Shown here in pieces: positions 1-64,000 of a stretch of 64,000 nt of DNA. Position 1 is the first letter of the stretch; every line of letters begins with the position of its first letter. The stretch lies in contig NZ_JACYXK010000019.1 of assembly GCF_014842975.1 (NCBI RefSeq), positions 1 to 64,000 of the forward strand. The letters run 5' to 3'. A program made the translations under genes and the position numbers. Source of the stretch: Rhodanobacter sp. DHB23. GTDB lineage: Bacteria; Pseudomonadota; Gammaproteobacteria; Xanthomonadales; Rhodanobacteraceae. The notes under the pieces are model-generated. The model was not told where the DNA came from. It was given only the letters and a program-made list of their open reading frames with translations, and did not search any database.

Positions 1-124
1 CACCGACTTGAGGAAACGTGCGTCCGGAAGAAGGGCAAGGTTGACGTGAAACCGCCAAGGATGGCGCTGCACGATCTATGAAAGCTATCGCGTAGCGCGA
101 AAGATGTCGCTTCTCAACAGCCTG

Positions 125-559
125 CTAACGCACAACATCATGCCAGCGCTCGATATGACAATTTTTGGCGTCGGGCTCGCAGACTTTTATTGAAATTTTC
201 TGGATTCTCTCGATACATACATCCTGTAGCGAACCCAGAACTTCCTTTTCAAGCGGGCAAACTTGGAAGTCGGCAAATGCCACATAAACTCGATCTTCCT
301 GCAGTTTTCTTCCCAGTGCTACGACTTCTGGATTTCCAGACTCCACGGGGTCCGGCACTACACCAAGCAGCCGTTGCGTGCCAACAGGCCAAATACGCCA
401 TTCGGGATTCCCAAAATAGCGTCCGATGCGTCCATGTACCGCAAAGCATGGGCCAGCTACCACCGGGTTACCACGACATTGCTTCAAGTCACCGGCAGAA
501 GCCTGTGCACGTGGGCACGCCAAGAGAGATGCTGCAAGAATTACTTTCCCAATTCGCAT
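125..559 (-). CDS. integron cassette protein, predicted exported, unknown function
   Basis: 144 aa, ATG start. The N-terminus (MRIGKVILAASLLACPRAQA) looks like a signal peptide with a hydrophobic stretch and a small-residue cleavage site, so the mature part of about 120 aa is probably periplasmic. It has five cysteines after the signal (QCRG, GPCF, QVCPL, DVCIE, KVCEP/NCH region), which would suit disulfides. I do not recognise a family. The gene lies in the same orientation as the other cassette genes, with its 5' end next to the attC at 570-626. Its own downstream attC is not recognisable to the left of the stop, so this may be the distal end of the array or a cassette whose attC has decayed. 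Base composition is clearly less GC-rich than the core genes. Confidence 0.6.
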   Translation of the reverse strand: MRIGKVILAASLLACPRAQASAGDLKQCRGNPVVAGPCFAVHGRIGRYFGNPEWRIWPVGTQRLLGVVPDPVESGNPEVVALGRKLQEDRVYVAFADFQVCPLEKEVLGSLQDVCIERIQKISIKVCEPDAKNCHIERWHDVVR

Positions 560-569
560 TTGTATGACG

Positions 570-626
570 GCCTAACGCTTGAGTTAAGCGGCGGCGAAGC
601 CGTCCGCCTTGAACGAATAGTTAGAC
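570..626 (-). repeat. attC recombination site 1
   Basis: 57 bp bounded by GCCTAAC (570-576) and GTTAGAC (620-626), the RYYYAAC/GTTRRRY core sites of integron attC. The interior carries inverted TTCAAGGCGG / CCGCCGCTTAA arms. It is almost identical to the five other attC sites in this array, as expected for a chromosomal integron. The stop codon of the next cassette gene (621-623) lies inside the site. Confidence 0.9.
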
Positions 627-1046
627 GTTTCCGTGGCGTTGAGCCAAGCGTACGATGGCAGTGGCGGCCGGCAGCATGAATACTGCTAGCAATGCGCCAG
701 GAAGAAAAGCTGTGAAATTACTAAATGCCTGAGGGTCAAAGAAGGCGAGGCGGTACTGCCAGAGAAGGCTTGGTACGACTGCAAGAATTAAATAAATGAA
801 GAGCTTGCGCGGACGCAACTTGCATAGAACATAGGCGGCTGGCAGACAGAGCGCAATATTGATTAGCCAATCCTGCGCGTAAACGACTGCTTTCCAGGAA
901 AGGCCCGTGACGCCATGCGTGGCTAGCCAAGAAGGAATTGGTGAGTGGACTGCGATGTAGGCCCAAGCATAAAGCAGGAAAACCATTTGCAAAATGCCGA
1001 CCACAAAGGCAACAAGAGTAGCAACAAAGAGGTTGTCAGATTTCAC
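621..1046 (-). CDS. integron cassette membrane protein, unknown function
   Basis: 141 aa. The start is GTG, with an excellent ribosome binding site (GGAGGT six bases upstream). The TAA stop is formed by the attC core, the usual arrangement in cassettes. About four hydrophobic segments are visible: residues 6-30, 58-78, 82-100 and 112-132. This makes it a small polytopic inner-membrane protein. No family recognised. The gene fills its cassette from the attC at 1065-1121 to the attC at 570-626 and has no promoter of its own that I can see, so it probably depends on array transcription from the right. Confidence 0.65.
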   Translation of the reverse strand: MKSDNLFVATLVAFVVGILQMVFLLYAWAYIAVHSPIPSWLATHGVTGLSWKAVVYAQDWLINIALCLPAAYVLCKLRPRKLFIYLILAVVPSLLWQYRLAFFDPQAFSNFTAFLPGALLAVFMLPAATAIVRLAQRHGNV

Positions 1047-1064
1047 GGAGTACCTCCAAGAAAC

Positions 1065-1121
1065 GTCTAACGCTAGAGTTAAGCGGCGGCGAAGCCGTCC
1101 GCCTTGAACGAGATGTTAGGC
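1065..1121 (-). repeat. attC recombination site 2
   Basis: 57 bp from GTCTAAC (1065-1071) to GTTAGGC (1115-1121), with the same interior as the other attC sites. It separates the cassettes carrying the genes at 621-1046 and 1116-1346. Confidence 0.9.
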
Positions 1122-1346
1122 CGGCCACGCAACATCCCAGCCGGCCTCCTTAAAAAATTGTTGGAGCTCTTGCCGATCAGCGACCCAAGAATCGAACGCA
1201 TTGTTCGCATTGGGGCCGTTTGAACCAACCCACCACTCGTAAATAAACAAGCCATCCGTACTCTCGGTATCACCCGAGACCAGCACTCGATGCTCGGCCT
1301 TTTCGCTGTTACGGATTTCTCCGATGGTATCGAGGGGGATGCGCAT
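1116..1346 (-). CDS. small integron cassette protein, unknown function
   Basis: 76 aa, soluble and acidic, ATG start only a few bases inside the cassette. The TAA stop sits in the attC core (1116-1118). The sequence includes a tryptophan-rich middle (IYEWWVGSNGPNANNAFDSW) and an amphipathic C-terminal helix (RQELQQFFKEAGWDVAW). No signal peptide, membrane segment or recognisable domain. Its exact fit between two attC sites is the main reason to treat it as a gene. No clear Shine-Dalgarno is visible. Confidence 0.55.
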   Translation of the reverse strand: MRIPLDTIGEIRNSEKAEHRVLVSGDTESTDGLFIYEWWVGSNGPNANNAFDSWVADRQELQQFFKEAGWDVAWPA

Positions 1347-1350
1347 AGTG

Positions 1351-1406
1351 GCCTAACGCTGGAATTAAGCGGCGGCGGAGCCGTCCGCTTGAATGACTGG
1401 TTAGGG
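1351..1406 (-). repeat. attC recombination site 3 (variant)
   Basis: 56 bp from GCCTAAC (1351-1357) to GTTAGGG (1400-1406). One base is missing from the CCGCCTTGAA arm and the far core ends in G instead of a pyrimidine, so it is the most divergent site together with site 6. It is still clearly homologous. Confidence 0.85.
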
Positions 1407-1586
1407 ATTTGCTGCCCGAGCGTGCCAAGGCAAACCACACGACGCCGTGCAACAGCAACGAGCCACAAACCCCACGCTTTGAAACTTGACGGCTTGCCGC
1501 AAACACCACAAGCAGACTTGCCGAAGCGAAACACTACACGACAACGCGCTGAAGAACGAAACCCACCTAGCCGCGTTGCCACACAA
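1401..1586 (-). CDS. questionable 61-aa reading frame in a very short cassette
   Basis: The cassette between attC sites 3 and 4 is only about 190 bp and holds no convincing gene. The best fit is a TTG-initiated, cysteine-rich 61-aa frame running from next to attC 4 to a TAA inside attC 3, the same arrangement as its neighbours. Codon use is not obviously coding. The cassette may be non-coding or carry a promoter or small RNA instead. Confidence 0.2.
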   Translation of the reverse strand: MCGNAARWVSFFSALSCSVSLRQVCLWCLRQAVKFQSVGFVARCCCTASCGLPWHARAANP

Positions 1587-1592
1587 GCAAAG

Positions 1593-1649
1593 GCCTAACG
1601 CCGGAGTTAAGCGGCGGCGAAGCCGTCCGCCTTGAACGAAATGTTAGGC
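1593..1649 (-). repeat. attC recombination site 4
   Basis: 57 bp from GCCTAAC (1593-1599) to GTTAGGC (1643-1649), with the consensus interior. Confidence 0.9.
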
Positions 1650-1650
1650 A

Positions 1651-1899
1651 TCATTGTGGCACCTCGCCAGAAGCACCTCTGATAGGCTTGCCGCGCCAAA
1701 TATGTGCAGCCAGCATAAGGCCGGCAGGTAGCGCGCCATATGAGCCGAACGCCGCACCCACTGCGACGCAGACAATGAAGGAAATAAGTGCACTCTTTGG
1801 CCTGCGCCGATAGAGGCCGGCAGCCAGTGGGACCAAGCCGAAAAGCAAGCCAGCGATGGCGCCCCAGGTGGCCCAACCAAGAAGCATTTCCGAAGTCAC
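1651..1899 (-). CDS. small integron cassette membrane protein
   Basis: 82 aa, GTG start preceded by GGGAG six bases upstream. An internal ATG four codons later is an alternative. Two to three hydrophobic segments (about residues 9-28, 38-54 and 56-68) with an arginine-rich loop (YRRRPKS) between the first two. It is glycine/alanine-rich and looks like a small inner-membrane protein. No family recognised. It ends two bases inside the cassette from attC 4 and starts about 18 bp from attC 5. Confidence 0.55.
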   Translation of the reverse strand: MTSEMLLGWATWGAIAGLLFGLVPLAAGLYRRRPKSALISFIVCVAVGAAFGSYGALPAGLMLAAHIWRGKPIRGASGEVPQ

Positions 1900-1917
1900 A
1901 TCATTCTCCCTGGTGAT

Positions 1918-1974
1918 GCCTAACGCTGGAGTTAAGCGGCGGCGAAGCCGTCCGCCTTGAACGAATTGTTAGGG
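1918..1974 (-). repeat. attC recombination site 5
   Basis: 57 bp from GCCTAAC (1918-1924) to GTTAGGG (1968-1974), with the consensus interior. The TAA of the neighbouring gene is at 1969-1971. Confidence 0.9.
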
Positions 1975-2322
1975 CCCATTGTTGCGGAAGTAGTTCCACA
2001 ACAACAGGGAAATTAGAAATGCAACGAACACAGCGGCGTATGAGGCAACGAGAACCCAAGAGCGATATCCCTTCGTGCGGAGATCTGGTTCCGCGAGGAG
2101 GCTATAGCGGTGCTCCTTTAGATACTTCATGTATGACGATTGGAGCGGTCCGTAGCGGGATCCAAGGATTATTGGTGGGCTGTCAGGTAGTGACTCTAGC
2201 AACTCGGGGTGAGTAGCAATGAGTTGGTCGAAGAAGCGATTGGCAACGACACGGCATGCAACAAGCAGAGCGACGACTGCAGCTCCTAGCCCGAGACTGA
2301 GATAGCCGAAGAATTGTGTCAT
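1969..2322 (-). CDS. integron cassette protein with two membrane helices
   Basis: 117 aa, ATG start a few bases from attC 6, stop inside attC 5. One hydrophobic helix at each end (about residues 5-25 and 88-109) flanks a soluble stretch of about 60 residues. That stretch holds a proline-rich turn (SLPDSPP) and a basic segment (YMKYLKEHRYS). The shape is a hairpin membrane protein with a central soluble loop. No family recognised. The gene is transcribed in the common array direction. Confidence 0.6.
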   Translation of the reverse strand: MTQFFGYLSLGLGAAVVALLVACRVVANRFFDQLIATHPELLESLPDSPPIILGSRYGPLQSSYMKYLKEHRYSLLAEPDLRTKGYRSWVLVASYAAVFVAFLISLLLWNYFRNNGP

Positions 2323-2325
2323 GGG

Positions 2326-2382
2326 CCCTAACGCTGGAGTTAAGCGGCGCCGGAGGCGTCCGCCTTGGACGAAATGTTAGGC
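2326..2382 (-). repeat. attC recombination site 6 (variant interior)
   Basis: 57 bp from CCCTAAC (2326-2332) to GTTAGGC (2376-2382). The interior has compensating changes relative to the consensus (GGCGCCGGAGGCGTCC in place of GGCGGCGAAGCCGTCC), so this is the second variant site. Confidence 0.88.
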
Positions 2383-2805
2383 ATCGCCTTTTGCCAAGGC
2401 AACGTCGCCGATTGTTAGATTGGATTGCTTTGTCCAAAGGTCTTGACGCATGGCGAGAACTGACGCCAAAAAGTTGTCTCTGCTGGGATGTTCGATAAAT
2501 GCCTTGACGCTGAGTATGACGGGCTTGGCAGCGTAGAGAATCATCTCGTGGTATTCGGCTCTCAGGTACTCAATGACGTCCGAAGAGGAATGGATGTCCG
2601 GTTGCCGACTAGACAGATACTTGATGTTCGATGGGTTGAAGTAGACATCCATGTATAGCAGGCAGGATTTGTAACGACGCTCCTTGTTCTCTAAGGCCTT
2701 GAACGAAAGTTCTTTATGCTTGGTTTGAACATTCGCGATGATGCCCCCGATGCCAATAAGTCCAAGCAATGCGAGGATAATTTCTATCGGGTTCATGGGA
2801 TGCAT
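2377..2805 (-). CDS. first cassette protein, membrane-anchored, unknown function
   Basis: 142 aa, ATG start; an internal ATG three codons in is an alternative. One N-terminal membrane helix (about residues 6-25, IEIILALLGLIGIGGIIANV) is followed by a mostly helical, charged cytoplasmic region. This is typical of the small anchored proteins of unknown function in integron arrays. The gene is nearest the attI-side junction (2813-2819), so it is the first cassette of the array and the one most likely to be expressed. Its TAA lies in attC 6. Markedly lower GC than the core genome. Confidence 0.65.
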   Translation of the reverse strand: MHPMNPIEIILALLGLIGIGGIIANVQTKHKELSFKALENKERRYKSCLLYMDVYFNPSNIKYLSSRQPDIHSSSDVIEYLRAEYHEMILYAAKPVILSVKAFIEHPSRDNFLASVLAMRQDLWTKQSNLTIGDVALAKGDA

Positions 2806-2812
2806 GCTGGAT

Positions 2813-2850
2813 GCCTAACGCTAAGTAGACCCCGGATCGGGGCATACGCA
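2813..2850 (-). other. attI-side junction of the cassette array (integrase not present)
   Basis: The core GCCTAAC (GTTAGGC on the minus strand) at 2813-2819 is followed rightward by non-attC sequence beginning GCTAAGTAGACCCC. Cassette genes point left, so this side should be attI followed by intI. The 650 bp to the right show no tyrosine-recombinase reading frame on either strand. The label attI is an inference from position. Confidence 0.5.
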
Positions 2851-3148
2851 CGGATGCTCCGCGCTTGTCTTCAACTCGTCAAGCGGTGAAATCCTGTAAG
2901 CAATCATGCACTTGCCCGGCTCCTTCCGGTGCCACACGGGGCGCGCTCGTGTGCGTATCTCGCAGAACGAGGCTTGTATGTCTTATCACCTCGAAAAAGC
3001 GGATATGCACATCTTGCCGATGCGTGCGGTCTGTTGCGTTTGGCTTCTGGCGCGCAGGATGCGCGCCTGCTGTTCGGGGCCCCTCGGCGGCGGTGAGGCG
3101 TGGACGATCAGGCCGCGCAGCGGGCATCGCCAGGGATGGCGATGCCTT

Positions 3149-3178
3149 TTCGACCGGACAGGAGTCCGGCCGAAAAGC
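3149..3178. repeat. short inverted repeat
   Basis: CTTTTCGACCGGAC and GTCCGGCCGAAAAG form a near-perfect hairpin around an AGGA loop. It lies in the same repeat block as the longer hairpin at 3275-3308. It could act as a bidirectional terminator but has no clean U-tract. Confidence 0.5.
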
Positions 3179-3274
3179 CCGGCCACGCCTCACGGACTCG
3201 GAGGGCAGAGCCTGTCCCGGACCTGATCCGGGAATGCCCGGAGAGCGCCGCCGCGGTGTGGCCTTCTCTTTCGG

Positions 3275-3308
3275 TTACTTTTCTCTTGGCCACGCAAGAG
3301 AAAAGTAA
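3275..3308. repeat. perfect 14-bp inverted repeat
   Basis: TTACTTTTCTCTTG (3275-3288), the six-base loop GCCACG, then CAAGAGAAAAGTAA (3295-3308). The arms are exactly complementary and AT-rich in an otherwise very GC-rich context. From memory, similar elements recur between genes in Xanthomonadales genomes. Function unknown. Confidence 0.75.
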
Positions 3309-3473
3309 CTCGGGCGCCGACAGGCGCACGAAACGGCTTTGTTTCTTGCGCGAGGAATTGGAGGCACTGGATGACTCGTTGCGTTCGCCTCTCCGGGGCC
3401 GCCCTGCGGGCGTTCTGCACACTGCGTGCTTGTCCAACGTTCGCCGGGATGACGGGCAAAATCAAGCCTTTCC

Positions 3474-4592
3474 TCAGCGCGGCACGCGCAATCCGCCCGG
3501 CACGCCGTCGGGGCTGAGCACCAACTGCCACAACTGATCACGCCGGCTGCGAAACACCGCGGTGGAAGCGGCAAGGTAGTAATGCCACATGCGCCGAAAC
3601 CGCTCGTCGTAATCCGCGGCGAGTTGCGGCCAGGCTGCGTCGAAGTTGGCGCGCCAGGCGCTTAGCGTGCGGTCGTAGTCGGGCCCGAAGTTGTGCCAGT
3701 CCTCGACCACGAACAGGCCTTCCAGCGCGGCCGTCACCTGGCTGGCGGCGGGGATCATCGAGTTGGGGAAGATGTATTTCTCGATCCATGGATCGGGCCG
3801 CGCCGGCGTGTTGTTGCTGCCGATGCAATGCAACAGCGAGAGGCCGCCATCCTTCAGGCAGCGCCGCACGGTTTCGAAATAGGCGCGGTAGTTGCGGCCG
3901 CCCACGTGCTCGAACATGCCGATGGAGTACACCGCGTCGAAGCGCTCGTCGAGCTCGTGGTAGTCCTGCAGGCGGATCTCGATCGGCAGGCCCCTGCACA
4001 GTTCGCGGGCGAATTCGGCCTGCTGTTCCGAGACGGTGATGCCCACGCCCTCGATGCCGTAGTTTTCCGCCGCGTACTTCAGCGCCTCGCCCCAGCCGCA
4101 GCCGATGTCCAGCACGCGCTGGCCGCGCCGCAGTTGCAGCTTGCGGCAGACGAGGTCGAGCTTGGCCGCCTGCGCGTCGTCGAGGTTGTCGGCGTGCGCC
4201 CAGTAGCCGCAGGAGTACACCAGCCGCTTGCCCAGCATGGCCTGGAACAGGTCGTTGCCGAGGTCGTAGTGCGCCTTGCCGATCTCGAAGCTGTGCTCGC
4301 CGCGTTGCAGGTTGACGAAGCGCGCCTTGAAGTGGGCGATCAGGGTGTCCAGCGTCCTGAGGTGTTCGTCGAGGCGCGAGGTGAGCAGCCGGGTCATCAG
4401 GCCGGGCAGGTCGTCCGCATCCCACCAGCCGTCCATGTAGGCCTCGCCCAGGCCCAGCGAGCCGTGCGCGAACACGCGCGCGTAGATGCGCTCGTCGTGC
4501 ACGCGGATGTCGGTGGGCGCGTCGCCATCGATGCGGATGCCGGCGTGTTGCAGCAGGTCGGCGGCGCGTTGCTGCAGCGAATCCTGGCTCAT
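3474..4592 (-). CDS. cfa: cyclopropane-fatty-acyl-phospholipid synthase
   Basis: 372 aa. It should transfer a methylene group from S-adenosylmethionine to cis double bonds of membrane phospholipid acyl chains, at the inner face of the membrane. The N-terminal third matches the Cfa lipid-binding region (GLGEAYMDGWWDADDL), followed by HYDLGNDLFQAML and YSCGYW. The SAM site is VLDIGCGWGEALKYAAENYG, and SIGMFEHVG and FPNSMIP are further family signatures. Length is close to E. coli Cfa. I chose the ATG at 4590-4592 because it overlaps the stop of the DUF190 gene by four bases (ATGA). That coupling places it as the last gene of the riboswitch-led crcB operon, which suggests membrane modification may accompany fluoride stress; this link is inference. 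Confidence 0.9.
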   Translation of the reverse strand: MSQDSLQQRAADLLQHAGIRIDGDAPTDIRVHDERIYARVFAHGSLGLGEAYMDGWWDADDLPGLMTRLLTSRLDEHLRTLDTLIAHFKARFVNLQRGEHSFEIGKAHYDLGNDLFQAMLGKRLVYSCGYWAHADNLDDAQAAKLDLVCRKLQLRRGQRVLDIGCGWGEALKYAAENYGIEGVGITVSEQQAEFARELCRGLPIEIRLQDYHELDERFDAVYSIGMFEHVGGRNYRAYFETVRRCLKDGGLSLLHCIGSNNTPARPDPWIEKYIFPNSMIPAASQVTAALEGLFVVEDWHNFGPDYDRTLSAWRANFDAAWPQLAADYDERFRRMWHYYLAASTAVFRSRRDQLWQLVLSPDGVPGGLRVPR

Positions 4593-4936
4593 GCCGAGCG
4601 CTCCTTGCCGAGCACGCCGATGCGGGCGGGTTCGCGGGCATAGACCAGCTCCACCTTGGCCTGGCGCACCAGCTCGAGCAGGGTGTCGGCCTCGCTCCCG
4701 CGCAGCAGGAACTCGATCTTCACCGGCAGGTCGTCGGCCAGTTCGAAGAAGGCTTCCTGGTGCAGCACGCCGTGGCGGCCGAAGCCGGCGATGGCGCGGA
4801 ACACCGAGCCGCCGCCGAGCTTGTGCTTCCTGGCCTGTTCCAGCAACCATTCGGACAACAGCAGGCCGTCGTGCCGCGCATGCGCGTGCGTGTAGAAGCG
4901 CAGGTAGACGCCGTCGATCAGGGTTTCCGAACTCAT
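4589..4936 (-). CDS. DUF190 family protein
   Basis: 115 aa, soluble. It matches the DUF190 family in length and motifs: YLRFYTHAHARHDGLLLSEW near the N-terminus, a GGGSVFRAIAGFGRHG core, and a C-terminal PVKIEFLL...LLELV strand-helix. Members have a ferredoxin-like/PII-like fold and are repeatedly found beside crcB, so a role in fluoride tolerance is likely, though the biochemical activity is unknown. It lies 15 bp downstream of the second crcB gene and overlaps cfa by four bases, so the four genes look like one transcript. Confidence 0.8.
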   Translation of the reverse strand: MSSETLIDGVYLRFYTHAHARHDGLLLSEWLLEQARKHKLGGGSVFRAIAGFGRHGVLHQEAFFELADDLPVKIEFLLRGSEADTLLELVRQAKVELVYAREPARIGVLGKERSA

Positions 4937-4951
4937 GTCGTCTCCTTCGAA

Positions 4952-5353
4952 TCAGTATGCGCCTGCGCGGCGGCGCAGGAGGCTTCGCACGAGGAAGATG
5001 CCGAACAGGGTGAGGGCCAGGGTGCCGAAGAGGTGGGCCGCCACGTGCAGACCAAACCACAGGTACTGTCCACGCAGGATCAAGGTATTGGCTTCGGCCG
5101 AGAAGGTGGAGAAAGTGGTGAGGCCGCCGAGGAAGCCGGTGGCGGCGAACAGGCGCACGGCCGGCGGCAGGGTCTGGAAGCGCTCGAACACGCCCATCAG
5201 GCAGCCCATCAGCAGGCCGCCGATGAGGTTGGCGGCCAGTGTGCCGGGCGGCAGGTCGGGGAAGAGGTGGTTGAGCAGCACGGCCAGCACCCAGCGCAGC
5301 CAGCAACCCAGCAGGCCGCCCAGGCCCACGGCGAGGAATCCGGGGAGGTTCAC
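4952..5353 (-). CDS. crcB: fluoride channel CrcB/Fluc, copy 2
   Basis: 133 aa, four membrane helices. Fluc proteins are dual-topology dimeric channels that let fluoride leave the cytoplasm. Signatures visible: GGLLGCWLRW (helix 1), GTLAANLIGG with the pore asparagine (helix 2), and GFLGGLTTFSTFSAE with the pore phenylalanines and the Na+-site region (helix 3). It is about 60-70% identical by eye to the paralogue just upstream (5381-5773). Two adjacent copies could form heterodimers of fixed opposite orientation or simply reflect recent duplication. Confidence 0.92.
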   Translation of the reverse strand: MNLPGFLAVGLGGLLGCWLRWVLAVLLNHLFPDLPPGTLAANLIGGLLMGCLMGVFERFQTLPPAVRLFAATGFLGGLTTFSTFSAEANTLILRGQYLWFGLHVAAHLFGTLALTLFGIFLVRSLLRRRAGAY

Positions 5354-5380
5354 GATGTTGTCTCCTGTCGATGGCGCATG

Positions 5381-5773
5381 TCAGTGCAGCACGCTGCGCA
5401 CGAGCACGATGCCGAGCATGGTCAGCGCCAGCGTGCCGGCCAGGTGCGCCATCACGTGGATGAAGGTCCACAACGACTGCCGGCGCAGCAGCAGCGTGTT
5501 GGCCTCGGCCGAGAAGGTGGAGAAGGTGGTCAGGCCGCCGAGGAAGCCGGTGGTGGCGAACAGCTGCACCGCCGGCGGTATCGCCGGGTAGTGGGCGAAC
5601 ACGGCCATCACCAGGCCCATCACGATGCCGCCGATCAGGTTGGCGGCCAGCGTGCCCAGTGGCAGGGTGGGGAACACCGGGTTCAGCAGCACGCCGAGCA
5701 TCCAGCGCAGCCAGCAGCCCAGCATGCCGCCCAGGCCCACGGCAACGAATCCAGCAAGACTCACGGTTGGCAT
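5381..5773 (-). CDS. crcB: fluoride channel CrcB/Fluc, copy 1
   Basis: 130 aa. Same four-helix architecture and signatures as copy 2: GGMLGCWLRW, GTLAANLIGG, GFLGGLTTFSTFSAE. The ATG at 5771-5773 is chosen because it is preceded by AGGAGA. A longer in-frame start upstream would run through the riboswitch and has no family support. It is the first gene after the fluoride riboswitch, 62 bp from its 3' edge, and 27 bp precede the second crcB gene. Confidence 0.92.
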   Translation of the reverse strand: MPTVSLAGFVAVGLGGMLGCWLRWMLGVLLNPVFPTLPLGTLAANLIGGIVMGLVMAVFAHYPAIPPAVQLFATTGFLGGLTTFSTFSAEANTLLLRRQSLWTFIHVMAHLAGTLALTMLGIVLVRSVLH

Positions 5774-5835
5774 CTCCTGTCTGCGTGGCGATGGTTCGCA
5801 GCGACAGGCACGCCTGCGCCGCCGGGGTCCGGTGG

Positions 5836-5925
5836 TGCAGGCATCATCAGCTTCGGCGCTTTCGCACTTGGGCGGTTCGTTCCGGCAGCCATGCTGCGCT
5901 GGAACGGGAGGCATGCCATCTCCCG
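5836..5925 (-). promoter_or_regulatory. fluoride riboswitch (crcB motif)
   Basis: On the minus strand the 5' part reads GGGAGATGGCATGCCTCCC (stem with the conserved GATG and pseudoknot loop). An extra hairpin follows (GTTCC..GGAAC), then GAACCGC, a hairpin closed by GCG/CGC, and the highly conserved 3' block GAAGCTGATGATGCCTGCA. GGCAT in the first loop is complementary to ATGCC in the 3' block, the pseudoknot of the crcB RNA class. It sits directly upstream of crcB copy 1 in the right orientation. Fluoride binding would be expected to turn on the crcB-crcB-DUF190-cfa transcript. Confidence 0.85.
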
Positions 5926-5975
5926 CATGGACCGGCATGCTAGCCGATGCGCCGCCACGCTGCCCAGCGGGGCCA

Positions 5976-7085
5976 TCAGGCGACGCCCGGCGGAGCCGGG
6001 ATCACATCGTTGCGCAGCGCCTGCTCCAGCGTGGGCGAGCGGTAGTCGGTGCGGCTGGCGTGCCGCCATACCGAGCTGTCCAGCGTCTCGTTGACGCCGC
6101 CGCCGAGCACGCGGTCGTACGGCGGCCGGAACAGTTTGTAGAGGCCGAACATGAACTCGGCGTAGGAGTCGCGCGGCGTGCCGAGCTCGGCGTCGGGCGG
6201 CGGCAGGAAGGTCTCGCTGCAGGCCAGCCCGGCCGCGATCGCCTTGTGCTGCAGCCATGCCAGCGCGAGGTCGGACAGCGGGTCGGACGTGCGGCCGGCA
6301 CCGTCGTGCAGGTAGCTGCCGCCGATGTCGCCGTGCGCGCCCACGAACCAGCGCTGCTCCATGTCGAGCTGTCCGGCCTTCTTGTCGGTGCGGGATTCGC
6401 CGGGGGCCAGCGTGGCCGGGTTGCGCGTCCACTTGGTCGGCGCGAGGTCGGCGCGATGCTCGTCCAGCGCCAGCGCCTGGTAGGCGTGCTTGACGATGTG
6501 GCTGAGCTCGGTGTCGTGGAACTCGTAGCGCGTGCGGGCGAACGGGAACCATGCAGCGGTGTGCGGGATGCCGAGCGCGCCCACGGTGTCCCATGCGCCG
6601 ATGAAATGGATGTCCGTTTCCACCGAGCATGCGGCGCGCCAGGCGATGGCGGCGGCATCGCCAGGCTTGATCGCGCAGTTGCGATAGAACGCGTAGGCCG
6701 CCGCGACGGCAGCGTGGCCGATCCCGCCGTCGCCATCGCGGCGCAGCAGGCCGCATTTGCGGATCATCCCGGCGAGGCTGCGCGCGGTATAGGCGCCGCG
6801 GCTGAAGCCGAACAGCCAGATCTGGTCGCCGGGTTGCCATTGCCGGCACAGCCAGCGATAGCCGTCCTTCACGGTGCCGGCGAAGCCGTAGCCGAACGCG
6901 CCACCCAGCAGATGGGCCAGCCTGGACATCACGCCGACCCCGACGCCGGCGAAATATTCGACCCGTTGCTCGGCACCTGCTGCGTCGCGTGGCGCGATCA
7001 ATCGGCGCAGCCGCTCCACGTTGGTGCACGATTCCGGTTTTTCCCAGGTGCCGTCGAACAGTGCGACCAGCCTGCGCATGCCCAT
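5976..7085 (-). CDS. DUF2235 alpha/beta-hydrolase-like protein
   Basis: 369 aa. An N-terminal LVALFDGTWEKPES and the nucleophile-elbow motif GFSRGAYTARSLAG (about residues 93-106) are hallmarks of the DUF2235 domain, also found in some type VI secretion phospholipase effectors (Tle families). A later WFVGAHGDIGG segment provides the likely catalytic histidine/aspartate region. There is no signal peptide and no secretion gene (vgrG, hcp, PAAR, immunity) nearby, so a housekeeping or stand-alone esterase role is at least as likely. It lies about 50 bp from the fluoride riboswitch on the same strand but upstream of it, so it is not under its control. Confidence 0.75.
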   Translation of the reverse strand: MGMRRLVALFDGTWEKPESCTNVERLRRLIAPRDAAGAEQRVEYFAGVGVGVMSRLAHLLGGAFGYGFAGTVKDGYRWLCRQWQPGDQIWLFGFSRGAYTARSLAGMIRKCGLLRRDGDGGIGHAAVAAAYAFYRNCAIKPGDAAAIAWRAACSVETDIHFIGAWDTVGALGIPHTAAWFPFARTRYEFHDTELSHIVKHAYQALALDEHRADLAPTKWTRNPATLAPGESRTDKKAGQLDMEQRWFVGAHGDIGGSYLHDGAGRTSDPLSDLALAWLQHKAIAAGLACSETFLPPPDAELGTPRDSYAEFMFGLYKLFRPPYDRVLGGGVNETLDSSVWRHASRTDYRSPTLEQALRNDVIPAPPGVA

Positions 7086-7118
7086 TCGTCCTCCGGAGTG
7101 GTGCGGCGGCGTGCCGCG

Positions 7119-8906
7119 TCAAAGCACCGGCGAATCGTCTCCCAGCATCGCCTTGCGCACGATCGCGATGGGCGCGAAACCCTGCTGCATGAAGGCGTCA
7201 TGGAAGCGTTCGAGATTGAAGTCCTTGCCCTGCTTCTTCTCCACGTCGGCGCGCAGCTTGAGGATCTCCAGCTTGCCCAGCGTGTAGTAGAGGTAGGTGG
7301 GGTCGCCGGTGCCGCGCTTGGTTTCCACTTCGCCCACGGCGCGCGACTGGTAGCCTTCCTTGACGAAGAAATCGATGGCCTGGTCCATCGTCATCTGGCC
7401 GGTGTGCAGCTTGATGCCGACGATGAAGCGCGCGTTGCGCAGCAGAGCATCCTGCAACTGGCCGAGGCGCAGCAGCAATTGCTGGCGGCGGTCGTTTGGA
7501 TAGAGGTATTGCGCCAGCCCCTCGTCCAGCATCATCTGTTCGCAGTAGTGCGCCCAGCCTTCCACGTTGGTGTTCGCGCCCAGCAGCTTGCGCACGCGGT
7601 CGTCGAGATGGTGCATCCACAGGAACTGCACGTAATGGCCCGGATAGGCCTCGTGCGTCGCCACGCTGTTGATCACCGGATAGCTGAACTGCGCCATGAA
7701 TTCGTCGGTGTGCTGCTTGTCCCACGACGGATCGGGCAGGGTGACGTTGAGGTAGGCCTCCTTCGCCACCGTCTCGTACGGCCCGGGCGTGTCCATCGAG
7801 GCGAAGGTGGTGGCGCGCATGAAGGGCGGCGTCTCCTCCACGAGGGGCAGCACGTCCGAGGGAATGGTGATGATGTGCTGCTGCCGGATGAAGGCCACCA
7901 GCTTGCCGAGGCTGTCGCGGAATACGGTCAGCAGCTGGTCCGGCGCGGGATGGTCGGCGGCCAGTTCGGCCAGCACCTGCTGCGGTGTCTTGGTGGGGTC
8001 GAGCTCGTGCGCCACCTTGGCGAACTGCTGCTGGTTCGCGCGCATGTTCGCGGTGTCGATGGCAAGCAGTCGATCGAGCGGCAGGGTGACCATCTCGTCG
8101 TACTTCAGCTTGTCGCGGTAGGCCTGCGCGCCGAGGCGGAAGTCGCCGTGCGAGCGCGGCAGCAGGTCGGACTTCAGCCACGCCTGGTAGTCCTGCAGGG
8201 CCTTGATCACCGCGCCATTGCTGGCGGCGAACTGCTGCTTGAGGTCCGCATCGCTGACGTCGGCGAAGGCGGAGGGCACGTCGTGCTGGAAGAAGTCCAC
8301 CAGGCCGGGCAACTGCTCCAGCGCGATCTGCGTGAAGATCCGCGGTGGGTTGTCGAGGTTCTTGCGCGCGTCGGCGAGGGCGGCGGGCATCTGCTTTTCG
8401 CGGGCGATCAGCGCGCGCAGCCGCGTCTCGGGCGAGGCGAACTTGCGTTCCATCAGGGTGAAAGCGCTGCTGGTGATGCCGCTGGAATAGTTGTCGGGAT
8501 TCTTCTGCCACGGCTTGATGGTCTGCAGCGTGAGCAGGGTGCTGCGGATGTTGTTGAGCAGCAGTTCGCGGTCGCCCTGCACGAAGGGGCCGAGCGTCTT
8601 CGGATCGACGGCCGACACGCGCCCTTGCCACTGCTGCAGCGCCTTGATGTTGGCATCCACGCCGGCGCGCGAGTAATCCTCCAGCTTGCCGTCCCACGTA
8701 TGGAAACCGTCGGAGGTGGCGGTGCTGGGGTTGGTGGGGAAGTAGTAGGTGTCGAAGTACTGGTCGGCCAGCTGCGTGAAGGCCTGGTCGGCCGCCGTCG
8801 TCGGTGCCGATGCGGCATTGGCCGGCAAGGGCTGCGCGGCGAAGGCGGTGCTGCCCAGCGGCAGGGCGAGGGCAATGGCGCAGGCGATCCGGCTGAGCGG
8901 TTTCAT
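7119..8906 (-). CDS. DUF885 family exported protein (putative metallo-carboxypeptidase)
   Basis: 595 aa with a signal peptide (MKPLSRIACAIALALPLG...AFA). The mature part matches the DUF885 family: THEAYPGHYVQFLW holds an HE..PGH zinc-site-like motif, with GWAHYCEQMMLDEG downstream and the terminal half containing a second acidic helix pair. Members are periplasmic or secreted and thought to be peptidases of the thermolysin/M32-like clan, but few have known substrates. The start at 8904-8906 is chosen for the signal peptide; a longer frame upstream lacks one. It ends 33 bp from the DUF2235 gene, so the two may be co-transcribed. Confidence 0.8.
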   Translation of the reverse strand: MKPLSRIACAIALALPLGSTAFAAQPLPANAASAPTTAADQAFTQLADQYFDTYYFPTNPSTATSDGFHTWDGKLEDYSRAGVDANIKALQQWQGRVSAVDPKTLGPFVQGDRELLLNNIRSTLLTLQTIKPWQKNPDNYSSGITSSAFTLMERKFASPETRLRALIAREKQMPAALADARKNLDNPPRIFTQIALEQLPGLVDFFQHDVPSAFADVSDADLKQQFAASNGAVIKALQDYQAWLKSDLLPRSHGDFRLGAQAYRDKLKYDEMVTLPLDRLLAIDTANMRANQQQFAKVAHELDPTKTPQQVLAELAADHPAPDQLLTVFRDSLGKLVAFIRQQHIITIPSDVLPLVEETPPFMRATTFASMDTPGPYETVAKEAYLNVTLPDPSWDKQHTDEFMAQFSYPVINSVATHEAYPGHYVQFLWMHHLDDRVRKLLGANTNVEGWAHYCEQMMLDEGLAQYLYPNDRRQQLLLRLGQLQDALLRNARFIVGIKLHTGQMTMDQAIDFFVKEGYQSRAVGEVETKRGTGDPTYLYYTLGKLEILKLRADVEKKQGKDFNLERFHDAFMQQGFAPIAIVRKAMLGDDSPVL

Positions 8907-8987
8907 TGAAGCTTCCCGTGGCGTGGTGGGCCGCATCCGCAGGTGGCGGCACGGCGACACGGGAAGACTAGCGCAGCATGGGGCAGC

Positions 8988-9064
8988 GTAGGAGCGACCC
9001 CTGGGCGCGAATGCCCTGATGCTTCGATCAAAGCCAACAGCATTCGCGCACAGGGTGCTCCTAC
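8988..9064. repeat. palindromic intergenic repeat, family A copy 1
   Basis: GTAGGAGC...GCTCCTAC flank an imperfect palindrome of about 77 bp with inner arms GCGCGAATGC / GCATTCGCGC. Homologous copies lie at 21955-22031 and 26870-26946. The right edge supplies the TAG stop of the neighbouring glycosyltransferase gene (9061-9063). Confidence 0.85.
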
Positions 9065-10140
9065 ATTCGCGCGGCGAGCTCCCGCGCCACCGCTTCGGGC
9101 GCGAGGTCGTAGGCGGCGATCACGTGGTTGCCCGGGCCGTACGGGCCCCATTCGTCGGCGCGCGTGATGGTGAAGATGCCCAGGGTGGGCACGCGCGAGG
9201 CATTGGCGAGGTGCATGATGCCGCAGTCGAGGCTGAGGTAGGCGTCGAGGTTGGCGAGCACGCCGCCGAGCTGGCGCAGGTCGGTGGAGAAGTAGCTGGG
9301 GTAGCGCGAGTCCAGCATGGAGCGGCCGGTCATCGGCACGATCTCCACCAGCCGGCAGTCCGGGCGCAGTTGTTCCAGCGTCGCCAGCAGCGGGTTCCAC
9401 CAGTCCTTGCCGAGCAGCTTGGTGCCGGTGGCGTTGGCGAACACGCCGACCACCTTGCGCTGCGCCGCATCGGCCGGGGCGGTGGCGAGCACGCGGTCGA
9501 GCACGCGCCGGCCCCGTGCGCGTTCGGCCTCGTCGAGGCGGAGGTCGGGCACGGGATAGTCGGCCTCGGTGCCGGCGCCCAGCGCCTTGCGCAGCAGGTA
9601 GACCGGGCGCTGGCCCTTGTTCTGCACGTGTTCGGGCACTTCGACCGCGTGGGTCACGCTGCCGCTCTTCTTGCGGCCGCTGAAACCCAGCGTCCAGGTG
9701 GCGCGCGCCTTCAGCAGCAGCAGGCGGCCGGTCTGCGATTGCGGGTCGACGTCGATCGCCAGGTCGTAGTGCGCCTTGCGCATGCCGCGCAGCCCGCGCA
9801 GCCACTGCACCGGATGGCCAAAGCCATGCGAGGGCAACTGGAACACCTGGTTCACGCGCGCGTAGTGGCCGTACAGCAGCCCGCCCACCTGGCTGCGCGT
9901 GACGATGTCGATCTCGGCGCCGGGCCAGGTGGCCTCCAGTTCCTGGATCAGCGGCGTCAGCAGCAGTGCATTGCCCAGCGTGTGGCTGATGTGGCAGACC
10001 AGGATGCGATGGATGCCGCGGCGCGGCAGCGGCTCGCCGCTGGGCTCGGCGGGCCTGCCGAACAGCAGGCGCATCAGGCCGCGCGCCATGCGGCGGCGCA
10101 GGTGGTCGAGGTCGAAGGAGTCGTGCGTTGATCGCGCCAC
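9061..10140 (-). CDS. family 9 glycosyltransferase (heptosyltransferase-like)
   Basis: 359 aa from the GTG at 10138-10140. An ATG at 10087-10089 would give 342 aa; neither has a strong ribosome binding site, and the longer N-terminus (SFDLDHLRRRM) reads as protein. The protein has the GT9 layout: an N-terminal RILVCHISHTLGNALLLTP nucleotide-fold strand, an IDVDPQSQTGRLLLL motif, a second fold with VVGVFANATGTKLLGKDWW, and a C-terminal acceptor/donor region (LSLDCGIMHLANASRVPTLGIFT). It probably adds ADP-heptose or a related sugar to lipopolysaccharide core at the inner membrane. It stands alone, away from an LPS cluster, so the exact sugar cannot be read from context. Confidence 0.75.
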   Translation of the reverse strand: MARSTHDSFDLDHLRRRMARGLMRLLFGRPAEPSGEPLPRRGIHRILVCHISHTLGNALLLTPLIQELEATWPGAEIDIVTRSQVGGLLYGHYARVNQVFQLPSHGFGHPVQWLRGLRGMRKAHYDLAIDVDPQSQTGRLLLLKARATWTLGFSGRKKSGSVTHAVEVPEHVQNKGQRPVYLLRKALGAGTEADYPVPDLRLDEAERARGRRVLDRVLATAPADAAQRKVVGVFANATGTKLLGKDWWNPLLATLEQLRPDCRLVEIVPMTGRSMLDSRYPSYFSTDLRQLGGVLANLDAYLSLDCGIMHLANASRVPTLGIFTITRADEWGPYGPGNHVIAAYDLAPEAVARELAARM

Positions 10141-10259
10141 GGTGGGCCTGCAGGTGGAGGGGATGGAATCAGTCGGCAGCGCGCATCGTAGCGTCAGCGC
10201 GCCCGTCCATGATCGCCAGGCTGACGGCCGCGCGACGACACGGGGTGTCTGGGGATCAT

Positions 10260-10736
10260 CTATGGCTTGCCGTCGGGCGTGAGCAACCCGCGCTCGAGCA
10301 GCCAGCGTCGTGCGTTCTCCGCGTCCTGTTCGAACCAGGCGCGGGTGGAGCCCAGCCGGAAGCTGTAGCCCCAGGCGTCCATGTCCGCCATCAGGCGGGC
10401 GCCTCCCACGTCGGGCAGTTCGTCGGCCAGCACGATCTGCAGGTAGCAGGTGGCGTCCTCCTCCTCGATGGAGTCGGTGGCGTCGGTGTGCACGGCGGCG
10501 CGCCGCTGCGGCGGCAGCACGATCAGGTGGCAGGCCTCGTGCAGCAGCGAGTGCACCGGCGTGTCGCCGCGCGCGTACACGGCGTGGCCGATGATGCCGG
10601 CCTCCTCGTCGCCCCAGTAGCTGCCGGGAATCGGCATGCCGTCGGCCACGCTCTGCAGGGCGAGGCCGTGGCGGGCGAGCAGGGATTCGACGGCGGTGGC
10701 GTCGATGTCGGCGAGGCGTAATACGGAATTGGACAT
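10260..10736 (-). CDS. small protein with HEXXH zinc-protease-like motif
   Basis: 158 aa, ATG start. Contains SLLHEACHLIVLPP (HEXXH, about residues 68-72), followed by an acidic helix (DATDSIEEEDATCYLQ) that could supply the third ligand. The N-terminal half (SYWGDEEAGIIGHAVYARGD) and C-terminus (WFEQDAENARRWLLERGL) have no signal or membrane segment, so it is cytoplasmic. The spacing of the motif suits a minimal gluzincin-type metallopeptidase, but I know no characterised member. It sits between the glycosyltransferase gene and minE, separated from minE by an inverted pair of family B repeats. Confidence 0.55.
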   Translation of the reverse strand: MSNSVLRLADIDATAVESLLARHGLALQSVADGMPIPGSYWGDEEAGIIGHAVYARGDTPVHSLLHEACHLIVLPPQRRAAVHTDATDSIEEEDATCYLQIVLADELPDVGGARLMADMDAWGYSFRLGSTRAWFEQDAENARRWLLERGLLTPDGKP

Positions 10737-10738
10737 GG

Positions 10739-10905
10739 CGCCCCCGCTCCCCTTCGGGGAGAGGGTTGGGGTGAGGGGTCGATGGCGGGAAGGCGGATCC
10801 TTGGATGCCTTGGAAGGCAAAACACGTTCGGCGCGACAACCGCCGGGGCGGGGCCGGCGAGGCCCCTCACCCCGGCCCTCTCCCCGCGGGGAGAGGTGGG
10901 GGAAG
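10739..10905. repeat. REPIN-like inverted pair, family B
   Basis: The left element is at 10739-10781: hairpin CTCCCCTTCGGGGAGAG followed by GGTTGGGGTGAGGGG. The right element, in opposite orientation, is at 10862-10905: CCCCTCACCCCGGCC then hairpin CTCTCCCCGCGGGGAGAG. About 80 bp lie between them. Similar pairs occur at 29028-29135 and 59952-60096. It lies downstream of minE and upstream of the HEXXH gene. Confidence 0.75.
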
Positions 10906-10909
10906 CCTC

Positions 10910-11185
10910 TCAAGCCGCGGGCGTGGACGCGGCCTTGCCTTCGGGCAGCGCCACCGAGAGCTCCAGCACCTCGTGCCCGCCGTCGCGCTCGACGTTGATG
11001 TTGATCGCGTCGATGTCGACGTTCACGTATTTCTTGATGACTTCAAGCAGCTCGTTGCGCATGCGTGCCAGGTAGTCGGGGCTGCCGCGGGTGGAGCGCT
11101 CCTGCGCCACGATGATGCGCAGGCGCTCCTTGGCGACGCCGGCGGTGGGTTCGGGCTTGCGTTTCAGGAAGTCGAGAATGCCCAT
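10910..11185 (-). CDS. minE: cell division topological specificity factor MinE
   Basis: 91 aa, the usual MinE length. The N-terminal amphipathic segment ([14 protein letters not shown]) is the membrane-targeting sequence. Residues around 19-40 ([19 protein letters not shown]) form the MinD-interacting region, and the C-terminal half (KKYVNVD...[19 protein letters not shown]) is the topological specificity dimer domain. It activates MinD ATPase and drives pole-to-pole oscillation that keeps division at midcell. Only four bases separate it from minD. Confidence 0.97.
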
Positions 11186-11189
11186 CGGC

Positions 11190-12008
11190 TCAGCCTCCGA
11201 ATACGCGCTGCAGGAAGCCCTTCTTCGGCACTTCGAGGAAGCGCAGGGCTCGCTCCTCGCCGAGGATGCGGGCCACGGTGTCGTGGTAGGCGTGGCCCGC
11301 GTTGGAGGCTTCGTCGAGGATCACCGGCACGCCCGAGTTGGAGGCGGCCAGCACCTGTTCCGATTCCGGGATCACGCCCACCACGGTGATGCCGAGGATC
11401 TCCTCGACGTCCTTCACGCTGAGCATGTCGCCGCTGGCCACGCGCGCCGGGTTGTAGCGGGTCAGCAGCAGGTGCTGCTTGACGGTGGTGCCGTCGGCGC
11501 GTTCGGCGTGCCGCGTCTTGCTGGCGAGCAGGCCGAGGATGCGGTCGGAGTCGCGCACCGAGGACACCTCGGGGTTCACCACCACCACCGCCATGTCGGC
11601 GAAGTACATCGCCAGGTGCGCGCCCTTCTCGATGCCGGCGGGCGAGTCGCAGACGATGTAGTCGAAGCCGTCCTCGGACAGGCCGTCTAGCACTTTCTCC
11701 ACGCCCTCCTGGGTCAGCGCGTCCTTGTCGCGGGTCTGGCTGGCGGCCAGCACGAACAGGTTCTCGTGGCGCTTGTCCTTGATCAGCGCCTGCTTCAGCG
11801 TGGCCTCGCCGTGCACGACGTTGACGAAGTCGTACACCACGCGGCGCTCGCAGCCCATGATGAGGTCGAGGTTGCGCAGGCCGACGTCGAAGTCGATCAC
11901 CGCGACCTTCTTGCCGGCCATCGCGAGGCCGGTGGCGAGCGAGGCGCTGGTCGTGGTCTTGCCGACGCCGCCCTTGCCCGAAGTGACAACTATGATTTCT
12001 GCGGTCAA
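11190..12008 (-). CDS. minD: septum site-determining ATPase MinD
   Basis: 272 aa. Deviant Walker A motif GKGGVGKTT near residue 11, [13 protein letters not shown] (Walker A'), [12 protein letters not shown] (Walker B), and a C-terminal amphipathic membrane-targeting helix (GFLQRVFGG). ATP-bound dimers bind the membrane and recruit MinC. The start is TTG at 12006-12008, chosen because GGGAG lies eight bases upstream and the second residues ([13 protein letters not shown]) align with MinD N-termini. No ATG is available before the Walker motif. Confidence 0.95.
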
Positions 12009-12067
12009 GGAACCATCTCCCGGTTGCGTTTGTTTATTGTCGTTGTGGTTGTTGCGTTCGCGGCCGG

Positions 12068-12835
12068 TCAGAGCCTGGCCAGCAGCAGTTTTTCGCCTTC
12101 CAGCCAGCATCGCACGGACTGGCCTTCGAGGTCCTTGGGAATCTGTTCGAACACGCGGTAGTGGCCGGCGATGGCCACCAGCTCGGCGCGGAAGTCGTGC
12201 ACGAAGATGCGCGCGTCGGCGTCGCCCTGCGCGCCGGCCATGGCGCGGCCGCGCAGGCTGCCGTAGATGTGGATGTCGCCGTCGGCGATCACCTCGGCGG
12301 CGTTGGCGACGGCGCCGGTGACCACCAGGTCGCGGTCGCGTGCGTAGACCTGCTGGCCGGAACGCACGGTGCCGTCGTGGTGCAGCGTGCCCGCCGTCCG
12401 CCCGGCGGCGGGTTCGGCGGGCGCCGCTTCACGCACCGCTTCGTGTGCCGGTGCCGGTGCGGGCGCCGCTGCCGGCGCCGGGGCGCCGTCGGCCGGTTCG
12501 TAGGCGGCGCGGAACTTGGCGATCAGCGGCAGGCCCATGCGCCTGGCCAGCGCCTCGGTCTCGCTGGTGCCGTAGGCCAGCCCCACCGGCAGCATGCCGG
12601 CGCTGCGCACGGCCTCCAGCAGCGCGTCGACGGTGCCGTCGTCGGGCAGCTTCAGCAGCGGGCTGAGGTCCAGCACCACGGCGGCGCGGGCGAACAGCTG
12701 CGGTGCGGTGCGCACGCGGCGCTCCAGTTCCTCGCAGAGTGCGGCGGCGTCCACGCGCTTGATGCGCACGTTGGCGATGCCGACCTGGCCGAAGCGCAGG
12801 TCGCAGGCGTCGGCGGTATCCATTCTTGCATTCAC
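12068..12835 (-). CDS. minC: septum site-determining protein MinC
   Basis: 255 aa from a GTG that overlaps the stop of the upstream GNAT gene (GTGA) and has GGGGA nine bases upstream. An ATG four codons later is the alternative. The N-terminal FtsZ-inhibiting domain (about 1-115) is followed by an Ala/Pro-rich linker (residues about 120-160). The C-terminal beta-helix MinD-binding domain carries VRSGQQVYARDRDLVVTGAV and ADGDIHIYGSLRGRAMAG. It blocks Z-ring assembly away from midcell. First of the three min genes. Confidence 0.95.
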   Translation of the reverse strand: MNARMDTADACDLRFGQVGIANVRIKRVDAAALCEELERRVRTAPQLFARAAVVLDLSPLLKLPDDGTVDALLEAVRSAGMLPVGLAYGTSETEALARRMGLPLIAKFRAAYEPADGAPAPAAAPAPAPAHEAVREAAPAEPAAGRTAGTLHHDGTVRSGQQVYARDRDLVVTGAVANAAEVIADGDIHIYGSLRGRAMAGAQGDADARIFVHDFRAELVAIAGHYRVFEQIPKDLEGQSVRCWLEGEKLLLARL

Positions 12836-13449
12836 TGGTGGCGTTCCCCGGCGATGCGGCGCGGGCTGGGTGTCGGGGTGGGGCGCAGGCGTTCGGCCAG
12901 CCAGGGCACGTCGGGCAGGCCGCCGTGCGCCAGCCAGGTCTCGCGCACGTAGGCGTAGCTGGGCAGGTCCTTGGCGAGCAGGCTCACCTGGCGGCCCTTC
13001 GGCCCCATGCGTTGCTGGCCGACTTCCTGGAAGCCGTAGGTGCCGTGGAACAGCACGATCACGTCGTCGCGCGGTTCCAGGAACACCTCGCAGGTGAGCT
13101 TCGGCACGCGCACTTCGGCATAGCTGGTGACGTCGCAGTAGAAGATGCGCCCCAGTCCGTGGCGGCGGTAGGCGTTGGCGATCACGATGCGGTCGATGTA
13201 CAGGAACGACGGGTAGCGTCCGCTGAACCAGCGGTAGTTCGGGCTCTGGTAGTCGCCGCCTTCGCGCAGCCCGATCAGGAAGCCGGCGAGGTGGCCATCG
13301 ATCTCGGCCACGCGGAAGTAGTCGGCGCGCTCGAAGAAGTAGCGCAGCTGCACGGCGTCGAGGGCGATGATGGATTGACCGCCGGCGTTGTTGAGGGCCA
13401 GCACGGCGTCCAGGTCGTGCTCGCTGACGTCGCGGATGGCGAGGGCCAT
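12832..13449 (-). CDS. GNAT family N-acetyltransferase
   Basis: 205 aa. The fold is recognisable from MALAIRDVSEHDLDAVLALN at the N-terminus, YFRVAEIDGHLAGFLIG, then the acetyl-CoA motif A VIANAYRRHGLGRIFYCDV (Q/R-x-x-G-x-G/A-like) and a C-terminal FHGTYGFQEVGQQRM. The substrate is unknown. The ATG at 13447-13449 has GGAG six bases upstream. The gene overlaps minC by four bases, so it is the first gene of a gnat-minC-minD-minE operon, a context I have not seen explained. Confidence 0.8.
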   Translation of the reverse strand: MALAIRDVSEHDLDAVLALNNAGGQSIIALDAVQLRYFFERADYFRVAEIDGHLAGFLIGLREGGDYQSPNYRWFSGRYPSFLYIDRIVIANAYRRHGLGRIFYCDVTSYAEVRVPKLTCEVFLEPRDDVIVLFHGTYGFQEVGQQRMGPKGRQVSLLAKDLPSYAYVRETWLAHGGLPDVPWLAERLRPTPTPSPRRIAGERHQ

Positions 13450-13633
13450 TCGTTGCTCCGCAGGAATGAGGATGGGCCAGGGCCAGTTGGCCTCGCGGCA
13501 AGTGCGCATTATGGCATGCACCCGCCGGGGGCACACCCCGCGCCGCCACATGTAAAGGTGTCGTAAAGCCGTACCGGGCCATTCGTCATGGATGACTTCC
13601 CGCGCATTGCGCGCGCCCGGCGCGTGCCCAATC

Positions 13634-14863
13634 ATGCGCGGCATGCCCCAGGTCAATTTCAGCCACATCCGGCTGCTGCGCTATGCCGGTTTGTTCACCT
13701 ACCTGTGCGTGGGTGCGCCGTTGCTCACGCCGTGGGCGACCGATCGCCTGAACCTGCTGCATCGTTCCGATCTCGCCTTGCTGCTGTGGTCGGTCTGCTA
13801 CCTGGTGTTCGGCGTGCTGTACTGGGCGGTGACCTACGACCTCGGTTCGCGGCGCCACCTCGGCCTGCGCCTGCTCGGCCTGATGCTGATGACGCTGGCG
13901 TCGCTGGCGATCGGCTGGTACAGCCACAGCGGCCTCACCGCGATGTTCCTGGCGGTGATGGCGATGGTGCTGCCGTGGCTGCTGCCGTTCTGGCTCGGCG
14001 TGCTGTGCATGGTGCTGCAGAACGCCTGCCTGGTGGCGGTGTTCACGCGCTTCCCGGAATACCCCACGCTGGCGTTGGCCTTCCTGCAGACCATCATCTA
14101 CCTGGGCATCTGCGCGCTGGCCTTCGTCGTGTCGATGGTGGCCAGCCGGCAGACCGACGAACGCGAGGCGCTGCGCCGGCTCAACTCCGAGCTGCGCGCC
14201 ACCCGCGCGCTGCTGGCCGAGTCCAGCCGGCTGGCCGAGCGCATGCGCATCGCGCGCGAGCTGCACGACCTGATCGGTCACCACCTCACCGCGCTGAGCC
14301 TGAACCTGGAAGTGGCCAGCCACGTCTGCGATGCCGCCGCCGTCGACCACGTGCGCAAGGCGCAGGCCACCGCCAAGCACCTGCTGGCCGACGTGCGCGA
14401 GGCGGTGAGCGAGCTGCGCCAGGACGACGCCATCGACCTCACCCAGGCCCTGCGCAGCCTCACCGAAGGCGTGCCGGGGCTGGACGTGCAGGTGTCGATG
14501 CCGCCGCGCTTCAGCGTGGAGGATCCGCGCCGCGCGCAGGTGCTGCTGCGTTGCGCGCAGGAAATCATCACCAATGCCGCCAGGCATTCCGGCGCGCGCA
14601 ACCTGTGGCTGACCTTCGCTTATGCCGGCCCCAGCCTGCTGGGCCTGCATGCGCGCGACGACGGCCGCGGCGCCGCCCGGCCGGCGGCGGGCAACGGCCT
14701 CTCCGGCATGCGCGAGCGGCTGGCCGAGTTCGGCGGCAGCCTGGTGCTGGAAACCGCGCCGGGCGAGGGCTTCGCGCTCACCGTGCGACTGCCGCTGGGC
14801 GAGCAGCCGGAACTGGCCCACGCACCGTCGCGCGGCGTGCCGCCTGCCCTGAGTGTGCCGTGA
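13634..14863 (+). CDS. NarL-family sensor histidine kinase (DesK-like)
   Basis: 409 aa. Five to six N-terminal membrane helices (about residues 15-165) with little periplasmic loop suggest sensing of a membrane or redox state. A short coiled-coil linker follows. The HisKA_3 dimerisation box is RIARELHDLIGHHLTALSLN with phosphoacceptor His about residue 211, then the ATPase domain with the N box (EIITNAARHS) and G box (GNGLSGMRERLAEFGGSL). The ATG at 13634 is used; one three codons later is equally possible, since neither has a clear ribosome binding site. Its partner regulator is encoded 120 bp downstream. It is divergent from the gnat-min operon. Confidence 0.88.
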   Translation: MRGMPQVNFSHIRLLRYAGLFTYLCVGAPLLTPWATDRLNLLHRSDLALLLWSVCYLVFGVLYWAVTYDLGSRRHLGLRLLGLMLMTLASLAIGWYSHSGLTAMFLAVMAMVLPWLLPFWLGVLCMVLQNACLVAVFTRFPEYPTLALAFLQTIIYLGICALAFVVSMVASRQTDEREALRRLNSELRATRALLAESSRLAERMRIARELHDLIGHHLTALSLNLEVASHVCDAAAVDHVRKAQATAKHLLADVREAVSELRQDDAIDLTQALRSLTEGVPGLDVQVSMPPRFSVEDPRRAQVLLRCAQEIITNAARHSGARNLWLTFAYAGPSLLGLHARDDGRGAARPAAGNGLSGMRERLAEFGGSLVLETAPGEGFALTVRLPLGEQPELAHAPSRGVPPALSVP

Positions 14864-14983
14864 TGCCCACCCCCGATCGCGCCGCACGGTTTCCGCATGC
14901 CAGAATGTTCCGGTTCGGACACCGCCCTGCTCCCTTCGTCATCCACCGCCGCGTCGGCACGACGACCGTTTCGAGGATCCGCG

Positions 14984-15625
14984 ATGATTTCCGTTTGTCT
15001 CGTCGATGACCAGAACCTGGTGCGCCAGGGCGTGCGCTCGCTGCTCGACCTGGCGCAGGACATCCGCGTGGTGGCCGAATGCGCCGACGGCGCCCAGGCG
15101 GTGGTGGACATCCCGCGGGTGAAGCCCGACGTGGTGCTGCTCGACCTGCGCATGCCCAACATGAGCGGGCTGGAAGTGCTGCAGGCGCTGTCCGTGCGCA
15201 ACGAGTTGCCGCCCACCATCATCCTCACCACCTTCGACGACGACCAGCTGGTGCTGCAGGGCCTGAAGGCCGGCGCGCGCGGCTACCTGCTGAAGGACGT
15301 CTCGCTGGAGCAGCTGGTGGAGGCGGTGCGCACCGTCGCCGCGGGCGGCTCGCTGGTGGCGCCGATGGTCACCCAGCGCCTGCTGGCCGGCGTCGGTCGC
15401 ATGCAGAACCAGTTCACCAGCCTGGAGCAGCCCGACCCGCTGACCGAGCGCGAGACCGAGATCCTGCGCCTGCTCTCCGGCGGCTACTCCAACAAGGAGA
15501 TCGCCAACTCGCTCAAGGTGGCCGAGGGCACGGTGAAGAACCACGTCTCCAACATCCTCTCCAAGCTGGGCGTGCGCGACCGCACCCGCGCCGTGCTGAA
15601 GGCGCTGGAGCTGGGCATCGTCTGA
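14984..15625 (+). CDS. NarL/FixJ-family response regulator
   Basis: 213 aa. The receiver domain has the acidic pair near the N-terminus (VCLVDDQNLV), the phosphorylated Asp54 in VVLLDLRMPN, the conserved Thr in ILTTFDDD and Lys in GYLLKDVS. The LuxR-type helix-turn-helix is LTERETEILRLLSGG.SNKEIANSL followed by EGTVKNHVSNIL. It should bind DNA when phosphorylated by the adjacent DesK-like kinase. The start at 14984 (ATGATTTCC) is chosen to fit the family N-terminus; a longer frame upstream lacks support. Targets cannot be told from the sequence. Confidence 0.92.
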   Translation: MISVCLVDDQNLVRQGVRSLLDLAQDIRVVAECADGAQAVVDIPRVKPDVVLLDLRMPNMSGLEVLQALSVRNELPPTIILTTFDDDQLVLQGLKAGARGYLLKDVSLEQLVEAVRTVAAGGSLVAPMVTQRLLAGVGRMQNQFTSLEQPDPLTERETEILRLLSGGYSNKEIANSLKVAEGTVKNHVSNILSKLGVRDRTRAVLKALELGIV

Positions 15626-15890
15626 GCGCGCCGGGCGTCCCTCCATGCGCCGGCGGATGCCGTGTCCCGAGGGGCGGCGGGGGCAGGGCAAGCCTTCTGC
15701 GGCAAGGCCTTATGGCCGTCTGGGCGGCTCTCCGGAACCCGATGGCGTTCCAGCGCTTGAACAAGTAACATCCAAGCCTTCGGCGCGTGCCGACCCCCGC
15801 CATCTCCCCTGCGAACGAGCTGCCGTCTGGCTCACGCGATGGCTGGGGCCATACCTGAGTACCGCGTAACAGACGCTCGGAGACCCTGTA

Positions 15891-17330
15891 ATGATGCGTG
15901 TTCGTGTTCTTGAATTCCTGGCGGCGTGCGCCATCGTCGTCGGCGTCGGCGTGCTCGCCGCGGTGGTGATGCCTGGCAGTGGCCATATCGAGCGTTCGCT
16001 GGTGGTCGGCAAGGACATGCGCCAGGTCTACGACGTGGTCGCCAACCTGCGTCGCCTGCCCGAATTCTCGGTGATGACCTCGCGTGACCCGCAGATCAAG
16101 TACACCTGGTCCGGCAAGGCCTACGGCCCCGGTGCCGAGGTGAGCTGGGCCAGCGGCGATCCCACCGTGGGCAACGGCTCGCTGACCATCGACAGCGCCA
16201 CCCCGGACTTCAGCAAGGTCGACGGCACCGCCAAGGACGCGCACGTCGTGTGGGACATCGAGAACGGCTGGAAGGGCTACGACAAGACCTTCACCTTCGA
16301 CCTCGAGCGCCAGGGCAGCCGCAACCAGCTGACCAACATCACCTGGTCCTACGACGTGAAGTACGGCTGGAACTTGGTGAACCGCTTCGCCAACCTGTAC
16401 ATCCACGGCGATCCCGATTCCTTCATCGAGTTCGGCCTGAACAGCCTGCAGAACGTGCTGGCCTCGGTGCCGAACGTCAACTATGGCGACCTGATCCCGT
16501 ACATCCGCCAGACCGAGCCGGCCCCGGTGCTGCTGGTGTCGACCTCGATCCAGCGCAAGGACGGCATCGATGGCCTCAACGATGCCATCGGCAAGGCCGT
16601 GACGCAGATCCTGACCACGGCGAAGAAGCTGGGCGTGAACGTCACCGGTCCGCGCATCGTCTTCACCACCAACTACGGCGACACCACCTACAGCTTCGAT
16701 GTGGCGATGCCGATCGACTCGAGCAGCATCAATGTCAACGGGCAGGCCCAGCAGCTCACCCCGCCGACCCCGCCGGCCGCGAACACCCTGCCGGCCGATG
16801 CCGGCACCGCCGCCGCCCCGGCTGCTCCCGCCGCGCTGAACCCGGGCGACCATGACAGCCTGGGCCGCCTCGTGGTCGACGGCGACGTGCGCGCCACGCT
16901 GGCCTTCGGCGGCGCCGCGCTGGAAGGCGTGTGGAACGGCACCGCCGCCGGCGTGCCGCAGACGCGCGACGAGCTGAAGGCCTATGCGCTGACCCACGGC
17001 TACAAGTTCGACGACGTGGTGAACCGCAGCTACGACATCCTCGCCAAGCCCGACGTGAAGGACGCGCAGGGCAACATCACCAGCTACGCCGAATACGACG
17101 TGTACCTGCCGATCACCAATGCGCCGGACCAGACCCCGGAGCAGGCGGCCGGCATCAAGCAGCCGACGCTGGACGTGGCGGCCCCGGCCAGCTCCGGCAG
17201 TGCGCCGGCCCCGGCCGATGCCGGCAGCGCACCGGCCCCGGCGAGCACGGCGGCGGCTCCGGCGGCGGCTCCCGCTCCCGCGGCCAAGCCTGAGGCCAAG
17301 CACCCGGCCAAGCACCACGGCAAGCACTGA
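15891..17330 (+). CDS. SRPBCC-domain envelope protein with Pro/Ala-rich tail
   Basis: 479 aa. The first ATG of an ATGATG pair is used, GGAG eight bases upstream. One N-terminal membrane anchor or signal (residues 5-28) precedes a START/polyketide-cyclase-like domain (about 30-185: SLVVGKDMRQVYDVVANLRR..., ending in RFANLYIHGDPDSFIEFGLN). A second region (about 205-410) resembles the GyrI-like effector-binding fold twice interrupted by a Pro/Ala linker near 280-310. The last 60 residues are Ala/Pro repeats ending in a His/Lys-rich stretch (KHPAKHHGKH). It is probably a periplasmic ligand-binding protein; the ligand is unknown. A strong terminator follows. Confidence 0.65.
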   Translation: MMRVRVLEFLAACAIVVGVGVLAAVVMPGSGHIERSLVVGKDMRQVYDVVANLRRLPEFSVMTSRDPQIKYTWSGKAYGPGAEVSWASGDPTVGNGSLTIDSATPDFSKVDGTAKDAHVVWDIENGWKGYDKTFTFDLERQGSRNQLTNITWSYDVKYGWNLVNRFANLYIHGDPDSFIEFGLNSLQNVLASVPNVNYGDLIPYIRQTEPAPVLLVSTSIQRKDGIDGLNDAIGKAVTQILTTAKKLGVNVTGPRIVFTTNYGDTTYSFDVAMPIDSSSINVNGQAQQLTPPTPPAANTLPADAGTAAAPAAPAALNPGDHDSLGRLVVDGDVRATLAFGGAALEGVWNGTAAGVPQTRDELKAYALTHGYKFDDVVNRSYDILAKPDVKDAQGNITSYAEYDVYLPITNAPDQTPEQAAGIKQPTLDVAAPASSGSAPAPADAGSAPAPASTAAAPAAAPAPAAKPEAKHPAKHHGKH

Positions 17331-17350
17331 AGCGCTTCCGCTCCAACGAA

Positions 17351-17378
17351 AGGCCCTTCCCCGCGAAGGGCCTTTTTG
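17351..17378 (+). terminator. rho-independent terminator
   Basis: Nine-base-pair stem AGGCCCTTC (17351-17359) / GAAGGGCCT (17365-17373), loop CCCGC, followed by TTTTGTTT. It ends the SRPBCC gene transcript 20 bp after its stop. Confidence 0.9.
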
Positions 17379-17451
17379 TTTGCGGGCCGGGGCGAAGGAA
17401 CCTTCCGCGCCTCATGCGGTACATTGCGGTGATCCTTTCGTCCGTGCATCC

Positions 17452-18387
17452 ATGATCGAAACCGAACGACTCACCCGCCGCTATGGCAACCTCACCGCGG
17501 TGGATGCGCTGAGCATCCGCGCCGAGCCCGGCCAGGTGCTGGGGCTGCTCGGTCCCAACGGTGCGGGCAAGTCCACCGCGATGCGCATGATCGCGGGCTT
17601 CCTGGCGCCCAGCGAGGGCACCGCGCGCGTGTGCGGGCACGACGTGCAGCGCGAGCCGCTGGCCGCGCGTCGCGCACTGGGCTACCTGCCCGAGGGGGCG
17701 CCCAGCTACGGCGAGATGACGGTACGCGAGTTCCTGGTGTTCATCGCGCGCATGCGCAAGCTGGGCGCCGACGTGGGCCGTCGCCGCTTCGACGAGGTGG
17801 TCGGCCGGCTGCAACTGGAGGACGTGCTGGAGGCCAGCATCGATACGCTGTCCAAGGGACTGCGCCGGCGCGTGGGCCTGGCGCAGGCGATCCTGCACAA
17901 TCCGCCGGTACTGATGCTGGACGAACCCACCGATGGCCTCGATCCGAACCAGAAGCACACGGTGCGCCAGCTGATCGACGCGATGGCGCGCGAGCGCACC
18001 ATCCTGATCTCCACGCACCTGCTGGAGGAAGTGCACGCACTGTGCAACCGCGTGGTGATCCTCGCGCACGGCCGGTTGCAGGCCGACGCCACGCCGGCCG
18101 AGCTGGAGGCGCGCTCGCGCTACCACGGCGCGGTGTCGTTCAGCGCGCCGGGCAGCGGCGTGTCGCAGGAGATGCTGGGGCGGTTGCCGCAGGTGTCCGC
18201 GATCGAGGTGGATCCGCTGGATGGCCGCATCACCGTCTTCCCGAAGCCCGGTGCGCGCATCCTGGAGCCGGTGGAACAGCTGCTGCGCGAGCAGGGGCTG
18301 GAGGTCTCCGAGATCCAGCTCGAGCGCGGCCGGCTGGACGAGGTGTTCCGCCAGATCACCACGGCGCAACCCGGAGCGGATGCATGA
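17452..18387 (+). CDS. ABC transporter ATP-binding protein (GldA-like)
   Basis: 311 aa. Walker A GPNGAGKST at residues 34-42, Q-loop region GYLPEGAPSYGEMTV, signature LSKGLRRRVGLAQ, Walker B VLMLDEPTDGLDP, and switch histidine in LISTHLLEEV. The C-terminal ~90 residues are the extension typical of ABC-2 exporters. It powers the permease encoded by the overlapping next gene. The closest relatives of this three-gene set (ATPase, ABC-2 permease, GldG-type protein) are the gliding-associated or extracellular-matrix ABC systems, also widespread in non-gliding bacteria. Substrate unknown. Confidence 0.88.
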   Translation: MIETERLTRRYGNLTAVDALSIRAEPGQVLGLLGPNGAGKSTAMRMIAGFLAPSEGTARVCGHDVQREPLAARRALGYLPEGAPSYGEMTVREFLVFIARMRKLGADVGRRRFDEVVGRLQLEDVLEASIDTLSKGLRRRVGLAQAILHNPPVLMLDEPTDGLDPNQKHTVRQLIDAMARERTILISTHLLEEVHALCNRVVILAHGRLQADATPAELEARSRYHGAVSFSAPGSGVSQEMLGRLPQVSAIEVDPLDGRITVFPKPGARILEPVEQLLREQGLEVSEIQLERGRLDEVFRQITTAQPGADA

Positions 18388-19118
18388 GCCCGGTCAACGC
18401 GGTGATGCGGCGCGAGCTGCGCAGCTTTTTCGTGACGCCGATGGCCTGGGTGTTCCTGGTGATCTTCCTGGTGCTGGCGGGCATCCTCACCTTCTACGCG
18501 GGCGATTTCTACGAGCGCGGCCAGGCCGACCTGCAGCCGTTCTTCGCGATGCACCCGTGGCTGTACCTGATCCTGGTGCCCGCGGTCACCATGCGCATGT
18601 GGGCGGAGGAGGCCAAGGGCGGCACGCTGGAGCTGCTGCTGTCCCTGCCGGTGACGCTGTGGCAGGCGATGCTCGGCAAGTTCCTCGCCGCGTGGCTGTT
18701 CATGGGGCTGGCGTTGGCGCTGACCTTCCCGATCTGGCTCACCGTGAACTACCTGGGCTCGCCCGACAACGGCGTGATCCTCGCGGGCTACCTCGCCAGC
18801 TGGCTGATGGCCGGCAGCTTCGTGGCGATCGGCGCCTGCCTGTCCGCGCTCACGCGCAGCCAGGTGGTGGCCTTCGTGCTCACCGCGGTGGTCTGCGTGC
18901 TGCTGATCCTGGCCGGGCAGCCGCAGGTGCTGGACTTCTTCTCCGGCGCGCTGCCGCGCCGGCTCATCAACGCGCTGGCCTACCTCAGCATGCTGCGGCA
19001 CTTCGAGGCGATCGCGCGCGGCGTGCTGGACCTGCGCGACCTGGCCTATTTCCTGCTGAGCACGCTCGGCTGGCTGCTCGCCGGCGTGCTGCTGCTCGAA
19101 CTGAAGCGGGTGCGTTGA
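18384..19118 (+). CDS. ABC-2 type permease (GldF-like)
   Basis: 244 aa, six membrane helices. The N-terminal elbow helix (NAVMRRELRSFFVTPMAWVF) and the conserved MRMWAEEAKGGTLELLLSLPVTLWQ cytoplasmic segment are diagnostic for the GldF/ABC-2 family. It overlaps the ATPase gene by four bases (ATGA) and is followed after one base by the GldG-like gene, so the three subunits are translated together. It should form the membrane channel of the exporter. Confidence 0.88.
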   Translation: MSPVNAVMRRELRSFFVTPMAWVFLVIFLVLAGILTFYAGDFYERGQADLQPFFAMHPWLYLILVPAVTMRMWAEEAKGGTLELLLSLPVTLWQAMLGKFLAAWLFMGLALALTFPIWLTVNYLGSPDNGVILAGYLASWLMAGSFVAIGACLSALTRSQVVAFVLTAVVCVLLILAGQPQVLDFFSGALPRRLINALAYLSMLRHFEAIARGVLDLRDLAYFLLSTLGWLLAGVLLLELKRVR

Positions 19119-19119
19119 G

Positions 19120-21039
19120 ATGGCGCGCCTGAAGTTGCCCGAGCCGTTCACCAGGTCCTTGCGCAAGGGCAGGCGCGTGGTGATCTACGTCGCGCTGGCG
19201 CTGCTGACCGTGGCCACCGTGTCGCTGGTCGTGTCCAGCGGGCACTGGCTGCGCGCGCGGCGCATCGACCTCACCGCCGACAAGCTGTACACGCTCTCGC
19301 CCGGCACCCTGAAGATCGTCGACGGCTTGCAACGACCGTTGCGGCTCACCCTGTATTTCTCCGAGCACGCCACCCGCGACCTGCCCAAGCTGCGCAGCTA
19401 CGAGCAGCGCGTGCGCGACATCCTGCAGGAGATCGCCGCCCGTTCGCACGGGCGGGTGCAGCTGTCGGTGATCGACCCGGTGCCGTATTCCGACGACGAG
19501 GCGAGCGCCGAGGGCGCCGGCCTCGCCCCGGCCAACGGCGGCAGCAACGGCGAGCGCGTGTTCTTCGGCCTCGCCGGCGGTGCATTCCCCGCCGGCGTCG
19601 AGGGCGAGGCGGCCGAGAACGTGGCGCCCGAGCGTTCGCTGGCGATCCCGTTCTTCGACCCGGCGCGCGAGTCGTTCCTCGAGTACGACATCGCCAAGCT
19701 GCTGTACGAGTTGAACCAGGGCAGCAAGCCGCGCATCGGCGTGATCAGCTCGTTGCCGGTGGAGGGCAATCCGGTGCTGGGCCAGCAGCCGTGGGTGGCG
19801 CTGCAGCAACTGGACCAGTTGTTCGACGTGAAGGCGCTGGATCCCGGCAACCTCAAGCAGGTCGGCGCCGACATCCGCGTGCTGTTGCTGATCCATCCCA
19901 AGAACCTGCCGGACGACGCGCTGTACGCCATCGACCAGTACGTGCTGCGCGGCGGCCACCTGGTGGTGTTCGTCGATCCCGACGCGGAACTGGACGACAC
20001 GCCGGGCGATCCCGCCACCGGCGCGCTGCCCGACCACAGTTCCGACCTGCCGCGGCTGTTCGCGGCCTGGGGCGTGCGCTACGACCCGCACGAGGTGGTG
20101 CTGGACCGCTCGCATGCGCTCAGCGTCGAGCTGGGCGGCAACAGCGTCAGCCATCCCGCCATGCTCTGGCTGGATGCGCAGCAGCTCAACCACGACGACG
20201 TGGTCACCGCGAGCCTGCAGCGCCTCGACCTTTCCAGCGCGGGGCATTTCGACCTCGCGCCGAACGCGGTTGCGCGACTGGTCCCGTTGCTGCAGAGCAG
20301 TGCCGATGCGGAGGCGGTGCCGGTGCAGCGCGTGCAACAGGCGGGCGACAACCCTTCGCTGCTGCTGCAGGACTACAAGCCGGACAACGTCAACTACGTG
20401 TTCGCCGCGCGCCTGCGCGGCGGCTTCGCCAGCGCGTTCCCGGAGCGCGCGCGGCAACCCGGCCACCTGGCGCGATCCGCGCCGGGCGACGAGGTGATCC
20501 TGGTCGCCGACACCGACCTGCTCAGCGACCGCCTGTGGGTGGAGCCGCAGACCGTCCTCGGCCAGACCATGATGCGGCCGTTCGCCAACAACGGCGATTT
20601 CCTCGGCAACCTGGTCGACAACCTCAGCGGTTCCTCGGCGCTGCTCTCCATCCGCGGGCGTTCCACCTCGCAGCGCCCGTTCACGCGCGTGGACGCGTTG
20701 CGCAGCGTGGCCGACCAGAAGTTCCTGCAGAAGGAGCAGGAGCTGGAGCGCGAGCTGGCCGAAACGCGGCAGCGGCTGGAGGAACTGCAACCGGGCAAGG
20801 GCGGCACCAATGCCGGCAACGTCGGCGCCGAGCAGCGCCAGGAGATCGAGCAGTTCCGCCAGCGCCAGCTGGCGATCAACAAGGAACTGCGCGACGTGCA
20901 GCACCAGCTCAACGCCGAGATCGATGCGCTGGGCGCGCGCCTGAAGGTCATCAACATCGTGCTGGTGCCTGCGCTGGTGGCCCTGCTCGGCCTGCTGTAC
21001 GGCTGGCGCCGGGCCCGCCGCAACCGGCGGCGCAGGTGA
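19120..21039 (+). CDS. GldG-type ABC system auxiliary protein
   Basis: 639 aa. One N-terminal helix (about 20-42), a large periplasmic domain of the ABC_transp_aux/DUF4350 type, and a helix near the C-terminus (about 610-630). The domain shows RRIDLTADKLYTLSPGTLKI, the typical start, then LRLTLYFSE and ADIRVLLLIHPKNLPDDALYAIDQYVLRGG. A strongly charged coiled coil (about 540-605, KFLQKEQELERELAETRQRL) precedes the second helix, which is followed by a short basic tail. It is the third component of the exporter, probably presenting or receiving substrate in the periplasm. Confidence 0.85.
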   Translation: MARLKLPEPFTRSLRKGRRVVIYVALALLTVATVSLVVSSGHWLRARRIDLTADKLYTLSPGTLKIVDGLQRPLRLTLYFSEHATRDLPKLRSYEQRVRDILQEIAARSHGRVQLSVIDPVPYSDDEASAEGAGLAPANGGSNGERVFFGLAGGAFPAGVEGEAAENVAPERSLAIPFFDPARESFLEYDIAKLLYELNQGSKPRIGVISSLPVEGNPVLGQQPWVALQQLDQLFDVKALDPGNLKQVGADIRVLLLIHPKNLPDDALYAIDQYVLRGGHLVVFVDPDAELDDTPGDPATGALPDHSSDLPRLFAAWGVRYDPHEVVLDRSHALSVELGGNSVSHPAMLWLDAQQLNHDDVVTASLQRLDLSSAGHFDLAPNAVARLVPLLQSSADAEAVPVQRVQQAGDNPSLLLQDYKPDNVNYVFAARLRGGFASAFPERARQPGHLARSAPGDEVILVADTDLLSDRLWVEPQTVLGQTMMRPFANNGDFLGNLVDNLSGSSALLSIRGRSTSQRPFTRVDALRSVADQKFLQKEQELERELAETRQRLEELQPGKGGTNAGNVGAEQRQEIEQFRQRQLAINKELRDVQHQLNAEIDALGARLKVINIVLVPALVALLGLLYGWRRARRNRRRR

Positions 21040-21106
21040 TGGCGACGCCGGCCCGGGCGGCAATCCGCCGCAAGGCGCGCGTCATGGCGAAGGCTATGCT
21101 GGGCCG

Positions 21107-21958
21107 ATGACGACGCTGCTGAAATGGATCGTGCCGTGGGAGTTCTCGTGGGTGTTCCTCGCGTGCTTCCTCGTGGCCGCCGTGCTGTACTGGCGCGGCA
21201 GCCGGCGCATCCATGTGGCGCTCGGCCGGCGCGTGGCGTTCTGGACCGGCATGGCCATCATCTGGCTCACGCTGCAGACCTACCTGGATTTCTACGCGGA
21301 ACACGAATTCCTCGTGCATCGCCTGCAGCAACTGCTGCTGCACCACCTGACGCCGCTGCTGATCTGCGCCTCGTACCCGGCCAGCGTGCTGCGCGCCGGC
21401 TTGCCGCTGCGCTGGCGGCTGCGCTGGCTGAAGCCGCTGCGGCGCTCGTGGCCGTGGCGCGTGGCCAGCGGCGTGCTGTTCCAGCCGGCGCTGGCGTCGC
21501 TGCTGTTCGTGTTCTTCGTGCTGGTCTGGCTGGTGCCGGCCATGCAGACGCTGGCCATGCTGGACTGGCGCGTCTACCGCTTCATGAACTGGACGATGCT
21601 GCTTTCGGGCTTCGTCTACTGGTCGCTGGTCCTCGACCATCGCCCGCATCCGCCGGGGCGCATGGGCGCGGGCCTGCGCGTGCTGTCACCGGGCATCACC
21701 ATGGCGCCGCAGATCCTGGCGGGCGCCATCGTCACGTTCTCGCGCAGCGACCTCTATCCGATCTTCGAGATCTGCGGCCGTGCCTTCACCTTCAACGTGC
21801 TCACCGGGCAGATGGTCGGCGGCGTGATCACCTGGGTGCCGGCGGCGTTGCTGGAATCCGCAGGCGCGTTGCTGGCGCTGCGGCAGTGGCTGCGCCTGTC
21901 GCGCAGCGGACGCCTGCCGCGCAGGACGTGGCAGACGCGCACAGCGGCGACGTCGTAA
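21107..21958 (+). CDS. ctaG: cytochrome c oxidase assembly factor, CtaG (caa3) type
   Basis: 283 aa with about seven membrane helices. It matches the caa3_CtaG family: YAEHEFLVHRLQQLLLHHLTPLLI with conserved histidines, SGFVYWSLVLDHRPHPPG, and a C-terminal GQMVGGVITWVPAALL. These proteins support copper-centre assembly of cytochrome oxidases, and the convergent PCuAC/Sco pair next door fits. The TAA stop lies at the edge of a family A repeat. The neighbouring oxidase subunits are not in this window. Confidence 0.85.
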   Translation: MTTLLKWIVPWEFSWVFLACFLVAAVLYWRGSRRIHVALGRRVAFWTGMAIIWLTLQTYLDFYAEHEFLVHRLQQLLLHHLTPLLICASYPASVLRAGLPLRWRLRWLKPLRRSWPWRVASGVLFQPALASLLFVFFVLVWLVPAMQTLAMLDWRVYRFMNWTMLLSGFVYWSLVLDHRPHPPGRMGAGLRVLSPGITMAPQILAGAIVTFSRSDLYPIFEICGRAFTFNVLTGQMVGGVITWVPAALLESAGALLALRQWLRLSRSGRLPRRTWQTRTAATS

Positions 21959-22031
21959 GGAGCGCGCCCTGTGCGCGATGGCCTTTCGCCTTGGTCGAAG
22001 CGCAAGGCACTCGCGCACAGGGTGCTCCTAC
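21955..22031. repeat. palindromic intergenic repeat, family A copy 2
   Basis: GTAAGGAGCGCGCC...GGTGCTCCTAC with inner arms CCCTGTGCGCGA / TCGCGCACAGGG. It lies exactly between two convergent genes. Its left edge contains the TAA of ctaG (21956-21958) and its right edge the TAG of the PCuAC gene (22028-22030). Confidence 0.88.
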
Positions 22032-22480
22032 GGCTGGCCCTGGTCGCCGAGGGCGCTGGCCGGCCGCGCGATGAAATCCACCGGCAGCGTGTCGCCGTCG
22101 TCGAATCGCAGCGTGATGCGCACGGTGTCTCCGGGCCGTACCGGGTGCTTCGCGTCCATCAGCATCAGGTGGTAGCCGCCGGGTGCGAGCGCCTGCGTGC
22201 CATGGGCGGGGATCGTCAACGCATCGACCATCGCCATGCGGCTGTTGCCGCCAGCCTGCGTGCTCCGGTGCAGCATCGCCATGCCGTAGGCGGGGCTGTC
22301 GGCGCCGGTCAGCGCGACGGGCTGGTCGCCATCGTTGCGCAGCACGACGTAGGCGCCGGCCGGCAGCGTGCCGGGCAGCACGCGTATCCACGCGTGGCTG
22401 GCGTCGATGCGGGCCGTTGCGCCGGCATGCGCGAGCCCGATGCCGAGCAGGCCGGCGAGCAGCACGGCGGCGCGTTTCAT
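22028..22480 (-). CDS. periplasmic copper chaperone PCu(A)C
   Basis: 150 aa with a signal peptide (MKRAAVLLAGLLGIGLAHAG). The copper-binding pattern of the family is present: MAMLHRSTQ...SRMAMV followed by GGYHLMLMDAKHP. It delivers Cu(I) to the CuA site or to Sco in cytochrome c oxidase assembly. It overlaps the sco gene by four bases (ATGA). Its stop codon is formed by the adjoining repeat. Confidence 0.92.
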   Translation of the reverse strand: MKRAAVLLAGLLGIGLAHAGATARIDASHAWIRVLPGTLPAGAYVVLRNDGDQPVALTGADSPAYGMAMLHRSTQAGGNSRMAMVDALTIPAHGTQALAPGGYHLMLMDAKHPVRPGDTVRITLRFDDGDTLPVDFIARPASALGDQGQP

Positions 22481-23091
22481 GGCGAGGCTCCGTTGCCCAG
22501 CAGCAGGCCGAGGTCGTGCACCAGGTCCTCCTGCGGCGCATTGGCGTCGAGTACGCGCGCATGGCCGTTGCGGTCGAACACGTAGATCGCCGAGCTGTGG
22601 GTGACTTCGTAGTTGCCGCCGTCGCTGGCGGGTTCGCGGGTGAAGCCCGAGCGGTAGCGCTTGCTCAATGCCTCGATCGCGGCCGGGCTGCCGGTGAGGC
22701 CCACCGCGCGCCGGTCGAAGGCGCCGACGTAGGCATGCATCACGGCCGGCGTGTCGCGCGCGGGGTCGACGCTGACGAACAGGATGCGCACGTCGTCGGC
22801 CGGCTTGCCCAGCTTCTGCAGCGCCGCGTGCAACTGCGCCAGCGTCAGCGGGCAGACGTCGGGGCAATGCGTGTAGCCGAAGTACAGCAGCACCACCTTG
22901 CCGCGATAGTCGGCGGCGGTCGCGGCCTTGCCGTTGTCGTCGGTGAGCTGGAACTGCAGGTCCGGCATGTGCCCGCCGATGTCGGTGAGCTTGAACGGCA
23001 GGTCGTTGCCGTGCTGGCAGGCGGCCAGCAGCAAGCTGGCCGCCAGCGACGGCAGGAGCAAGGCAAGGCGCGAGGCGCGCAGGAGCTTCAT
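22477..23091 (-). CDS. SCO1/SenC copper chaperone lipoprotein
   Basis: 204 aa. Lipoprotein signal with lipobox LLLAAC (Cys about residue 25). The thioredoxin-like fold carries the copper-binding CxxxC in YFGYTHCPDVCPLTL and the distal histidine in YEVTHSSAIYVFD, with ILFVSVDPARDTP typical of Sco. It inserts or reduces the CuA centre of cytochrome oxidase in the periplasm. Coupled to the PCuAC gene by overlap and close to ctaG: together a copper-delivery set for respiration. Confidence 0.93.
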   Translation of the reverse strand: MKLLRASRLALLLPSLAASLLLAACQHGNDLPFKLTDIGGHMPDLQFQLTDDNGKAATAADYRGKVVLLYFGYTHCPDVCPLTLAQLHAALQKLGKPADDVRILFVSVDPARDTPAVMHAYVGAFDRRAVGLTGSPAAIEALSKRYRSGFTREPASDGGNYEVTHSSAIYVFDRNGHARVLDANAPQEDLVHDLGLLLGNGASP

Positions 23092-23169
23092 GTGAGAATC
23101 CGTGGACTGCAACCGTCCAAGCATACGCCAGCGATCGCGCCGGGCGATGCCTGCTTCCGGAGCCTGCCC

Positions 23170-23550
23170 ATGCTGCGACAAATTGCCCGATCCCGCGCCG
23201 GCCTGCTTGCCGGCATCGCCGGCGCCAGCGCGGTGCTGCTTGGCGCATTCGGTGCGCACGCCTTGCGCGATATGCTCGACCCGGCGCATCGCGAGCTGTG
23301 GCACACGGCGGTGGAATACCACGCGTGGCACGCGCTGGCCCTGGTGCTGGCGGCAGGCCTGGGCCGCGGGCGTGCAGGCCGCTGCGCGGTGTCCGCGTTC
23401 GTGCTGGGCATCGTGTTGTTCAGCGGCAGCCTGTACGCACTGGCGTTGGGCGCGCCGCGCTGGACCGGCATCGTCACGCCGTTCGGCGGCGTGGCCTTCG
23501 TGGCCGGCTGGATCGCACTGGGCCTGGCGCTGCGCCCGCGCGCGGATTGA
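23170..23550 (+). CDS. DUF423 family membrane protein
   Basis: 126 aa, four membrane helices. Motifs GASAVLLGAFGAHALRD near the N-terminus and WHTAVEYHAWHALAL are characteristic of the DUF423 (YgdD-like) family, whose function is unknown. C-terminal TPFGGVAFVAGWIALGLAL completes the domain, so the gene is full length. It is divergent from sco across 78 bp. Confidence 0.85.
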   Translation: MLRQIARSRAGLLAGIAGASAVLLGAFGAHALRDMLDPAHRELWHTAVEYHAWHALALVLAAGLGRGRAGRCAVSAFVLGIVLFSGSLYALALGAPRWTGIVTPFGGVAFVAGWIALGLALRPRAD

Positions 23551-23598
23551 CTGCCGCCCCGTCATTGGCCTGTCACGCCGCCGGGGCAGCATGCGCGC

Positions 23599-23955
23599 AT
23601 GAGGCTTGCCACGATCCCGCATTCCCATCCGCGATGGCTGGTCGCCGCGATGCTGGCGATGCTGGTGCTGGCCGCGTCGAACGGCTTCGGCCTGGCCCGG
23701 CAATGGCCGGGATCCGGCATGCCCTGGTACGGACGCGATGCCGGCTACGACCGGCTGCTCGTGGTCGACCGCCAGGCCGACCGGTTGACTGTCTACGACG
23801 CCGCCAGTGGGCGCCCGCTGCGCCAGCTCGATGCCGACGCCGCGGCCGCGATGCTGGCCCGGCATGAAGGGCGCGTGTTCGTGATCTCCGGCGACGGCAC
23901 GCGCGGCGGGTCCGCAACGCCGCCATCGGGACTGGCGGCCAACGGCGCTCGTTGA
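23599..23955 (+). CDS. hypothetical anchored protein
   Basis: 118 aa. One N-terminal hydrophobic helix (about residues 13-31) suggests a membrane anchor or signal. The rest ([33 protein letters not shown]) looks like one or two blades of a beta-propeller repeat and is too short for a complete propeller. No strong ribosome binding site and no recognised family. Placement just after the DUF423 gene and the sensible signal-like N-terminus are the support. It could be a fragment of a longer ancestral protein. Confidence 0.45.
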
Positions 23956-23970
23956 GGCAGGTCGAATGGA

Positions 23971-24000
23971 TCCGGACGTGGCTCCGCGGCCGCTACAATG
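23971..24000 (+). promoter_or_regulatory. possible purT promoter
   Basis: A TACAAT -10-like hexamer at 23994-23999 lies 27 bp before the purT start in GC-rich DNA. No good -35 match at the usual spacing. I see no PurR-type operator or riboswitch. Confidence 0.3.
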
Positions 24001-24026
24001 CCGCTTTGCCTGCGCCGGAGAATCCG

Positions 24027-25208
24027 ATGAAGCCGTTCGGCACCCCCCATTCCGACCATGCCATACGTGTGCTGTTGCTGGGCTCCGGCGAGCTGGGCAA
24101 GGAAGTGGCGATCGAGCTGCAGCGTTACGCCGTCGAGGTGATCGCGGTGGACCGCTACGCCGATGCTCCGGCGATGCAGGTGGCGCACCGCAGCCACGTC
24201 ATCGACATGCTGGACGGCAAGGCGTTGCGCGCGCTGATCGAGCAGGAGAAGCCCGACCTGGTGGTGCCGGAGATCGAGGCGATCCACACGCCCACCCTGG
24301 TGGAGATGGAGCGCGAAGGCTTGCACGTGATCCCCACCGCGCGCGCCGCGTGGCTGACGATGGACCGCGAAGGCATCCGCCGGCTCGCCGCGCAGGAGCT
24401 GGAGCTGCCCACCTCGCCGTACCGCTTCTGCGACAACGAGGCCGACTACCGCCGTGCGGTGGCCGACATCGGCTATCCGTTCGTGATCAAGCCGGTGATG
24501 AGCTCCTCGGGCAAGGGCCAGAGCGTGGTGCGCGGCGAGCCGGAGCTGCAGCACGCCTGGGACTACGCGCAGTCCGGCGGCCGCGCCGGCAAGGGCAGGG
24601 TGATCGTCGAGGGCTTCGTCGATTTCGATTTCGAGATCACCCTGCTCACCGTGCGCCATCGCGACGGCACCAGTTTCTGCGCGCCGATCGGCCACCGCCA
24701 GGAGGACGGCGACTACCGCGAGTCGTGGCAGCCGCAGGCGATGAGCGACAAGGCGCTGGCCGAGGCGCAGCGCCAGGCCGCGGCGGTGTCCAACGCGCTG
24801 GGCGGCTGGGGCGTGTTCGGCATGGAGTTCTTCGTCAAGGGCGACGCGGTGATCTTCTCCGAGGTCAGTCCGCGTCCGCACGACACCGGGCTGGTCACGC
24901 TGATCTCGCAGGACCTGTCGGAGTTCGCGCTGCACGCGCGGGCGATCCTCGGCCTGCCGATCCCCGTGATCCGCCAGTTCGGCCCCTCCGCCTCGTGCGC
25001 GGTGCTGGTGGAAGGCGAGGGCCGCGCGCCGCGCTACCACGGCGTGGCGGCGGCACTGGCCGAGGCGGATACGCAGTTGCGCGTGTTCGGCAAGCCCGAG
25101 GTGAAGGGGCGGCGGCGCATGGCGGTGACGCTGGCGCGCGACGTCGATGTCGACGCGGCGCGCGCCAAGGCCGTGCGCGCGGCGGCGCAGTTGCGCGTGG
25201 AGCTTTAG
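24027..25208 (+). CDS. purT: formate-dependent phosphoribosylglycinamide formyltransferase
   Basis: 393 aa, the usual length. ATP-grasp enzyme that makes formylglycinamide ribonucleotide from GAR, formate and ATP in the third step of purine synthesis. Visible: [28 protein letters not shown] split over the N-terminal fold, [18 protein letters not shown]-binding [16 protein letters not shown], and the metal-binding [20 protein letters not shown] with [11 protein letters not shown]. It stands alone. Confidence 0.96.
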
Positions 25209-25356
25209 GAAGGCCTTTCTGCTCGTCGTCCAAGCGAAAGCTGGGATGACGAGCAAAATCAGAGGCTCCTTGACTCCTTCGCCTCAGCGGGGATGGGAAG
25301 AAAGGCAGCGCCGCTCAGCCCCCACTTTTGTTTGACCCACGACACAGGAGCCGCTC

Positions 25357-26865
25357 ATGCAATCGACGGGTTTTTCGCACTGGTTGGTGGTGCTGGTGGA
25401 GACGTTCGCAGCGCTGTTCCTCCTGCTGCTGGCGTTGACCGTGGTGGTGGTCGCGGTGGTATGGGTGGTGGACCGCAACCAGACGGCCAACGCCGTGCTG
25501 CGCAACTTCCCGGTGATCGGCCACTTCCGCTACGGCTTCCTGCGCCTGGGCGAGTTCTTCCGCCAGTACCTGTTCTCCAGCGATCGCGAGGAGCTGCCGT
25601 TCAACCGCGCCCAGCGCGTATGGGTTTACCGCGCGGCGAAGAACGCGGAAAACACCAACGCGTTCGGCTCCACCCGCGACCTGCGCGGCGAGGGCGTGCC
25701 GTTCTTCGTCAACGCGCCGTTCCCGGCGCTGGGCGACCACCACGTGCAGCCGAAGCCGGTGCGCATCGGACCGCATGCGCGCCAGCCCTACGACCACGCC
25801 GCGTTCTTCAACATCTCGGCGATGAGTTTCGGTGCGCTGTCCGCGCCTGCCGTGCGCGCGCTGTCGCATGGCGCGGCCAAGGCCGGCATCTGGATGGATA
25901 CCGGCGAGGGTGGCCTCGCGCCGTACCACCTCGAGGGCGGTTGCGACATCGTGTTCGAGATCGGTACCGCCAAGTACGGCGTGCGCACGCCGGATGGCCG
26001 GCTGGACGACCAGAAGCTGCTGGCGATCTGCGCGCACCCGCAGGTGAAGATGGTCAGCATCAAGCTCGGGCAGGGCGCCAAGCCGGGCATGGGCGGCCTG
26101 CTGCCGGCGGCCAAGGTGACGCCGGAAATCGCCGCGATCCGCGGCATCCCGGTGGGGCAGGATTCGCAGAGCCCGAACCGCCACCTCGACATCGCCAACG
26201 TGCCGCAGCTGCTGGATGCCATCGCGCACATCCGCGACCTCACCGGCAAGCCCACCGGCTTCAAGGCGGTGTTCGGCGGCATGGAGTGGATCGACGAACT
26301 GTGCGACGAGGTGTGGAAGCGCGGCATCGAGAGCGCGCCGGACTTCATCATCGTGGACGGTTCCGAAGGCGGCACCGGCGCGGCCCCGCAGACCCTGATG
26401 GAAGGCGTGGGCCTGCCGCTGCACGAGGCCTTGCCGGCGCTGGTCGACACCCTGGTCGTCAAGGGCCTGCGCGAGCGCATCAAGGTGGTCTGCTCGGGCA
26501 AGCGGATCACCGCCTACGACGTGGCCTGGGCGTTGTCGATGGGCGCGGACTTCGTCAACTCCGCGCGCGGCTTCATGCTGGCGCTGGGCTGCATCCAGTC
26601 GCTGCAGTGCAACCGCAATACCTGCCCCACCGGCATCACCACGCAGAACCCCAAGCTGCAGCGCGGCCTGGTGGTCACCGACAAGAGCGAGAAGGTGGCG
26701 AACTACGCGAAGAACGTGATGCACGAAGTGGGCATCATCGCCCACAGCTGCGGCGTGGACGACCCGCGCCAGCTCGACCGCAGCCATTGCCGCGTGGTCG
26801 GCGACGACGGGATTTCGGTGCCACTGGAGAAGCTGTTTCCGTACCCGCGAACACGCAAGTCCTGA
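25357..26865 (+). CDS. FMN-binding glutamate synthase-like protein, membrane-anchored
   Basis: 502 aa, ATG with AGGAG seven bases upstream. One N-terminal membrane helix (about 12-36), then a glutamate-synthase central/FMN barrel: FFNISAMSFGALSAPAVRALSHG, DTGEGGLAPYHLEGG, VSIKLGQGAKPGMGG, IIVDGSEGGTGAAP, and a cysteine cluster CIQSLQCNRNTCPTGI that could hold an iron-sulfur centre. It lacks the glutaminase domain of GltB, so it is not a classic glutamate synthase. Relatives are annotated as FMN-binding glutamate synthase family proteins; the true substrate is unknown. A family A repeat follows the stop. Confidence 0.85.
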   Translation: MQSTGFSHWLVVLVETFAALFLLLLALTVVVVAVVWVVDRNQTANAVLRNFPVIGHFRYGFLRLGEFFRQYLFSSDREELPFNRAQRVWVYRAAKNAENTNAFGSTRDLRGEGVPFFVNAPFPALGDHHVQPKPVRIGPHARQPYDHAAFFNISAMSFGALSAPAVRALSHGAAKAGIWMDTGEGGLAPYHLEGGCDIVFEIGTAKYGVRTPDGRLDDQKLLAICAHPQVKMVSIKLGQGAKPGMGGLLPAAKVTPEIAAIRGIPVGQDSQSPNRHLDIANVPQLLDAIAHIRDLTGKPTGFKAVFGGMEWIDELCDEVWKRGIESAPDFIIVDGSEGGTGAAPQTLMEGVGLPLHEALPALVDTLVVKGLRERIKVVCSGKRITAYDVAWALSMGADFVNSARGFMLALGCIQSLQCNRNTCPTGITTQNPKLQRGLVVTDKSEKVANYAKNVMHEVGIIAHSCGVDDPRQLDRSHCRVVGDDGISVPLEKLFPYPRTRKS

Positions 26866-26869
26866 ACCG

Positions 26870-26946
26870 GTAAGGAGCGCACCCTGTGTGCGATTGCCTC
26901 GCGCTTCGATCGGGGCGCAAGGCAATCGCACACAGGGTGCGCCTAC
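26870..26946. repeat. palindromic intergenic repeat, family A copy 3
   Basis: The most perfect copy: GTAAGGAGCGCACCCTGTGTGCGATTGCC is mirrored by GGCAATCGCACACAGGGTGCGCCTAC around the CTCGCGCTTCGATCGGGGCGCAA centre. It separates two convergent genes, 4 bp after one stop and 1 bp before the other. Confidence 0.9.
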
Positions 26947-26947
26947 A

Positions 26948-27652
26948 TCAAGGCATCGGGATCCAGCCTTCCGCCGTACGCAGCTGCAGCGGCCGGAAGC
27001 GCCGCTTGTAGTCCATCTTCGGATGCCCTTCGATCCAGAAGCCCAGGTAGACCCAGGACAACTGGCGGCTGCGCGCCAGCTCCACCTGCTTGAGGATGGC
27101 GAGGGTGCCGAGGCCGCGGGTTTCCTCGTCGGGGTCGTAGAAGGTGTAGACGGCGGACAGGGCGCTGCGGCAGACGTCGGTGACCGCCACGCCGAGCAGG
27201 CGCCCGTGCAGGCGGAACTCCAGGAACACGGTGGGGCTCCACGGCGCGGTGAGGAAGCGGCGGAAGTCGCTGGCGTCCGCTTCGTCCATGCCGCCGCCGG
27301 GGTGGCGCTGGCGCAGGTATTTCTCGTACAGCGCGTGGCGCTCGGCGTTGTAGCCGGCCTGGCACTCGGTGACCGTGATGTCGGCGTTGCGCTTCAGGCA
27401 GCGCCGCTGCGCGCGGTCCGGCTCGAAGTGCAGCGCGTCGATGCGGCAGGGCTTGCAGGCCCTGCATTCCGGGCAGTGCGGGAAGTACAGGTGCCCGCCG
27501 GCGCGGCGGAAGCCGCGTTCCAGCGCCGGTCCGTACAGCCGGTCCAGCTGCGGCGCCGCCGGGTCGAGCACCAGGTTCTGCGCCGTGCGTTCGGCGTAGT
27601 AGCCGCAGGCGTGCGGCAGGGTCTGGAACAGGCGGACTTGTTCGGAGCGCAT
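26948..27652 (-). CDS. bpt: aspartate/glutamate leucyltransferase (N-end rule)
   Basis: 234 aa. Transfers leucine from Leu-tRNA to N-terminal Asp or Glu of proteins, marking them for ClpAP. The cysteine cluster near the N-terminus (PHACGYY and FPHCPECRACKPCRID) and the C-terminal acetyltransferase-like half (VTDVCRSALSAVYTFYDPDEE, LGFWIEGHPKMDYKRRFRP) identify the Ate1/Bpt family; the size and bacterial setting favour Bpt. Its usual neighbour aat is not next to it here. Confidence 0.92.
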   Translation of the reverse strand: MRSEQVRLFQTLPHACGYYAERTAQNLVLDPAAPQLDRLYGPALERGFRRAGGHLYFPHCPECRACKPCRIDALHFEPDRAQRRCLKRNADITVTECQAGYNAERHALYEKYLRQRHPGGGMDEADASDFRRFLTAPWSPTVFLEFRLHGRLLGVAVTDVCRSALSAVYTFYDPDEETRGLGTLAILKQVELARSRQLSWVYLGFWIEGHPKMDYKRRFRPLQLRTAEGWIPMP

Positions 27653-27710
27653 GGCCCGATTCTAGGCCGGAAAATCATGCGGTGCGCATGCCGCACTGCG
27701 GACGGGCGGC

Positions 27711-28103
27711 TCAGATCACGCCCATGTTGCGCAACGCCAGCAGCGCAATGGCGCCCAGGATGGCCAGCATCACGATGCGGCGCACGCGCGTCACGGTGTA
27801 CTTGCGCCGGGCCTGCGGCGACGGGTTGCGCGCCGCGGCCAGGTCCTGCCCGAAGCGCACCACCGGTTCGATGCCCAGCTCGCGCATCAGTTCGCGGGCG
27901 CGGGTGTAGTCGTCGGCGTGGGTGATCCACACCTGCTCCCAGTGGTCGCGCGCGCTGTCCGGTTCCTGGTAGCTGAAGCGGCGATGGCCCTGCGTGCGCC
28001 AGCTCGAGCGGTTCTCCACCTGGGTGGCGATGCCGTGCTCGGCCATCAGGGCGACCACGCGGTCGATGTTGCCGGGGCGGGGGGAAGTGTAGATCTGGCG
28101 CAT
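27711..28103 (-). CDS. DUF2007-like protein with C-terminal membrane anchor
   Basis: 130 aa. The first 70 residues (MRQIYTSPRPGNIDRVVALMAEHGIATQVENR) fit the putative signal-transducing PII-like DUF2007 domain, including the Trp-rich WEQVWITHADDYTRARELM helix. After a basic linker there is one membrane helix at the very end (about 109-127). Function unknown. ATG with AAGGGA upstream. It starts 11 bp after tesB, so it is probably co-transcribed with it. Confidence 0.65.
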   Translation of the reverse strand: MRQIYTSPRPGNIDRVVALMAEHGIATQVENRSSWRTQGHRRFSYQEPDSARDHWEQVWITHADDYTRARELMRELGIEPVVRFGQDLAAARNPSPQARRKYTVTRVRRIVMLAILGAIALLALRNMGVI

Positions 28104-28114
28104 GCGTGGTTCCC

Positions 28115-28981
28115 TTATTCGCCGCGCAGGCGGATCAGGCCTTCCTGCGCGGTGGAGGCCACCAGCCGGCCGGCGCGGTCGAAGATCTGCCCGCGCGCCA
28201 GCCCGCGGCCGCCCTGGGCGGTGGGACTGTCGAAGGAATACAGCAGCCAGTCGTCCACCCGGAACGGGCGGTGGAACCACAGCGCATGGTCGAGGCTGGC
28301 CATCTGCACGTTGTGGGTGAGGTAGGAGATGCCGTGCGGCAGCGTGGCGGTGCCGATCAGGTGGAAGTCGGAGGCGTAGGCGAGCAGGGCGCGGTGCAGC
28401 ACCGGCGAGTCGCTGATCGGCGCGGCGAGCCGGAACCAGATGTGCTGGATCGGCGGCCGCTTCACCGGGTGCATCTCGTCGCGCGGCCATACCAGGCGGA
28501 ATTCGAACGGACCATCGATGCCCAGCCAGCGCTGCAGCTTCACCGGCAGCTTGGACAGTTCGTCCGCAGGCAGCGGCCGCATCGGCTCCACGTCTTCCGG
28601 CGCCGGTACTTCGGGCATCGCGGTCTGGTGCTCGAAACCCTTTTCCGGCACCTGGAACGAGATCGAGCCGTTCAGGATGGGCTGGCCGTGCTGGATCGCC
28701 AGCACCCGTCGCGAGGAGAACGTGCCGCCGTCGCGTGCGCGCTCCACGCTGTACACGATGGGCGCGTCGATGTCGCCGGCGCGCAGGAAGTAGGCGTGCA
28801 GCGAATGCGCCTCGCGCGAGGGATCGACGGTCTGCTGCGCCGCCGACAGCGCCTGCCCCAGCACCTGTCCGCCGAACACGAAGCGCGTGCCGATGTCGCG
28901 GCTCTGGCCGCGGAACAGGTTGTCCTCCAGCCGTTCGAGCTGCAGCAGCTCGACCAGTTCGTTGACGTGTGCTTCGCGCAT
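28115..28981 (-). CDS. tesB: acyl-CoA thioesterase II
   Basis: 288 aa, double hot-dog enzyme hydrolysing medium- and long-chain acyl-CoAs. Family signatures: NLFRGQSRDIGTRFVFGGQVLGQAL at the first hot-dog, HSLHAYFLRAGD (catalytic Asp region), GTFSSRRVLAIQHG, and in the second domain YASDFHLIGTATLP with SLDHALWFHRPFRVDDWLLY. The ATG at 28979-28981 gives the standard N-terminus; a longer frame exists but lacks homology. Confidence 0.94.
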   Translation of the reverse strand: MREAHVNELVELLQLERLEDNLFRGQSRDIGTRFVFGGQVLGQALSAAQQTVDPSREAHSLHAYFLRAGDIDAPIVYSVERARDGGTFSSRRVLAIQHGQPILNGSISFQVPEKGFEHQTAMPEVPAPEDVEPMRPLPADELSKLPVKLQRWLGIDGPFEFRLVWPRDEMHPVKRPPIQHIWFRLAAPISDSPVLHRALLAYASDFHLIGTATLPHGISYLTHNVQMASLDHALWFHRPFRVDDWLLYSFDSPTAQGGRGLARGQIFDRAGRLVASTAQEGLIRLRGE

Positions 28982-29027
28982 GCGGGCGTGTTTCGGGCGT
29001 GGGGGAACGCCCATTATAGCGGGGCAG

Positions 29028-29135
29028 CATGCCTCCCTCCCCTGCGTGCAGGGGAGGGCTGGGGTGGGGTGCTTTTTGCGCGGGGTGAAAAGCTACCCCC
29101 TCCCAGCCTCCCCCTGCGTCGCAGGGGGAGGGGCG
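29028..29135. repeat. REPIN-like inverted pair, family B
   Basis: Left element 29028-29072: hairpin CCTCCCCTGCGTGCAGGGGAGG then CTGGGGTGGGG. Right element, inverted, 29090-29135: CCCCCTCCCAGCCTCCCCCTGCGTCGCAGGGGGAGG. About 17 bp apart. The right element overlaps the 3' end of the amidase gene. Confidence 0.78.
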
Positions 29136-29686
29136 ATGCGCACCAGCCCGCATCCCACCAGCACTTCATTCCACGGAAACAACGGTCCGGGATCGAGCTT
29201 GCGCGGCACGGTCAGCGCCGGATCGTCGCTGGCCGCCACGCGGGCGGTGTCCAGGTCCTCGTGGCCGGCGATCTCGCACAGGCGGGGGAAGTCGAGGCGC
29301 AGTTGCGCCAGCAGCGCGCGCAGGGCGGCGATCTGCGCGGCGGGGTAGGGCTCGGTCATGGTCTGGTTGCCCGAGCCGAACCAGTCGGGGTAGCGCCCGC
29401 GGTTCACCAGCTCGATGCCGATCGAGGACGGGTTCCAGCCGCGCACATGGTGCGCCACGCGGGTGCCGGGCACGTAGCGGTACACCGTGCCGTCGCGGTC
29501 GACGTAGTAATGGCCACTGTTGCCGGCGCCGCTGTCGTACAGCACTTTTTCGCCGTATTCGCGCGCCGTGGCCAGGTCGGGCAGCTCCGTGCAGTGGATC
29601 ACCGCCAGGGTCACCGCGTCGGCAGGCCGTTCGGGCAGTTTCGCCACGTAGGGCAGGGGCTGGTCGTGGATGGTAAGGGCGTTCAT
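29093..29686 (-). CDS. N-acetylmuramoyl-L-alanine amidase, AmpD-like
   Basis: 197 aa, no signal peptide, so cytoplasmic or non-classically placed. Amidase_2 zinc site: LAVIHCTELPD with the first His, YVDRDGTVYRYVPGTRVAHHVRGWNPSSIGIELVNRG, and the distal IAGHEDLDTARV. It cleaves the lactyl-peptide bond of anhydromuropeptides or murein. The last dozen residues (APPPATQGEAGRG) and the stop codon are encoded by a family B repeat, so the original C-terminus has been replaced or extended. Confidence 0.88.
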   Translation of the reverse strand: MNALTIHDQPLPYVAKLPERPADAVTLAVIHCTELPDLATAREYGEKVLYDSGAGNSGHYYVDRDGTVYRYVPGTRVAHHVRGWNPSSIGIELVNRGRYPDWFGSGNQTMTEPYPAAQIAALRALLAQLRLDFPRLCEIAGHEDLDTARVAASDDPALTVPRKLDPGPLFPWNEVLVGCGLVRIAPPPATQGEAGRG

Positions 29687-29760
29687 GCGGGGAGTCTCGC
29701 ATGCGGCCCGCTATCATGGACAACCGCAGTACGCGGTGCCAACGACTTACGGAGACCGCG

Positions 29761-30279
29761 ATGCGCGGCCACATCATCCTCTCGCACGGCCTGGATTCGA
29801 GCCCGGACGCGACCAAGATCAGTGCCCTGGCGGCGCGCGCCGAGGCGCAGGGCTGGCGCACGCAGCGCCCGGATTTCCGCGCCCACGACGGCAACGGCTA
29901 CGCGGATGCGGTCGTGCCGCGCGTGCGGCAGTTGCGGGAGGCCATGGCGTCATGCGACACCCCGCCGGTGCTGGTGGGATCGAGCATGGGGGCGTTCGCC
30001 TCCGCGTTGGCGTCGCTGGAAGCGCCGGTGGCGGCGCTGTTCCTGCTCGCCACCCCGCCACTGGTTCCAGGTGTCGCGCAGGTGCTGGATGTGCGCGCGG
30101 GCGTGCCCGCGGTGCTGGTCCACGGCTGGCGCGACGAAGTGTGCCCGGCATCGGCGGTGCAGGCGTTCGCCGCGCAGCGCCGGCTGCCGCTGTTGCTGCT
30201 GGACGACGACCACCGCCTGCTCGCCAGCATGGGGTCGATCACCGCGCAGCTCGACGCATTGCTGGGAGCCTTGGCATGA
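29761..30279 (+). CDS. small alpha/beta-hydrolase-like esterase
   Basis: 172 aa. IILSHGLDSSPDATK is the oxyanion-side strand-loop, VLVGSSMGAFAS the GxSxG nucleophile elbow (Ser about residue 77), LVHGWRDEVCP the acid-bearing strand and DDDHRLL the likely histidine. This is the compact YcfP/UPF0227-like hydrolase type. Substrate unknown. It overlaps rlmKL by four bases. Confidence 0.75.
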   Translation: MRGHIILSHGLDSSPDATKISALAARAEAQGWRTQRPDFRAHDGNGYADAVVPRVRQLREAMASCDTPPVLVGSSMGAFASALASLEAPVAALFLLATPPLVPGVAQVLDVRAGVPAVLVHGWRDEVCPASAVQAFAAQRRLPLLLLDDDHRLLASMGSITAQLDALLGALA

Positions 30280-32462
30280 ATCGCTGGTTCGCCACCTGTC
30301 CCAAGGGGCTGGAATACCTGCTGCGCGACGAGCTGGTCGCGCTGGGCGCGCAGGACGTGCGCGAGGCGCTGGCCGGCGTGCATTTCACCGGTCCGCTGGA
30401 AACCGCGTATCGCGCCTGCCTATGGTCGCGCCTCGCCAGCCGCATCCTGCTGCCGCTGGCCGAGTTCGACGCCGCGACGGACGATGCCCTGTACGCCGGC
30501 GTGCAGGCCATCGACTGGTCGCAGCACCTCGCCGCGCACGCCACGCTGGCGGTGGATGCGCACACCGCGCAGAGCAAACTCACCCACAGCCAGTTCATCG
30601 CCCAGCGCGTGAAGGACGCCGTGGTCGACCAGTTCCGCCAGCAGGGCGGCACGCGTCCCGGCGTGGATACCGACGAACCCGACGTACGCCTCAACCTGCG
30701 CCTCAAGCGCGACCGCGCCACGCTGTCGCTGGACCTTGCCGGCTCGCCGCTGCATCGCCGCGGCTGGCGCGAGCTGCAGGGCGAGGCGCCGCTGAAGGAA
30801 AACCTCGCCGCCGCCATGCTGCTGCGCGCGCGCTGGCCGGAAATCTATGCGGAAGGTGGCGCCTTGCTCGACCCGATGTGCGGCTCGGGCACCCTGCTGG
30901 TCGAGGCCGCGCTGATCGCCGCCGACGTGGCGCCGGGCTGGCGCCGTGACTACTACGGCTTCCTCGGCTGGCAGCAGCACGACATCGCGCTGTGGCGCGG
31001 CCTGCTGGACGAGGCGCGCCAACGCGCCGAAACCGGCCTGAAGCAACTGCGCCCCTGCTTCTTCGGTAGCGACGCCGATCCACGCATGGTGCAGACCGCC
31101 AAGCGCAACGCGCAGGAGGCGGGCGTGGCCGGCTTCCTCGCGCTGGAGAAGCGCGACATGGCGCATGCCGAACCGCCGGCGGGGGTGGCGCGCGGCCTGG
31201 TCATCACCAACCCGCCGTACGGCGAGCGCCTGGGCGAGCGCGCGCAGATGCCTGCGCTGTACCACGCGCTGGGCGAGCGCTTGCGCACGCAGTTCGCAGG
31301 CTGGCGCGCCGCCGTGCTGGCGGGCGATGCGGAACTGGGTCGCGCGCTGGGCCTGCACGCGGAGAAGAAATACGCGCTGTACAACGGTGCGCTGGAAACC
31401 CAGTTGCTCACATTCGAGATCCGCCGGCGCGACGAGGCGCCACGCGAACAGAAGCCGCTTTCCGCCGGCGCGCAGATGCTGAAGAACCGGCTGGAGAAGA
31501 ACCTGCGCCACCTGCGCAAGCGGCTCGCGCGCGAAGGCATCCAGTGCTGGCGCGCCTACGACCAGGACCTGCCCGAATACGCCGCCGCCATCGACGTCTA
31601 TGCGTGCGAGGGTGGCGATACCTGGCTGCACGTGCAGGAATACCGCGCCCCCGCCGACGTGCCCGCCGACGTGGCGCGCCAGCGCATGCGCGAGATCGCC
31701 CGCGTGGCCGGCGAAGTGTTCGCGGTGCCGCGCGAGCGCATCGCGCTGAAGATGCGCGAGCGCGGCAAGGGCGGCTCCAAGTACGGCCAGTTCGACCAGC
31801 GCGGCGAGTTCGTGGAAGTGGAAGAGGGCGGGCTGCGGTTCCTGGTCAACCTCACCGACTACCTCGATACCGGGCTGTTCCTCGACCATCGCCTGGTGCG
31901 CGCCAGGTTGCGCGAGCTGGCGGCGAACAGGCGCTTCCTCAACCTGTTCGCCTACACCGCCACCGCCAGCGTGTACGCGGCGGCGGGCGGCGCGCGTGAC
32001 ACCACCAGCGTGGACCTGTCGGCCACCTATCTCGAATGGGCTTCGCGCAACCTCGCGCTCAACGGCTTCACCGGCGCCCGGCATCGGCTGATGCAGGCCG
32101 ACGCGGTGGCTTTCCTGCGCCAGGATCGTGCGCACTACGGCCTGATCTACGTCGATCCGCCGACCTTCTCCAACTCCAAGCGCGCCGACGACTTCGACGT
32201 ACAGCGCGACCACGTGGCCTTGCTGGAAGCCTGCGCCGAGCGGCTGACCAACGACGGCGTGATCGTGTTTTCCAACAACTTCCGCCGCTTCAAGCTGGAC
32301 GAAGCCGCGCTGGCGGAGCGCTTCGACATCGAGGACTGGAGCGCCGCCAGCATCCCGTTCGATTTCGCCCGCCGCGCCGACATCCACGGCTGCTGGCTGC
32401 TGCGCCATCGCAAGCCTGAAGGCGGGTTCAATCCGTGGAGCGAGGCGCGTCCGAAATCTTGA
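30276..32462 (+). CDS. rlmL: bifunctional 23S rRNA methyltransferase RlmKL
   Basis: 728 aa, fusion enzyme as in E. coli. The N-terminal THUMP domain (about 1-155) and RlmL domain (LLDPMCGSGTLLVEAALIA, VITNPPYGERLGE) make m2G2445. The C-terminal RlmK domain (FLNLFAYTATASVYAAAGGA, YVDPPTFSNSKRADDF) makes m7G2069 of 23S rRNA. Both SAM sites look intact. Translationally coupled to the upstream hydrolase by an ATGA overlap. Confidence 0.95.
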   Translation: MNRWFATCPKGLEYLLRDELVALGAQDVREALAGVHFTGPLETAYRACLWSRLASRILLPLAEFDAATDDALYAGVQAIDWSQHLAAHATLAVDAHTAQSKLTHSQFIAQRVKDAVVDQFRQQGGTRPGVDTDEPDVRLNLRLKRDRATLSLDLAGSPLHRRGWRELQGEAPLKENLAAAMLLRARWPEIYAEGGALLDPMCGSGTLLVEAALIAADVAPGWRRDYYGFLGWQQHDIALWRGLLDEARQRAETGLKQLRPCFFGSDADPRMVQTAKRNAQEAGVAGFLALEKRDMAHAEPPAGVARGLVITNPPYGERLGERAQMPALYHALGERLRTQFAGWRAAVLAGDAELGRALGLHAEKKYALYNGALETQLLTFEIRRRDEAPREQKPLSAGAQMLKNRLEKNLRHLRKRLAREGIQCWRAYDQDLPEYAAAIDVYACEGGDTWLHVQEYRAPADVPADVARQRMREIARVAGEVFAVPRERIALKMRERGKGGSKYGQFDQRGEFVEVEEGGLRFLVNLTDYLDTGLFLDHRLVRARLRELAANRRFLNLFAYTATASVYAAAGGARDTTSVDLSATYLEWASRNLALNGFTGARHRLMQADAVAFLRQDRAHYGLIYVDPPTFSNSKRADDFDVQRDHVALLEACAERLTNDGVIVFSNNFRRFKLDEAALAERFDIEDWSAASIPFDFARRADIHGCWLLRHRKPEGGFNPWSEARPKS

Positions 32463-32532
32463 ACCCTTCAGTTCGGATTAAGTGCGGAAGTCCGAGCATT
32501 TGTCCCGCAGATCAACAGGAGGGTTCTTCCCC

Positions 32533-32910
32533 ATGTCCAAGCGTAATGTCGGCAAGGTTCTGGCTATCGGTATGGCTGTTGCCGCGGCGGTGGCGATGCC
32601 GCTGAGCGCGTCGGCGCACGGCTGGGGCCATGGTGGTTACTACGGTGGCTACCATGGTGGCTACTACCACGGCGGCGGCCATTGGGTGGGCGGTCGCTGG
32701 ATCGCCGGTGCGATCGTCGCGGGTGCCGTGGCCGGTGTCGTGGGCAGCGTGCTGGCGCCCCCGCCCCCGGTGTACTACGCGCCGGCCCCGGTGGTGTACG
32801 GTCCGCCCGCCACGGTGGTGTACCAGGCCGCCCCGCCGCCGGCCACGGTGGTGTACAGCAACGGCTATCCCACGCAGTACGTGGGCAGCGCGCCCTACTA
32901 CGGCAACTGA
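32533..32910 (+). CDS. exported Gly/His/Tyr-rich small protein
   Basis: 125 aa. Clear signal peptide (VLAIGMAVAAAVAMPLSASA) after a strong AGGAGGG ribosome binding site. The mature N-terminus is a Gly-Tyr-His repeat (HGGYYGGYHGGYYHGGGH) that could bind metal. It continues into a glycine-zipper-like hydrophobic segment (IAGAIVAGAVAGVVGSVLA) and a Pro/Tyr/Val-rich tail. Related proteins are common outer-envelope or stress proteins of unknown role. A terminator follows, so it is a single-gene unit. Confidence 0.7.
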   Translation: MSKRNVGKVLAIGMAVAAAVAMPLSASAHGWGHGGYYGGYHGGYYHGGGHWVGGRWIAGAIVAGAVAGVVGSVLAPPPPVYYAPAPVVYGPPATVVYQAAPPPATVVYSNGYPTQYVGSAPYYGN

Positions 32911-32933
32911 TCGTCAGGTCGCGAGGCAAACGG

Positions 32934-32962
32934 AGAGCCCGGCATTCGCCGGGCTCTCTGCT
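32934..32962 (+). terminator. rho-independent terminator
   Basis: Ten-base-pair stem AGAGCCCGGC (32934-32943) / GCCGGGCTCT (32948-32957) with loop ATTC. The T-tract is weak (CTGCTTTC). Lies between convergent genes and may serve both. Confidence 0.75.
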
Positions 32963-32971
32963 TTCAGGGGT

Positions 32972-33421
32972 TCAGGGCTGCGTGGACTGGTCCGCGCCGC
33001 TGCCGTTGCGCCTCGCGTGTGCGCTGAGCTTGTCGAACGTGGCCTTGTCGATCGGGCGCACCGACTGGATCGGGCAGGAGGGCGGCTGCGTCGAGCGCAC
33101 CGACTCGCCGACCTCGCCGCAGATGCTGAAGGGAGCTGTCCCCCGGTTCGCGGGGCTGCTCTCGAACCGCAGGATGGGCGGCCCGTAGCCCAGCTGCGGG
33201 CAAGCGGCCCGCAGTTTCACCAGGAACCGGTTCGGGCCATTGCGCGTGGTGATCGTGCGCGGGTCCACCACGTGCCACTCGGTGATCCGATCGGTGCGCA
33301 GGCAGTCGGCGACCGGGCGCAGCGGCGCATAGGCGGGAGCGTGCGGTTTCGCCTGTGCGGATGCGGCGGTCGCGAGCGCCGTGAAGGACAACGCGAGCAG
33401 GCTGACGGTGACGGGCTTCAT
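32972..33421 (-). CDS. exported small protein, DUF6491-like
   Basis: 149 aa with a signal peptide (MKPVTVSLLALSFTALATAASA). The mature part (DCLRTDRITEWHVVDPRTITTRNGPNRFLVKL and a later C...FSICGEVGESV) has the conserved Cys/Asp pattern I associate with the DUF6491 family; the assignment is from memory. It has four cysteines likely to pair in the periplasm. Function unknown. Confidence 0.6.
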   Translation of the reverse strand: MKPVTVSLLALSFTALATAASAQAKPHAPAYAPLRPVADCLRTDRITEWHVVDPRTITTRNGPNRFLVKLRAACPQLGYGPPILRFESSPANRGTAPFSICGEVGESVRSTQPPSCPIQSVRPIDKATFDKLSAHARRNGSGADQSTQP

Positions 33422-33523
33422 GGTGCACCTCATCGCGGATGTTGGCGGTGATTATCGAGCACGGGTGTGGCGGCTGGCGTGAAGGACGCCATCCCCCGCA
33501 CGCGGGAGAGGGCGCCGGTGCGT

Positions 33524-35026
33524 TCAGTTCACCCCGTACAACGCCTTCACGTCGTGCAGCAAATCCGCCTGGCTGGACGGCCGCGCGTAGAACATGTGGC
33601 CGCCGGGATATTCCTTCACCTGCACGCGGGTGGGGTCGCCCATCGCGGGCATCTGGTCGACGATCAGCACCGAGGCCATGAACGGGCAGGAGAGGTCGTC
33701 CCAGCCGTGGGCGATCAGCACGCGCAGGCCGGGATCATTCGCCACTGCCTCGCGCAGTTGCGCCACCGAGCCGCTGTTGGCGTCGTCGTCGTCGTGCCAC
33801 AGCCGGCCCACGTCGTAGCTGAGTGCGCCGTAGCGGCCGTCGTACTTCCAGCCCACGGTCTGGGTGATGAAGTTGACCATCGCCGTGGTGGTGGGCGCGA
33901 TGATGCCGTTGAGGATGGGGTCGCCGGAGCGCTGGTGCGGCGCGTAGGGGAAAGGATCCCAGGCGGTGACGTTGGAGTCGTAGCGGCTGCCCAGCTTGCC
34001 CTCGGCGCGGTATACCTCGCGCAGGTAGGCCTGGGTTTCCAGCCGGCCGCCGGAGCGCTGCACGAACACCGGGTCGAGCCCGGTGAGCTCGCTGACCTTC
34101 TGGATCATCGCCTGCGTGGCGGCCGGGTTCGCGCGGCCCTGCATCAGCGTGCTGGCGTAGGTGGTGCGCGTGTAGTCGATGATGGACTGCATGGACTGCG
34201 CGTCGAGCTTGCCCTGGCGCTCCAGGTGCGCGGCGGCGATCGAGGGCAGGGTGAGCATCCACGGCAGCGGCGAGACATTCTCGTCGTCCGATGCTGCTGG
34301 ATCGAGATAGGGCGACAGCAGCACCACGCCGTTCATCGCCACGCCCAACTGGGTCTGCAGATAGTCGGTGATGCGCGGGCCGCGGAAGCCGCCGTAGCTC
34401 TCGCCCACCAGGTACTTGCGCGACTCCATGCGGCCGTTCTTGAGCAGCCAGTCGTAGATGATGCGCGAGAGGTAATGGATGTCGCTGTTGGTGCTGTAGA
34501 AATCCTTGGTGGCTTCCTTGTCGTCCACCAGCGCGCGACTGAAGCCGGTGCCTACCGGGTCGATGAACACCAGATCGGTGAAGCCCAGCCAGGTGCCGGG
34601 GTTGTCATGCAGCATGGCGGGGTCGGACGGGTTGTCGCCTTCCACGCCGAAGTTCACCTTCTTCGGGCCGATGGCGCCGAGGTTGAGGTACACCGAGGAG
34701 GCGCCCGGGCCGCCATTCAGCGCGAAGGTCACCGGGCGATTTTTGCCGGGCATGGTGTAGGCGGTGAACATCACTTGAGCGATCACCTTGCCCGTGTCGT
34801 CGCGCACAGGCAGCGAGCCCACGGTGGCGGTGTACGACAGCGTGCGGCCCCCCGCCGTGGTGGACTGCGACACGTGGGCGTCGGCGGGGAAGGGCGGCAA
34901 CTGGTAGCCGTCGCCGGTGCCCAGTGCTTCCGCCGCGGGCGATTTCTTGTCGGCGGCCAGTGCCGGGTGGTGGAAACCGGCCAGCAGCAGGGCTGCCAGC
35001 AAGCTCGTTTGCAGCGGCTTGCGCAC
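33524..35026 (-). CDS. serine carboxypeptidase-like S10 family protein
   Basis: 500 aa, GTG start with GAGGA seven bases upstream, and a signal peptide (SLLAALLLAGFHHPALA). Catalytic triad context: LVGESYGGFRGPRI (Ser), LIAHGWDDLSCPF (Asp) and YPGGHMFYARP (His), with the S10 substrate-binding FALNGGPGASSVYLNLG. It probably removes C-terminal residues from peptides in the periplasm. A short family-B-like hairpin lies just downstream (33488-33512). Confidence 0.9.
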   Translation of the reverse strand: MRKPLQTSLLAALLLAGFHHPALAADKKSPAAEALGTGDGYQLPPFPADAHVSQSTTAGGRTLSYTATVGSLPVRDDTGKVIAQVMFTAYTMPGKNRPVTFALNGGPGASSVYLNLGAIGPKKVNFGVEGDNPSDPAMLHDNPGTWLGFTDLVFIDPVGTGFSRALVDDKEATKDFYSTNSDIHYLSRIIYDWLLKNGRMESRKYLVGESYGGFRGPRITDYLQTQLGVAMNGVVLLSPYLDPAASDDENVSPLPWMLTLPSIAAAHLERQGKLDAQSMQSIIDYTRTTYASTLMQGRANPAATQAMIQKVSELTGLDPVFVQRSGGRLETQAYLREVYRAEGKLGSRYDSNVTAWDPFPYAPHQRSGDPILNGIIAPTTTAMVNFITQTVGWKYDGRYGALSYDVGRLWHDDDDANSGSVAQLREAVANDPGLRVLIAHGWDDLSCPFMASVLIVDQMPAMGDPTRVQVKEYPGGHMFYARPSSQADLLHDVKALYGVN

Positions 35027-35144
35027 GGATGTGTCCTCGCGTGGGAAAACCCAAGCCTAGCGAGCTGCGGTGTGGCGCAACTGTGCCTGATGGCATGGAT
35101 GGCAGGGCCAGCGGTCGCGTTGTCTTCTGTGGACGGGCTCCGAA

Positions 35145-35205
35145 GTGGTGCCGATGAGCGTGCGATGATCTTGCGGCGTAACCGTGCCATGCTTGCGCGG
35201 GTGAG
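35145..35205 (+). pseudogene. possible relic of borosin-type methyltransferase 3' end
   Basis: The stretch ending CCGTGCCATGCTTGCGCGG matches, with many changes, the conserved 3' part of the methyltransferase gene (40018-40070) and the clearer relic at 42504-42580, and it lies at the equivalent place upstream of the first cyclase gene. The match is short, so the call is tentative. Confidence 0.35.
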
Positions 35206-35282
35206 GAGGCGGGCAACGGATGGCTGCTGCGGCCGGAGGCCGGGTGTTGCATGTCGTTGCACGGGTTTGCAGGGGAAAGGGC

Positions 35283-37052
35283 ATGTCTTGGGTATTCGGC
35301 AGCATCGGAAGGCGGCTCGCCTGGGTGGGCCTCGCCGGTTGCCTGTGCTGGCGGGCCGGCCTTGCCGCCACGCCCGTGGCCGACCCGGATGCCCTGATCA
35401 GGCAGATCTATGCCCTGCAGGTCACGGATCATGCGCGGTCCTTGCAGGTATTGGCCCAGCTCGACCAACTGGCGGCCAGCCTCACGCCCGCCCAGCAATG
35501 GCAGATGCGCTACCTCGACGCCTGGGAGGCCATGTACCAGGGCGACTACGCCAGGTCGGAAGCCATGCTCGACGATGTCATCGAGCGCTCCGGCAACCCG
35601 CACCTGGCGAATCATGCTTCTGCCGTGCTGCTGAGCCAGCTCGGGGCCGCCAGGCATTACACCGAGGCGTTCGAGCTGGCCAACCGTATCGCGGCGCGCT
35701 TGCCGCAGGTCACGGATGCCAAGGAACGCCGCCTGCTGCTGTCCACCCTGTCGCAGGTGATGGGGTCCGCCGGCCAGACCGACCTGGCCGTGCACTACGC
35801 ACGCATGTCGATGGCGACCGTTCCTGCCGGCGAGGACCAGTGCTACCCCACGTCGATCCTGGTCGAGGTGCTTTACTACGGCAAGCGGCTCAAATCCGAA
35901 AGCCCGGAGCTGCAGCAGGGTTTCGAGGCATGCCCGGCGGACAAGGTGTCGCTGTACAACACCAATCTGCACCTCATACTCGTCGACCTGCTGCTGCAGG
36001 AAGGGCAGCCGCGCAAGGCGCTGGCCCTGCTCGACCGGATCCAGCGCAGCGTCGATGCCAACGGCTATGTTCCGGCCCGGTTGTCGGCCCTGGTGGACAG
36101 GGCATCGGCCATGGCTGCCCTGGGCGACGATGGCGCCGCCAGGCGGATGGCGCTGGCGGTCGCCGCCAACGGGAAATCGGGCGACATTGATGCATGGCTG
36201 AAAGAGGCCTACGAGGTGCTCTACCACGTCGAGAAGAGGCAGGGGAATGCCTCTGCCGCGCTCGGTTACTACGAGAAGTTCGCCGCGCTGGACAAGGCCT
36301 ACCTCGACGACATCCACGCGCGTGCGTTGGCCTATGAAGCAGTGCAGCAGCACATGCTGGCGCAGAAGCTGGAGACGGAAAGGCTGGGCAAGCAGAACAC
36401 CGACCTGCGTGCGCAGCGGCAACTGGATGCCAAGACGGCCGAAGCCAACCGGCTCTATCTCGCGCTGCTGCTCATGGCGCTGGGCTTCGGCGCCCTGGCG
36501 ATGTTCCGGCTCAAGCGCTCGCAGCTGCGCTTCAAGCGCTTGTCGCACCTCGATGGCCTGACCGCTATCTACAACCGCCAGCACTTCATGGGCGAGGCCG
36601 GGCGCGCGCTGCACCAACTGGAGAAGCGGAAGGGTATGGCCTGCGTGGCCATCATCGACCTCGACCACTTCAAGAGCATCAACGATACCTATGGCCATGC
36701 CATGGGCGACGAGGTGCTGCGCCGCGTGGTCGCAGCCTGCAAGCAGCACCTGCGCGGCGTCGACCTGTTCGGTCGCCTCGGTGGCGAGGAGTTCGGCATC
36801 CTGCTGGTGGATTGCTCGCGCGAGCAGGGCATGGCGATTGCAGAACGCATCCGCGCGGCCATCGAGGCCACAGTGGCGGAGCGTGACGGCGTGGTGGTGA
36901 CGGTGTCCACCAGCATCGGCCTGGCCTTCACCGACAGCATCGGCCACGACCTGCATCGCCTGTGCACCGAGGCCGATGCCGCGCTGTACCGCGCCAAGCA
37001 TGACGGGCGCAATCGCGTGATGACCGGTGCCGGGTATTTCGTGACGGCCTGA
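35283..37052 (+). CDS. membrane diguanylate cyclase with helical-repeat sensor, copy 1
   Basis: 589 aa. ATG at 35283 with GGGGAAAGGG upstream. Signal-like N-terminus (about 1-29), then a periplasmic all-helical region of TPR-like repeats (30-370; WEAMYQGDYARSEAMLDDVI and similar). A charged coiled coil (about 345-385), a membrane helix (about 391-410) and a cytoplasmic GGDEF domain follow. Active-site GGEEF at 500-504 and inhibitory I-site RGVD at 491-494 are both intact, so it should make c-di-GMP with product inhibition. First of five tandem paralogues. The N-terminal region is the most divergent. No intact small precursor-like gene precedes this copy. Confidence 0.9.
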   Translation: MSWVFGSIGRRLAWVGLAGCLCWRAGLAATPVADPDALIRQIYALQVTDHARSLQVLAQLDQLAASLTPAQQWQMRYLDAWEAMYQGDYARSEAMLDDVIERSGNPHLANHASAVLLSQLGAARHYTEAFELANRIAARLPQVTDAKERRLLLSTLSQVMGSAGQTDLAVHYARMSMATVPAGEDQCYPTSILVEVLYYGKRLKSESPELQQGFEACPADKVSLYNTNLHLILVDLLLQEGQPRKALALLDRIQRSVDANGYVPARLSALVDRASAMAALGDDGAARRMALAVAANGKSGDIDAWLKEAYEVLYHVEKRQGNASAALGYYEKFAALDKAYLDDIHARALAYEAVQQHMLAQKLETERLGKQNTDLRAQRQLDAKTAEANRLYLALLLMALGFGALAMFRLKRSQLRFKRLSHLDGLTAIYNRQHFMGEAGRALHQLEKRKGMACVAIIDLDHFKSINDTYGHAMGDEVLRRVVAACKQHLRGVDLFGRLGGEEFGILLVDCSREQGMAIAERIRAAIEATVAERDGVVVTVSTSIGLAFTDSIGHDLHRLCTEADAALYRAKHDGRNRVMTGAGYFVTA

Positions 37053-37099
37053 CCCGTGCCCCGAGATGCCGGAGTTCACCCTTCCGCAGGCGGTCGGTG

Positions 37100-37195
37100 A
37101 AGATGCTTCGCGCCAGCTCGCCGAAGCGCCTCGGGACTCGGGGAAGCCGTGTTGCTGCCCGCCGTGACCTTGTCGCCGAACCATGCCATGCTGGA
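37100..37195 (+). pseudogene. relic of borosin-type methyltransferase 3' end
   Basis: TTGCTGCCCGCCGTGACCTTG and AACCATGCCATGCTGGA here are near-identical to the last 100 bp of the intact methyltransferase gene at 40012-40070, encoding LPAVTL..NHAMLE in the same frame. Upstream bases still align to CGCGAGCTGGCCGAGG. The remainder of the gene is absent. Confidence 0.7.
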
Positions 37196-37350
37196 GTGGA
37201 CTCAGGTGAGCGTCGGACTCACGGAAGCGATGGTCCCGGGGGATGGCATGCCGTCGAGCAAGGAACGGGGGCTCCAGCAGGCAACGCAAGTACTGGACAG
37301 GCGCCAGACAATGAGGGTGGCAACGAAGACGAACGTGACCTCCCCGGACC
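37196..37350 (+). pseudogene. decayed borosin-precursor-like gene
   Basis: An open frame fused to the methyltransferase relic reads QVSVGLTEAMVPGDGMPSSKERGLQQATQ. This aligns with QASAGLTTAVALGDGVSLRHELGLPQ of the intact small gene at 40183-40491 and its paralogues. The conserved start (MTDTIELLEAIGSDASLRYA) is missing, and the acidic tail is out of frame (DNA still reads GAAGACGAACG). It occupies the expected position upstream of the second cyclase gene. Confidence 0.7.
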
Positions 37351-37433
37351 GGGGCATTGCCGACCCGGTGCGTCGCCATCGCCTCCACCCGCCAGGAAAT
37401 CCGATCGGGCCGAAGCCCGGCAGGTGAAGTCGC

Positions 37434-39203
37434 ATGCTCTGGCGACCGGGCAGTACGGGACGATGGTTTGCAGGCGCGGCTTTCGCAGGCAGCCTGTGCC
37501 TGCAGGCGGCGCATGCCGCCACTGCCATCGCCGATCCGGACACCTTGCTCAAACAGACCTGGGACCTGCAGGTCACGGATCACCCGCGTTCCCTGCAATT
37601 GCTGGCCCAGCTCAATCGGAGCGCTGCCAGCCTGACTCCGGATCAACAATGGCACCTGCGCCTCATGAACGCGTGGGAAGCCAAGTACGAGGGTGACTAC
37701 GGCAGGTCGGAGGCGCTGTTCAAGGACATCGCCCTGCACTCCGGCGATCCGAAGCTGGCGGATCGCGCCTCCGCCATGCTGCTGAGCCAGTACGGAGCCA
37801 CCCGGCGCTACGTCGATGCGTTCGACCTGGCAAACCGTCTCACGGCAAGGCTGCCGCAGGTCGCGGACGCGAAGGTCCGCTATGCGTTGCTGCTGAACCT
37901 GTCGCAGGCGATGGGTCTGGCCGGCCAGACGAACCTGGCCGTACGTTATGCACACATGGCGATGGATGCCGACCATGCCGCGGAAAGCCGTTGTTATGCC
38001 GCCGGCATCCTGGTGGATGTGCTCTTCAGCGGCCACAGGCTGAAACCCGACAGCCCGGAATTGCAGCAGGCATTCGAGGCCTGTCCGCTGGCCACGGAGC
38101 CGCTCTTCAATACGGGCATTGCCCTCGACCTGGCCGACCTGTATGCGCATGAAGGACAGCCGCGCAAGGCATTGACCCTGCTCGACGAGCTCCAGCCACG
38201 CGTGGACGCCGCTGGTGAGGCCTCCAGCAAGCTGGGCGTGCTGGAAACCCGGGCATGGGCGCTGGCCGCCCTGGGGGACGGCGATGCCGCCCGGAAGGCG
38301 GCGCTTGCGGTCATCGCGGCAGCAGCCTCAAGCGGTTTCGACCTGTCGCTGAAAGACGCCTACCAGGTGCTCTACCGCATCGAGAAAGAGCAAGGGAACG
38401 CCGCCGCCGCGCTCGGTTACTACGAGAAGTTCGCGGCGCTGGACAAGGCCTACCTCGATGACATCAACGCACGCACGCTGGCCTACGAAACGATGCAGCA
38501 GCACGTGCTGATGCAGAAGCTGGAGACGGAAAAGCTGAGCAAGCAGAACGCCGGCCTGCGTGCGCAGCGGAAGCTGGATGCCAAGTCGGCCGAAGCCATC
38601 CGGCTTTACTTCGTGCTGCTGTTCATGGCACTGGGCTTCGGCGCCCTGGCGATGTACCGGCTCAAGCGTTCGCAGCTGGGCTTCAAGCGCCTGTCGCACT
38701 TCGATGGCCTGACCGCCATCTACAACCGACAGCACTTCATGGGCGAAGCCGGGCGCGTGTTGCACCAGCTGGAGAAACGGAAGGGCGCGGCCTGCCTGGC
38801 CATCATCGACCTCGATCACTTCAAGCACGTCAACGACACCCATGGGCATGCCATGGGCGACGAGGTGCTGCGCCGCGTGGTCGGCGCCTGCAAGGAGCAC
38901 CTGCGCAGCGCCGACCTGTTCGGCCGCCTCGGCGGCGAGGAGTTCGGCATCCTGCTGGCGGATTGCTCGCGTGAACAGGGCATGGCGATTGCCGAACGCA
39001 TGCGCGCCGCCATCGAAGCCACCGCGGTGGAACTCGACGGCGCGGTGGCGGCGGTGTCCACCAGCATCGGCCTGGCCTTCACCGACAGCATCGGCCACGA
39101 CCTGCATCGCCTGTGCACCGAGGCCGATGCCGCGCTGTACCGCGCCAAGCACGACGGGCGGAACCGGGTGATGACTGGCGCCGGGTGTCTGGTGACGGCC
39201 TGA
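37434..39203 (+). CDS. membrane diguanylate cyclase with helical-repeat sensor, copy 2
   Basis: 589 aa, ATG with AGGTGAA upstream. Same architecture as copy 1: signal-like N-terminus, helical-repeat periplasmic region (LTPDQQWHLRLMNAWEAKYEGDYGRSEALF), coiled coil, membrane helix (LLFMALGFGALAMYRL) and GGDEF domain with GGEEF and I-site RSAD. The C-terminus (YRAKHDGRNRVMTGAG) groups it with copy 1 and not with copies 3-5. It is preceded by relics of both the methyltransferase and precursor genes, so its module has lost those partners. Confidence 0.9.
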   Translation: MLWRPGSTGRWFAGAAFAGSLCLQAAHAATAIADPDTLLKQTWDLQVTDHPRSLQLLAQLNRSAASLTPDQQWHLRLMNAWEAKYEGDYGRSEALFKDIALHSGDPKLADRASAMLLSQYGATRRYVDAFDLANRLTARLPQVADAKVRYALLLNLSQAMGLAGQTNLAVRYAHMAMDADHAAESRCYAAGILVDVLFSGHRLKPDSPELQQAFEACPLATEPLFNTGIALDLADLYAHEGQPRKALTLLDELQPRVDAAGEASSKLGVLETRAWALAALGDGDAARKAALAVIAAAASSGFDLSLKDAYQVLYRIEKEQGNAAAALGYYEKFAALDKAYLDDINARTLAYETMQQHVLMQKLETEKLSKQNAGLRAQRKLDAKSAEAIRLYFVLLFMALGFGALAMYRLKRSQLGFKRLSHFDGLTAIYNRQHFMGEAGRVLHQLEKRKGAACLAIIDLDHFKHVNDTHGHAMGDEVLRRVVGACKEHLRSADLFGRLGGEEFGILLADCSREQGMAIAERMRAAIEATAVELDGAVAAVSTSIGLAFTDSIGHDLHRLCTEADAALYRAKHDGRNRVMTGAGCLVTA

Positions 39204-39280
39204 TGCGCCAGCTGCGATGGCGGGGCGTGCTCCCTGCGCCTCCTGCAAGCAGGGGACGGGAAGTTCGCTAAGATCGCCGG

Positions 39281-40117
39281 ATGAACAACGCCATTCTCTC
39301 TTCCTTGAGCGTTCCCGGCCGCGGCCGCCTGGCCTGCGTGGGCCTGGGCATGACGCTGGGCTCCCATCTCACCCCGCTGGCGCGCAGCCACATCGTGCAG
39401 GCGGACGTGGTGTTCGCCGCGCTCTCCGACGCCATCGCGGAAGAATGGCTCAAGCGCCTGCACCCGGACGTGCGCAGCCTGCAGCCCTACTATGCCGAGG
39501 GCAAGCCGCGCATGAAGACCTACCGCGAATGGGTGGCGTTGATGATGGACGAGCTGCGCGCCGGCAAGCGGGTCTGCGGCGTGTTCTACGGCCATCCCGG
39601 CATCTTCGCGTGGTCGCCGCACAAGGTCATCGAGCAGGCCCGTGCGGAAGGCTACGAGGCGCACATGGAGCCGGGCATCTCCGCCGAGGACTGCCTGTAC
39701 GCCGACCTCGGCTTCGATCCCGGCCGCTACGGCTGCCAGCACTTCGAGGCCAGCCAGCTGCTGTACTGCGAGCGGCGCATCGATCCCGCCGGTTACCTGG
39801 TGCTGTGGCAGGTGGGGGTGGTCGGCAACCGCTCGGTGGGGCGTTTCGACACCGGGCCGGCCTACCGTGCACTGTTGGTGGAGCGGCTGGGACAGGATTA
39901 CCCGCTGGACCATGAAGTCATCGTCTACCGCGGCGCCACGCTGCCCATCGAGCGGCCGCGCATCCAGCGCATCACCTTGCGCGAGCTGGCCGAGGTGCCG
40001 CTGACCGCCGAGGAAACCGTGGTGCTGCCGCCCGCCGTGACCTTGCAGCCGAACCATGCCATGCTGGAACGATTGCAGGCGCTGGATGCAAGGGAAAAGC
40101 AGGGCGCCGTGGCCTGA
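39281..40117 (+). CDS. tetrapyrrole-methylase-fold methyltransferase, split-borosin (SonM-like) type
   Basis: 278 aa. The N-terminal SAM fold has RLACVGLGMTLGSHLTPLAR and VCGVFYGHPGIFAWSPHK (YGHPG at 103-107). The segments MEPGISAEDCLYADLGFDPG, HFEASQLLYC, VLWQVGVVG, YPLDHEVIVYRGATLPIERPRI and LPPAVTLQPNHAML agree almost block for block with what I recall of SonM, the alpha-N-methyltransferase of the Shewanella split borosin. Tyr70/Tyr71, Arg77 and Tyr81 lie where borosin enzymes carry their catalytic Tyr-Arg-Tyr set. It lacks the fused peptide of fungal OphMA, so substrates are separate. A precursor-like gene starts 66 bp downstream. A cobalamin-pathway role is unlikely with no cob genes nearby. 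Confidence 0.8.
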   Translation: MNNAILSSLSVPGRGRLACVGLGMTLGSHLTPLARSHIVQADVVFAALSDAIAEEWLKRLHPDVRSLQPYYAEGKPRMKTYREWVALMMDELRAGKRVCGVFYGHPGIFAWSPHKVIEQARAEGYEAHMEPGISAEDCLYADLGFDPGRYGCQHFEASQLLYCERRIDPAGYLVLWQVGVVGNRSVGRFDTGPAYRALLVERLGQDYPLDHEVIVYRGATLPIERPRIQRITLRELAEVPLTAEETVVLPPAVTLQPNHAMLERLQALDAREKQGAVA

Positions 40118-40182
40118 AGCGAAGCGGTGCGGCACGCCGATGCCGCTTGAGTATGTGGAAACAGGGTGCTGGGGGGGAACAT

Positions 40183-40491
40183 ATGACCGATACGATCGAA
40201 TTGCTGGAAGCCATCGGCAGCGACGCATCGCTGCGCTATGCGCAGACCGACGAGTTGATGGGCGTGCTGGAAGAGGCGCGGGCGAGTGCTGGACTCACGA
40301 CAGCGGTTGCATTGGGCGATGGGGTGTCGTTGCGCCACGAACTGGGTCTTCCGCAAATGTCGGAAACGCCTCAAATGAATTCGCCCGGCCACGGGGACGA
40401 AGAGGAAGAAGAAACCGACGCACCCCAACCAGTGCCGTCCCAACCCGATCGCGCGCTCTCCCCCCTTGCCGGGCAAGTCCTCGCGCGCTGA
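40183..40491 (+). CDS. borosin-precursor-like small protein, copy A
   Basis: 102 aa, ATG with GGGGGGGAAC upstream. The conserved first ~55 residues (MTDTIELLEAIGSDASLRYA ... AVALGDGVSLRHELGL) are predicted helical. They share the ..LLxxIGxDAxL...AVxxGDxxxLxxxLG pattern with the borosin-binding domain of split-borosin precursors such as SonA. The rest is a low-complexity tail: TPQMNSPGHGDEEEEETDAPQPVPSQPD, ending ALSPLAGQVLAR, unlike the RDSSH ends of copies B and C. Candidate substrate of the methyltransferase 66 bp upstream; the cyclase gene starts 14 bp downstream. Confidence 0.7.
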   Translation: MTDTIELLEAIGSDASLRYAQTDELMGVLEEARASAGLTTAVALGDGVSLRHELGLPQMSETPQMNSPGHGDEEEEETDAPQPVPSQPDRALSPLAGQVLAR

Positions 40492-40505
40492 GGGAGAAGG
40501 GTGTA

Positions 40506-42278
40506 GTGGCGCTCCGTTGGCCGAACAACCTGCGGAAATGGGTCGTATGGGTGGGCTTCGCCGGCTGCCTGTGCTGGCGGGCTGGTCTGGCCGCCACGCC
40601 CATTGCCGACTTGGATGCCTATCTCGAGCAGACCCAGACTCTGGCAACCACGGATCATCCGCTCTTCCTGCAACGATTGGCGTTACTCAACCGGGAGGCA
40701 TCCAAGCTGACGCCGGATCAGATGTGGCACCTGCGGTACTCGAACGCGTGGGAGGCCATGTATGAAAGCGACTATGCCAAGTCGGAAGTGCTGTTTCAGG
40801 ACATTATCCAGCACTCCGGCAATCCCGCCTTGGCCGACCGTGCGTCCGCCATGCTGCTCAGCCAGCTCGGGATCACCAGGCAATACACGGAGGCGTTCGA
40901 GCTGGCTGGTCGCGTCGCGGCACATTTGCCGCAGGTCAGGGATGCGAAGGTTCGCTTGCCGCTGCTGCTGAACTTGTCAGTGGCGCTGGGTTTGGCCGGC
41001 CAGACCGACTTGGCCGTGCACTACGCGCGCATGGCGATGGCTACTGTCCCTGCCGGAGATAGTCCGTGCTACGCCGCGTCAGCTCTGGTCGAGGCGCTCT
41101 TCAGCGGTCATCGACTCAAGTCTGACACCCCGGAGCTGCAACAGGCCTTCGATGCCTGTCCGGCGACCACTGAGCCAGTGTTCAACGTGAGTCTGTGGCT
41201 CAGGCTCACCGACCTGTATGTACAGGAAGGGCAGCCGCGCAAGGCACTGGCCCTGCTCGACCGAATCGCGCCCGAACTCGAGGTCAACGGCTATTTGGCC
41301 TACAAACTGGCGGCACTGCTGGAAAAGGCGAAGGCACTGGCTGCCGTGGGCGAAGACGATGCGGCCAGAAAGGCCGCCCTGGCTGCCATCGCCGCAGGGC
41401 CATCGGGTGATTCGGGCGACTGGTTGAAAGAGGCCTATGAGGTGCTGTACCGCATCGAAAAGAAGCAGGGAAACACCGCCGCCGCACTCGACTATCACGA
41501 GAAGTTCGCCGCGCTGGACAAGGCCTACCTCGACGACATCCACGCGCGTGCGCTGGCCTACGAAGCGGTGCAGCAACACGTGCTGGCACAGAAGCTGGAG
41601 ACCGAAAAGCTGAGCGAGCAGAACGCCGGGTTGCGCGCGCGGCAGAGGCTGGACGCCAAGACGGCCGAAGCCAACCGGCTCTACCTCGTGCTGCTGCTCA
41701 TGGCGCTGGGTTTCGGTGCCCTGGCGATGTTCCGGCTCAAGCGCTCGCAGCTGCGCTTCAAGCACTTGTCGCACCTCGATGGCCTGACCGCCATCTACAA
41801 CCGCCAGCACTTCATGGGTGAGGCCGGGCGCGTGTTGCACCAGCTGGAGAAGCGGAAGGGCGTGGCCTGCGTGGCCATCATCGACCTCGACCACTTCAAG
41901 AGCATCAACGATACCCATGGTCATGCCATGGGCGACGAGGTGCTGCACCGCGTGGTCGATGCCTGCAAGCAGCACCTGCGTCCCGTCGACCTGTTCGGCC
42001 GCCTCGGCGGCGAGGAGTTCGGCATCCTGCTGGTGGATTGCTCGCGCGAGCAGGGCATGGCGATCGCCGAACGGATCCGCGCGGCCATCGAAGCCACTTC
42101 AGTGGAACTCGACAGCGTGGTCGTGACGGTATCCACCAGCATCGGCCTCGCCTTCACCGACGCCGCCGGTCACGACCTGCGCCGTCTGTGCACCGAGGCC
42201 GATGCCGCGCTGTACGGCGCCAAGCGCGGTGGTCGCAACCGCGTGATGGCTGGCGCTGAAGGCCTCGCAGTGGCCTGA
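40506..42278 (+). CDS. membrane diguanylate cyclase with helical-repeat sensor, copy 3
   Basis: 590 aa from the GTG at 40506, with GGGAGAAGGG upstream; the signal-like region WVVWVGFAGCLCWRAGLAA follows at once. Helical repeats (WHLRYSNAWEAMYESDYAKSEVLFQ), coiled coil, membrane helix of the copy-1/2 type (MALGFGALAMFRLKRSQ), GGDEF domain with GGEEF and I-site RPVD, and a C-terminus of the copy-4/5 type (YGAKRGGRNRVMAG). It is therefore a mosaic between the two subgroups. The only copy still next to an intact methyltransferase gene: methyltransferase, precursor A and this gene form one apparent operon. Confidence 0.9.
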   Translation: MALRWPNNLRKWVVWVGFAGCLCWRAGLAATPIADLDAYLEQTQTLATTDHPLFLQRLALLNREASKLTPDQMWHLRYSNAWEAMYESDYAKSEVLFQDIIQHSGNPALADRASAMLLSQLGITRQYTEAFELAGRVAAHLPQVRDAKVRLPLLLNLSVALGLAGQTDLAVHYARMAMATVPAGDSPCYAASALVEALFSGHRLKSDTPELQQAFDACPATTEPVFNVSLWLRLTDLYVQEGQPRKALALLDRIAPELEVNGYLAYKLAALLEKAKALAAVGEDDAARKAALAAIAAGPSGDSGDWLKEAYEVLYRIEKKQGNTAAALDYHEKFAALDKAYLDDIHARALAYEAVQQHVLAQKLETEKLSEQNAGLRARQRLDAKTAEANRLYLVLLLMALGFGALAMFRLKRSQLRFKHLSHLDGLTAIYNRQHFMGEAGRVLHQLEKRKGVACVAIIDLDHFKSINDTHGHAMGDEVLHRVVDACKQHLRPVDLFGRLGGEEFGILLVDCSREQGMAIAERIRAAIEATSVELDSVVVTVSTSIGLAFTDAAGHDLRRLCTEADAALYGAKRGGRNRVMAGAEGLAVA

Positions 42279-42402
42279 TGCATGGAGTGGGCTGGAGGGC
42301 ATGCCCATTCCCAGTCTCTTTCAGGTGGCGAAGGGACAGTTGGCTGAGACCGTCGTGGGCCCCGGTCTTGCGGGGTGTTCCGACACTGCGACGGCCTGGC
42401 GT

Positions 42403-42580
42403 GATTGCCCGCCAGAGCACGAAATCGTCTGCCTGGGCACCATATTCCCCGTCGGGTGGCCGCGCGTCCCCAACCCTGTACGGGCTTGCCAAAAGCGCTT
42501 CTGGCCGCCGAAGAAGCCGTTCGGCTCCTCGTCGTGACCTTGCGCAACCGAACCGTGCCATGCTGATGCGGCTGCAGATT
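42403..42580 (+). pseudogene. relic of borosin-type methyltransferase gene (C-terminal third)
   Basis: The frame reads DCPPEHEIVCLGTIFPVGWP, matching DYPLDHEVIVYRGATLPIERP of the intact enzyme. After deletions, GCCGCCGAAGAAGCCGTTC and GTGACCTTGCGCAACCG..CCATGCTG match the sequence encoding the last 35 residues. Frameshifts and a stop at 42535-42537 break it. It lies exactly where an intact gene would sit upstream of precursor B. Confidence 0.75.
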
Positions 42581-42667
42581 CATGATACGGCGGCTCAGGC
42601 CGATACCGTGGTCTGGTTCCGGTGGCGCCGTGAGGCACCGGTACGATCAAAAGGGCAGGGGGACGAC

Positions 42668-42970
42668 ATGACGGATACGATCGAATTGCTGGAAGCCATC
42701 GGCAGCGATGCGTCGCTGCGCTATGCGCAGGCCGGCGAGTTGCAGGCCGTGCTGGAACAGACGCAGGCGAGTGCCGAACTCAAGGCGGCGGTAACCTTGG
42801 GCGACAGCGCGCCATTGCGGGATGAATTCGGGCTTCAGCAGATGCCGCAGACCCCTCAGTCGAATGCACCTGGCCACGGGGACGATGAGGACGGCGAAGG
42901 CGACGTTCCACAGCCGGATCGTCATCATCCCAAGCACTCGCCGGAGCCCAAGCGAGATTCTTCGCACTGA
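42668..42970 (+). CDS. borosin-precursor-like small protein, copy B
   Basis: 100 aa, ATG with AGGGGGA upstream. The N-terminal MTDTIELLEAIGSDASLRYA is identical to copies A and C. The middle ELQAVLEQTQASAELKAAV and GDSAPLRDEFGLQQMPQTPQ is followed by the tail SNAPGHGDDEDGEGDVPQPDRHH and the end PKRDSSH. The strong conservation of the first half and the variable, acidic, His/Pro-rich tail fit a leader/core split. It lies 19 bp upstream of cyclase copy 4 and has no intact methyltransferase next to it, so modification would need the enzyme encoded at 39281. Confidence 0.68.
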   Translation: MTDTIELLEAIGSDASLRYAQAGELQAVLEQTQASAELKAAVTLGDSAPLRDEFGLQQMPQTPQSNAPGHGDDEDGEGDVPQPDRHHPKHSPEPKRDSSH

Positions 42971-42989
42971 CGGCTGGCGGGCTCGCGAC

Positions 42990-44759
42990 ATGGTCCAGTG
43001 GGGAGGCAGCCGGCGGCGCAGGCCTGCGGGAATGGCGTTTGCGGGGTGCTTGTGCTGGAAGATGGCCTACGCTGTTGTGGCCATTGCCACCCCGGATGCC
43101 TTCATCGAGCAAACCCAGGTGCTGGCAACCGTGGATCATCCGCGTTTCCTGCGGCAGTTGGCGTTGCTCAATCAAGAGGCGCCCGGGCTGACGCCGGATC
43201 AGCGATGGCATCTGCGCTATTCGAATGCATGGGAAGCCATGTACGAAGGCGACTACGCCAAGTCGGAAGCGCTATTTCAGGACATCATCCGGCATTCCGG
43301 CAATTCGCGGTTGGCGGATCGCGCGTCGTCCATGCTGTTGAGCCAGTATGGACTTACCCGCCGCTATACGGAGGCGTTCGAGCTGGCTGATCGCCTTGCA
43401 ACCCGTCTGCCGCAGATTACGGATGCCCAAGTGCGCTTCGCGCTATTGCTGAACCTGTCGCAAGCGATGGGTTCCGCCGGGCAGATCGATCTGGCAGTGC
43501 ACTATGCGCACATGGCGATGGCTGCCGTTCCGGTTGATGGCCACCTGTGCTATCCCGTCTCCGAACTGGTCGATGTGCTCTTCAACGGCCACAGGCTCCA
43601 GCCCGACAGCCGGGAACTGCAACAGGCACTGGCTGCCTGTCCCGCGGCTTCGGAGCCGGTGTACCACACTGACCTCATGCTCACGCTTGCCGACCTGTAT
43701 GCGCACGGTGGGCAGCCGCGCGAGGCGCTGGCGCTGCTCGACCGGCTCCAGTCCAGCGTCGAGGCCAACGGCTACGTCCCCAACAAGCTGAGTGCGCTGG
43801 GGGATCGGGCGTGGGCATTGGCCGAACTGGGCGAGAACGATGCCGCCAGGCAGGCGGCGTTGGCCGTCGTTGCCCAAGCCCGATCCGGCGACTTCGGTGA
43901 GTTCCTGAAAGAACCCTACGAAGTGCTCTACCGCGTCGAGAAGAAGCTGGGCAACACCGCCGCCGCACTCGACTATCACGAGAAATTCGCCGCGCTGGAC
44001 AAGGCCTACCTCGATGACATCCACGCGCGTGCGCTGGCCTACGAAGCGGTGCAGCAGCACGTGCTGGCGCAGAAGCTGGATACGGAAAGGCTGGGCGAGC
44101 AGAACGCCGGGTTGCGCGCCCAGCAGAAGCTGGACGCCAAGACGGCCGAGGCCAACCGGCTCTACCTCGTGCTGCTGCTCATGGCCTTGGGTCTCGCCGC
44201 CCTGTTGATGCTTCGGCTCAAGCACTCGCAACTGCGCTTCAAGCGGCTGTCGCACCTCGACGGCCTGACCGCCATCTACAACCGCCAACATTTCATGGAC
44301 GAGGCCGGGCGCCTGCTGCATCAACTGGAACGTCGCAAAGGCATGGCCTGCCTGGCCATCATCGACCTCGACCACTTCAAGCGAATCAACGACAGCCACG
44401 GCCATGCGATGGGCGACGAGGTGCTGTGCCGCGTGGTCGGCGCCTGCAAGCAGCACCTGCGTCCCGTCGACCTGTTCGGCCGCCTCGGTGGGGAGGAGTT
44501 CGGCATCCTGCTGACGGATTGCTCGCGCGAACAGGGCATGGCGATCGCCGAACGCATGCGTGCCACCATCGAAGCCACCGCCGTGGAGCTCGACGGCGTG
44601 GTCGTGACGGTATCCACCAGCATCGGCCTGGCCTTCACCGATGTCGCCGGCCACGACTTGCGCCGCCTGTGCAGCGAGGCCGACGCCGCGCTGTATGGCG
44701 CGAAACGTGGTGGCCGCAACCGCGTGATGGCCGGCGTCGAAGATCTCGCGGTGGCCTGA
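42990..44759 (+). CDS. membrane diguanylate cyclase with helical-repeat sensor, copy 4
   Basis: 589 aa. ATG at 42990, 19 bp after precursor B; the ribosome binding site is weak, suggesting translational coupling. Signal-like region (MAFAGCLCWKMAYAVVA), helical repeats (WHLRYSNAWEAMYEGDYAKSEALFQ), membrane helix LLMALGLAALLMLRLKHSQ shared with copy 5, and GGDEF domain with GGEEF and I-site RPVD. All catalytic and inhibitory motifs are intact. The periplasmic part has diverged much more from its paralogues than the cytoplasmic part. Confidence 0.9.
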   Translation: MVQWGGSRRRRPAGMAFAGCLCWKMAYAVVAIATPDAFIEQTQVLATVDHPRFLRQLALLNQEAPGLTPDQRWHLRYSNAWEAMYEGDYAKSEALFQDIIRHSGNSRLADRASSMLLSQYGLTRRYTEAFELADRLATRLPQITDAQVRFALLLNLSQAMGSAGQIDLAVHYAHMAMAAVPVDGHLCYPVSELVDVLFNGHRLQPDSRELQQALAACPAASEPVYHTDLMLTLADLYAHGGQPREALALLDRLQSSVEANGYVPNKLSALGDRAWALAELGENDAARQAALAVVAQARSGDFGEFLKEPYEVLYRVEKKLGNTAAALDYHEKFAALDKAYLDDIHARALAYEAVQQHVLAQKLDTERLGEQNAGLRAQQKLDAKTAEANRLYLVLLLMALGLAALLMLRLKHSQLRFKRLSHLDGLTAIYNRQHFMDEAGRLLHQLERRKGMACLAIIDLDHFKRINDSHGHAMGDEVLCRVVGACKQHLRPVDLFGRLGGEEFGILLTDCSREQGMAIAERMRATIEATAVELDGVVVTVSTSIGLAFTDVAGHDLRRLCSEADAALYGAKRGGRNRVMAGVEDLAVA

Positions 44760-44809
44760 CGCGCATGATGTGCTGGGAGGGCCTGTCCCTTCTCGGTCTC
44801 TTGCAAGCA

Positions 44810-44940
44810 GGTAAAAGAACACTGGGCAAAGTTGCCGTGGCATGTCGGAAAACCGCGGTGATCCCGCCCGTCGTGACCTTGCAACTGAACCGTGCCATGC
44901 TGGAAGGGCCTGCAGGCGTTGGATTCGGTGGCCAAGGCCG
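44810..44940 (+). pseudogene. relic of borosin-type methyltransferase 3' end
   Basis: Reads TAVIPPVVTLQLNRAMLEGP, matching TVVLPPAVTLQPNHAMLERL of the intact enzyme (40012-40071). After a one-base slip, CTGCAGGCGTTGGATTCG still matches CTGCAGGCGCTGGATGCAA. No upstream domain remains. It lies just before precursor C. Confidence 0.75.
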
Positions 44941-45004
44941 ACGCCATGGCCTGGTTCGGGGGCGGTGCCGATGGCGCCGATGCGATCAGGGGACAGGGGG
45001 ACAC

Positions 45005-45322
45005 ATGACCGATACGATCGAGTTGCTGGAAGCCATCGGCAGCGATGCATCGCTGCGTTACGCGCCGGCGGATGAGTTGAAGGGCGTGCTGGAGCAGGTG
45101 CAGGCGAGCGTCGAACTCACCATGGCGGTGGTGGCAGGCGATGGTGCACCGTTGCGCGATGAACTGGGGCTTCACCAGGCGCCGCAAACGCCTCAGGCGC
45201 CGACCCATGATCCCGGGCACGGGGATGATGACGAGGATGACGAGGGAGTCGTTCACCAGCCTGAGCGTCGCCAGCCCGGCCATACGCCGCCTCATCCCCA
45301 CAAGCGGGATTCATCGCACTGA
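45005..45322 (+). CDS. borosin-precursor-like small protein, copy C
   Basis: 105 aa, ATG with a purine-rich AGGGGACAGGGGG upstream. Same conserved start as copies A and B, then ELKGVLEQVQASVELTMAVV and GDGAPLRDELGLHQAPQTPQ. The tail is APTHDPGHGDDDEDDEGVVH followed by His/Pro-rich sequence and the end HKRDSSH. The only shared tail motif in all three copies is PGHGD plus a run of Asp/Glu. It lies 21 bp upstream of cyclase copy 5. Confidence 0.68.
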   Translation: MTDTIELLEAIGSDASLRYAPADELKGVLEQVQASVELTMAVVAGDGAPLRDELGLHQAPQTPQAPTHDPGHGDDDEDDEGVVHQPERRQPGHTPPHPHKRDSSH

Positions 45323-45343
45323 CCGTTGGCGGACGCGCGATTC

Positions 45344-47119
45344 ATGTCCCGGTGGTTGCGCAGCCTGCGGAGATGGGCCACGGGCATGGGCCTTGCCAGT
45401 GGCCTGTGCTGGCAGGTTGTTCTCGCCTCGACCCCCATCGTCGATCCGGATGCCTTCCTCAAGCAGACCGCTCAATTGCAACTGACGGATCACCCGCGGT
45501 TCCTCGAGCGGCTGGCCCAGCTCAACCAGCAGGCTTCCCGGTTGACGCCGAACCAGTGGTGGCACCTGCAGCAATTGAATGCATGGCAGGCCATGTACGA
45601 AGGCGATTACGCCAAGTCGGAAGCCCTGTTCCAGGACATCATCCAGCACTCTGGCGATCCGGCGCTGGTCGATCACGCATCCGCCTTGTTGTTGGGCCAG
45701 CTCGGGCTCACCCGGCGCTACCCGGAGGCATTCGAGCTGGCCAATCGCCTCACGGCACGTTTGCCGAAGGTGACGGATGCGAAAAACCGTTCATTGTTGC
45801 TGGTGTATCTGTCGAGTACGTTGGGTCTGGCCGGGCAGACCGATCTGGCCGTGCATTACGCGCGCATGGCAATGGCCGCCGCTCCAGCGGGAGAGAAGCA
45901 GGATTCGTGCTCTTCCGCCGCCTTCCTGGTCTCGGCGCTCTACAACGGCCACCGGCTCAAGCCCGACACCCCGGAATTGCAACAGGCTTTCGATGCCTGC
46001 CCGGCGGCCAGCGAGCCGGTGTACAACATGGTCCTGATGTCCACGCTCGCCGACTTGTATGCGAATGGGGGGCAACCGCGCAAGGCGCTGGCCCTGCTCG
46101 ACCGGATCGAACCCTCCCTCGATACCAACGGTTATGTTCCAGCCAAGTTGTCGGCCCTGGTCAGCAGGGCGCAGGCGCTGGCTGCCCTGGGCGACGACGA
46201 TGCCGCCAAGCGGGCGGCGCTGGCCGTGGTCGCCAGGAACAAGTCGGGCGATATCGATGCGTGGCTGAAAGACGCCTACGAAGTGCTTTACCGCATCGAG
46301 AAAAAGCAGGGGCACGCCGCCACAGCACTCGACTATCACGAGAAATTCGCCGCGCTGGACAAGGCCTACCTCGACGACATCCACGCACGTGCGCTGGCCT
46401 ACGAGGCAGTGCAGCAGCACGTGCTGGCACAGAAGCTGGATACGGAACGGCTGAGCGAGCAGAACGCCGCGCTGCGCGCGCGGCAGAAACTGGACGCCAA
46501 GACGGCCGAGGCCAACCGGCTCTACCTCGTGCTGCTGCTCATGGCCTTGGGTCTCGCCGCCCTGTTGATGCTGCGGCTCAAGCACTCGCAACTGCGCTTC
46601 AAGCGGCTGTCGCACCTCGATGGCCTGACCGCCATCTATAACCGCCAGCATTTCATGGGTGAAGCCGGGCGCATGTTGCATCAGCTGGAGAAGCGGAAGG
46701 GTGCGGCCTGCGTGGCCATCATCGACCTCGACCATTTCAAGAGCATCAACGACACGTATGGTCATGCCATGGGCGACGAAGTGCTGTGCCGCGTGGTCGG
46801 CGCCTGCAAGGAGCACCTGCGCGCCGTCGACCTGTTCGGCCGCCTCGGCGGGGAGGAGTTCGGCATCCTGCTGGTGGATTGCTCGCGCGGGCAGGGTACG
46901 GCGATTGCCGAACGCATCCGCAGCACCATCGAAGCCACCGCGGTGGAACTCGACGGCGTGGTCGTGGCGGTGTCCACCAGCATCGGCCTGGCGTTCACCG
47001 ACGTCGCCGGCCACGACCTGCGCCGCCTGTGCACCGAGGCCGACGCCGCGCTGTATGGCGCCAAGCGCGGCGGCCGCAATCGCGTGATGGCGGGCGTGGA
47101 AGGCCTCAGCGTGGCTTGA
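45344..47119 (+). CDS. membrane diguanylate cyclase with helical-repeat sensor, copy 5
   Basis: 591 aa from the ATG at 45344; an in-frame ATG six codons upstream is possible. Signal-like N-terminus (GLASGLCWQVVLASTP), helical repeats (WHLQQLNAWQAMYEGDYAKSEALFQ), coiled coil, copy-4-type membrane helix, and GGDEF domain with GGEEF and I-site RAVD. The C-terminus is YGAKRGGRNRVMAGVEGLSVA. The last gene of the array; the next gene is convergent. Intact motifs in all five copies argue that the family is maintained by selection. Confidence 0.9.
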   Translation: MSRWLRSLRRWATGMGLASGLCWQVVLASTPIVDPDAFLKQTAQLQLTDHPRFLERLAQLNQQASRLTPNQWWHLQQLNAWQAMYEGDYAKSEALFQDIIQHSGDPALVDHASALLLGQLGLTRRYPEAFELANRLTARLPKVTDAKNRSLLLVYLSSTLGLAGQTDLAVHYARMAMAAAPAGEKQDSCSSAAFLVSALYNGHRLKPDTPELQQAFDACPAASEPVYNMVLMSTLADLYANGGQPRKALALLDRIEPSLDTNGYVPAKLSALVSRAQALAALGDDDAAKRAALAVVARNKSGDIDAWLKDAYEVLYRIEKKQGHAATALDYHEKFAALDKAYLDDIHARALAYEAVQQHVLAQKLDTERLSEQNAALRARQKLDAKTAEANRLYLVLLLMALGLAALLMLRLKHSQLRFKRLSHLDGLTAIYNRQHFMGEAGRMLHQLEKRKGAACVAIIDLDHFKSINDTYGHAMGDEVLCRVVGACKEHLRAVDLFGRLGGEEFGILLVDCSRGQGTAIAERIRSTIEATAVELDGVVVAVSTSIGLAFTDVAGHDLRRLCTEADAALYGAKRGGRNRVMAGVEGLSVA

Positions 47120-47167
47120 TCCGCCGTCGCGACCCGGCCAGCGCATGCGGCCAGCCGGACAAGCCGC

Positions 47168-47701
47168 CTACGCTTCGTCGCCCTGCAGCGACTTGAGCAG
47201 TTGGAACAGCTCGCGGAACGCGCGCGGCGGCTTGTTCGGCGTGGCCTTCTCGACGCGCGCCTGGCGGATCAGGGCGCGCAGGTGCTGGCGGTCCACGCTG
47301 GGGTGCCGCTCGATCAGTTCCGACGCCGCCGCATCGCCGTCGTCGCCCAGCAGGCGCTCGCGCAACGCTTCCATGCGGTGCATCGCGGCGGTTTCCTGCC
47401 GCTGGCGATCGCGGTTCTCGCCCAGCGCGGCGCGTACCGCGTCGAAGGCTTCGCTGTCGTGGCGGCGCATCAGCTTGGCGAGGAAGGCCAGCTCACGCTT
47501 GCGCGCGATGTGCGAGGTGATGCGGCGCACGTGGGCGATCTCGTTGCGCACGTCCTCGGGCAGCTCCAGCTTCGCCAGTCGCGTCGGCGGCAGTTCGACC
47601 AGCTGGTTGGCCAGTTCCAGCACGGCCAGCGCGTCGCGGCGCTGCTGGGTGCGGGTGGGACCGTAGTCGTGGTCGGGGTCGTCGGTGTAGTTGCGGTTCA
47701 T
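47168..47701 (-). CDS. yjgA: ribosome-associated protein YjgA (DarP, DUF615)
   Basis: 177 aa. Matches the DUF615/YjgA family: GPTRTQQRRDALAVLELANQLVELPP near the N-terminus, LPEDVRNEI, ITSHIARKRELAFLAKLMR, and the C-terminal RHPSVDRQHLRALIRQA...KPPRAFRELFQLLK. It assists late 50S ribosomal subunit assembly. It overlaps the DUF1653 gene upstream by four bases. In many relatives it sits next to pmbA, as here. Confidence 0.92.
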   Translation of the reverse strand: MNRNYTDDPDHDYGPTRTQQRRDALAVLELANQLVELPPTRLAKLELPEDVRNEIAHVRRITSHIARKRELAFLAKLMRRHDSEAFDAVRAALGENRDRQRQETAAMHRMEALRERLLGDDGDAAASELIERHPSVDRQHLRALIRQARVEKATPNKPPRAFRELFQLLKSLQGDEA

Positions 47702-47952
47702 GGGTTTTCCAGCAGGCCCGGGTGTTCGAACAGGCCGGGTTCGGCCTGTTCCAGCGCGAAGCGGGGCACGCGCGCGCCATCCACGGTCACGGTTTCGGCG
47801 AACATCGCCGCGGGGCGCACCCACAGGCCGTGTTCGCCGTACAGCGCCTGGTACACCACCAGCGGTTCTTCCGTCTCGCTGTGGCGCGCAGTGCCCAGCA
47901 CGCGGTAGCGCTGGCCCTTGTAGTGGCGGTAGAGGCCGGGGACGACCGACAT
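47698..47952 (-). CDS. DUF1653 domain protein
   Basis: 84 aa, complete small domain: PGLYRHYKGQRYRVLGTARHSETEE followed by VVYQALYGEHGLWVRPAAMF, the DUF1653 signature. Function unknown. ATG at 47950-47952; its stop overlaps the start of yjgA (ATGA), so the two are co-translated. It is divergent from pmbA over 118 bp, which should hold both promoters. Confidence 0.85.
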   Translation of the reverse strand: MSVVPGLYRHYKGQRYRVLGTARHSETEEPLVVYQALYGEHGLWVRPAAMFAETVTVDGARVPRFALEQAEPGLFEHPGLLENP

Positions 47953-48070
47953 GTGCTGCTCCGCGATGCGTTGCGGGTGGGCCGCGGCGTCCCCATGTGG
48001 AGACGGCACGGCGCGGATCGTGCATTCTACCCGTTTGAATCCTGTTCGTTGACTTGACCGAGAGTTTCCC

Positions 48071-49438
48071 GTGAGCGAGATCGCCACCCGCACCGACCGC
48101 AGCCTTGAGGAACTGGACCGCCTCGCCAACCTCGCCGGGGACGTGATCCGTCGCGCCCGTGCGGCCGGGGCCAGCGCCGCCGAGGTGGCCGCCAGCATCG
48201 ACACCGGCCTCAACGTCAACGTGCGGCTGGGCGAAGTGGAGACGGTGGAGCACACCCGCGACCGCGGTTTCGGACTCACCGTGTACTTCGGCCAGCGCAA
48301 GGGCTCGGCCAGCACCGCCGACCTCAACCCCGATTCGATCCAGGCCACGCTGGACCAGGCCTGTGCCATCGCCAGGTTCACCGAGGAGGATCCCGCCGCG
48401 GGGCTGGCCGACGCCGCACGCATGGCCAGGGATTTCCCCGACCTCGACCTGTGGCATCCGTGGGCGATCGACACCGCGGGCGCCATCGACCTGGGCCGGC
48501 GCATCGAGGACGCCGGCCGCGCGCATGCGGGCATCGCCAACTCCGACGGCGCCGGCGTGCAGGCCGGCGAGAGCCTGTCGGTATACGCGAACTCGCACGG
48601 TTTCCTTGGCCGCGAGCGCGGCACGCGGCATTCGCTGTCGCTGTCGCTGATCGCCGGCGAAGGCGAGCGCATGCAGCGCGACTACTGGTACGACAGCGTG
48701 CGCGACGCCGGCGATTTCATGAGTGCCGAGGCACTGGGCGACAAGGCCGCCCAGCGCACGCTGGCGCGGCTGGACGCGCGCAGCCTCGCCACGCGCGAAT
48801 GCCCGGTGCTGTTCGCGCCGGAGATCGCGCGCGGGCTGGTCGGCCACCTCGTCGGCGCGGTGAGCGGCGGCGCGCTGTATCGCCGCGCCAGCTTCCTGCT
48901 CGACCATGCCGGCAAGGCGATCATGCCGGCGTGGCTGCACATCGACGAAAAGCCGCACCTGCAGCGCGGCCATGCCTCGGGCAACTTCGACGCGGAAGGC
49001 GTGGCCACGCGCGACAGCGCCCTGGTGACGGGCGGCGTGCTGGCGCGCTACGTGCTGGGCAGCTATTCGGCACGCAAGCTGGGCCTGCAATCCACCGGCA
49101 ACGCCGGCGGCATCCACAACCTGCAGGTGACGGCCGGTGCGGCCGATGGCGAGGCCAGCGACTTCGCCGGCATGCTGCGCCGGCTGGGCACGGGGCTGCT
49201 GGTCACCGAGGTGATGGGGCAGGGTGTGAACACCATCACCGGCGACTACTCGCGCGGCGCGGCGGGCTTCTGGGTGGAGGACGGCGCGATCGCCTACCCG
49301 GTCGAGGAGATCACCATCGCCGCCAACCTGCGCGACATGTACGCCGGTATCCGCGCCGTCGGTGCGGACGTCGACCCGCGCTCGCACATCCTGTGCGGCT
49401 CGATCCTGGTGGAAAAGATGACGGTGGCCGGCGGGTAA
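48071..49438 (+). CDS. pmbA: metalloprotease PmbA (TldE)
   Basis: 455 aa, GTG start. The inactive-subunit partner of the TldD/TldE protease, which processes peptides such as microcin B17 and degrades unfolded leaders. Family blocks: VNVRLGEVETVEHTRDRGFGLTVYFG, GRERGTRHSLSLSLIAGEG, and the C-terminal TGLLVTEVMGQGVNTITGDYSRGAAGFWVEDG. tldD is not in the window. It may matter to the peptide system at 39-47 kb, because TldDE enzymes mature RiPP-like peptides in several pathways; that link is speculative. Confidence 0.93.
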   Translation: MSEIATRTDRSLEELDRLANLAGDVIRRARAAGASAAEVAASIDTGLNVNVRLGEVETVEHTRDRGFGLTVYFGQRKGSASTADLNPDSIQATLDQACAIARFTEEDPAAGLADAARMARDFPDLDLWHPWAIDTAGAIDLGRRIEDAGRAHAGIANSDGAGVQAGESLSVYANSHGFLGRERGTRHSLSLSLIAGEGERMQRDYWYDSVRDAGDFMSAEALGDKAAQRTLARLDARSLATRECPVLFAPEIARGLVGHLVGAVSGGALYRRASFLLDHAGKAIMPAWLHIDEKPHLQRGHASGNFDAEGVATRDSALVTGGVLARYVLGSYSARKLGLQSTGNAGGIHNLQVTAGAADGEASDFAGMLRRLGTGLLVTEVMGQGVNTITGDYSRGAAGFWVEDGAIAYPVEEITIAANLRDMYAGIRAVGADVDPRSHILCGSILVEKMTVAGG

Positions 49439-49534
49439 GTCCGGCAAATTCTTGCGGCTTTGCGGTGTTTGGCTTGCTAGCATGCGGATTACCGGCGATC
49501 GGCCGGCGACTTTCGATGCACCGAGGAGATGCGC

Positions 49535-49936
49535 ATGAGCGTTCCCCCTGATTCCGCCGTACCGCCGCCGCCCGGCGGCAATCCGCTGGATGGTGTACCG
49601 AGCGTCGAGGAGCGTCAGTGGGCGATGTTCGCGCACCTGTCGGCGCTGGTCGGCCTCGTCATCCCATTGGGCAGCATCATCGGCCCGCTGGTGATCTGGC
49701 TGATCAAGAAGGACACCATGCCGTTCGTCGACGACCAGGGCAAGGAGGCGCTGAACTTCAACATCACTGTGGCCATCGCGGCGGCGGTGTCGTGGATCCT
49801 GTGCTTCGTGCTGATCGGGTTCCTGCTGCTGGCGGTGCTGGTGATCCTGTGGCTGGTGTTTGTGATCGTCGGCACGATCAAGGCAAACGAGGGCACGGCC
49901 TTCCGTTACCCGTTCGCCTTGCGGCTGGTGAACTGA
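49535..49936 (+). CDS. DUF4870 family membrane protein
   Basis: 133 aa. A Pro-rich cytoplasmic N-terminus is followed by the DUF4870 domain (about residues 25-125): EERQWAMFAHLSALVGLVIP, then GPLVIWLIKKDTMPFVDDQGKEALNFNITV and two further hydrophobic helices. The second of two ATGs is preferred because GAGGAG lies six bases before it. Function unknown. Followed by a strong terminator. Confidence 0.82.
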   Translation: MSVPPDSAVPPPPGGNPLDGVPSVEERQWAMFAHLSALVGLVIPLGSIIGPLVIWLIKKDTMPFVDDQGKEALNFNITVAIAAAVSWILCFVLIGFLLLAVLVILWLVFVIVGTIKANEGTAFRYPFALRLVN

Positions 49937-49957
49937 GCCGTTGCGATGTCGAGACGA

Positions 49958-49983
49958 AAAAGCCCGCGGCAATGCGGGCTTTT
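49958..49983. terminator. bidirectional rho-independent terminator
   Basis: Stem AAAAGCCCGC / GCGGGCTTTT (the A/T ends pair too), loop GGCAAT, between the convergent DUF4870 and ispA genes. A-tract on one side and T-tract on the other suit termination in both directions. Confidence 0.88.
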
Positions 49984-50063
49984 CGTTTGTGATGACCCAT
50001 AGCTTGTGGCTGTCGCTCTCCGGGCCGGCCCCGGCGCGATGGCGGAGACCGGCCGGACGGTTT

Positions 50064-50960
50064 TCAGCGATGGCGCTGCGCGGCGTAGTGCGCCAGCTCG
50101 GCCAGCAGTCCGCCGCGTGGCCCCAGCGGCGCGATGGCGTCGAGCGCCGTGGCGGTGAGTTCGGCCAGCCGCGCGCGCGAGGCATCGAGGCCGATGATCG
50201 AGGGGAAGGTGGGCTTGTCGGCGGCGGCGTCCTTGCCGGCGGTCTTGCCGATCACCGCGGAGTCGCCTTCCACGTCGAGGATGTCGTCGCGCACCTGGAA
50301 GGCCAGGCCCACTGCGCTGGCGTAGCGGTCCAGCGCGGCGAGCGTGGCGTGGTCCGCGCCGGCGGCGAGCGCGCCGAGTTGCACCGAGGCCTGGATCAGC
50401 GCGCCGGTCTTGCAGGCGTGCATGTGTTCCAGTTCGGCCAGGGTGAGCCTCCTGCCCACCGCGGCGAGATCCAGCGCCTGGCCGCCGGCCATGCCCTCGG
50501 CGCCGCAGGCGCGGCCCAGGGCATGCAGCATGCGCATGCCGGCGGCGGGGTCGGGCGCGGCATCGGGCACGGTGAGCAGCTCGAAGGCCAGCGCCTGCAG
50601 CGCGTCGCCCGCGAGTATCGCCATCGCCTCGCCGAACACGATGTGGCAGGTGGGGCGGCCGCGGCGCAGGTCGTCGTCGTCCATCGCGGGCAGGTCATCG
50701 TGCACCAGCGAATAGGCGTGGATCAGTTCCACCGCGCAGGCGGATGCGTCGAGCGCGGCATCGTCGCGGCCCAGCGCGTGGGCCGCGGCATAGACCAGCA
50801 ACGGGCGCAGGCGCTTGCCGCCGCCGAGCACGGCGTAGCGCATCGCGCGATGCAGTTCGACGGGCGGCTGTCCGGCATCGGGCAACCGCGCGTCCAGCGC
50901 CTGTTCGGCGCGGCGGATCAGCGTTTGCAGTGCCGGCCCCAGTTCAGTGTTCGGGTTCAA
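50064..50960 (-). CDS. ispA: (2E,6E)-farnesyl diphosphate synthase
   Basis: 298 aa. Both aspartate-rich motifs are present: [20 protein letters not shown] (first DDxxD) and [15 protein letters not shown] (second), plus [14 protein letters not shown] and MAGGQALDL. It condenses IPP with DMAPP and GPP. The only start giving the full N-terminus is TTG at 50958-50960, 17 bp inside the end of xseB, with no clear ribosome binding site; translational coupling to xseB is likely. dxs, often the next gene, is not here. Confidence 0.93.
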
Positions 50961-51201
50961 ACGGTTCGGCGCGGTCGGGGGCTTCGGGGTCGAGCAGCAG
51001 GCGCACGCGCAGTTCGGCTTGCTCCAGCGCCTGCTGGCAATGGCGGTACAGGCCGATGCCGCGCTCGAAGGAGGCCAGCGACTCGTCCAGGCTCTGCTGG
51101 CCGCCTTCCATCTTCGCCACCAGTTGCTCGAGCTCGTCCAGCGAGTGCTCGAAATCGGCGGCCGGGGGCGTCTTGGCGGCGGTGGAAGCGGTCTTGGCCA
51201 T
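50944..51201 (-). CDS. xseB: exodeoxyribonuclease VII small subunit
   Basis: 85 aa. The three-helix XseB signature [20 protein letters not shown] and [20 protein letters not shown] is complete. Partners with XseA to degrade single-stranded DNA. ATG at 51199-51201. Its last codons overlap the start of ispA, a common pairing. Confidence 0.94.
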
Positions 51202-51298
51202 GGGCCGCAAAACTAGCGCAGGCCCTGCACGGAATCAATGATCGCGGTGGCGGCCCTGGCCGTCGTTGCCACGATCCTGGCCGGGACCGCGGCGGCGT

Positions 51299-52603
51299 TC
51301 AGGCTGCCGGCCGCCAGCACGGCCGGCTGCCGGCTTGCCGGAAGAGTGCCGCGCCGCGCGTGTTGCACCAGCGATCCGCCACGGCCACCAGCGTCCCGCC
51401 TTCGTACAGCAACGGGCAGGCGCCGCGCTGCCATGGCGGCAGGGCGGCCTGCTGGAACAGGTCGCGCAACTCGCGGGTGTGCGCGTCGCCGTCGGGCCGG
51501 ATGCGTTCGCCGCCCTGGCGCAGGCGCACGGTGAGCGGCGCGGACAGGCGTGCCTGCCCGTCGTGCAGCACGAGTTGCCCGCCGTCGGGCAGCGCCAGTG
51601 GCTCGCCCAGCCAAGGCGCCTGCCAGGATGGATCGACGGCCGGCCGCGGCGCGCGCGACCACAGGCGCCCCTTCCAGACATGCACCTCCGCCCCGGGCCA
51701 GCGGATGCAGGGCGACTGGCCGGGGCGCGCGCCGCACTGGCGTTCGACCTGCGTGCGTTGCGCGGTGGTGGGCGCGGGCAGGCCGCGTGCGTGCAGCCAG
51801 TGGGCCAGCAGCGGCTCCCGCAGCGCCGGTTCGAGCGCGAGCCAGCCTGCGGCGTCCAGGCTGCCCCGGGTGCCGTCGTGCAGGGTGTCGAAGGCCGCCA
51901 GCCATCGCCCGCGCAGCGCGTCGGCCGCGGCGCGGCTGAGCGCGGCGCTGTGCAGGATCGAATCCACCGCCTGCGGCCAATGCGCCGCCATGCGCGGCAG
52001 GATTTCGTGGCGCAGATGGTTGCGCGCGAGCCGGGTGTCGCCGTTCGACGGGTCGTCGATGCAGGACAATCCGTGCAGGGCGACGTAATCGCGCAGTTGC
52101 GCGCGCGTGATGTCGCGCAGCAGCGGCCGCCACAATGCGCCGCGGCCCAGCGGGCGGCGTTCGCGCATGCCGCCCAGCCCCTCCGGCCCGGCGCCGCGCA
52201 GCAGTTTCAGCAGCACGGTCTCGGCCTGGTCGTCGCGGTGATGGGCCAGCAGCAGGATTTCGCCGGGGCGAAGGCGGTTCTCGAAGGCGGCGTAGCGCGC
52301 GTGGCGCGCGGCGGCTTCGATGCCTTCGCCGCGCTGCGTTTCGACCTGTACGTGCACCGCTTCGCAGTCCACGTCGAGACCCGCGCAGAAGCGCCGGCAA
52401 TGCGCGGCCCATGCCGCGCTGCCCGCGTGCAGGCCGTGGTCGACGTGCAACGCGCGCAGGCCGCATGCACGCGCCTCGGGCAGTTGCGCCAGCGCGTGCA
52501 ACAGGGCGGTGGAGTCCGGGCCGCCGCTGTACGCCACGCACAATGGCGCCGGTGCCGCGTCGGCCAGGGCGGATCGCAGGTGTGCGCGCAGTGCGTCGCT
52601 CAC
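51299..52603 (-). CDS. tilS: tRNA(Ile)-lysidine synthase
   Basis: 434 aa. PP-loop SGGPDST at residues 26-32, LRALHVDHGLHAGS, LLAHHRDDQAETVLLKLLRGAG, RPLLRDITRAQLRDY and SNGDTRLARNHLRHEILP are the TilS signatures; the C-terminal substrate-binding domains are present. It lysidinylates C34 of the AUA-reading tRNA. The GTG start at 52601-52603 overlaps the stop of the NYN gene (GTGA). Confidence 0.93.
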   Translation of the reverse strand: MSDALRAHLRSALADAAPAPLCVAYSGGPDSTALLHALAQLPEARACGLRALHVDHGLHAGSAAWAAHCRRFCAGLDVDCEAVHVQVETQRGEGIEAAARHARYAAFENRLRPGEILLLAHHRDDQAETVLLKLLRGAGPEGLGGMRERRPLGRGALWRPLLRDITRAQLRDYVALHGLSCIDDPSNGDTRLARNHLRHEILPRMAAHWPQAVDSILHSAALSRAAADALRGRWLAAFDTLHDGTRGSLDAAGWLALEPALREPLLAHWLHARGLPAPTTAQRTQVERQCGARPGQSPCIRWPGAEVHVWKGRLWSRAPRPAVDPSWQAPWLGEPLALPDGGQLVLHDGQARLSAPLTVRLRQGGERIRPDGDAHTRELRDLFQQAALPPWQRGACPLLYEGGTLVAVADRWCNTRGAALFRQAGSRPCWRPAA

Positions 52604-53337
52604 TTCTTGCCGGCGCGCGGGCGCACGTAGAGGTGCTTGCCGTTGCCGATCTGGCGTTCTTCGGTCTCGAACAGGCCGATGCCCTTGATCAGGCCGCTGA
52701 GCTTGGCGTAGCCGTAGTTGCGCGAGTCGAAGTCGGGCGACTGCTTGCTGATGATCTGGCCGATGCGGGCGAGCTGCGCCCAGCCGGTGTCGTCGTCCGA
52801 GGTGGCGTCGATGGCGTTGCGCAGCAGGTTCACCAGGCGGGTGTCGCCGCGCAGCTCCTTCGCCGAGCGCGGTTTCGGCGCGCCCGCGGGTTCGGCCTCG
52901 GCGACGCCGGCCAGCACCTCGGTGTAGATGAACTTGTCGCAGGCGGTGCGGAACGGTTCGGGGGTCTTCTTCTCGCCGAAGCCGTACACGGTGAGCCCGG
53001 ACTCGCGGATGCGCGAGGCGAGCCGGGTGAAGTCGCTGTCGCTGGAGACGATGCAGAAGCCGTCGAAGCGGCCGCCGTAGAGCAGGTCCATCGCGTCGAT
53101 GATCATCGCCGAGTCGGTGGCGTTCTTGCCCACGGTGTAGCGGAACTGCTGGATCGGCTGGATCGAGTGGCGCAGCAGCGCCTCCTTCCAGCCGTTGAGA
53201 TCGGGCTTGGTCCAGTCGCCATAGATACGCTTGACGTGCGCGGTGCCGTACTTCGCCACCTCGGCCAGCAGGCCCTCGACGATGGCCGGGCGGGCGTTGT
53301 CGGCGTCGATCAGCACGGCGAGCTTGTCGTGGGCCAT
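52600..53337 (-). CDS. NYN-domain ribonuclease-like protein with OST-HTH domain
   Basis: 245 aa. N-terminal NYN/PIN-like domain: LAVLIDADNARPAIVEGLLA with the first acidic pair, KRIYGDWTKPDLNGW, AMIIDAMDLLYGG, and FCIVSSDSDFTRLASRIRE with the catalytic aspartates. The C-terminal ~75 residues (LVNLLRNAIDATSDDDTGWAQL through YAKLSGLIKGIG) form an OST-HTH/LOTUS RNA-binding domain. Probably an RNase of the LabA/DUF88 group. It is inserted between accA and tilS and coupled to tilS by a four-base overlap, which hints at a tRNA-related role, but that is inference. Confidence 0.85.
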   Translation of the reverse strand: MAHDKLAVLIDADNARPAIVEGLLAEVAKYGTAHVKRIYGDWTKPDLNGWKEALLRHSIQPIQQFRYTVGKNATDSAMIIDAMDLLYGGRFDGFCIVSSDSDFTRLASRIRESGLTVYGFGEKKTPEPFRTACDKFIYTEVLAGVAEAEPAGAPKPRSAKELRGDTRLVNLLRNAIDATSDDDTGWAQLARIGQIISKQSPDFDSRNYGYAKLSGLIKGIGLFETEERQIGNGKHLYVRPRAGKK

Positions 53338-53423
53338 GGCGGTTCCCGGCAGCGTGATGGTGCTGCCGATGGTAGCTCCGGCTGCGCGGCCATGCGTCGG
53401 GAGCAGCAACCCTCGGACGGGCC

Positions 53424-54380
<957 letters not shown>

Positions 54381-54456
54381 TCGCCGAGGTTCAGGGCATG
54401 GAAGCGCGGAAGTATAGCGGGCGCGCGGAAAACGGGTGGACGGGGGCGTATGGGCC

Positions 54457-57400
54457 TCAGCCCTCGCTACGCACCAGCCGCAGCCTGGCGGCCTGCACGC
54501 CCGGCAGCGCGCGCACCGCACGCAGCAGGTCGGGGATGGCTTCCACGCGCCATTCCTCGCCCAGCTCGAGATCGGCCTGCGCGTTGGCGTTGTGGTAGCC
54601 GTGCAGGGTGACGCTGGCGCGGCCACCGCGGAAGCCGGCCAGGGTCTGGCGCAACTGCGCGGCGAAGCCGGCGTCGATGCCGTTCAATTTCAATTGCAGC
54701 AGGCGCGCATGGCGGCGGCAGGCGTCGGCCAGGGTGGTGGCGCTCCTGGCGCGGATCTGGAAACCGCCGCCGGAGAATTCGTCGATGCGCAGGCCGCCCT
54801 CGACGATCAGCATCTCGTCGCGCACCAGCAGCGGAGCGACCTGCTGGTACAGCTCGCCGAAGAAGCTCACCTCGATCGCGCCGGTGCCGTCCTCCAGTCG
54901 CACGAAGGCGTCGCTGTCGCCGCGCTTGCGCACGGCGACCACCATGCCGGCGGCCGTCCACGGCGTATCCGGGCCGCGGCGGAAGCGGTTGCCGTCGTCG
55001 CCGTCGCTCTTGCGCGGCTTCGGCGGCTGATAGCGGTCGACGATCTCGCCCAGCGGGCAGGTGGCGAGCTGGGCCAGCTCCTCGCGCCAGGGATCGACGG
55101 GATGGCCGGAGAGGTAGTGGCCCAGCGTGTCGCGCTCGCCTTGCAGCTTCTGTTCCAGCGGCCAGTCGGGCGCGGTGGGCAGCTCGATCTGCACCACCGG
55201 CGTGGACGCGCCCATGGCGGCGCCGAACATGTCGTTCTGGCCGGACTGGCGGTCGCGCAGGTGCTGCTCGGCGGCCTTGATCGCGTCCGGCAGCTGCAGC
55301 ATCAGGCTGGCGCGGTTGGGCGCCAGCGCGTCCAGCGAGCCGGAGAGGATCAGCGCTTCGAGCACGCGCCGGTTGAGCTTGGTGGGGTCGACGCGGCGGC
55401 AGAAATCGGCGAGGTCCTTGTACGCGCCGCCGCGCTGGCGTTCCGCGACGATGGACTCGCAGGCGCCCTGGCCCACGCCCTTGATCGCGCCCAAGCCGTA
55501 GCGGATGACCTTGGGTTCGACGGCGACGAACATGTAGTCCGAGGCGTTTACGTCCGGCGGCAGCACGGTGAGGCCGATCGCCCTGGATTCCTCGATGAAG
55601 GTCACCGCCTTGTCGGTGTTGTCCATGTCCGACGAGATCGTCGCGGCCATGAACTCGGCGGGGTAGTGCGCCTTCAGCCATGCGGTCTGGTAGGAGACCA
55701 GCGCGTAGGCGGCGGCGTGCGACTTGTTGAAGCCGTAGCCGGCGAACTTCTCCATCACGTCGAAGATCTCGTCTGCCTTGTCGCCGCCCACACCGTCCTT
55801 CGCCGCGCCCTCGCGGAACTTGGCGCGCTCCTTCGCCATCTCCTCGACTTTCTTCTTGCCCATCGCGCGGCGCAGCAGGTCGGCGCCGCCGAGCGTGTAG
55901 CCGCCCACGATCTGCGCCATCTGCATCACCTGCTCCTGGTAGACCATGATGCCGTAGGTCTCTTTCAGGATCGGCTCGACGCGCGGGTCGGGGTACACCA
56001 CCTCCTCGCGGCCGTGCTTGCGCGCCACGAAGTTGGGGATCAGGTCCATCGGGCCGGGGCGGTACAGCGCGCCCAGCGCGATGAGGTCGTCGAAGCGGTC
56101 GGGTTTGGCGTCCTTCAGCATGCGCTGCATGCCCGAGGATTCGAACTGGAAGATCGCCACGGTCTTCGCCTTGGCGAAGATCTCGGCGTAGGTGGTGGCG
56201 TCGTCCAGCGGCAGCTTGGCGATGTCCAGCGGCTCTTCGCCCAGGGGATCGTAGGCAACCGCAGGCTGCTGCGGATTTCCTTCCCCTGCTTGCTGGGGAA
56301 GCTGCCCGGAGGGCGGGTGGGGTCGCTCTTGCGCGCGGCGCGCGTTGATCGCCTTCACCGCCCAGTCGATGATGGTGAGCGTGCGCAGGCCGAGGAAGTC
56401 GAACTTCACCAGGCCGACGGCTTCGACGTCGTCCTTGTCGTACTGGGTGACCACGCCGCCGCCGCCCGCTTCGCAGTACAGCGGCGCGTATTCGGTGAGC
56501 GTCTGCTGGCCGATCACCACGCCGCCGGCGTGCTTGCCCACGTTGCGGGTGAGGCTTTCCAGCTTCAGCGCGAGGTCGATCAGCGGGCGCGCCTCGTCCT
56601 CGTCCTGTTCGTACAGCTCGCAGAATTCCTTGACGACGCGCTCGGGTTCCTTCTTCGATTTTTCCGTGCGGCCCAGCGCGTCGGACAGCGTGAGGTCGAG
56701 CGGGCGCGACGGGATCAGCTTGGCGATCTTGTCCACCGCGCCGTAGCCCATGCCGAGCACGCGGCCGGAGTCGCGCAGCACCGCTTTCGCCGCCATCGAG
56801 CCGTAGGTGATGATCTGGCTGACGTGGTCGCGGCCGTACTTGCGCGACACATAGTCGATCACCTCGTCGCGGCGGTCCATGCAGAAGTCGATGTCGAAGT
56901 CGGGCATCGACACGCGTTCGGGGTTGAGGAAGCGCTCGAACAGCAGGTTGAACTGCAGCGGGTCGAGGTCGGTGATCTTCAGCACCCAGGCCACCAGCGA
57001 GCCCGCGCCCGAGCCGCGGCCCGGGCCCACCGGGATGCCGTTCTGTTTGCCCCAGTTGATGAAGTCCGCCACGATCAGGAAGTAGCCGGGGAAGCCCATC
57101 TTGATGATGACGTCCAGCTCGCGTTCCAGCCGCGCCTCGTAGTCGGCGCGGCTGTAGCCCGCGGCCAGCGGCGCGGCGGCGAGGCGCTCCTGCAGGCCCT
57201 GCCGTGACAGCTCGCGGATGTGGCTGTCGAGGTCGTAGCCCGCGGGCACCGGGAAGTCGGGCAGGTAATACTTGCCGAACTCCAGTTCGAGGTTGCAGCG
57301 CCTGGCCAGTTCGACGGTGTTTTCCAGCGCCTCGGGAATGTCCGCGAACAGCTCGGCCATTTCCCCGGGGGATTTCAGGTATTGCTGGTCGCTGTAGTCG

Positions 57401-58089
57401 CGCGGGCGCTTGGGGTCGGCCAGCACGCGGCCCTGGTGGATGCAGACGCGCGCCTCGTGCGCCTCGAAGTCGTCGCGCTTGAGGAAGCGCACGTCGTTGC
57501 TGGCGACCACCGGCAGTTCGAGTTCGGCGGCCAGCGCCAGCGCGGCCGAGTTCCAGGCCTCCTCGCCTTCGCGGCCGCAGCGGACGAGTTCGAGATACAG
57601 GCGCTCCGGGAACAGCCGCGCCAGCGGGCGCAGCCGCGCCAGCGCGGCGTCATGGCCCTGCGCCAACGCGATGCGCGCCACCTCGCTCTCGCGGCCGAGC
57701 AGGGCGATCAGGCCAGCCGTCGTGGTGGTGGTGAGCCAGCCGGACTCGACCAGGGCGCGGCCGCCGTGCTGGCCTTCCTGCCACGCGCGCGAGACCAGGC
57801 GCGACAGGTTGAGGTAACCCTCGCGGTGCTGGCACAGCAGGGTGAGCCGCCACGGGCGCGGGTCGTCCGCCGCACCGATCCACAGGTCGCTGCCGCAGAT
57901 CGGCTTGACTCCCGCCGCGTGGCAGGCCTTGTAGAACTTCACCAGCGCGAACATGTTGCATTCGTCGGTGAGCGCCACCGCGGGCATGCCCGCCTGCGCG
58001 CAGGCGGCGACCATCGCCTTGATGCGGATGGTCGAATCGACCAGCGAGTACTCGCTGTGCAGGTGGGTGTGGACGAAGCGGGCGGACAT
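54457..58089 (-). CDS. dnaE: DNA polymerase III alpha subunit
   Basis: 1210 aa, about 50 longer than E. coli DnaE. N-terminal PHP domain ([15 protein letters not shown]), C-family polymerase core with [14 protein letters not shown] and the catalytic [14 protein letters not shown], tandem HhH, and a C-terminal OB-fold ([20 protein letters not shown]). Around residues 587-607 there is extra sequence, [20 protein letters not shown], encoded by a family B repeat (56270-56330) that stays in frame. It lies near the junction between polymerase subdomains and is probably a tolerated surface loop. The replicative polymerase is essential, so the insert cannot destroy function. Confidence 0.97.
56270..56330. 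repeat. family B palindromic repeat inside dnaE
   Basis: TTCCCCTGCTTGCTGGGGAA hairpin followed by GCTGCCCGGAGGGCGGGTGGGG, matching the hairpin-plus-G-rich-tail layout of the REP elements at 29028 and 10739. It adds about 20 codons to dnaE without a stop. Confidence 0.65.
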
Positions 58090-58197
58090 GCGGACTCATC
58101 AGGCAAGCCTTGGAAGGCTAACCGTGGCGGGACCTGCTCACAAGCTTGACAGTCGCCGGTGCAATGCTCCGCCGGAAGGCAGCGCGGCGCGGCGCAT

Positions 58198-58749
58198 TCA
58201 CTGCGTGGCTGCGCCGGTCGGAACGTCTGCGGCGGGCGCCGTCGCCTCGGCCATCAGGGTGTTGATCTCGGCGACGAGTTCGTCCAGGTCGCTTTCGCCA
58301 TAGCCGACCCGGATGTCGGCGATGCTGCCGTTCTTGTGCAACAGCACCATGACCGGAAGCATGCGGCTGGCGCCGTAGGGCTCGCCGATGCTGCCGTGCT
58401 CGTCCCAGGTGATCAGCAGCCCGGGCATGCGCCTGTTGAGGACCCGCGAGGCACGCACGAAGACCGGGCGGTCTTCCTTGCTGTTGACGTAGACGACCTG
58501 GAGCGGGAGGCGGCGGTCGGTCGCGAGGGTCTGCAACCCGGCGAGTATGGGCATCTCCTTCATGCAGTACTTGCACCAGGTCGCCCAGAAGCCGAGCACC
58601 ACCACCTTGCCATGCAGCGCGGATGCCGTGACGGTCTGCCCGTCCAGGGTCCGGCCCAGCAGGTCGGGCGGCAGGTCGCCCGGTTTTGCCTCGGCCATGA
58701 GGCCGGTGCTGGCCAGCAGACCGCAGAGCAGGGCAATCATTGCGCGCAT
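58198..58749 (-). CDS. thioredoxin-like TlpA/ResA-type protein
   Basis: 183 aa with a signal peptide (MRAMIALLCGLLASTGLMAEA) after a GGGAGAG ribosome binding site. Redoxin domain with active site FWATWCKYCMKEMP (CxxC), VVYVNSKEDRPVF and the cis-proline region MLPVMVLLHKNG. Probably a periplasmic thiol-disulfide oxidoreductase that keeps a partner reduced. It lies between rnhB and dnaE, which are normally adjacent in this cluster, and 99 bp after a small gene on the same strand. Confidence 0.85.
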   Translation of the reverse strand: MRAMIALLCGLLASTGLMAEAKPGDLPPDLLGRTLDGQTVTASALHGKVVVLGFWATWCKYCMKEMPILAGLQTLATDRRLPLQVVYVNSKEDRPVFVRASRVLNRRMPGLLITWDEHGSIGEPYGASRMLPVMVLLHKNGSIADIRVGYGESDLDELVAEINTLMAEATAPAADVPTGAATQ

Positions 58750-58848
58750 CCGTTCTCTCCCTGTAGTGGCCGGCCATGGCGGCCGGCATGCGGATCGGTA
58801 CCCGCCGCTTCCGGGAAACGATGTTCGCACGGGAGGCGCGGCGTCGCC

Positions 58849-59049
58849 TCAGCTCACGTGGAAACGTTCGTCCTGTTCGGGCTTCAGGTAATGCTCGAGG
58901 CCGCTCACCAACAGTGGCTGGTGGTTGTAGTCGGAGTGCGGCGGGGTCGGGTTGCCGTCGGTGTCGGCAGCGGTGGCGATCTTGCCGGCAGGCGAAGGGG
59001 AGCCGGGCGGCGTCGGCTCGATGGACAGTCGATCGATCGGAAGCATCAT
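58849..59049 (-). CDS. small hypothetical protein upstream of the TlpA-like gene
   Basis: 66 aa (MMLPIDRLSIEPTPPGSPSP...), with AGGAG seven bases upstream of the ATGATG. It is Pro/Thr-rich, without cysteines or membrane segments, and ends LKPEQDERFHVS. The middle TDGNPTPPHSDYNHQPLLVS looks disordered. No family recognised. A good ribosome binding site and the position directly upstream of the TlpA-like gene support it as real; a longer frame upstream has none. Confidence 0.45.
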   Translation of the reverse strand: MMLPIDRLSIEPTPPGSPSPAGKIATAADTDGNPTPPHSDYNHQPLLVSGLEHYLKPEQDERFHVS

Positions 59050-59298
59050 GGCACGGCTCCTGCGGTTCGTTGGCGCGGATGGCCATGCGGTGGCAGTGCT
59101 TGCCGTCGGCATGGCCGGTGCGTCCATGCGGGCGATGATCCCGGTGACTATGATGCGCCCGATCGGGGGAAGGTTGCATGCGATTTTTGCGCACTGTTCC
59201 CCTTTTCCGGCGCGGTGTTTCGCACGGGCAGGCGTGCCGGTGGGATCCGCGCGGCCTGTCCACGATCGCCACATCACCCGCGGGGCGTGGGTAGGCTC

Positions 59299-59907
59299 TC
59301 AGGACAGCACGCCCTGATCGAGCAACCGGCGTACCGGCGCGAAGCTGCGCCGGTGCTGCACGCAGGGCCCGAGCTCCTGCAGCGCGGCGAGGTGGGCTGG
59401 CGTGGGGTAGCCCTTGTGCACGGCGAAACCGTAGCCCGGGTGGACGGCCTCCAGCGCCACCATCAGCCGGTCGCGGGTGACCTTGGCGAGGATGGACGCG
59501 GCGCTGATCGCCGGTTCCAGCGCATCGCCGCCCACGATGGCGCGGCCGGGGCAGGGCAGGTCCTTGGGCAGCTTGTTGCCGTCCACCAGGGCTTCCTGCG
59601 CGGCCGGCGCGAGGCCGGCCACGGCGCGGCTCATGCCGGCCATGGTGGCCTGGAAGATGTTGCGGCGGTCGATCTCCTCCGCTTCCACCACCACGATGCA
59701 ATGCGCCAGGGCGCGTTCGACGATCTGCGGGAACAGCGCTTCGCGCTTCTTCTCGCTCAGTTTCTTGGAGTCGTCGAGGCCGGCGATGGGGCGCATGGGG
59801 TCGAGGATCACCGCGGCCACCACCACCGGGCCGGCGAGCGGGCCGCGGCCGGCTTCGTCCACCCCCGCTCTTAAAAAAACCTGGTTTGGCAAAGTCGAAG
59901 TACTCAT
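59299..59907 (-). CDS. rnhB: ribonuclease HII
   Basis: 202 aa. Catalytic motifs [16 protein letters not shown] (Asp-Glu), [32 protein letters not shown] and [15 protein letters not shown]. Removes ribonucleotides from RNA-DNA hybrids. ATG at 59905-59907. It is separated from lpxB by an inverted pair of family B repeats (59952-60096). Confidence 0.95.
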
Positions 59908-59951
59908 TGGCTGCAGAGGTGTCGATGGAGCGAAACCGCAAGGCACGTTCG

Positions 59952-60096
59952 CCTCCTCTCCCGCCTGCGGGAGAGGATTGAGGAGAGGGGGAGGCGAGGC
60001 TTGCGGCCATGTTGTTCGAAGCGCGCTTCGATGCAGCTTCAGCGCGGGCACCCGCCCCTCATCCCAACCCTCACCCCGGCGGGGAGTGGGAGGAAG
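59952..60096. repeat. REPIN-like inverted pair, family B
   Basis: Left element 59952-59995: hairpin CCTCTCCCGCCTGCGGGAGAGG then ATTGAGGAGAGGGGG. Right element, inverted, 60056-60096: CCCCTCATCCCAACCCTCACCCCGGCGGGGAGTGGG. The right element carries the lpxB stop codon (60071-60073). Confidence 0.75.
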
Positions 60097-61288
60097 GTGC
60101 TTCCAGCAACTCCGCGATTGCCCCTGCCGCCGCATCCGCCGCGCTGCCATCCAGGTCCACCCGCAAGGCCCGGTGCAGATGCTCGAACGCCGCCACGATG
60201 GCACCGCGGCGCTCGCTGTCGTTGAACAGCGCGAGCACGGCATCGGCGAGCTTCGCGGCGGTGCAGTCGTCCTGCATCAGCTCGGGCGCCAGCATGGCGC
60301 GTTCGCCCATGCCGCAGGCGCGGGCGAGGATGTTGGGCAGCGCATAGACGTCGGTCTTGAGCATGCGCAGCAGCTTCGCGATGCGATAGCTCGCCGGCGA
60401 GACGCGGTAGCCCACCACCATGGGGCGCTTGGCCAGCATCGCTTCCAGCGTGGCGGTGCCGGAGGCGAGCAACACCACGTCGGCGGCCTGCATGGCTTCG
60501 TGGGCATGGCCATCCAGCAGCAGCGGCGCGTGGGCGTCCTGCGGCATCCTCGCGAGCAGGGTGCGCAGCGACTCCAGCATGCGCGGGTTGGCGGCGGGTA
60601 TCACCACGCGCAGGCCGGGCAGGGCGGCGGCGACGCGTCGCGCGGCGTCGAGGAAGAGCTCGCCCAGGCGCGCCAGCTCGCTGCCGCGGCTGCCGGGCAG
60701 CACGGCCAGCACCGGCACGCCCTGCGGCAGCTGCAGCGCCTCGCGCGCGGCGGCGCGGTCGGACACCAGCGGGAAGCGGTCGGCCAGCGGGTGGCCGGTG
60801 AAGCGCGCATCGACGCCGTGCTTCGCGTAGATCGCGGGCTCCATCGGGAACAGGCACAGCACGCGGTCGGCCGAGCGGCCGATCTTCCCGGCGCGCTTTT
60901 CGCGCCACGCCCACACCGAAGGGCTGACGTAGTGCACGGTGCGCAGGCCGGCCTTTCGCAGCCGCTCTTCCACGCCCAGGTTGAAGTCCGGCGCGTCGAT
61001 GCCGACCACCAGCGCCGGCTGCGCGGCGACCAGGCGGGCGACCAGTTCCCTGCGCAGCCTGAGCAGGCGCGGCAGGTGCGATACCACCTCGGCGAAGCCG
61101 AACAGCGACAGTTCGTGGATGTCGTACCAGGACTCGAAGCCCTGCGCCTGCATGCGCTTGCCGCCGATGCCGACGAAGCGGGCGAGCGGGTAGCGGGCGC
61201 GCAACGCGGCGATCAGGTCGGCGCCGAGCTGGTCGCCGGAGTCTTCGCCGGCCAAGAGGGCAATGAGATGTGGCTGTGTGTTGGTCAT
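60071..61288 (-). CDS. lpxB: lipid-A-disaccharide synthase
   Basis: 405 aa, GT19 family. [20 protein letters not shown] at the N-terminus, [36 protein letters not shown]-like [15 protein letters not shown], and [23 protein letters not shown] identify it. Joins UDP-diacylglucosamine to lipid X. The ATG at 61286-61288 is used. The last ~10 residues ([10 protein letters not shown]) and the TGA come from a family B repeat, so the C-terminus is repeat-derived. Confidence 0.95.
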
Positions 61289-61352
61289 GCTTGGAGCAGG
61301 AGCAAAGGCCCGTGCCTGATTTGCCGATATGCGGGGCGCATATCGGCGACGC

Positions 61353-62126
61353 TTATCGGGCAAGCGATCGCTCGCTGCGCTCGATGAAATCCAGCATCGC
61401 GCGCACGTCGGGGCTGTCCTGCGCCTGCGTGGCGAGCTGCTCGCGCGCCTCGGCCTGCGACAGGCCGGCCATGTACAGCGTGCGGTAGGCGCGCTTGATC
61501 GCGGCGAGGCGCGTGCTGTCGAAGCCGCGGCGCTTCAGGCCTTCGCTGTTGATGCCGCGCGGGCGGCCGGTCTGCTCGTTCGCCATCATCAGGAACGGCG
61601 GCACGTCGGCGCCGACCAGGCAGCCCATCGCGATGAAGGCATGCGCGCCCACCTTGCCGAACTGGTGCACGCCGGCGTAGCCGGAGATGATCACCCAGTC
61701 GCCGATTTCCACGTGGCCGGCCAGCGCCGAGTAGTTGGAGAACACCACGTGGTTGCCGATCTGGCAGTCGTGCGCGACGTGCACGTAGGCCAGCAGCCAG
61801 TTGTCGTTGCCGATGCGGGTGATGCCGCCGCCTTCGCCGGTGCCGCGGTTGACGGTGACGAACTCGCGGATCAGGTTGCGGTCGCCGATCACCAATTCGG
61901 TGCGCTCGCCTTTCCACTTCTTGTCCTGCGGATTGCCGCCCAGCGAGGCGAACTGCGCGATGCGGTTGTCGCGGCCGATCCTCGTCGGACCGTCGATCAC
62001 CACGTGCGGGCCGACCACCGTGCCGTCGCCGATTTCCACCTCGGCGCCGATCACGCTGTAGGCGCCGATGCTGACGTTGGCGCCGATCCTGGCCGACGGG
62101 TCGATCTGCGCGGTGGCGTGGATCAT
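61353..62126 (-). CDS. lpxA: UDP-N-acetylglucosamine acyltransferase
   Basis: 257 aa, left-handed beta-helix of hexapeptide repeats starting [20 protein letters not shown]. The catalytic His is in [18 protein letters not shown], followed by [20 protein letters not shown] and the helical C-terminus. First step of lipid A synthesis. Overlaps fabZ by four bases. Confidence 0.97.
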
Positions 62127-62596
62127 TTGTCCGACCTCGCCGCGCACATCAGTTCGCAACTCGCCACTTCCTTGCCATCCACCAGGGTGCGTGCGGCGAA
62201 CAGGCCCATGCCGCGCATCACGCGCTTCACCGAGACCTCCAGCCGCAGCTGGTCGCCCGGCACCACCGGCGCGCTGAAGCGCGCGTTGTCCACCTTGACC
62301 AGGTAGAACAGCGGGTTGCCGGTATTGCCCTTGATGCGGTTGCTGATCTGCGTGAGCAGGCCGGCCGCCTGCGCCATCGCCTCCACGATCAGCACGCCCG
62401 GCATCACCGGGTGGCCGGGGAAGTGGCCGTTGAAGAACGGTTCGTTGATGGTGACGTTTTTCAACGCCACCACGCTCTGGTCGGGCACCAGCTCGACCAC
62501 ACGGTCCACCAGCAGGAACGGATAGCGGTGCGGCAACAACTGCTGGATCTGTTCCACGTTCACCGGCAGGGTCACGGGGGCGGGGGCATCACTCAT
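62123..62596 (-). CDS. fabZ: 3-hydroxyacyl-ACP dehydratase FabZ
   Basis: 157 aa hot-dog dehydratase. [14 protein letters not shown] at the N-terminus, active site [21 protein letters not shown] (His and Glu), and [18 protein letters not shown]. Works in fatty acid elongation and supplies the pathway that feeds lipid A acyl chains. Overlaps lpxD and lpxA genes by eight and four bases. Confidence 0.97.
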
Positions 62597-63620
62597 CGTT
62601 CTTGTCCTTCTCCAGCGCCGCGAGCCGGCGCGCGAAATCGTCCAGGTGCTTGAAGCGGGCGGCGTTCTTGCGCCAGCTGCGGTTGTCCTGCAGCGGTGTG
62701 CCGGAGGAATACTCGCCGGGTTCGCGTATCGAATGCGTGACCAGGCTCTTGGCGGTAATGGTAACCCGGTCGGCCACTTCCAGATGGCCCAGCACGCCGG
62801 CGTTGCCGCCGATCATGCAGTAACGGCCGATCTTCGCACTGCCGGCCACCGCGGCGCAGCCGGCCAACGCGGTGTGCGCGCCGATGGTTACGTTGTGGGC
62901 GATCTGGATCTGGTTGTCCAGCCGCACGTCCTCTTCCAGCACGGTGTCGTCCAGCGCGCCGCGGTCGATGGTGGTGTTCGCGCCGATCTCGCAGTCGTCG
63001 CCGATGCGCACGCCGCCGAGCTGGGGGATCTTCACCCAGTGGTCGCGTTCGAAGGCGAGGCCGAAGCCGTCCGAGCCGATCACCGCGCCGGGATGCACCA
63101 GCACGCGCCTGCCCAGCGTCACCCGCGTCACCAGCGTCACGCGCGCCACCAGCCGCGATTGCGCGCCCACCGTGCAGCCTTCGCCCACGATGCAGTGCGG
63201 GCCGAGCACGGCGCCGTCCTCGACCACGGCGCCGCGTTCGACCACGCAGCACGGGCCGACGCTCGCGCCTGCGCTGACTCTTGCGCTGGCGTCCACCACG
63301 GCGCTGGGGTGGATGCCGGGCGCGCTGGCGGGCAGGCGTTCGAACAGTGCGGCGATCTTGGCGTAGGTCACGTAGGGATCGGCGGCGACCAGCGCGTCGA
63401 CCGGGCAGTCGGCGAGGTTCTCCTCGCGCAGGATCACCGCGCCGGCGCCGGTCGCGGCCAGTTGCGCGGCGTACTTGCTGTTGGAAAGGAAGGCCAGCTG
63501 GCCGTTGCCGGCGTTCGCCAGCGTGGCGATGCCGTCGATGCGGCGGTTGCCGTCGCCGCGCATGCGCAGGCCGAAGCGTTCGGCCAGTTCGGCGAGGGTG
63601 TGGCTGGGTGGCTGGCTCAA
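62589..63620 (-). CDS. lpxD: UDP-3-O-(3-hydroxyacyl)glucosamine N-acyltransferase
   Basis: 343 aa. N-terminal uridine-binding domain (HTLAELAERFGLRMRGDGN), then a hexapeptide-repeat beta-helix with the catalytic His in NQIQIAHNVTIGAHTALAGC and GGNAGVLGHLEVADRV. The start is TTG at 63618-63620, preceded by GAGGAG six bases upstream; no ATG fits the domain. Third step of lipid A synthesis. Confidence 0.95.
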   Translation of the reverse strand: MSQPPSHTLAELAERFGLRMRGDGNRRIDGIATLANAGNGQLAFLSNSKYAAQLAATGAGAVILREENLADCPVDALVAADPYVTYAKIAALFERLPASAPGIHPSAVVDASARVSAGASVGPCCVVERGAVVEDGAVLGPHCIVGEGCTVGAQSRLVARVTLVTRVTLGRRVLVHPGAVIGSDGFGLAFERDHWVKIPQLGGVRIGDDCEIGANTTIDRGALDDTVLEEDVRLDNQIQIAHNVTIGAHTALAGCAAVAGSAKIGRYCMIGGNAGVLGHLEVADRVTITAKSLVTHSIREPGEYSSGTPLQDNRSWRKNAARFKHLDDFARRLAALEKDKNDE

Positions 63621-63739
63621 GGTGGGCTCCTCGGCGGGTCGGCCATTGTATCGGCCCGGGGGCCGGCGCGGCAGGAATCATCCGGGCCGCAAGGCCCGCC
63701 CCGGATCTTCCCGTCGCGCAGGCTCCTGGCGCCAGAACG

Positions 63740-63767
63740 CGAAAAGCGCGGCAAGCCGCGCTTTTCG
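63740..63767 (-). terminator. strong hairpin downstream of bamA, probable terminator
   Basis: Thirteen-base-pair stem CGAAAAGCGCGGC (63740-63752) / GCCGCGCTTTTCG (63755-63767) with a two-base AA spacer, 23 bp after the bamA stop. On the minus strand it carries an internal TTTTCG and no long U-tract. It may separate bamA from lpxD transcription. Confidence 0.65.
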
Positions 63768-63789
63768 CCGTGCGGAGGTTCGCTTCCGG

Positions 63790-64000
63790 TCAGAACGTGG
63801 AGCCGAAGGTGAACTGGATGCGCTCCTCGTAGTAGCCGTCGCCCGGCTGGGTGCGGAACGGCAACGCGAAGTTGATGATCATCGGGCCCATCGGCGACTG
63901 CCAGTGCAGCGACAGGCCGGTGGACGCGCGCAGCGTGCTGGCGGAGAAGCTGCCCCAGTTCGCGTAGGCGTTGCCGGTGTCCACGAACCAGGAGACGCGC
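63790..64000 (-). CDS. bamA: outer membrane protein assembly factor BamA (partial, C-terminal end)
   Basis: The last 69 residues of the barrel: a VSWFVDTGNAYANWG strand, LRASTGLSLHWQSPMGPMII, NFALPFRTQPGDG and the final beta-strand ERIQFTFGSTF ending in phenylalanine, the usual outer-membrane signal. The gene continues beyond the right edge. lpxD follows directly without a skp gene. Confidence 0.92.
   Translation of the reverse strand, partial: RVSWFVDTGNAYANWGSFSASTLRASTGLSLHWQSPMGPMIINFALPFRTQPGDGYYEERIQFTFGSTF

Follow-up and report, generated by a model that had tools for sequence, protein, structure and literature searches.

We found that a gene for a SonM-type methyltransferase is clustered in Rhodanobacter sp. 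DHB23 with genes for small SonA-like proteins and for predicted membrane diguanylate cyclases, and that the same association recurs in other genera and orders. In the window, that is, the whole stretch of 64,000 nucleotides analysed, the array extends from 35283 to 47119 and involves five TPR cyclases, three intact precursors, one decayed precursor and three methyltransferase 3'-end remnants (Table 1). We tentatively read it, at somewhat short of an even chance, as a split-borosin RiPP system serving signal transduction in which the modified peptide would be the dedicated input of the TPR sensor.

A predicted borosin gene array with diguanylate cyclases

A preliminary description of this DNA had placed the system at 39281–47119, with a methyltransferase and three small proteins of invariant start and variable tail, each encoded 14–21 bp upstream of a cyclase gene. 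The four ORFs that it named were all recovered (278, 102, 100 and 105 aa), residues 1–20 were identical in the three small proteins while their tails differed, and the gaps to the cyclase genes were 14, 19 and 21 bp, measured to cyclase starts (GTG at 40506, ATG at 42990 and ATG at 45344) picked by alignment. The observation was thus confirmed but proved wider than stated: two further paralogous cyclases and a decayed precursor precede that region, and blastn inside the window located three methyltransferase remnants, one before the region and two within it; the accompanying interpretation, taken as a whole, was partly supported.

Table 1. Features of the methyltransferase–precursor–cyclase array, in window coordinates
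Feature	Position	Strand	Evidence
Paralogous TPR-TM-GGEEF cyclase (predicted), first in array	35283..37052	+	Pfam GGDEF 5.7e-42 (ORF 35220-37052); start by alignment
Remnant, methyltransferase 3' part, 80% over 90 columns	37110..37195	+	blastn inside window
Decayed precursor, 71% over 101 bp to precursor 3, codons 28-61 only	~37189..37289	+	blastn and tblastn inside window
Paralogous TPR-TM-GGEEF cyclase (predicted), upstream of methyltransferase	37434..39203	+	Pfam GGDEF 1.3e-40; alignment
Methyltransferase, 278 aa	39281..40117	+	Pfam TP_methylase, PDB SonM match, aligned SonM residues
Precursor-like protein 1, 102 aa: binding domain and acidic tail	40183..40491	+	20-residue start in common; iterative profile
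TPR-TM-GGEEF diguanylate cyclase 1 (predicted), GTG start	40506..42278	+	Pfam GGDEF 2.1e-40 (ORF read from 40503); alignment
Remnant, methyltransferase 3' part, 69.5% over 174 alignment columns	42403..42565	+	blastn inside window
Precursor-like protein 2, 100 aa	42668..42970	+	ORF, 20-residue start in common, iterative profile
TPR-TM-GGEEF diguanylate cyclase 2 (predicted), ATG start	42990..44759	+	Pfam GGDEF 5.4e-41 (longer ORF from 42822); alignment
Remnant, methyltransferase 3' end, 78% over 104 bp	44850..44953	+	blastn inside window
Precursor-like protein 3, 105 aa	45005..45322	+	ORF, 20-residue start in common, AlphaFold2 model
TPR-TM-GGEEF diguanylate cyclase 3 (predicted), ATG start	45344..47119	+	Pfam GGDEF 5.3e-40 (ORF from 45326); alignment; AlphaFold2

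Methyltransferase and precursor-like proteins

Judged by its sequence, the window enzyme is a SonM-type split-borosin α-N-methyltransferase, as had been proposed. SonM was its best match in the PDB with an E-value of 1.2e-72, a likeness beyond chance, while OphM-type enzymes were matched at 1e-43 to 2e-47 and precorrin-2 methylase of the cobalamin pathway at 1.8e-4; the clustering with cobalamin/siroheme methylases that the preliminary description had named as counterevidence was absent. Pfam returned the broad TP_methylase family alone (6.7e-22), and no NCBIfam cobalamin model came near its cut-off for this enzyme. The borosin active-site residues were kept: Tyr70, Arg77 and Tyr81 were found at the positions reported earlier and align with SonM Tyr58, Arg67 and Tyr71, each of which is retained in 148 of 149 aligned enzymes. 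SonM Y93 is also identical, E173 is aligned with N, and six of the seven SonM residues examined match. The methyltransferase was the sole match in its own genome at E ≤ 0.001, and enzyme and precursors are encoded by separate genes in the window.

The small proteins are shown by sequence, together with a structural model, to be SonA-type precursors, in which a predicted five-helix binding domain leads into a short candidate core and then an acidic tail. The AlphaFold2 model of precursor 3 contains five helices within residues 2–54 followed by a tail of low confidence, and SonA chains made up 10 of its 14 Foldseek matches, none with a significant E-value. The borosin-binding domain claimed for these proteins was traced through an intermediate group of precursors, type b, and through a weak direct profile match. 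Window-type and type b precursors match each other with an hhalign E-value of 2e-19, the type b profile alone reaches SonA in the PDB at 3.4e-7, and window-type precursors and SonA match weakly when compared directly (hhalign probability 91, E 1.2e-6); neither a profile built solely from 29 window-type precursors nor the window protein P0002 by itself retrieved SonA from the PDB.

With an iterative profile, precursor relatives were detected at 114 of the 148 loci. The final profile, which was trained on ORFs near enzymes, matched 139 of the 14,227 ORFs in the vicinity of an enzyme and 1 of the 20,933 others, and that single exception was located just before an opposite-strand TPR cyclase at locus L152. 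The mean fraction of D and E in the tails was 0.26 for window-type and 0.28 for type b precursors, and no signal-peptide-like start was seen by eye on the precursors.

Predicted TPR-GGEEF cyclase sensors

The window sensors are predicted to be membrane diguanylate cyclases with two invariant cysteines in a TPR-like ectodomain. All five cover the full GGDEF profile (Pfam E-values of 5e-40 to 6e-42). In each, a hydrophobic N-terminal stretch is followed by TPR-like helices, which are predicted to lie in the periplasm, then by a single transmembrane helix and finally by the diguanylate cyclase domain with its GGEEF motif. Among 84 sensor relatives picked from 123, the GGEEF motif and the two cysteines were present in all 84, the transmembrane helix in 82 and the RxxD site in 58. 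The cyclase 3 model reached a mean pLDDT of 93.1, and the 50 matches listed in the cyclase PDB search were GGDEF structures. TPR matches in the window cyclases fall under the Pfam cut-offs, and no clear PDB relative of the TPR-like ectodomain was found by sequence (best E 0.061).

The GGEEF motif and transmembrane helix are shared with other membrane diguanylate cyclases (GGDEF, PF00990), from which the window sensors differ in their TPR-like ectodomain with its two invariant cysteines. RRNPP-type TPR peptide receptors are cytoplasmic regulators of Gram-positive bacteria. The window sensors may resemble them in that a predicted TPR superhelix, a possible peptide receptor, is encoded beside a candidate peptide gene, but here the TPR region is predicted to be periplasmic and linked to a cyclase.

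Linkage across genomes

By sequence comparison, the module is not special to its source organism. Apart from the window, 145 loci with distinct enzymes were compared. At 116 of them a TPR cyclase gene was found on the same strand and within 1.5 kb of the enzyme, and in 4 more cyclase and enzyme were fused; the tie to cyclases noted in the window extends to other genera and orders. GGDEF was matched 38 times in the 3.97 Mb of the source genome, 33 times outside the array, and by arithmetic on this genome only a randomly chosen gene would have a same-strand GGDEF gene within 1.5 kb in about 1–2% of cases; given 120 of 145 loci, the adjacency is beyond chance. Class and phylum searches recovered the module in other orders, and it was also found in Alteromonas, Neptunicella and Undibacterium. 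Outside the own family, 84 places were listed, 70 of which were covered by 69 stretches. The phylum search supplied 11 of its 12 new places outside the family and the class search 9 of its 10, the tenth being the window, and places from the family search were included only where other searches also brought them in. Loci were merged only if their enzymes were identical, and a genome may hold several (e.g. L025 and L053).

Within the own family, a contig scan of 197 genomes, which detects close relatives only, found enzyme and sensor together in 123 genomes, the enzyme only in 5, the sensor only in 1 and neither in 68, an agreement of presence and absence in 191 genomes. Some sensor genes were far from any enzyme, such as the one at C1:819032 of genome G117, the only enzyme of that genome being at C1:3549494. 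The genes were arranged as methyltransferase–precursor–cyclase at 74 of the 148 loci and as precursor–cyclase–methyltransferase at 21. Adjacent precursor and cyclase genes were at most 60 bp apart in 94 of 100 pairs, a set in which one window pair used the decayed remnant and the precursor 1–cyclase 1 pair was left out. Precursor and cyclase were multiplied together in the window and at L034, L035 and L044.

No cyclase was found at 15 of the 145 loci, namely L008, L033, L124 and L144 (contig-end enzyme), L161 (TPR kinase), L051, L084, L164 and all seven loci with an enzyme match below 190 bits (L086–L090, L162 and L163). Ten loci were classed as having another GGDEF gene: L085, L105, where a TPR cyclase lies 2.1 kb from the enzyme, L152, where it lies on the opposite strand, and seven whose GGDEF gene was unmatched over the sensor part. 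Of these seven, L151 has a 7TMR-DISM-GGDEF protein. A subset tally gave a GGDEF gene within 4 kb at 77 of 89 loci, a count that includes L085, which is really a TPR histidine kinase matched via its TPR part.

We then compared the divergence of tails and ectodomains by partial Mantel tests with 97 pairs and 199 permutations, where one window pair was the decayed remnant and precursor 1–cyclase 1 was omitted. The tail tracked the ectodomain with a partial r of 0.34 given GGDEF and 0.29 given the enzyme, but the binding domain, which has no need to touch a receptor, also tracked it given the enzyme (partial r 0.27), and the co-divergence is therefore suggestive, not specific.

Variant loci and neighbouring genes

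At L136, L137, L140 and L142, enzyme and cyclase are joined in a single polypeptide in which the enzyme follows GGDEF and so lies on the cytoplasmic side; these fused proteins also fit coupling within the cytoplasm. At L085 and L161, whose precursors are matched weakly at 33 and 29 bits, the next gene in the cyclase's place is a TPR histidine kinase, indicating that the TPR sensor can stay in place while the output changes.

A GNAT acetyltransferase gene joins the module at 42 of the 148 loci and is absent from the window. No exporter was found adjoining the module in most of the 148 loci. An ABC-transporter cluster at 15 of them was rejected as the exporter, being a heterogeneous set that includes many ABC ATPases (the member at L134 is ABC_tran), at varying positions and on both strands. 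A PmbA/TldD peptidase at 48071–49438 was likewise rejected as the maturation protease and left out of the module, because, in the DNA sampled, a relative near the enzyme was present only in the window and at L002. No neighbour was found that accounts for cleavage of the peptide or for its passage to the periplasm.

Possible roles of the peptide

In the reading that we tentatively favour, the enzyme would methylate, in the cytoplasm, backbone amides directly past the binding domain, and the modified peptide or modified protein would be a dedicated ligand for the TPR domain carried by the cyclase whose gene lies 14–21 bp downstream and would set how much c-di-GMP is put out. The array, with its five cyclases and three intact precursors, may then consist of peptide–receptor pairs diversified by tandem duplication and served by one common enzyme. 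A periplasmic ligand would be without a known route, given the lack of an exporter beside most loci and of a signal-peptide-like precursor start. More doubtful is the extension to the clade, whose split borosins would be backbone-N-methylated signal peptides, not antibiotics, with periplasmic TPR receptors of their own, c-di-GMP or, in certain species, phosphotransfer output and tandem-duplicated pairs sharing one methyltransferase.

We consider it unlikely, though a serious contender, that the coupling is cytoplasmic, with the precursor–enzyme complex or the methylated protein contacting either the GGDEF half of the cyclase or its membrane-proximal helix as a regulatory subunit while the TPR region senses something else. 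The cytoplasmic position of the enzyme in the four fusions, the lack of a common exporter beside the module and the acidic tails, of low confidence in the model, favour such a scheme, whereas the kinases at L085 and L161 keep the TPR region, and with it the sensor side, constant, in two loci only and with weak precursor matches.

Somewhat less probable again is control in the opposite direction, where the TPR cyclase would sense an outside cue and c-di-GMP would trigger production or release of a borosin acting on other cells. Borosin clusters are usually taken as natural-product pathways (PMC8429565), and the co-directional genes, their short gaps and the GNAT acetyltransferase as a possible tailoring enzyme agree with this. 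On the other hand, neither a c-di-GMP riboswitch nor any other family in Rfam was detected at gathering thresholds from 34000 to 49500, no transporter gene was common to the loci, and the joint multiplication of precursor and cyclase would be odd for a single master regulator.

That the pairing reflects only the inheritance of gene order, the genes not being linked in function, is very improbable: the sampled loci are not independent, since most come from one order and some share a genome, but there are two different gene orders, fusions and a kinase replacing the cyclase, the module occurs in other orders and in the three genera named above, and enzyme and sensor are matched in presence and absence in 191 of the 197 family genomes. 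That the enzyme is an ordinary cobalamin/siroheme methylase and the small proteins are unrelated to it has a negligible chance, as only its broad Pfam assignment favours this and the SonM and precorrin methylase E-values, the NCBIfam result and the conserved borosin active-site residues all oppose it.

The pairing of borosins with cyclases gives a concrete hypothesis of function for these little-understood peptides, namely that they feed c-di-GMP sensors. If the modified peptide is indeed the TPR ligand, backbone-methylated peptides would join bacterial signalling, and the sensors would represent a class of receptors whose ligands are encoded next door.

Relation to described systems

In the type IV system SonM/SonA of Shewanella oneidensis (PMC8429565), enzyme and precursor are likewise separate, and the window enzyme is 47% identical to SonM. 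SonA has a five-helix binding domain, as does the precursor 3 model, but consists of 71 residues with its core (62–71) as the C-terminus, whereas the window precursors are about 100 aa long and have a PQxxQxPGHE-type candidate core ahead of an acidic tail. The window differs further in that its array combines five cyclases with three intact precursors. The text of PMC8429565 contains neither 'GGDEF' nor 'c-di-GMP'.

The preliminary description knew of no described borosin–cyclase module, a statement that has to be amended: the Figure 1 legend of Xu et al. 2024 (PMC11395268) lists a 'GGDEF-sequence-containing domain' among borosin architectures, and the link is therefore not wholly new. Going by that legend, the four fused loci may be the same architecture, with which the window has GGDEF in common but differs in that enzyme and cyclase are separate genes. 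No function for a GGDEF link of borosins, whether with a diguanylate cyclase or with c-di-GMP, was described in the literature searchable here. The three nearest SonM relatives sampled (L157, L158 and L160; 67–77% identical) each have a precursor and a TPR cyclase downstream, and with the cyclase as third gene the question may be approachable in well-studied laboratory bacteria.

The methyltransferase and its precursors

The window enzyme was assigned to TP_methylase by Pfam, and its best match in the PDB was SonM, the methyltransferase of the type IV split borosin of Shewanella oneidensis (E 1.2e-72). The fungal OphM enzymes came next, and a precorrin methylase matched far more weakly (1.8e-4). 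The available text of PMC8429565 describes split borosins with a separate precursor and a binding domain, and names Y58, R67 and Y71 as residues that matter for SonM; these correspond to Y70, R77 and Y81 in the window enzyme, and in an alignment of 149 enzymes, 148 retain the residue at each position. Six of the seven examined SonM positions were identical in the window enzyme, the exception being E173, replaced by N. A search of its own genome for a second such methyltransferase gene returned none at E <= 0.001, and the closest named relatives were from Rhodanobacter, with enzyme identity of at most 94% over the best segment, which points to Rhodanobacteraceae as the window's family.

Enzyme loci from other genomes are given L numbers below, and gene orders are written with M for the methyltransferase, p for the precursor-like small protein and D for the TPR-containing membrane diguanylate cyclase (TPR-DGC). 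An iterative profile, seeded with the three window small proteins and admitting ORFs only from the enzyme's strand and at most 6 kb away, gathered 139 ORFs, spread over 114 of the 148 loci; a decayed remnant in the window is one of the 139. As a control, the final profile matched one of 20,933 other ORFs, located in L152 just ahead of an opposite-strand TPR-DGC. The 21 loci classed as M-D all had a small ORF 3' of the enzyme, the majority of the same plan by eye (L127 fitted poorly; L052 and L156 were identical in sequence).

The region following the binding domain was of three kinds: the window type with the motif PQxxQxPGHEEE, a type b in which a hydrophobic cysteine stretch leads through a proline to an acidic run (NVCCMVxPxxEDDEE), and a third, short type like SonA, the precursor of SonM. 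Profile comparisons point to a kinship with SonA that is transitive, shown over separate sequence sets: the window type matched type b (E 2e-19), type b matched the SonA type (E 5.3e-12) and, by itself, SonA in the PDB (E 3.4e-7), and the window type matched the SonA type at E 1.2e-6 with a probability of 91. SonA in the PDB was retrieved neither by a single window small protein (P0002) nor by the window type alone; a mixed alignment of 87 precursors including SonA-like members retrieved it at about 1e-16. The model of precursor 3 had five helices in residues 2–54 and a low-confidence tail, a predicted plan equal to that of the SonA leader as described in the available text of PMC8429565. In a Foldseek search with this model, 10 of 14 matches were SonA chains, none of them significant (lowest E 1.4).

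In the same 87-member alignment, 26 precursors matched the LigA family (PF07746) and two matched Nif11 (PF07862), a leader family in other RiPPs.

The cyclases and their linkage to the enzyme

All five window cyclases open with a hydrophobic stretch and continue through an all-helical region and a TM segment (residues 389–415 of cyclase 3, the last in the array) into a GGEEF domain; the model of cyclase 3 had a mean pLDDT of 93.1. The TPR label is based on sub-cut-off Pfam matches in the window copies, matches above the cut-off in the relatives at L137 and L157, and the helix-pair model. We aligned 84 cyclases of our own choice among 123 listed, with the start corrected in one window copy. GGEEF was present in all 84, the RxxD inhibitory site in 58, the TM segment in 82 and the hydrophobic N-terminus in 78. 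Two ectodomain cysteines were found in 84 of 84, compatible with a disulfide outside the cytoplasm under the topology predicted from hydropathy.

Among 58 loci in the named-genome scan, 55 had a same-strand TPR-DGC within 1.5 kb; the others were L008 and L033, which stop at a contig edge, and L051, which was without it. Class, order and phylum samples gave 89 loci, with the TPR-DGC adjacent in 63, fused in 4, otherwise arranged in 10 and absent in 12. With identical enzymes merged, the 145 loci were divided into 116, 4, 10 and 15, respectively. Since none of the seven loci with enzymes below 190 bits had a TPR-DGC, the cyclase link is a mark of one large part of the enzyme family. In 197 genomes of the window's own family, 123 had enzyme and sensor ectodomain, 5 the enzyme only, 1 the sensor only and 68 neither, counts for which a Fisher test gives no fair probability because the genomes are kin. 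The enzyme was found in 10 of 369 genomes in the class sample (E <= 1e-10) and 15 of 398 in the phylum sample (E <= 1e-20). The gap in 100 adjacent precursor-cyclase pairs, overlaps counted, was at most 60 bp in 94, with a median of 17.

The introduction of PMC11395268 states that borosin types V–X were found through prediction and experiment, and the legend of its Figure 1 includes a GGDEF domain in the borosin architectures listed. Among the papers searched, PMC11395268 was the only one to mention borosins together with GGDEF, and none mentioned them together with a diguanylate cyclase or c-di-GMP. Part of the borosin-cyclase link may already be in print.

Array layout and growth

The window covers the opening 64 kb of its contig in a genome of 3.97 Mb, and its array reads D D M p D p D p D.

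Coordinates of the window array and of features at other loci
Locus	Feature	Position	Strand	Remark
Window	Two upstream cyclases, then cyclases 1–3	start 35283, 37434, 40506, 42990, 45344	+	
Window	Decayed precursor	37189-37289		Between the two upstream cyclases; 71% over 101 bp to precursor 3
Window	Methyltransferase	39281-40117	+	
Window	Precursors 1–3	start 40183, 42668, 45005	+	
Window	PmbA/TldD peptidase gene	48071-49438		PF19289, E 1.7e-61; downstream of array
L093	GNAT gene	6552-7082		
L106	GNAT gene	3665-4198		
L112	GNAT gene	7816-8355		
L111	Peptidase M90 gene	5661-6464	-	PF06167, E 1.6e-81
L157	Borosin genes near smpB- and bamE-like genes	7750-9774		SonM-like locus, another family
L051	Borosin genes near smpB- and bamE-like genes	10329-12136		Dyella
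L162	1174-aa ORF	3843-7364	-	PF00590, E 1.9e-13
L164	Precursor-like ORF, 540-aa protein and TIR-TPR protein	1241-5673	-	

Remnants between its genes suggest that the array expanded when a unit containing no less than the methyltransferase gene's end was duplicated: the decayed precursor runs together with a methyltransferase 3' remnant, and two more such 3' remnants lie ahead of precursors 2 and 3. Elsewhere, L036 had two M-p-D units in tandem, and L025 a second M and a second p with a partial D.

Other neighbouring genes

Clustering of ORFs of at least 120 aa within 6 kb of the enzyme gave one additional conserved family, a GNAT acetyltransferase (all 7 members tested matched PF13302); the remaining larger clusters were chiefly ORFs overlapping the M, p and D genes themselves. 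In its 33 clustered loci, the GNAT gene was always on the enzyme's strand and, in 32, at most 200 bp from the ORF of an enzyme, a precursor or a cyclase. A GNAT profile built from these had a same-strand match within 4 kb of the enzyme at 42 of 148 loci and none in the window; in several of the 42 the gene reaches or slightly overlaps the enzyme ORF. The protein may acetylate the peptide in lineages having it. Mixed ABC ATPases were near the enzyme at 15 loci and an opposite-strand peptidase M90 gene at 9, one of which (L111) was tested with Pfam. None of these was common enough to provide export or cleavage for the module as a whole.

PmbA/TldD is a family known from RiPP maturation; among the examined loci, a relative was near the enzyme in the window and L002 only. 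The borosin genes of L157 and L051 were close to genes that we take, by eye, to be smpB and bamE, and an integrase-like ORF follows in L157.

How the module may work

Gene order was M-p-D in 74 and p-D-M in 21 of the 148 loci. At L085 and L161, the enzyme and a weakly matched precursor are followed by a histidine kinase that carries TPR and receiver domains; since it takes the place of the cyclase, the TPR membrane sensor can persist while its output switches.

At the level of sequence, we regard as established to which class the enzyme belongs, how precursors and sensors are laid out, and that their genes are linked. The segment following the binding domain would be methylated and the modified product delivered to the sensor, which would then control c-di-GMP. 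That the peptide is a ligand of the TPR sensor is a reading we favour tentatively, at slightly less than an even chance, because the sensor keeps its place while outputs change. A partial Mantel test on 97 precursor-cyclase pairs leaned towards this reading, with a partial r of 0.34 for tail and ectodomain given GGDEF against 0.07 for tail and GGDEF given ectodomain. The binding domain leaned similarly (0.27), so the signal was not specific to the tail and does not decide between the readings.

The main rival, a regulatory complex within the cytoplasm, seems unlikely; the lack of an export gene speaks for it, as do single ORFs at L136, L137, L140 and L142 (Pfam was run on L137) that contain both a TPR-GGDEF part and the methyltransferase. 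The reverse direction, in which the cyclase would control peptide production, is somewhat less likely still.

Divergent borosin loci

Seven loci (L133, L145, L151, L166, L168, L169 and L171) carried a different borosin cluster in the order precursor, methyltransferase. All seven had a related same-strand gene, directly upstream in L133 and encoding a flavin amine oxidoreductase there (PF01593, E 3.1e-36), which is a possible extra tailoring enzyme. A GGDEF gene was located about 1.5–1.8 kb upstream in the same loci; its sensor part differs in type from that of the window cyclases and is 7TMR-DISM in L151. The 1174-aa ORF of L162, which has a methyltransferase domain close to the N-terminal end and no Pfam match besides PF00590 at E 0.01, is possibly a large fused borosin. 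In L164, the precursor-like ORF was accompanied by a protein of 540 aa that contains two methyltransferase domains, adjoining a TIR-TPR protein (PF13676, E 2.1e-22).
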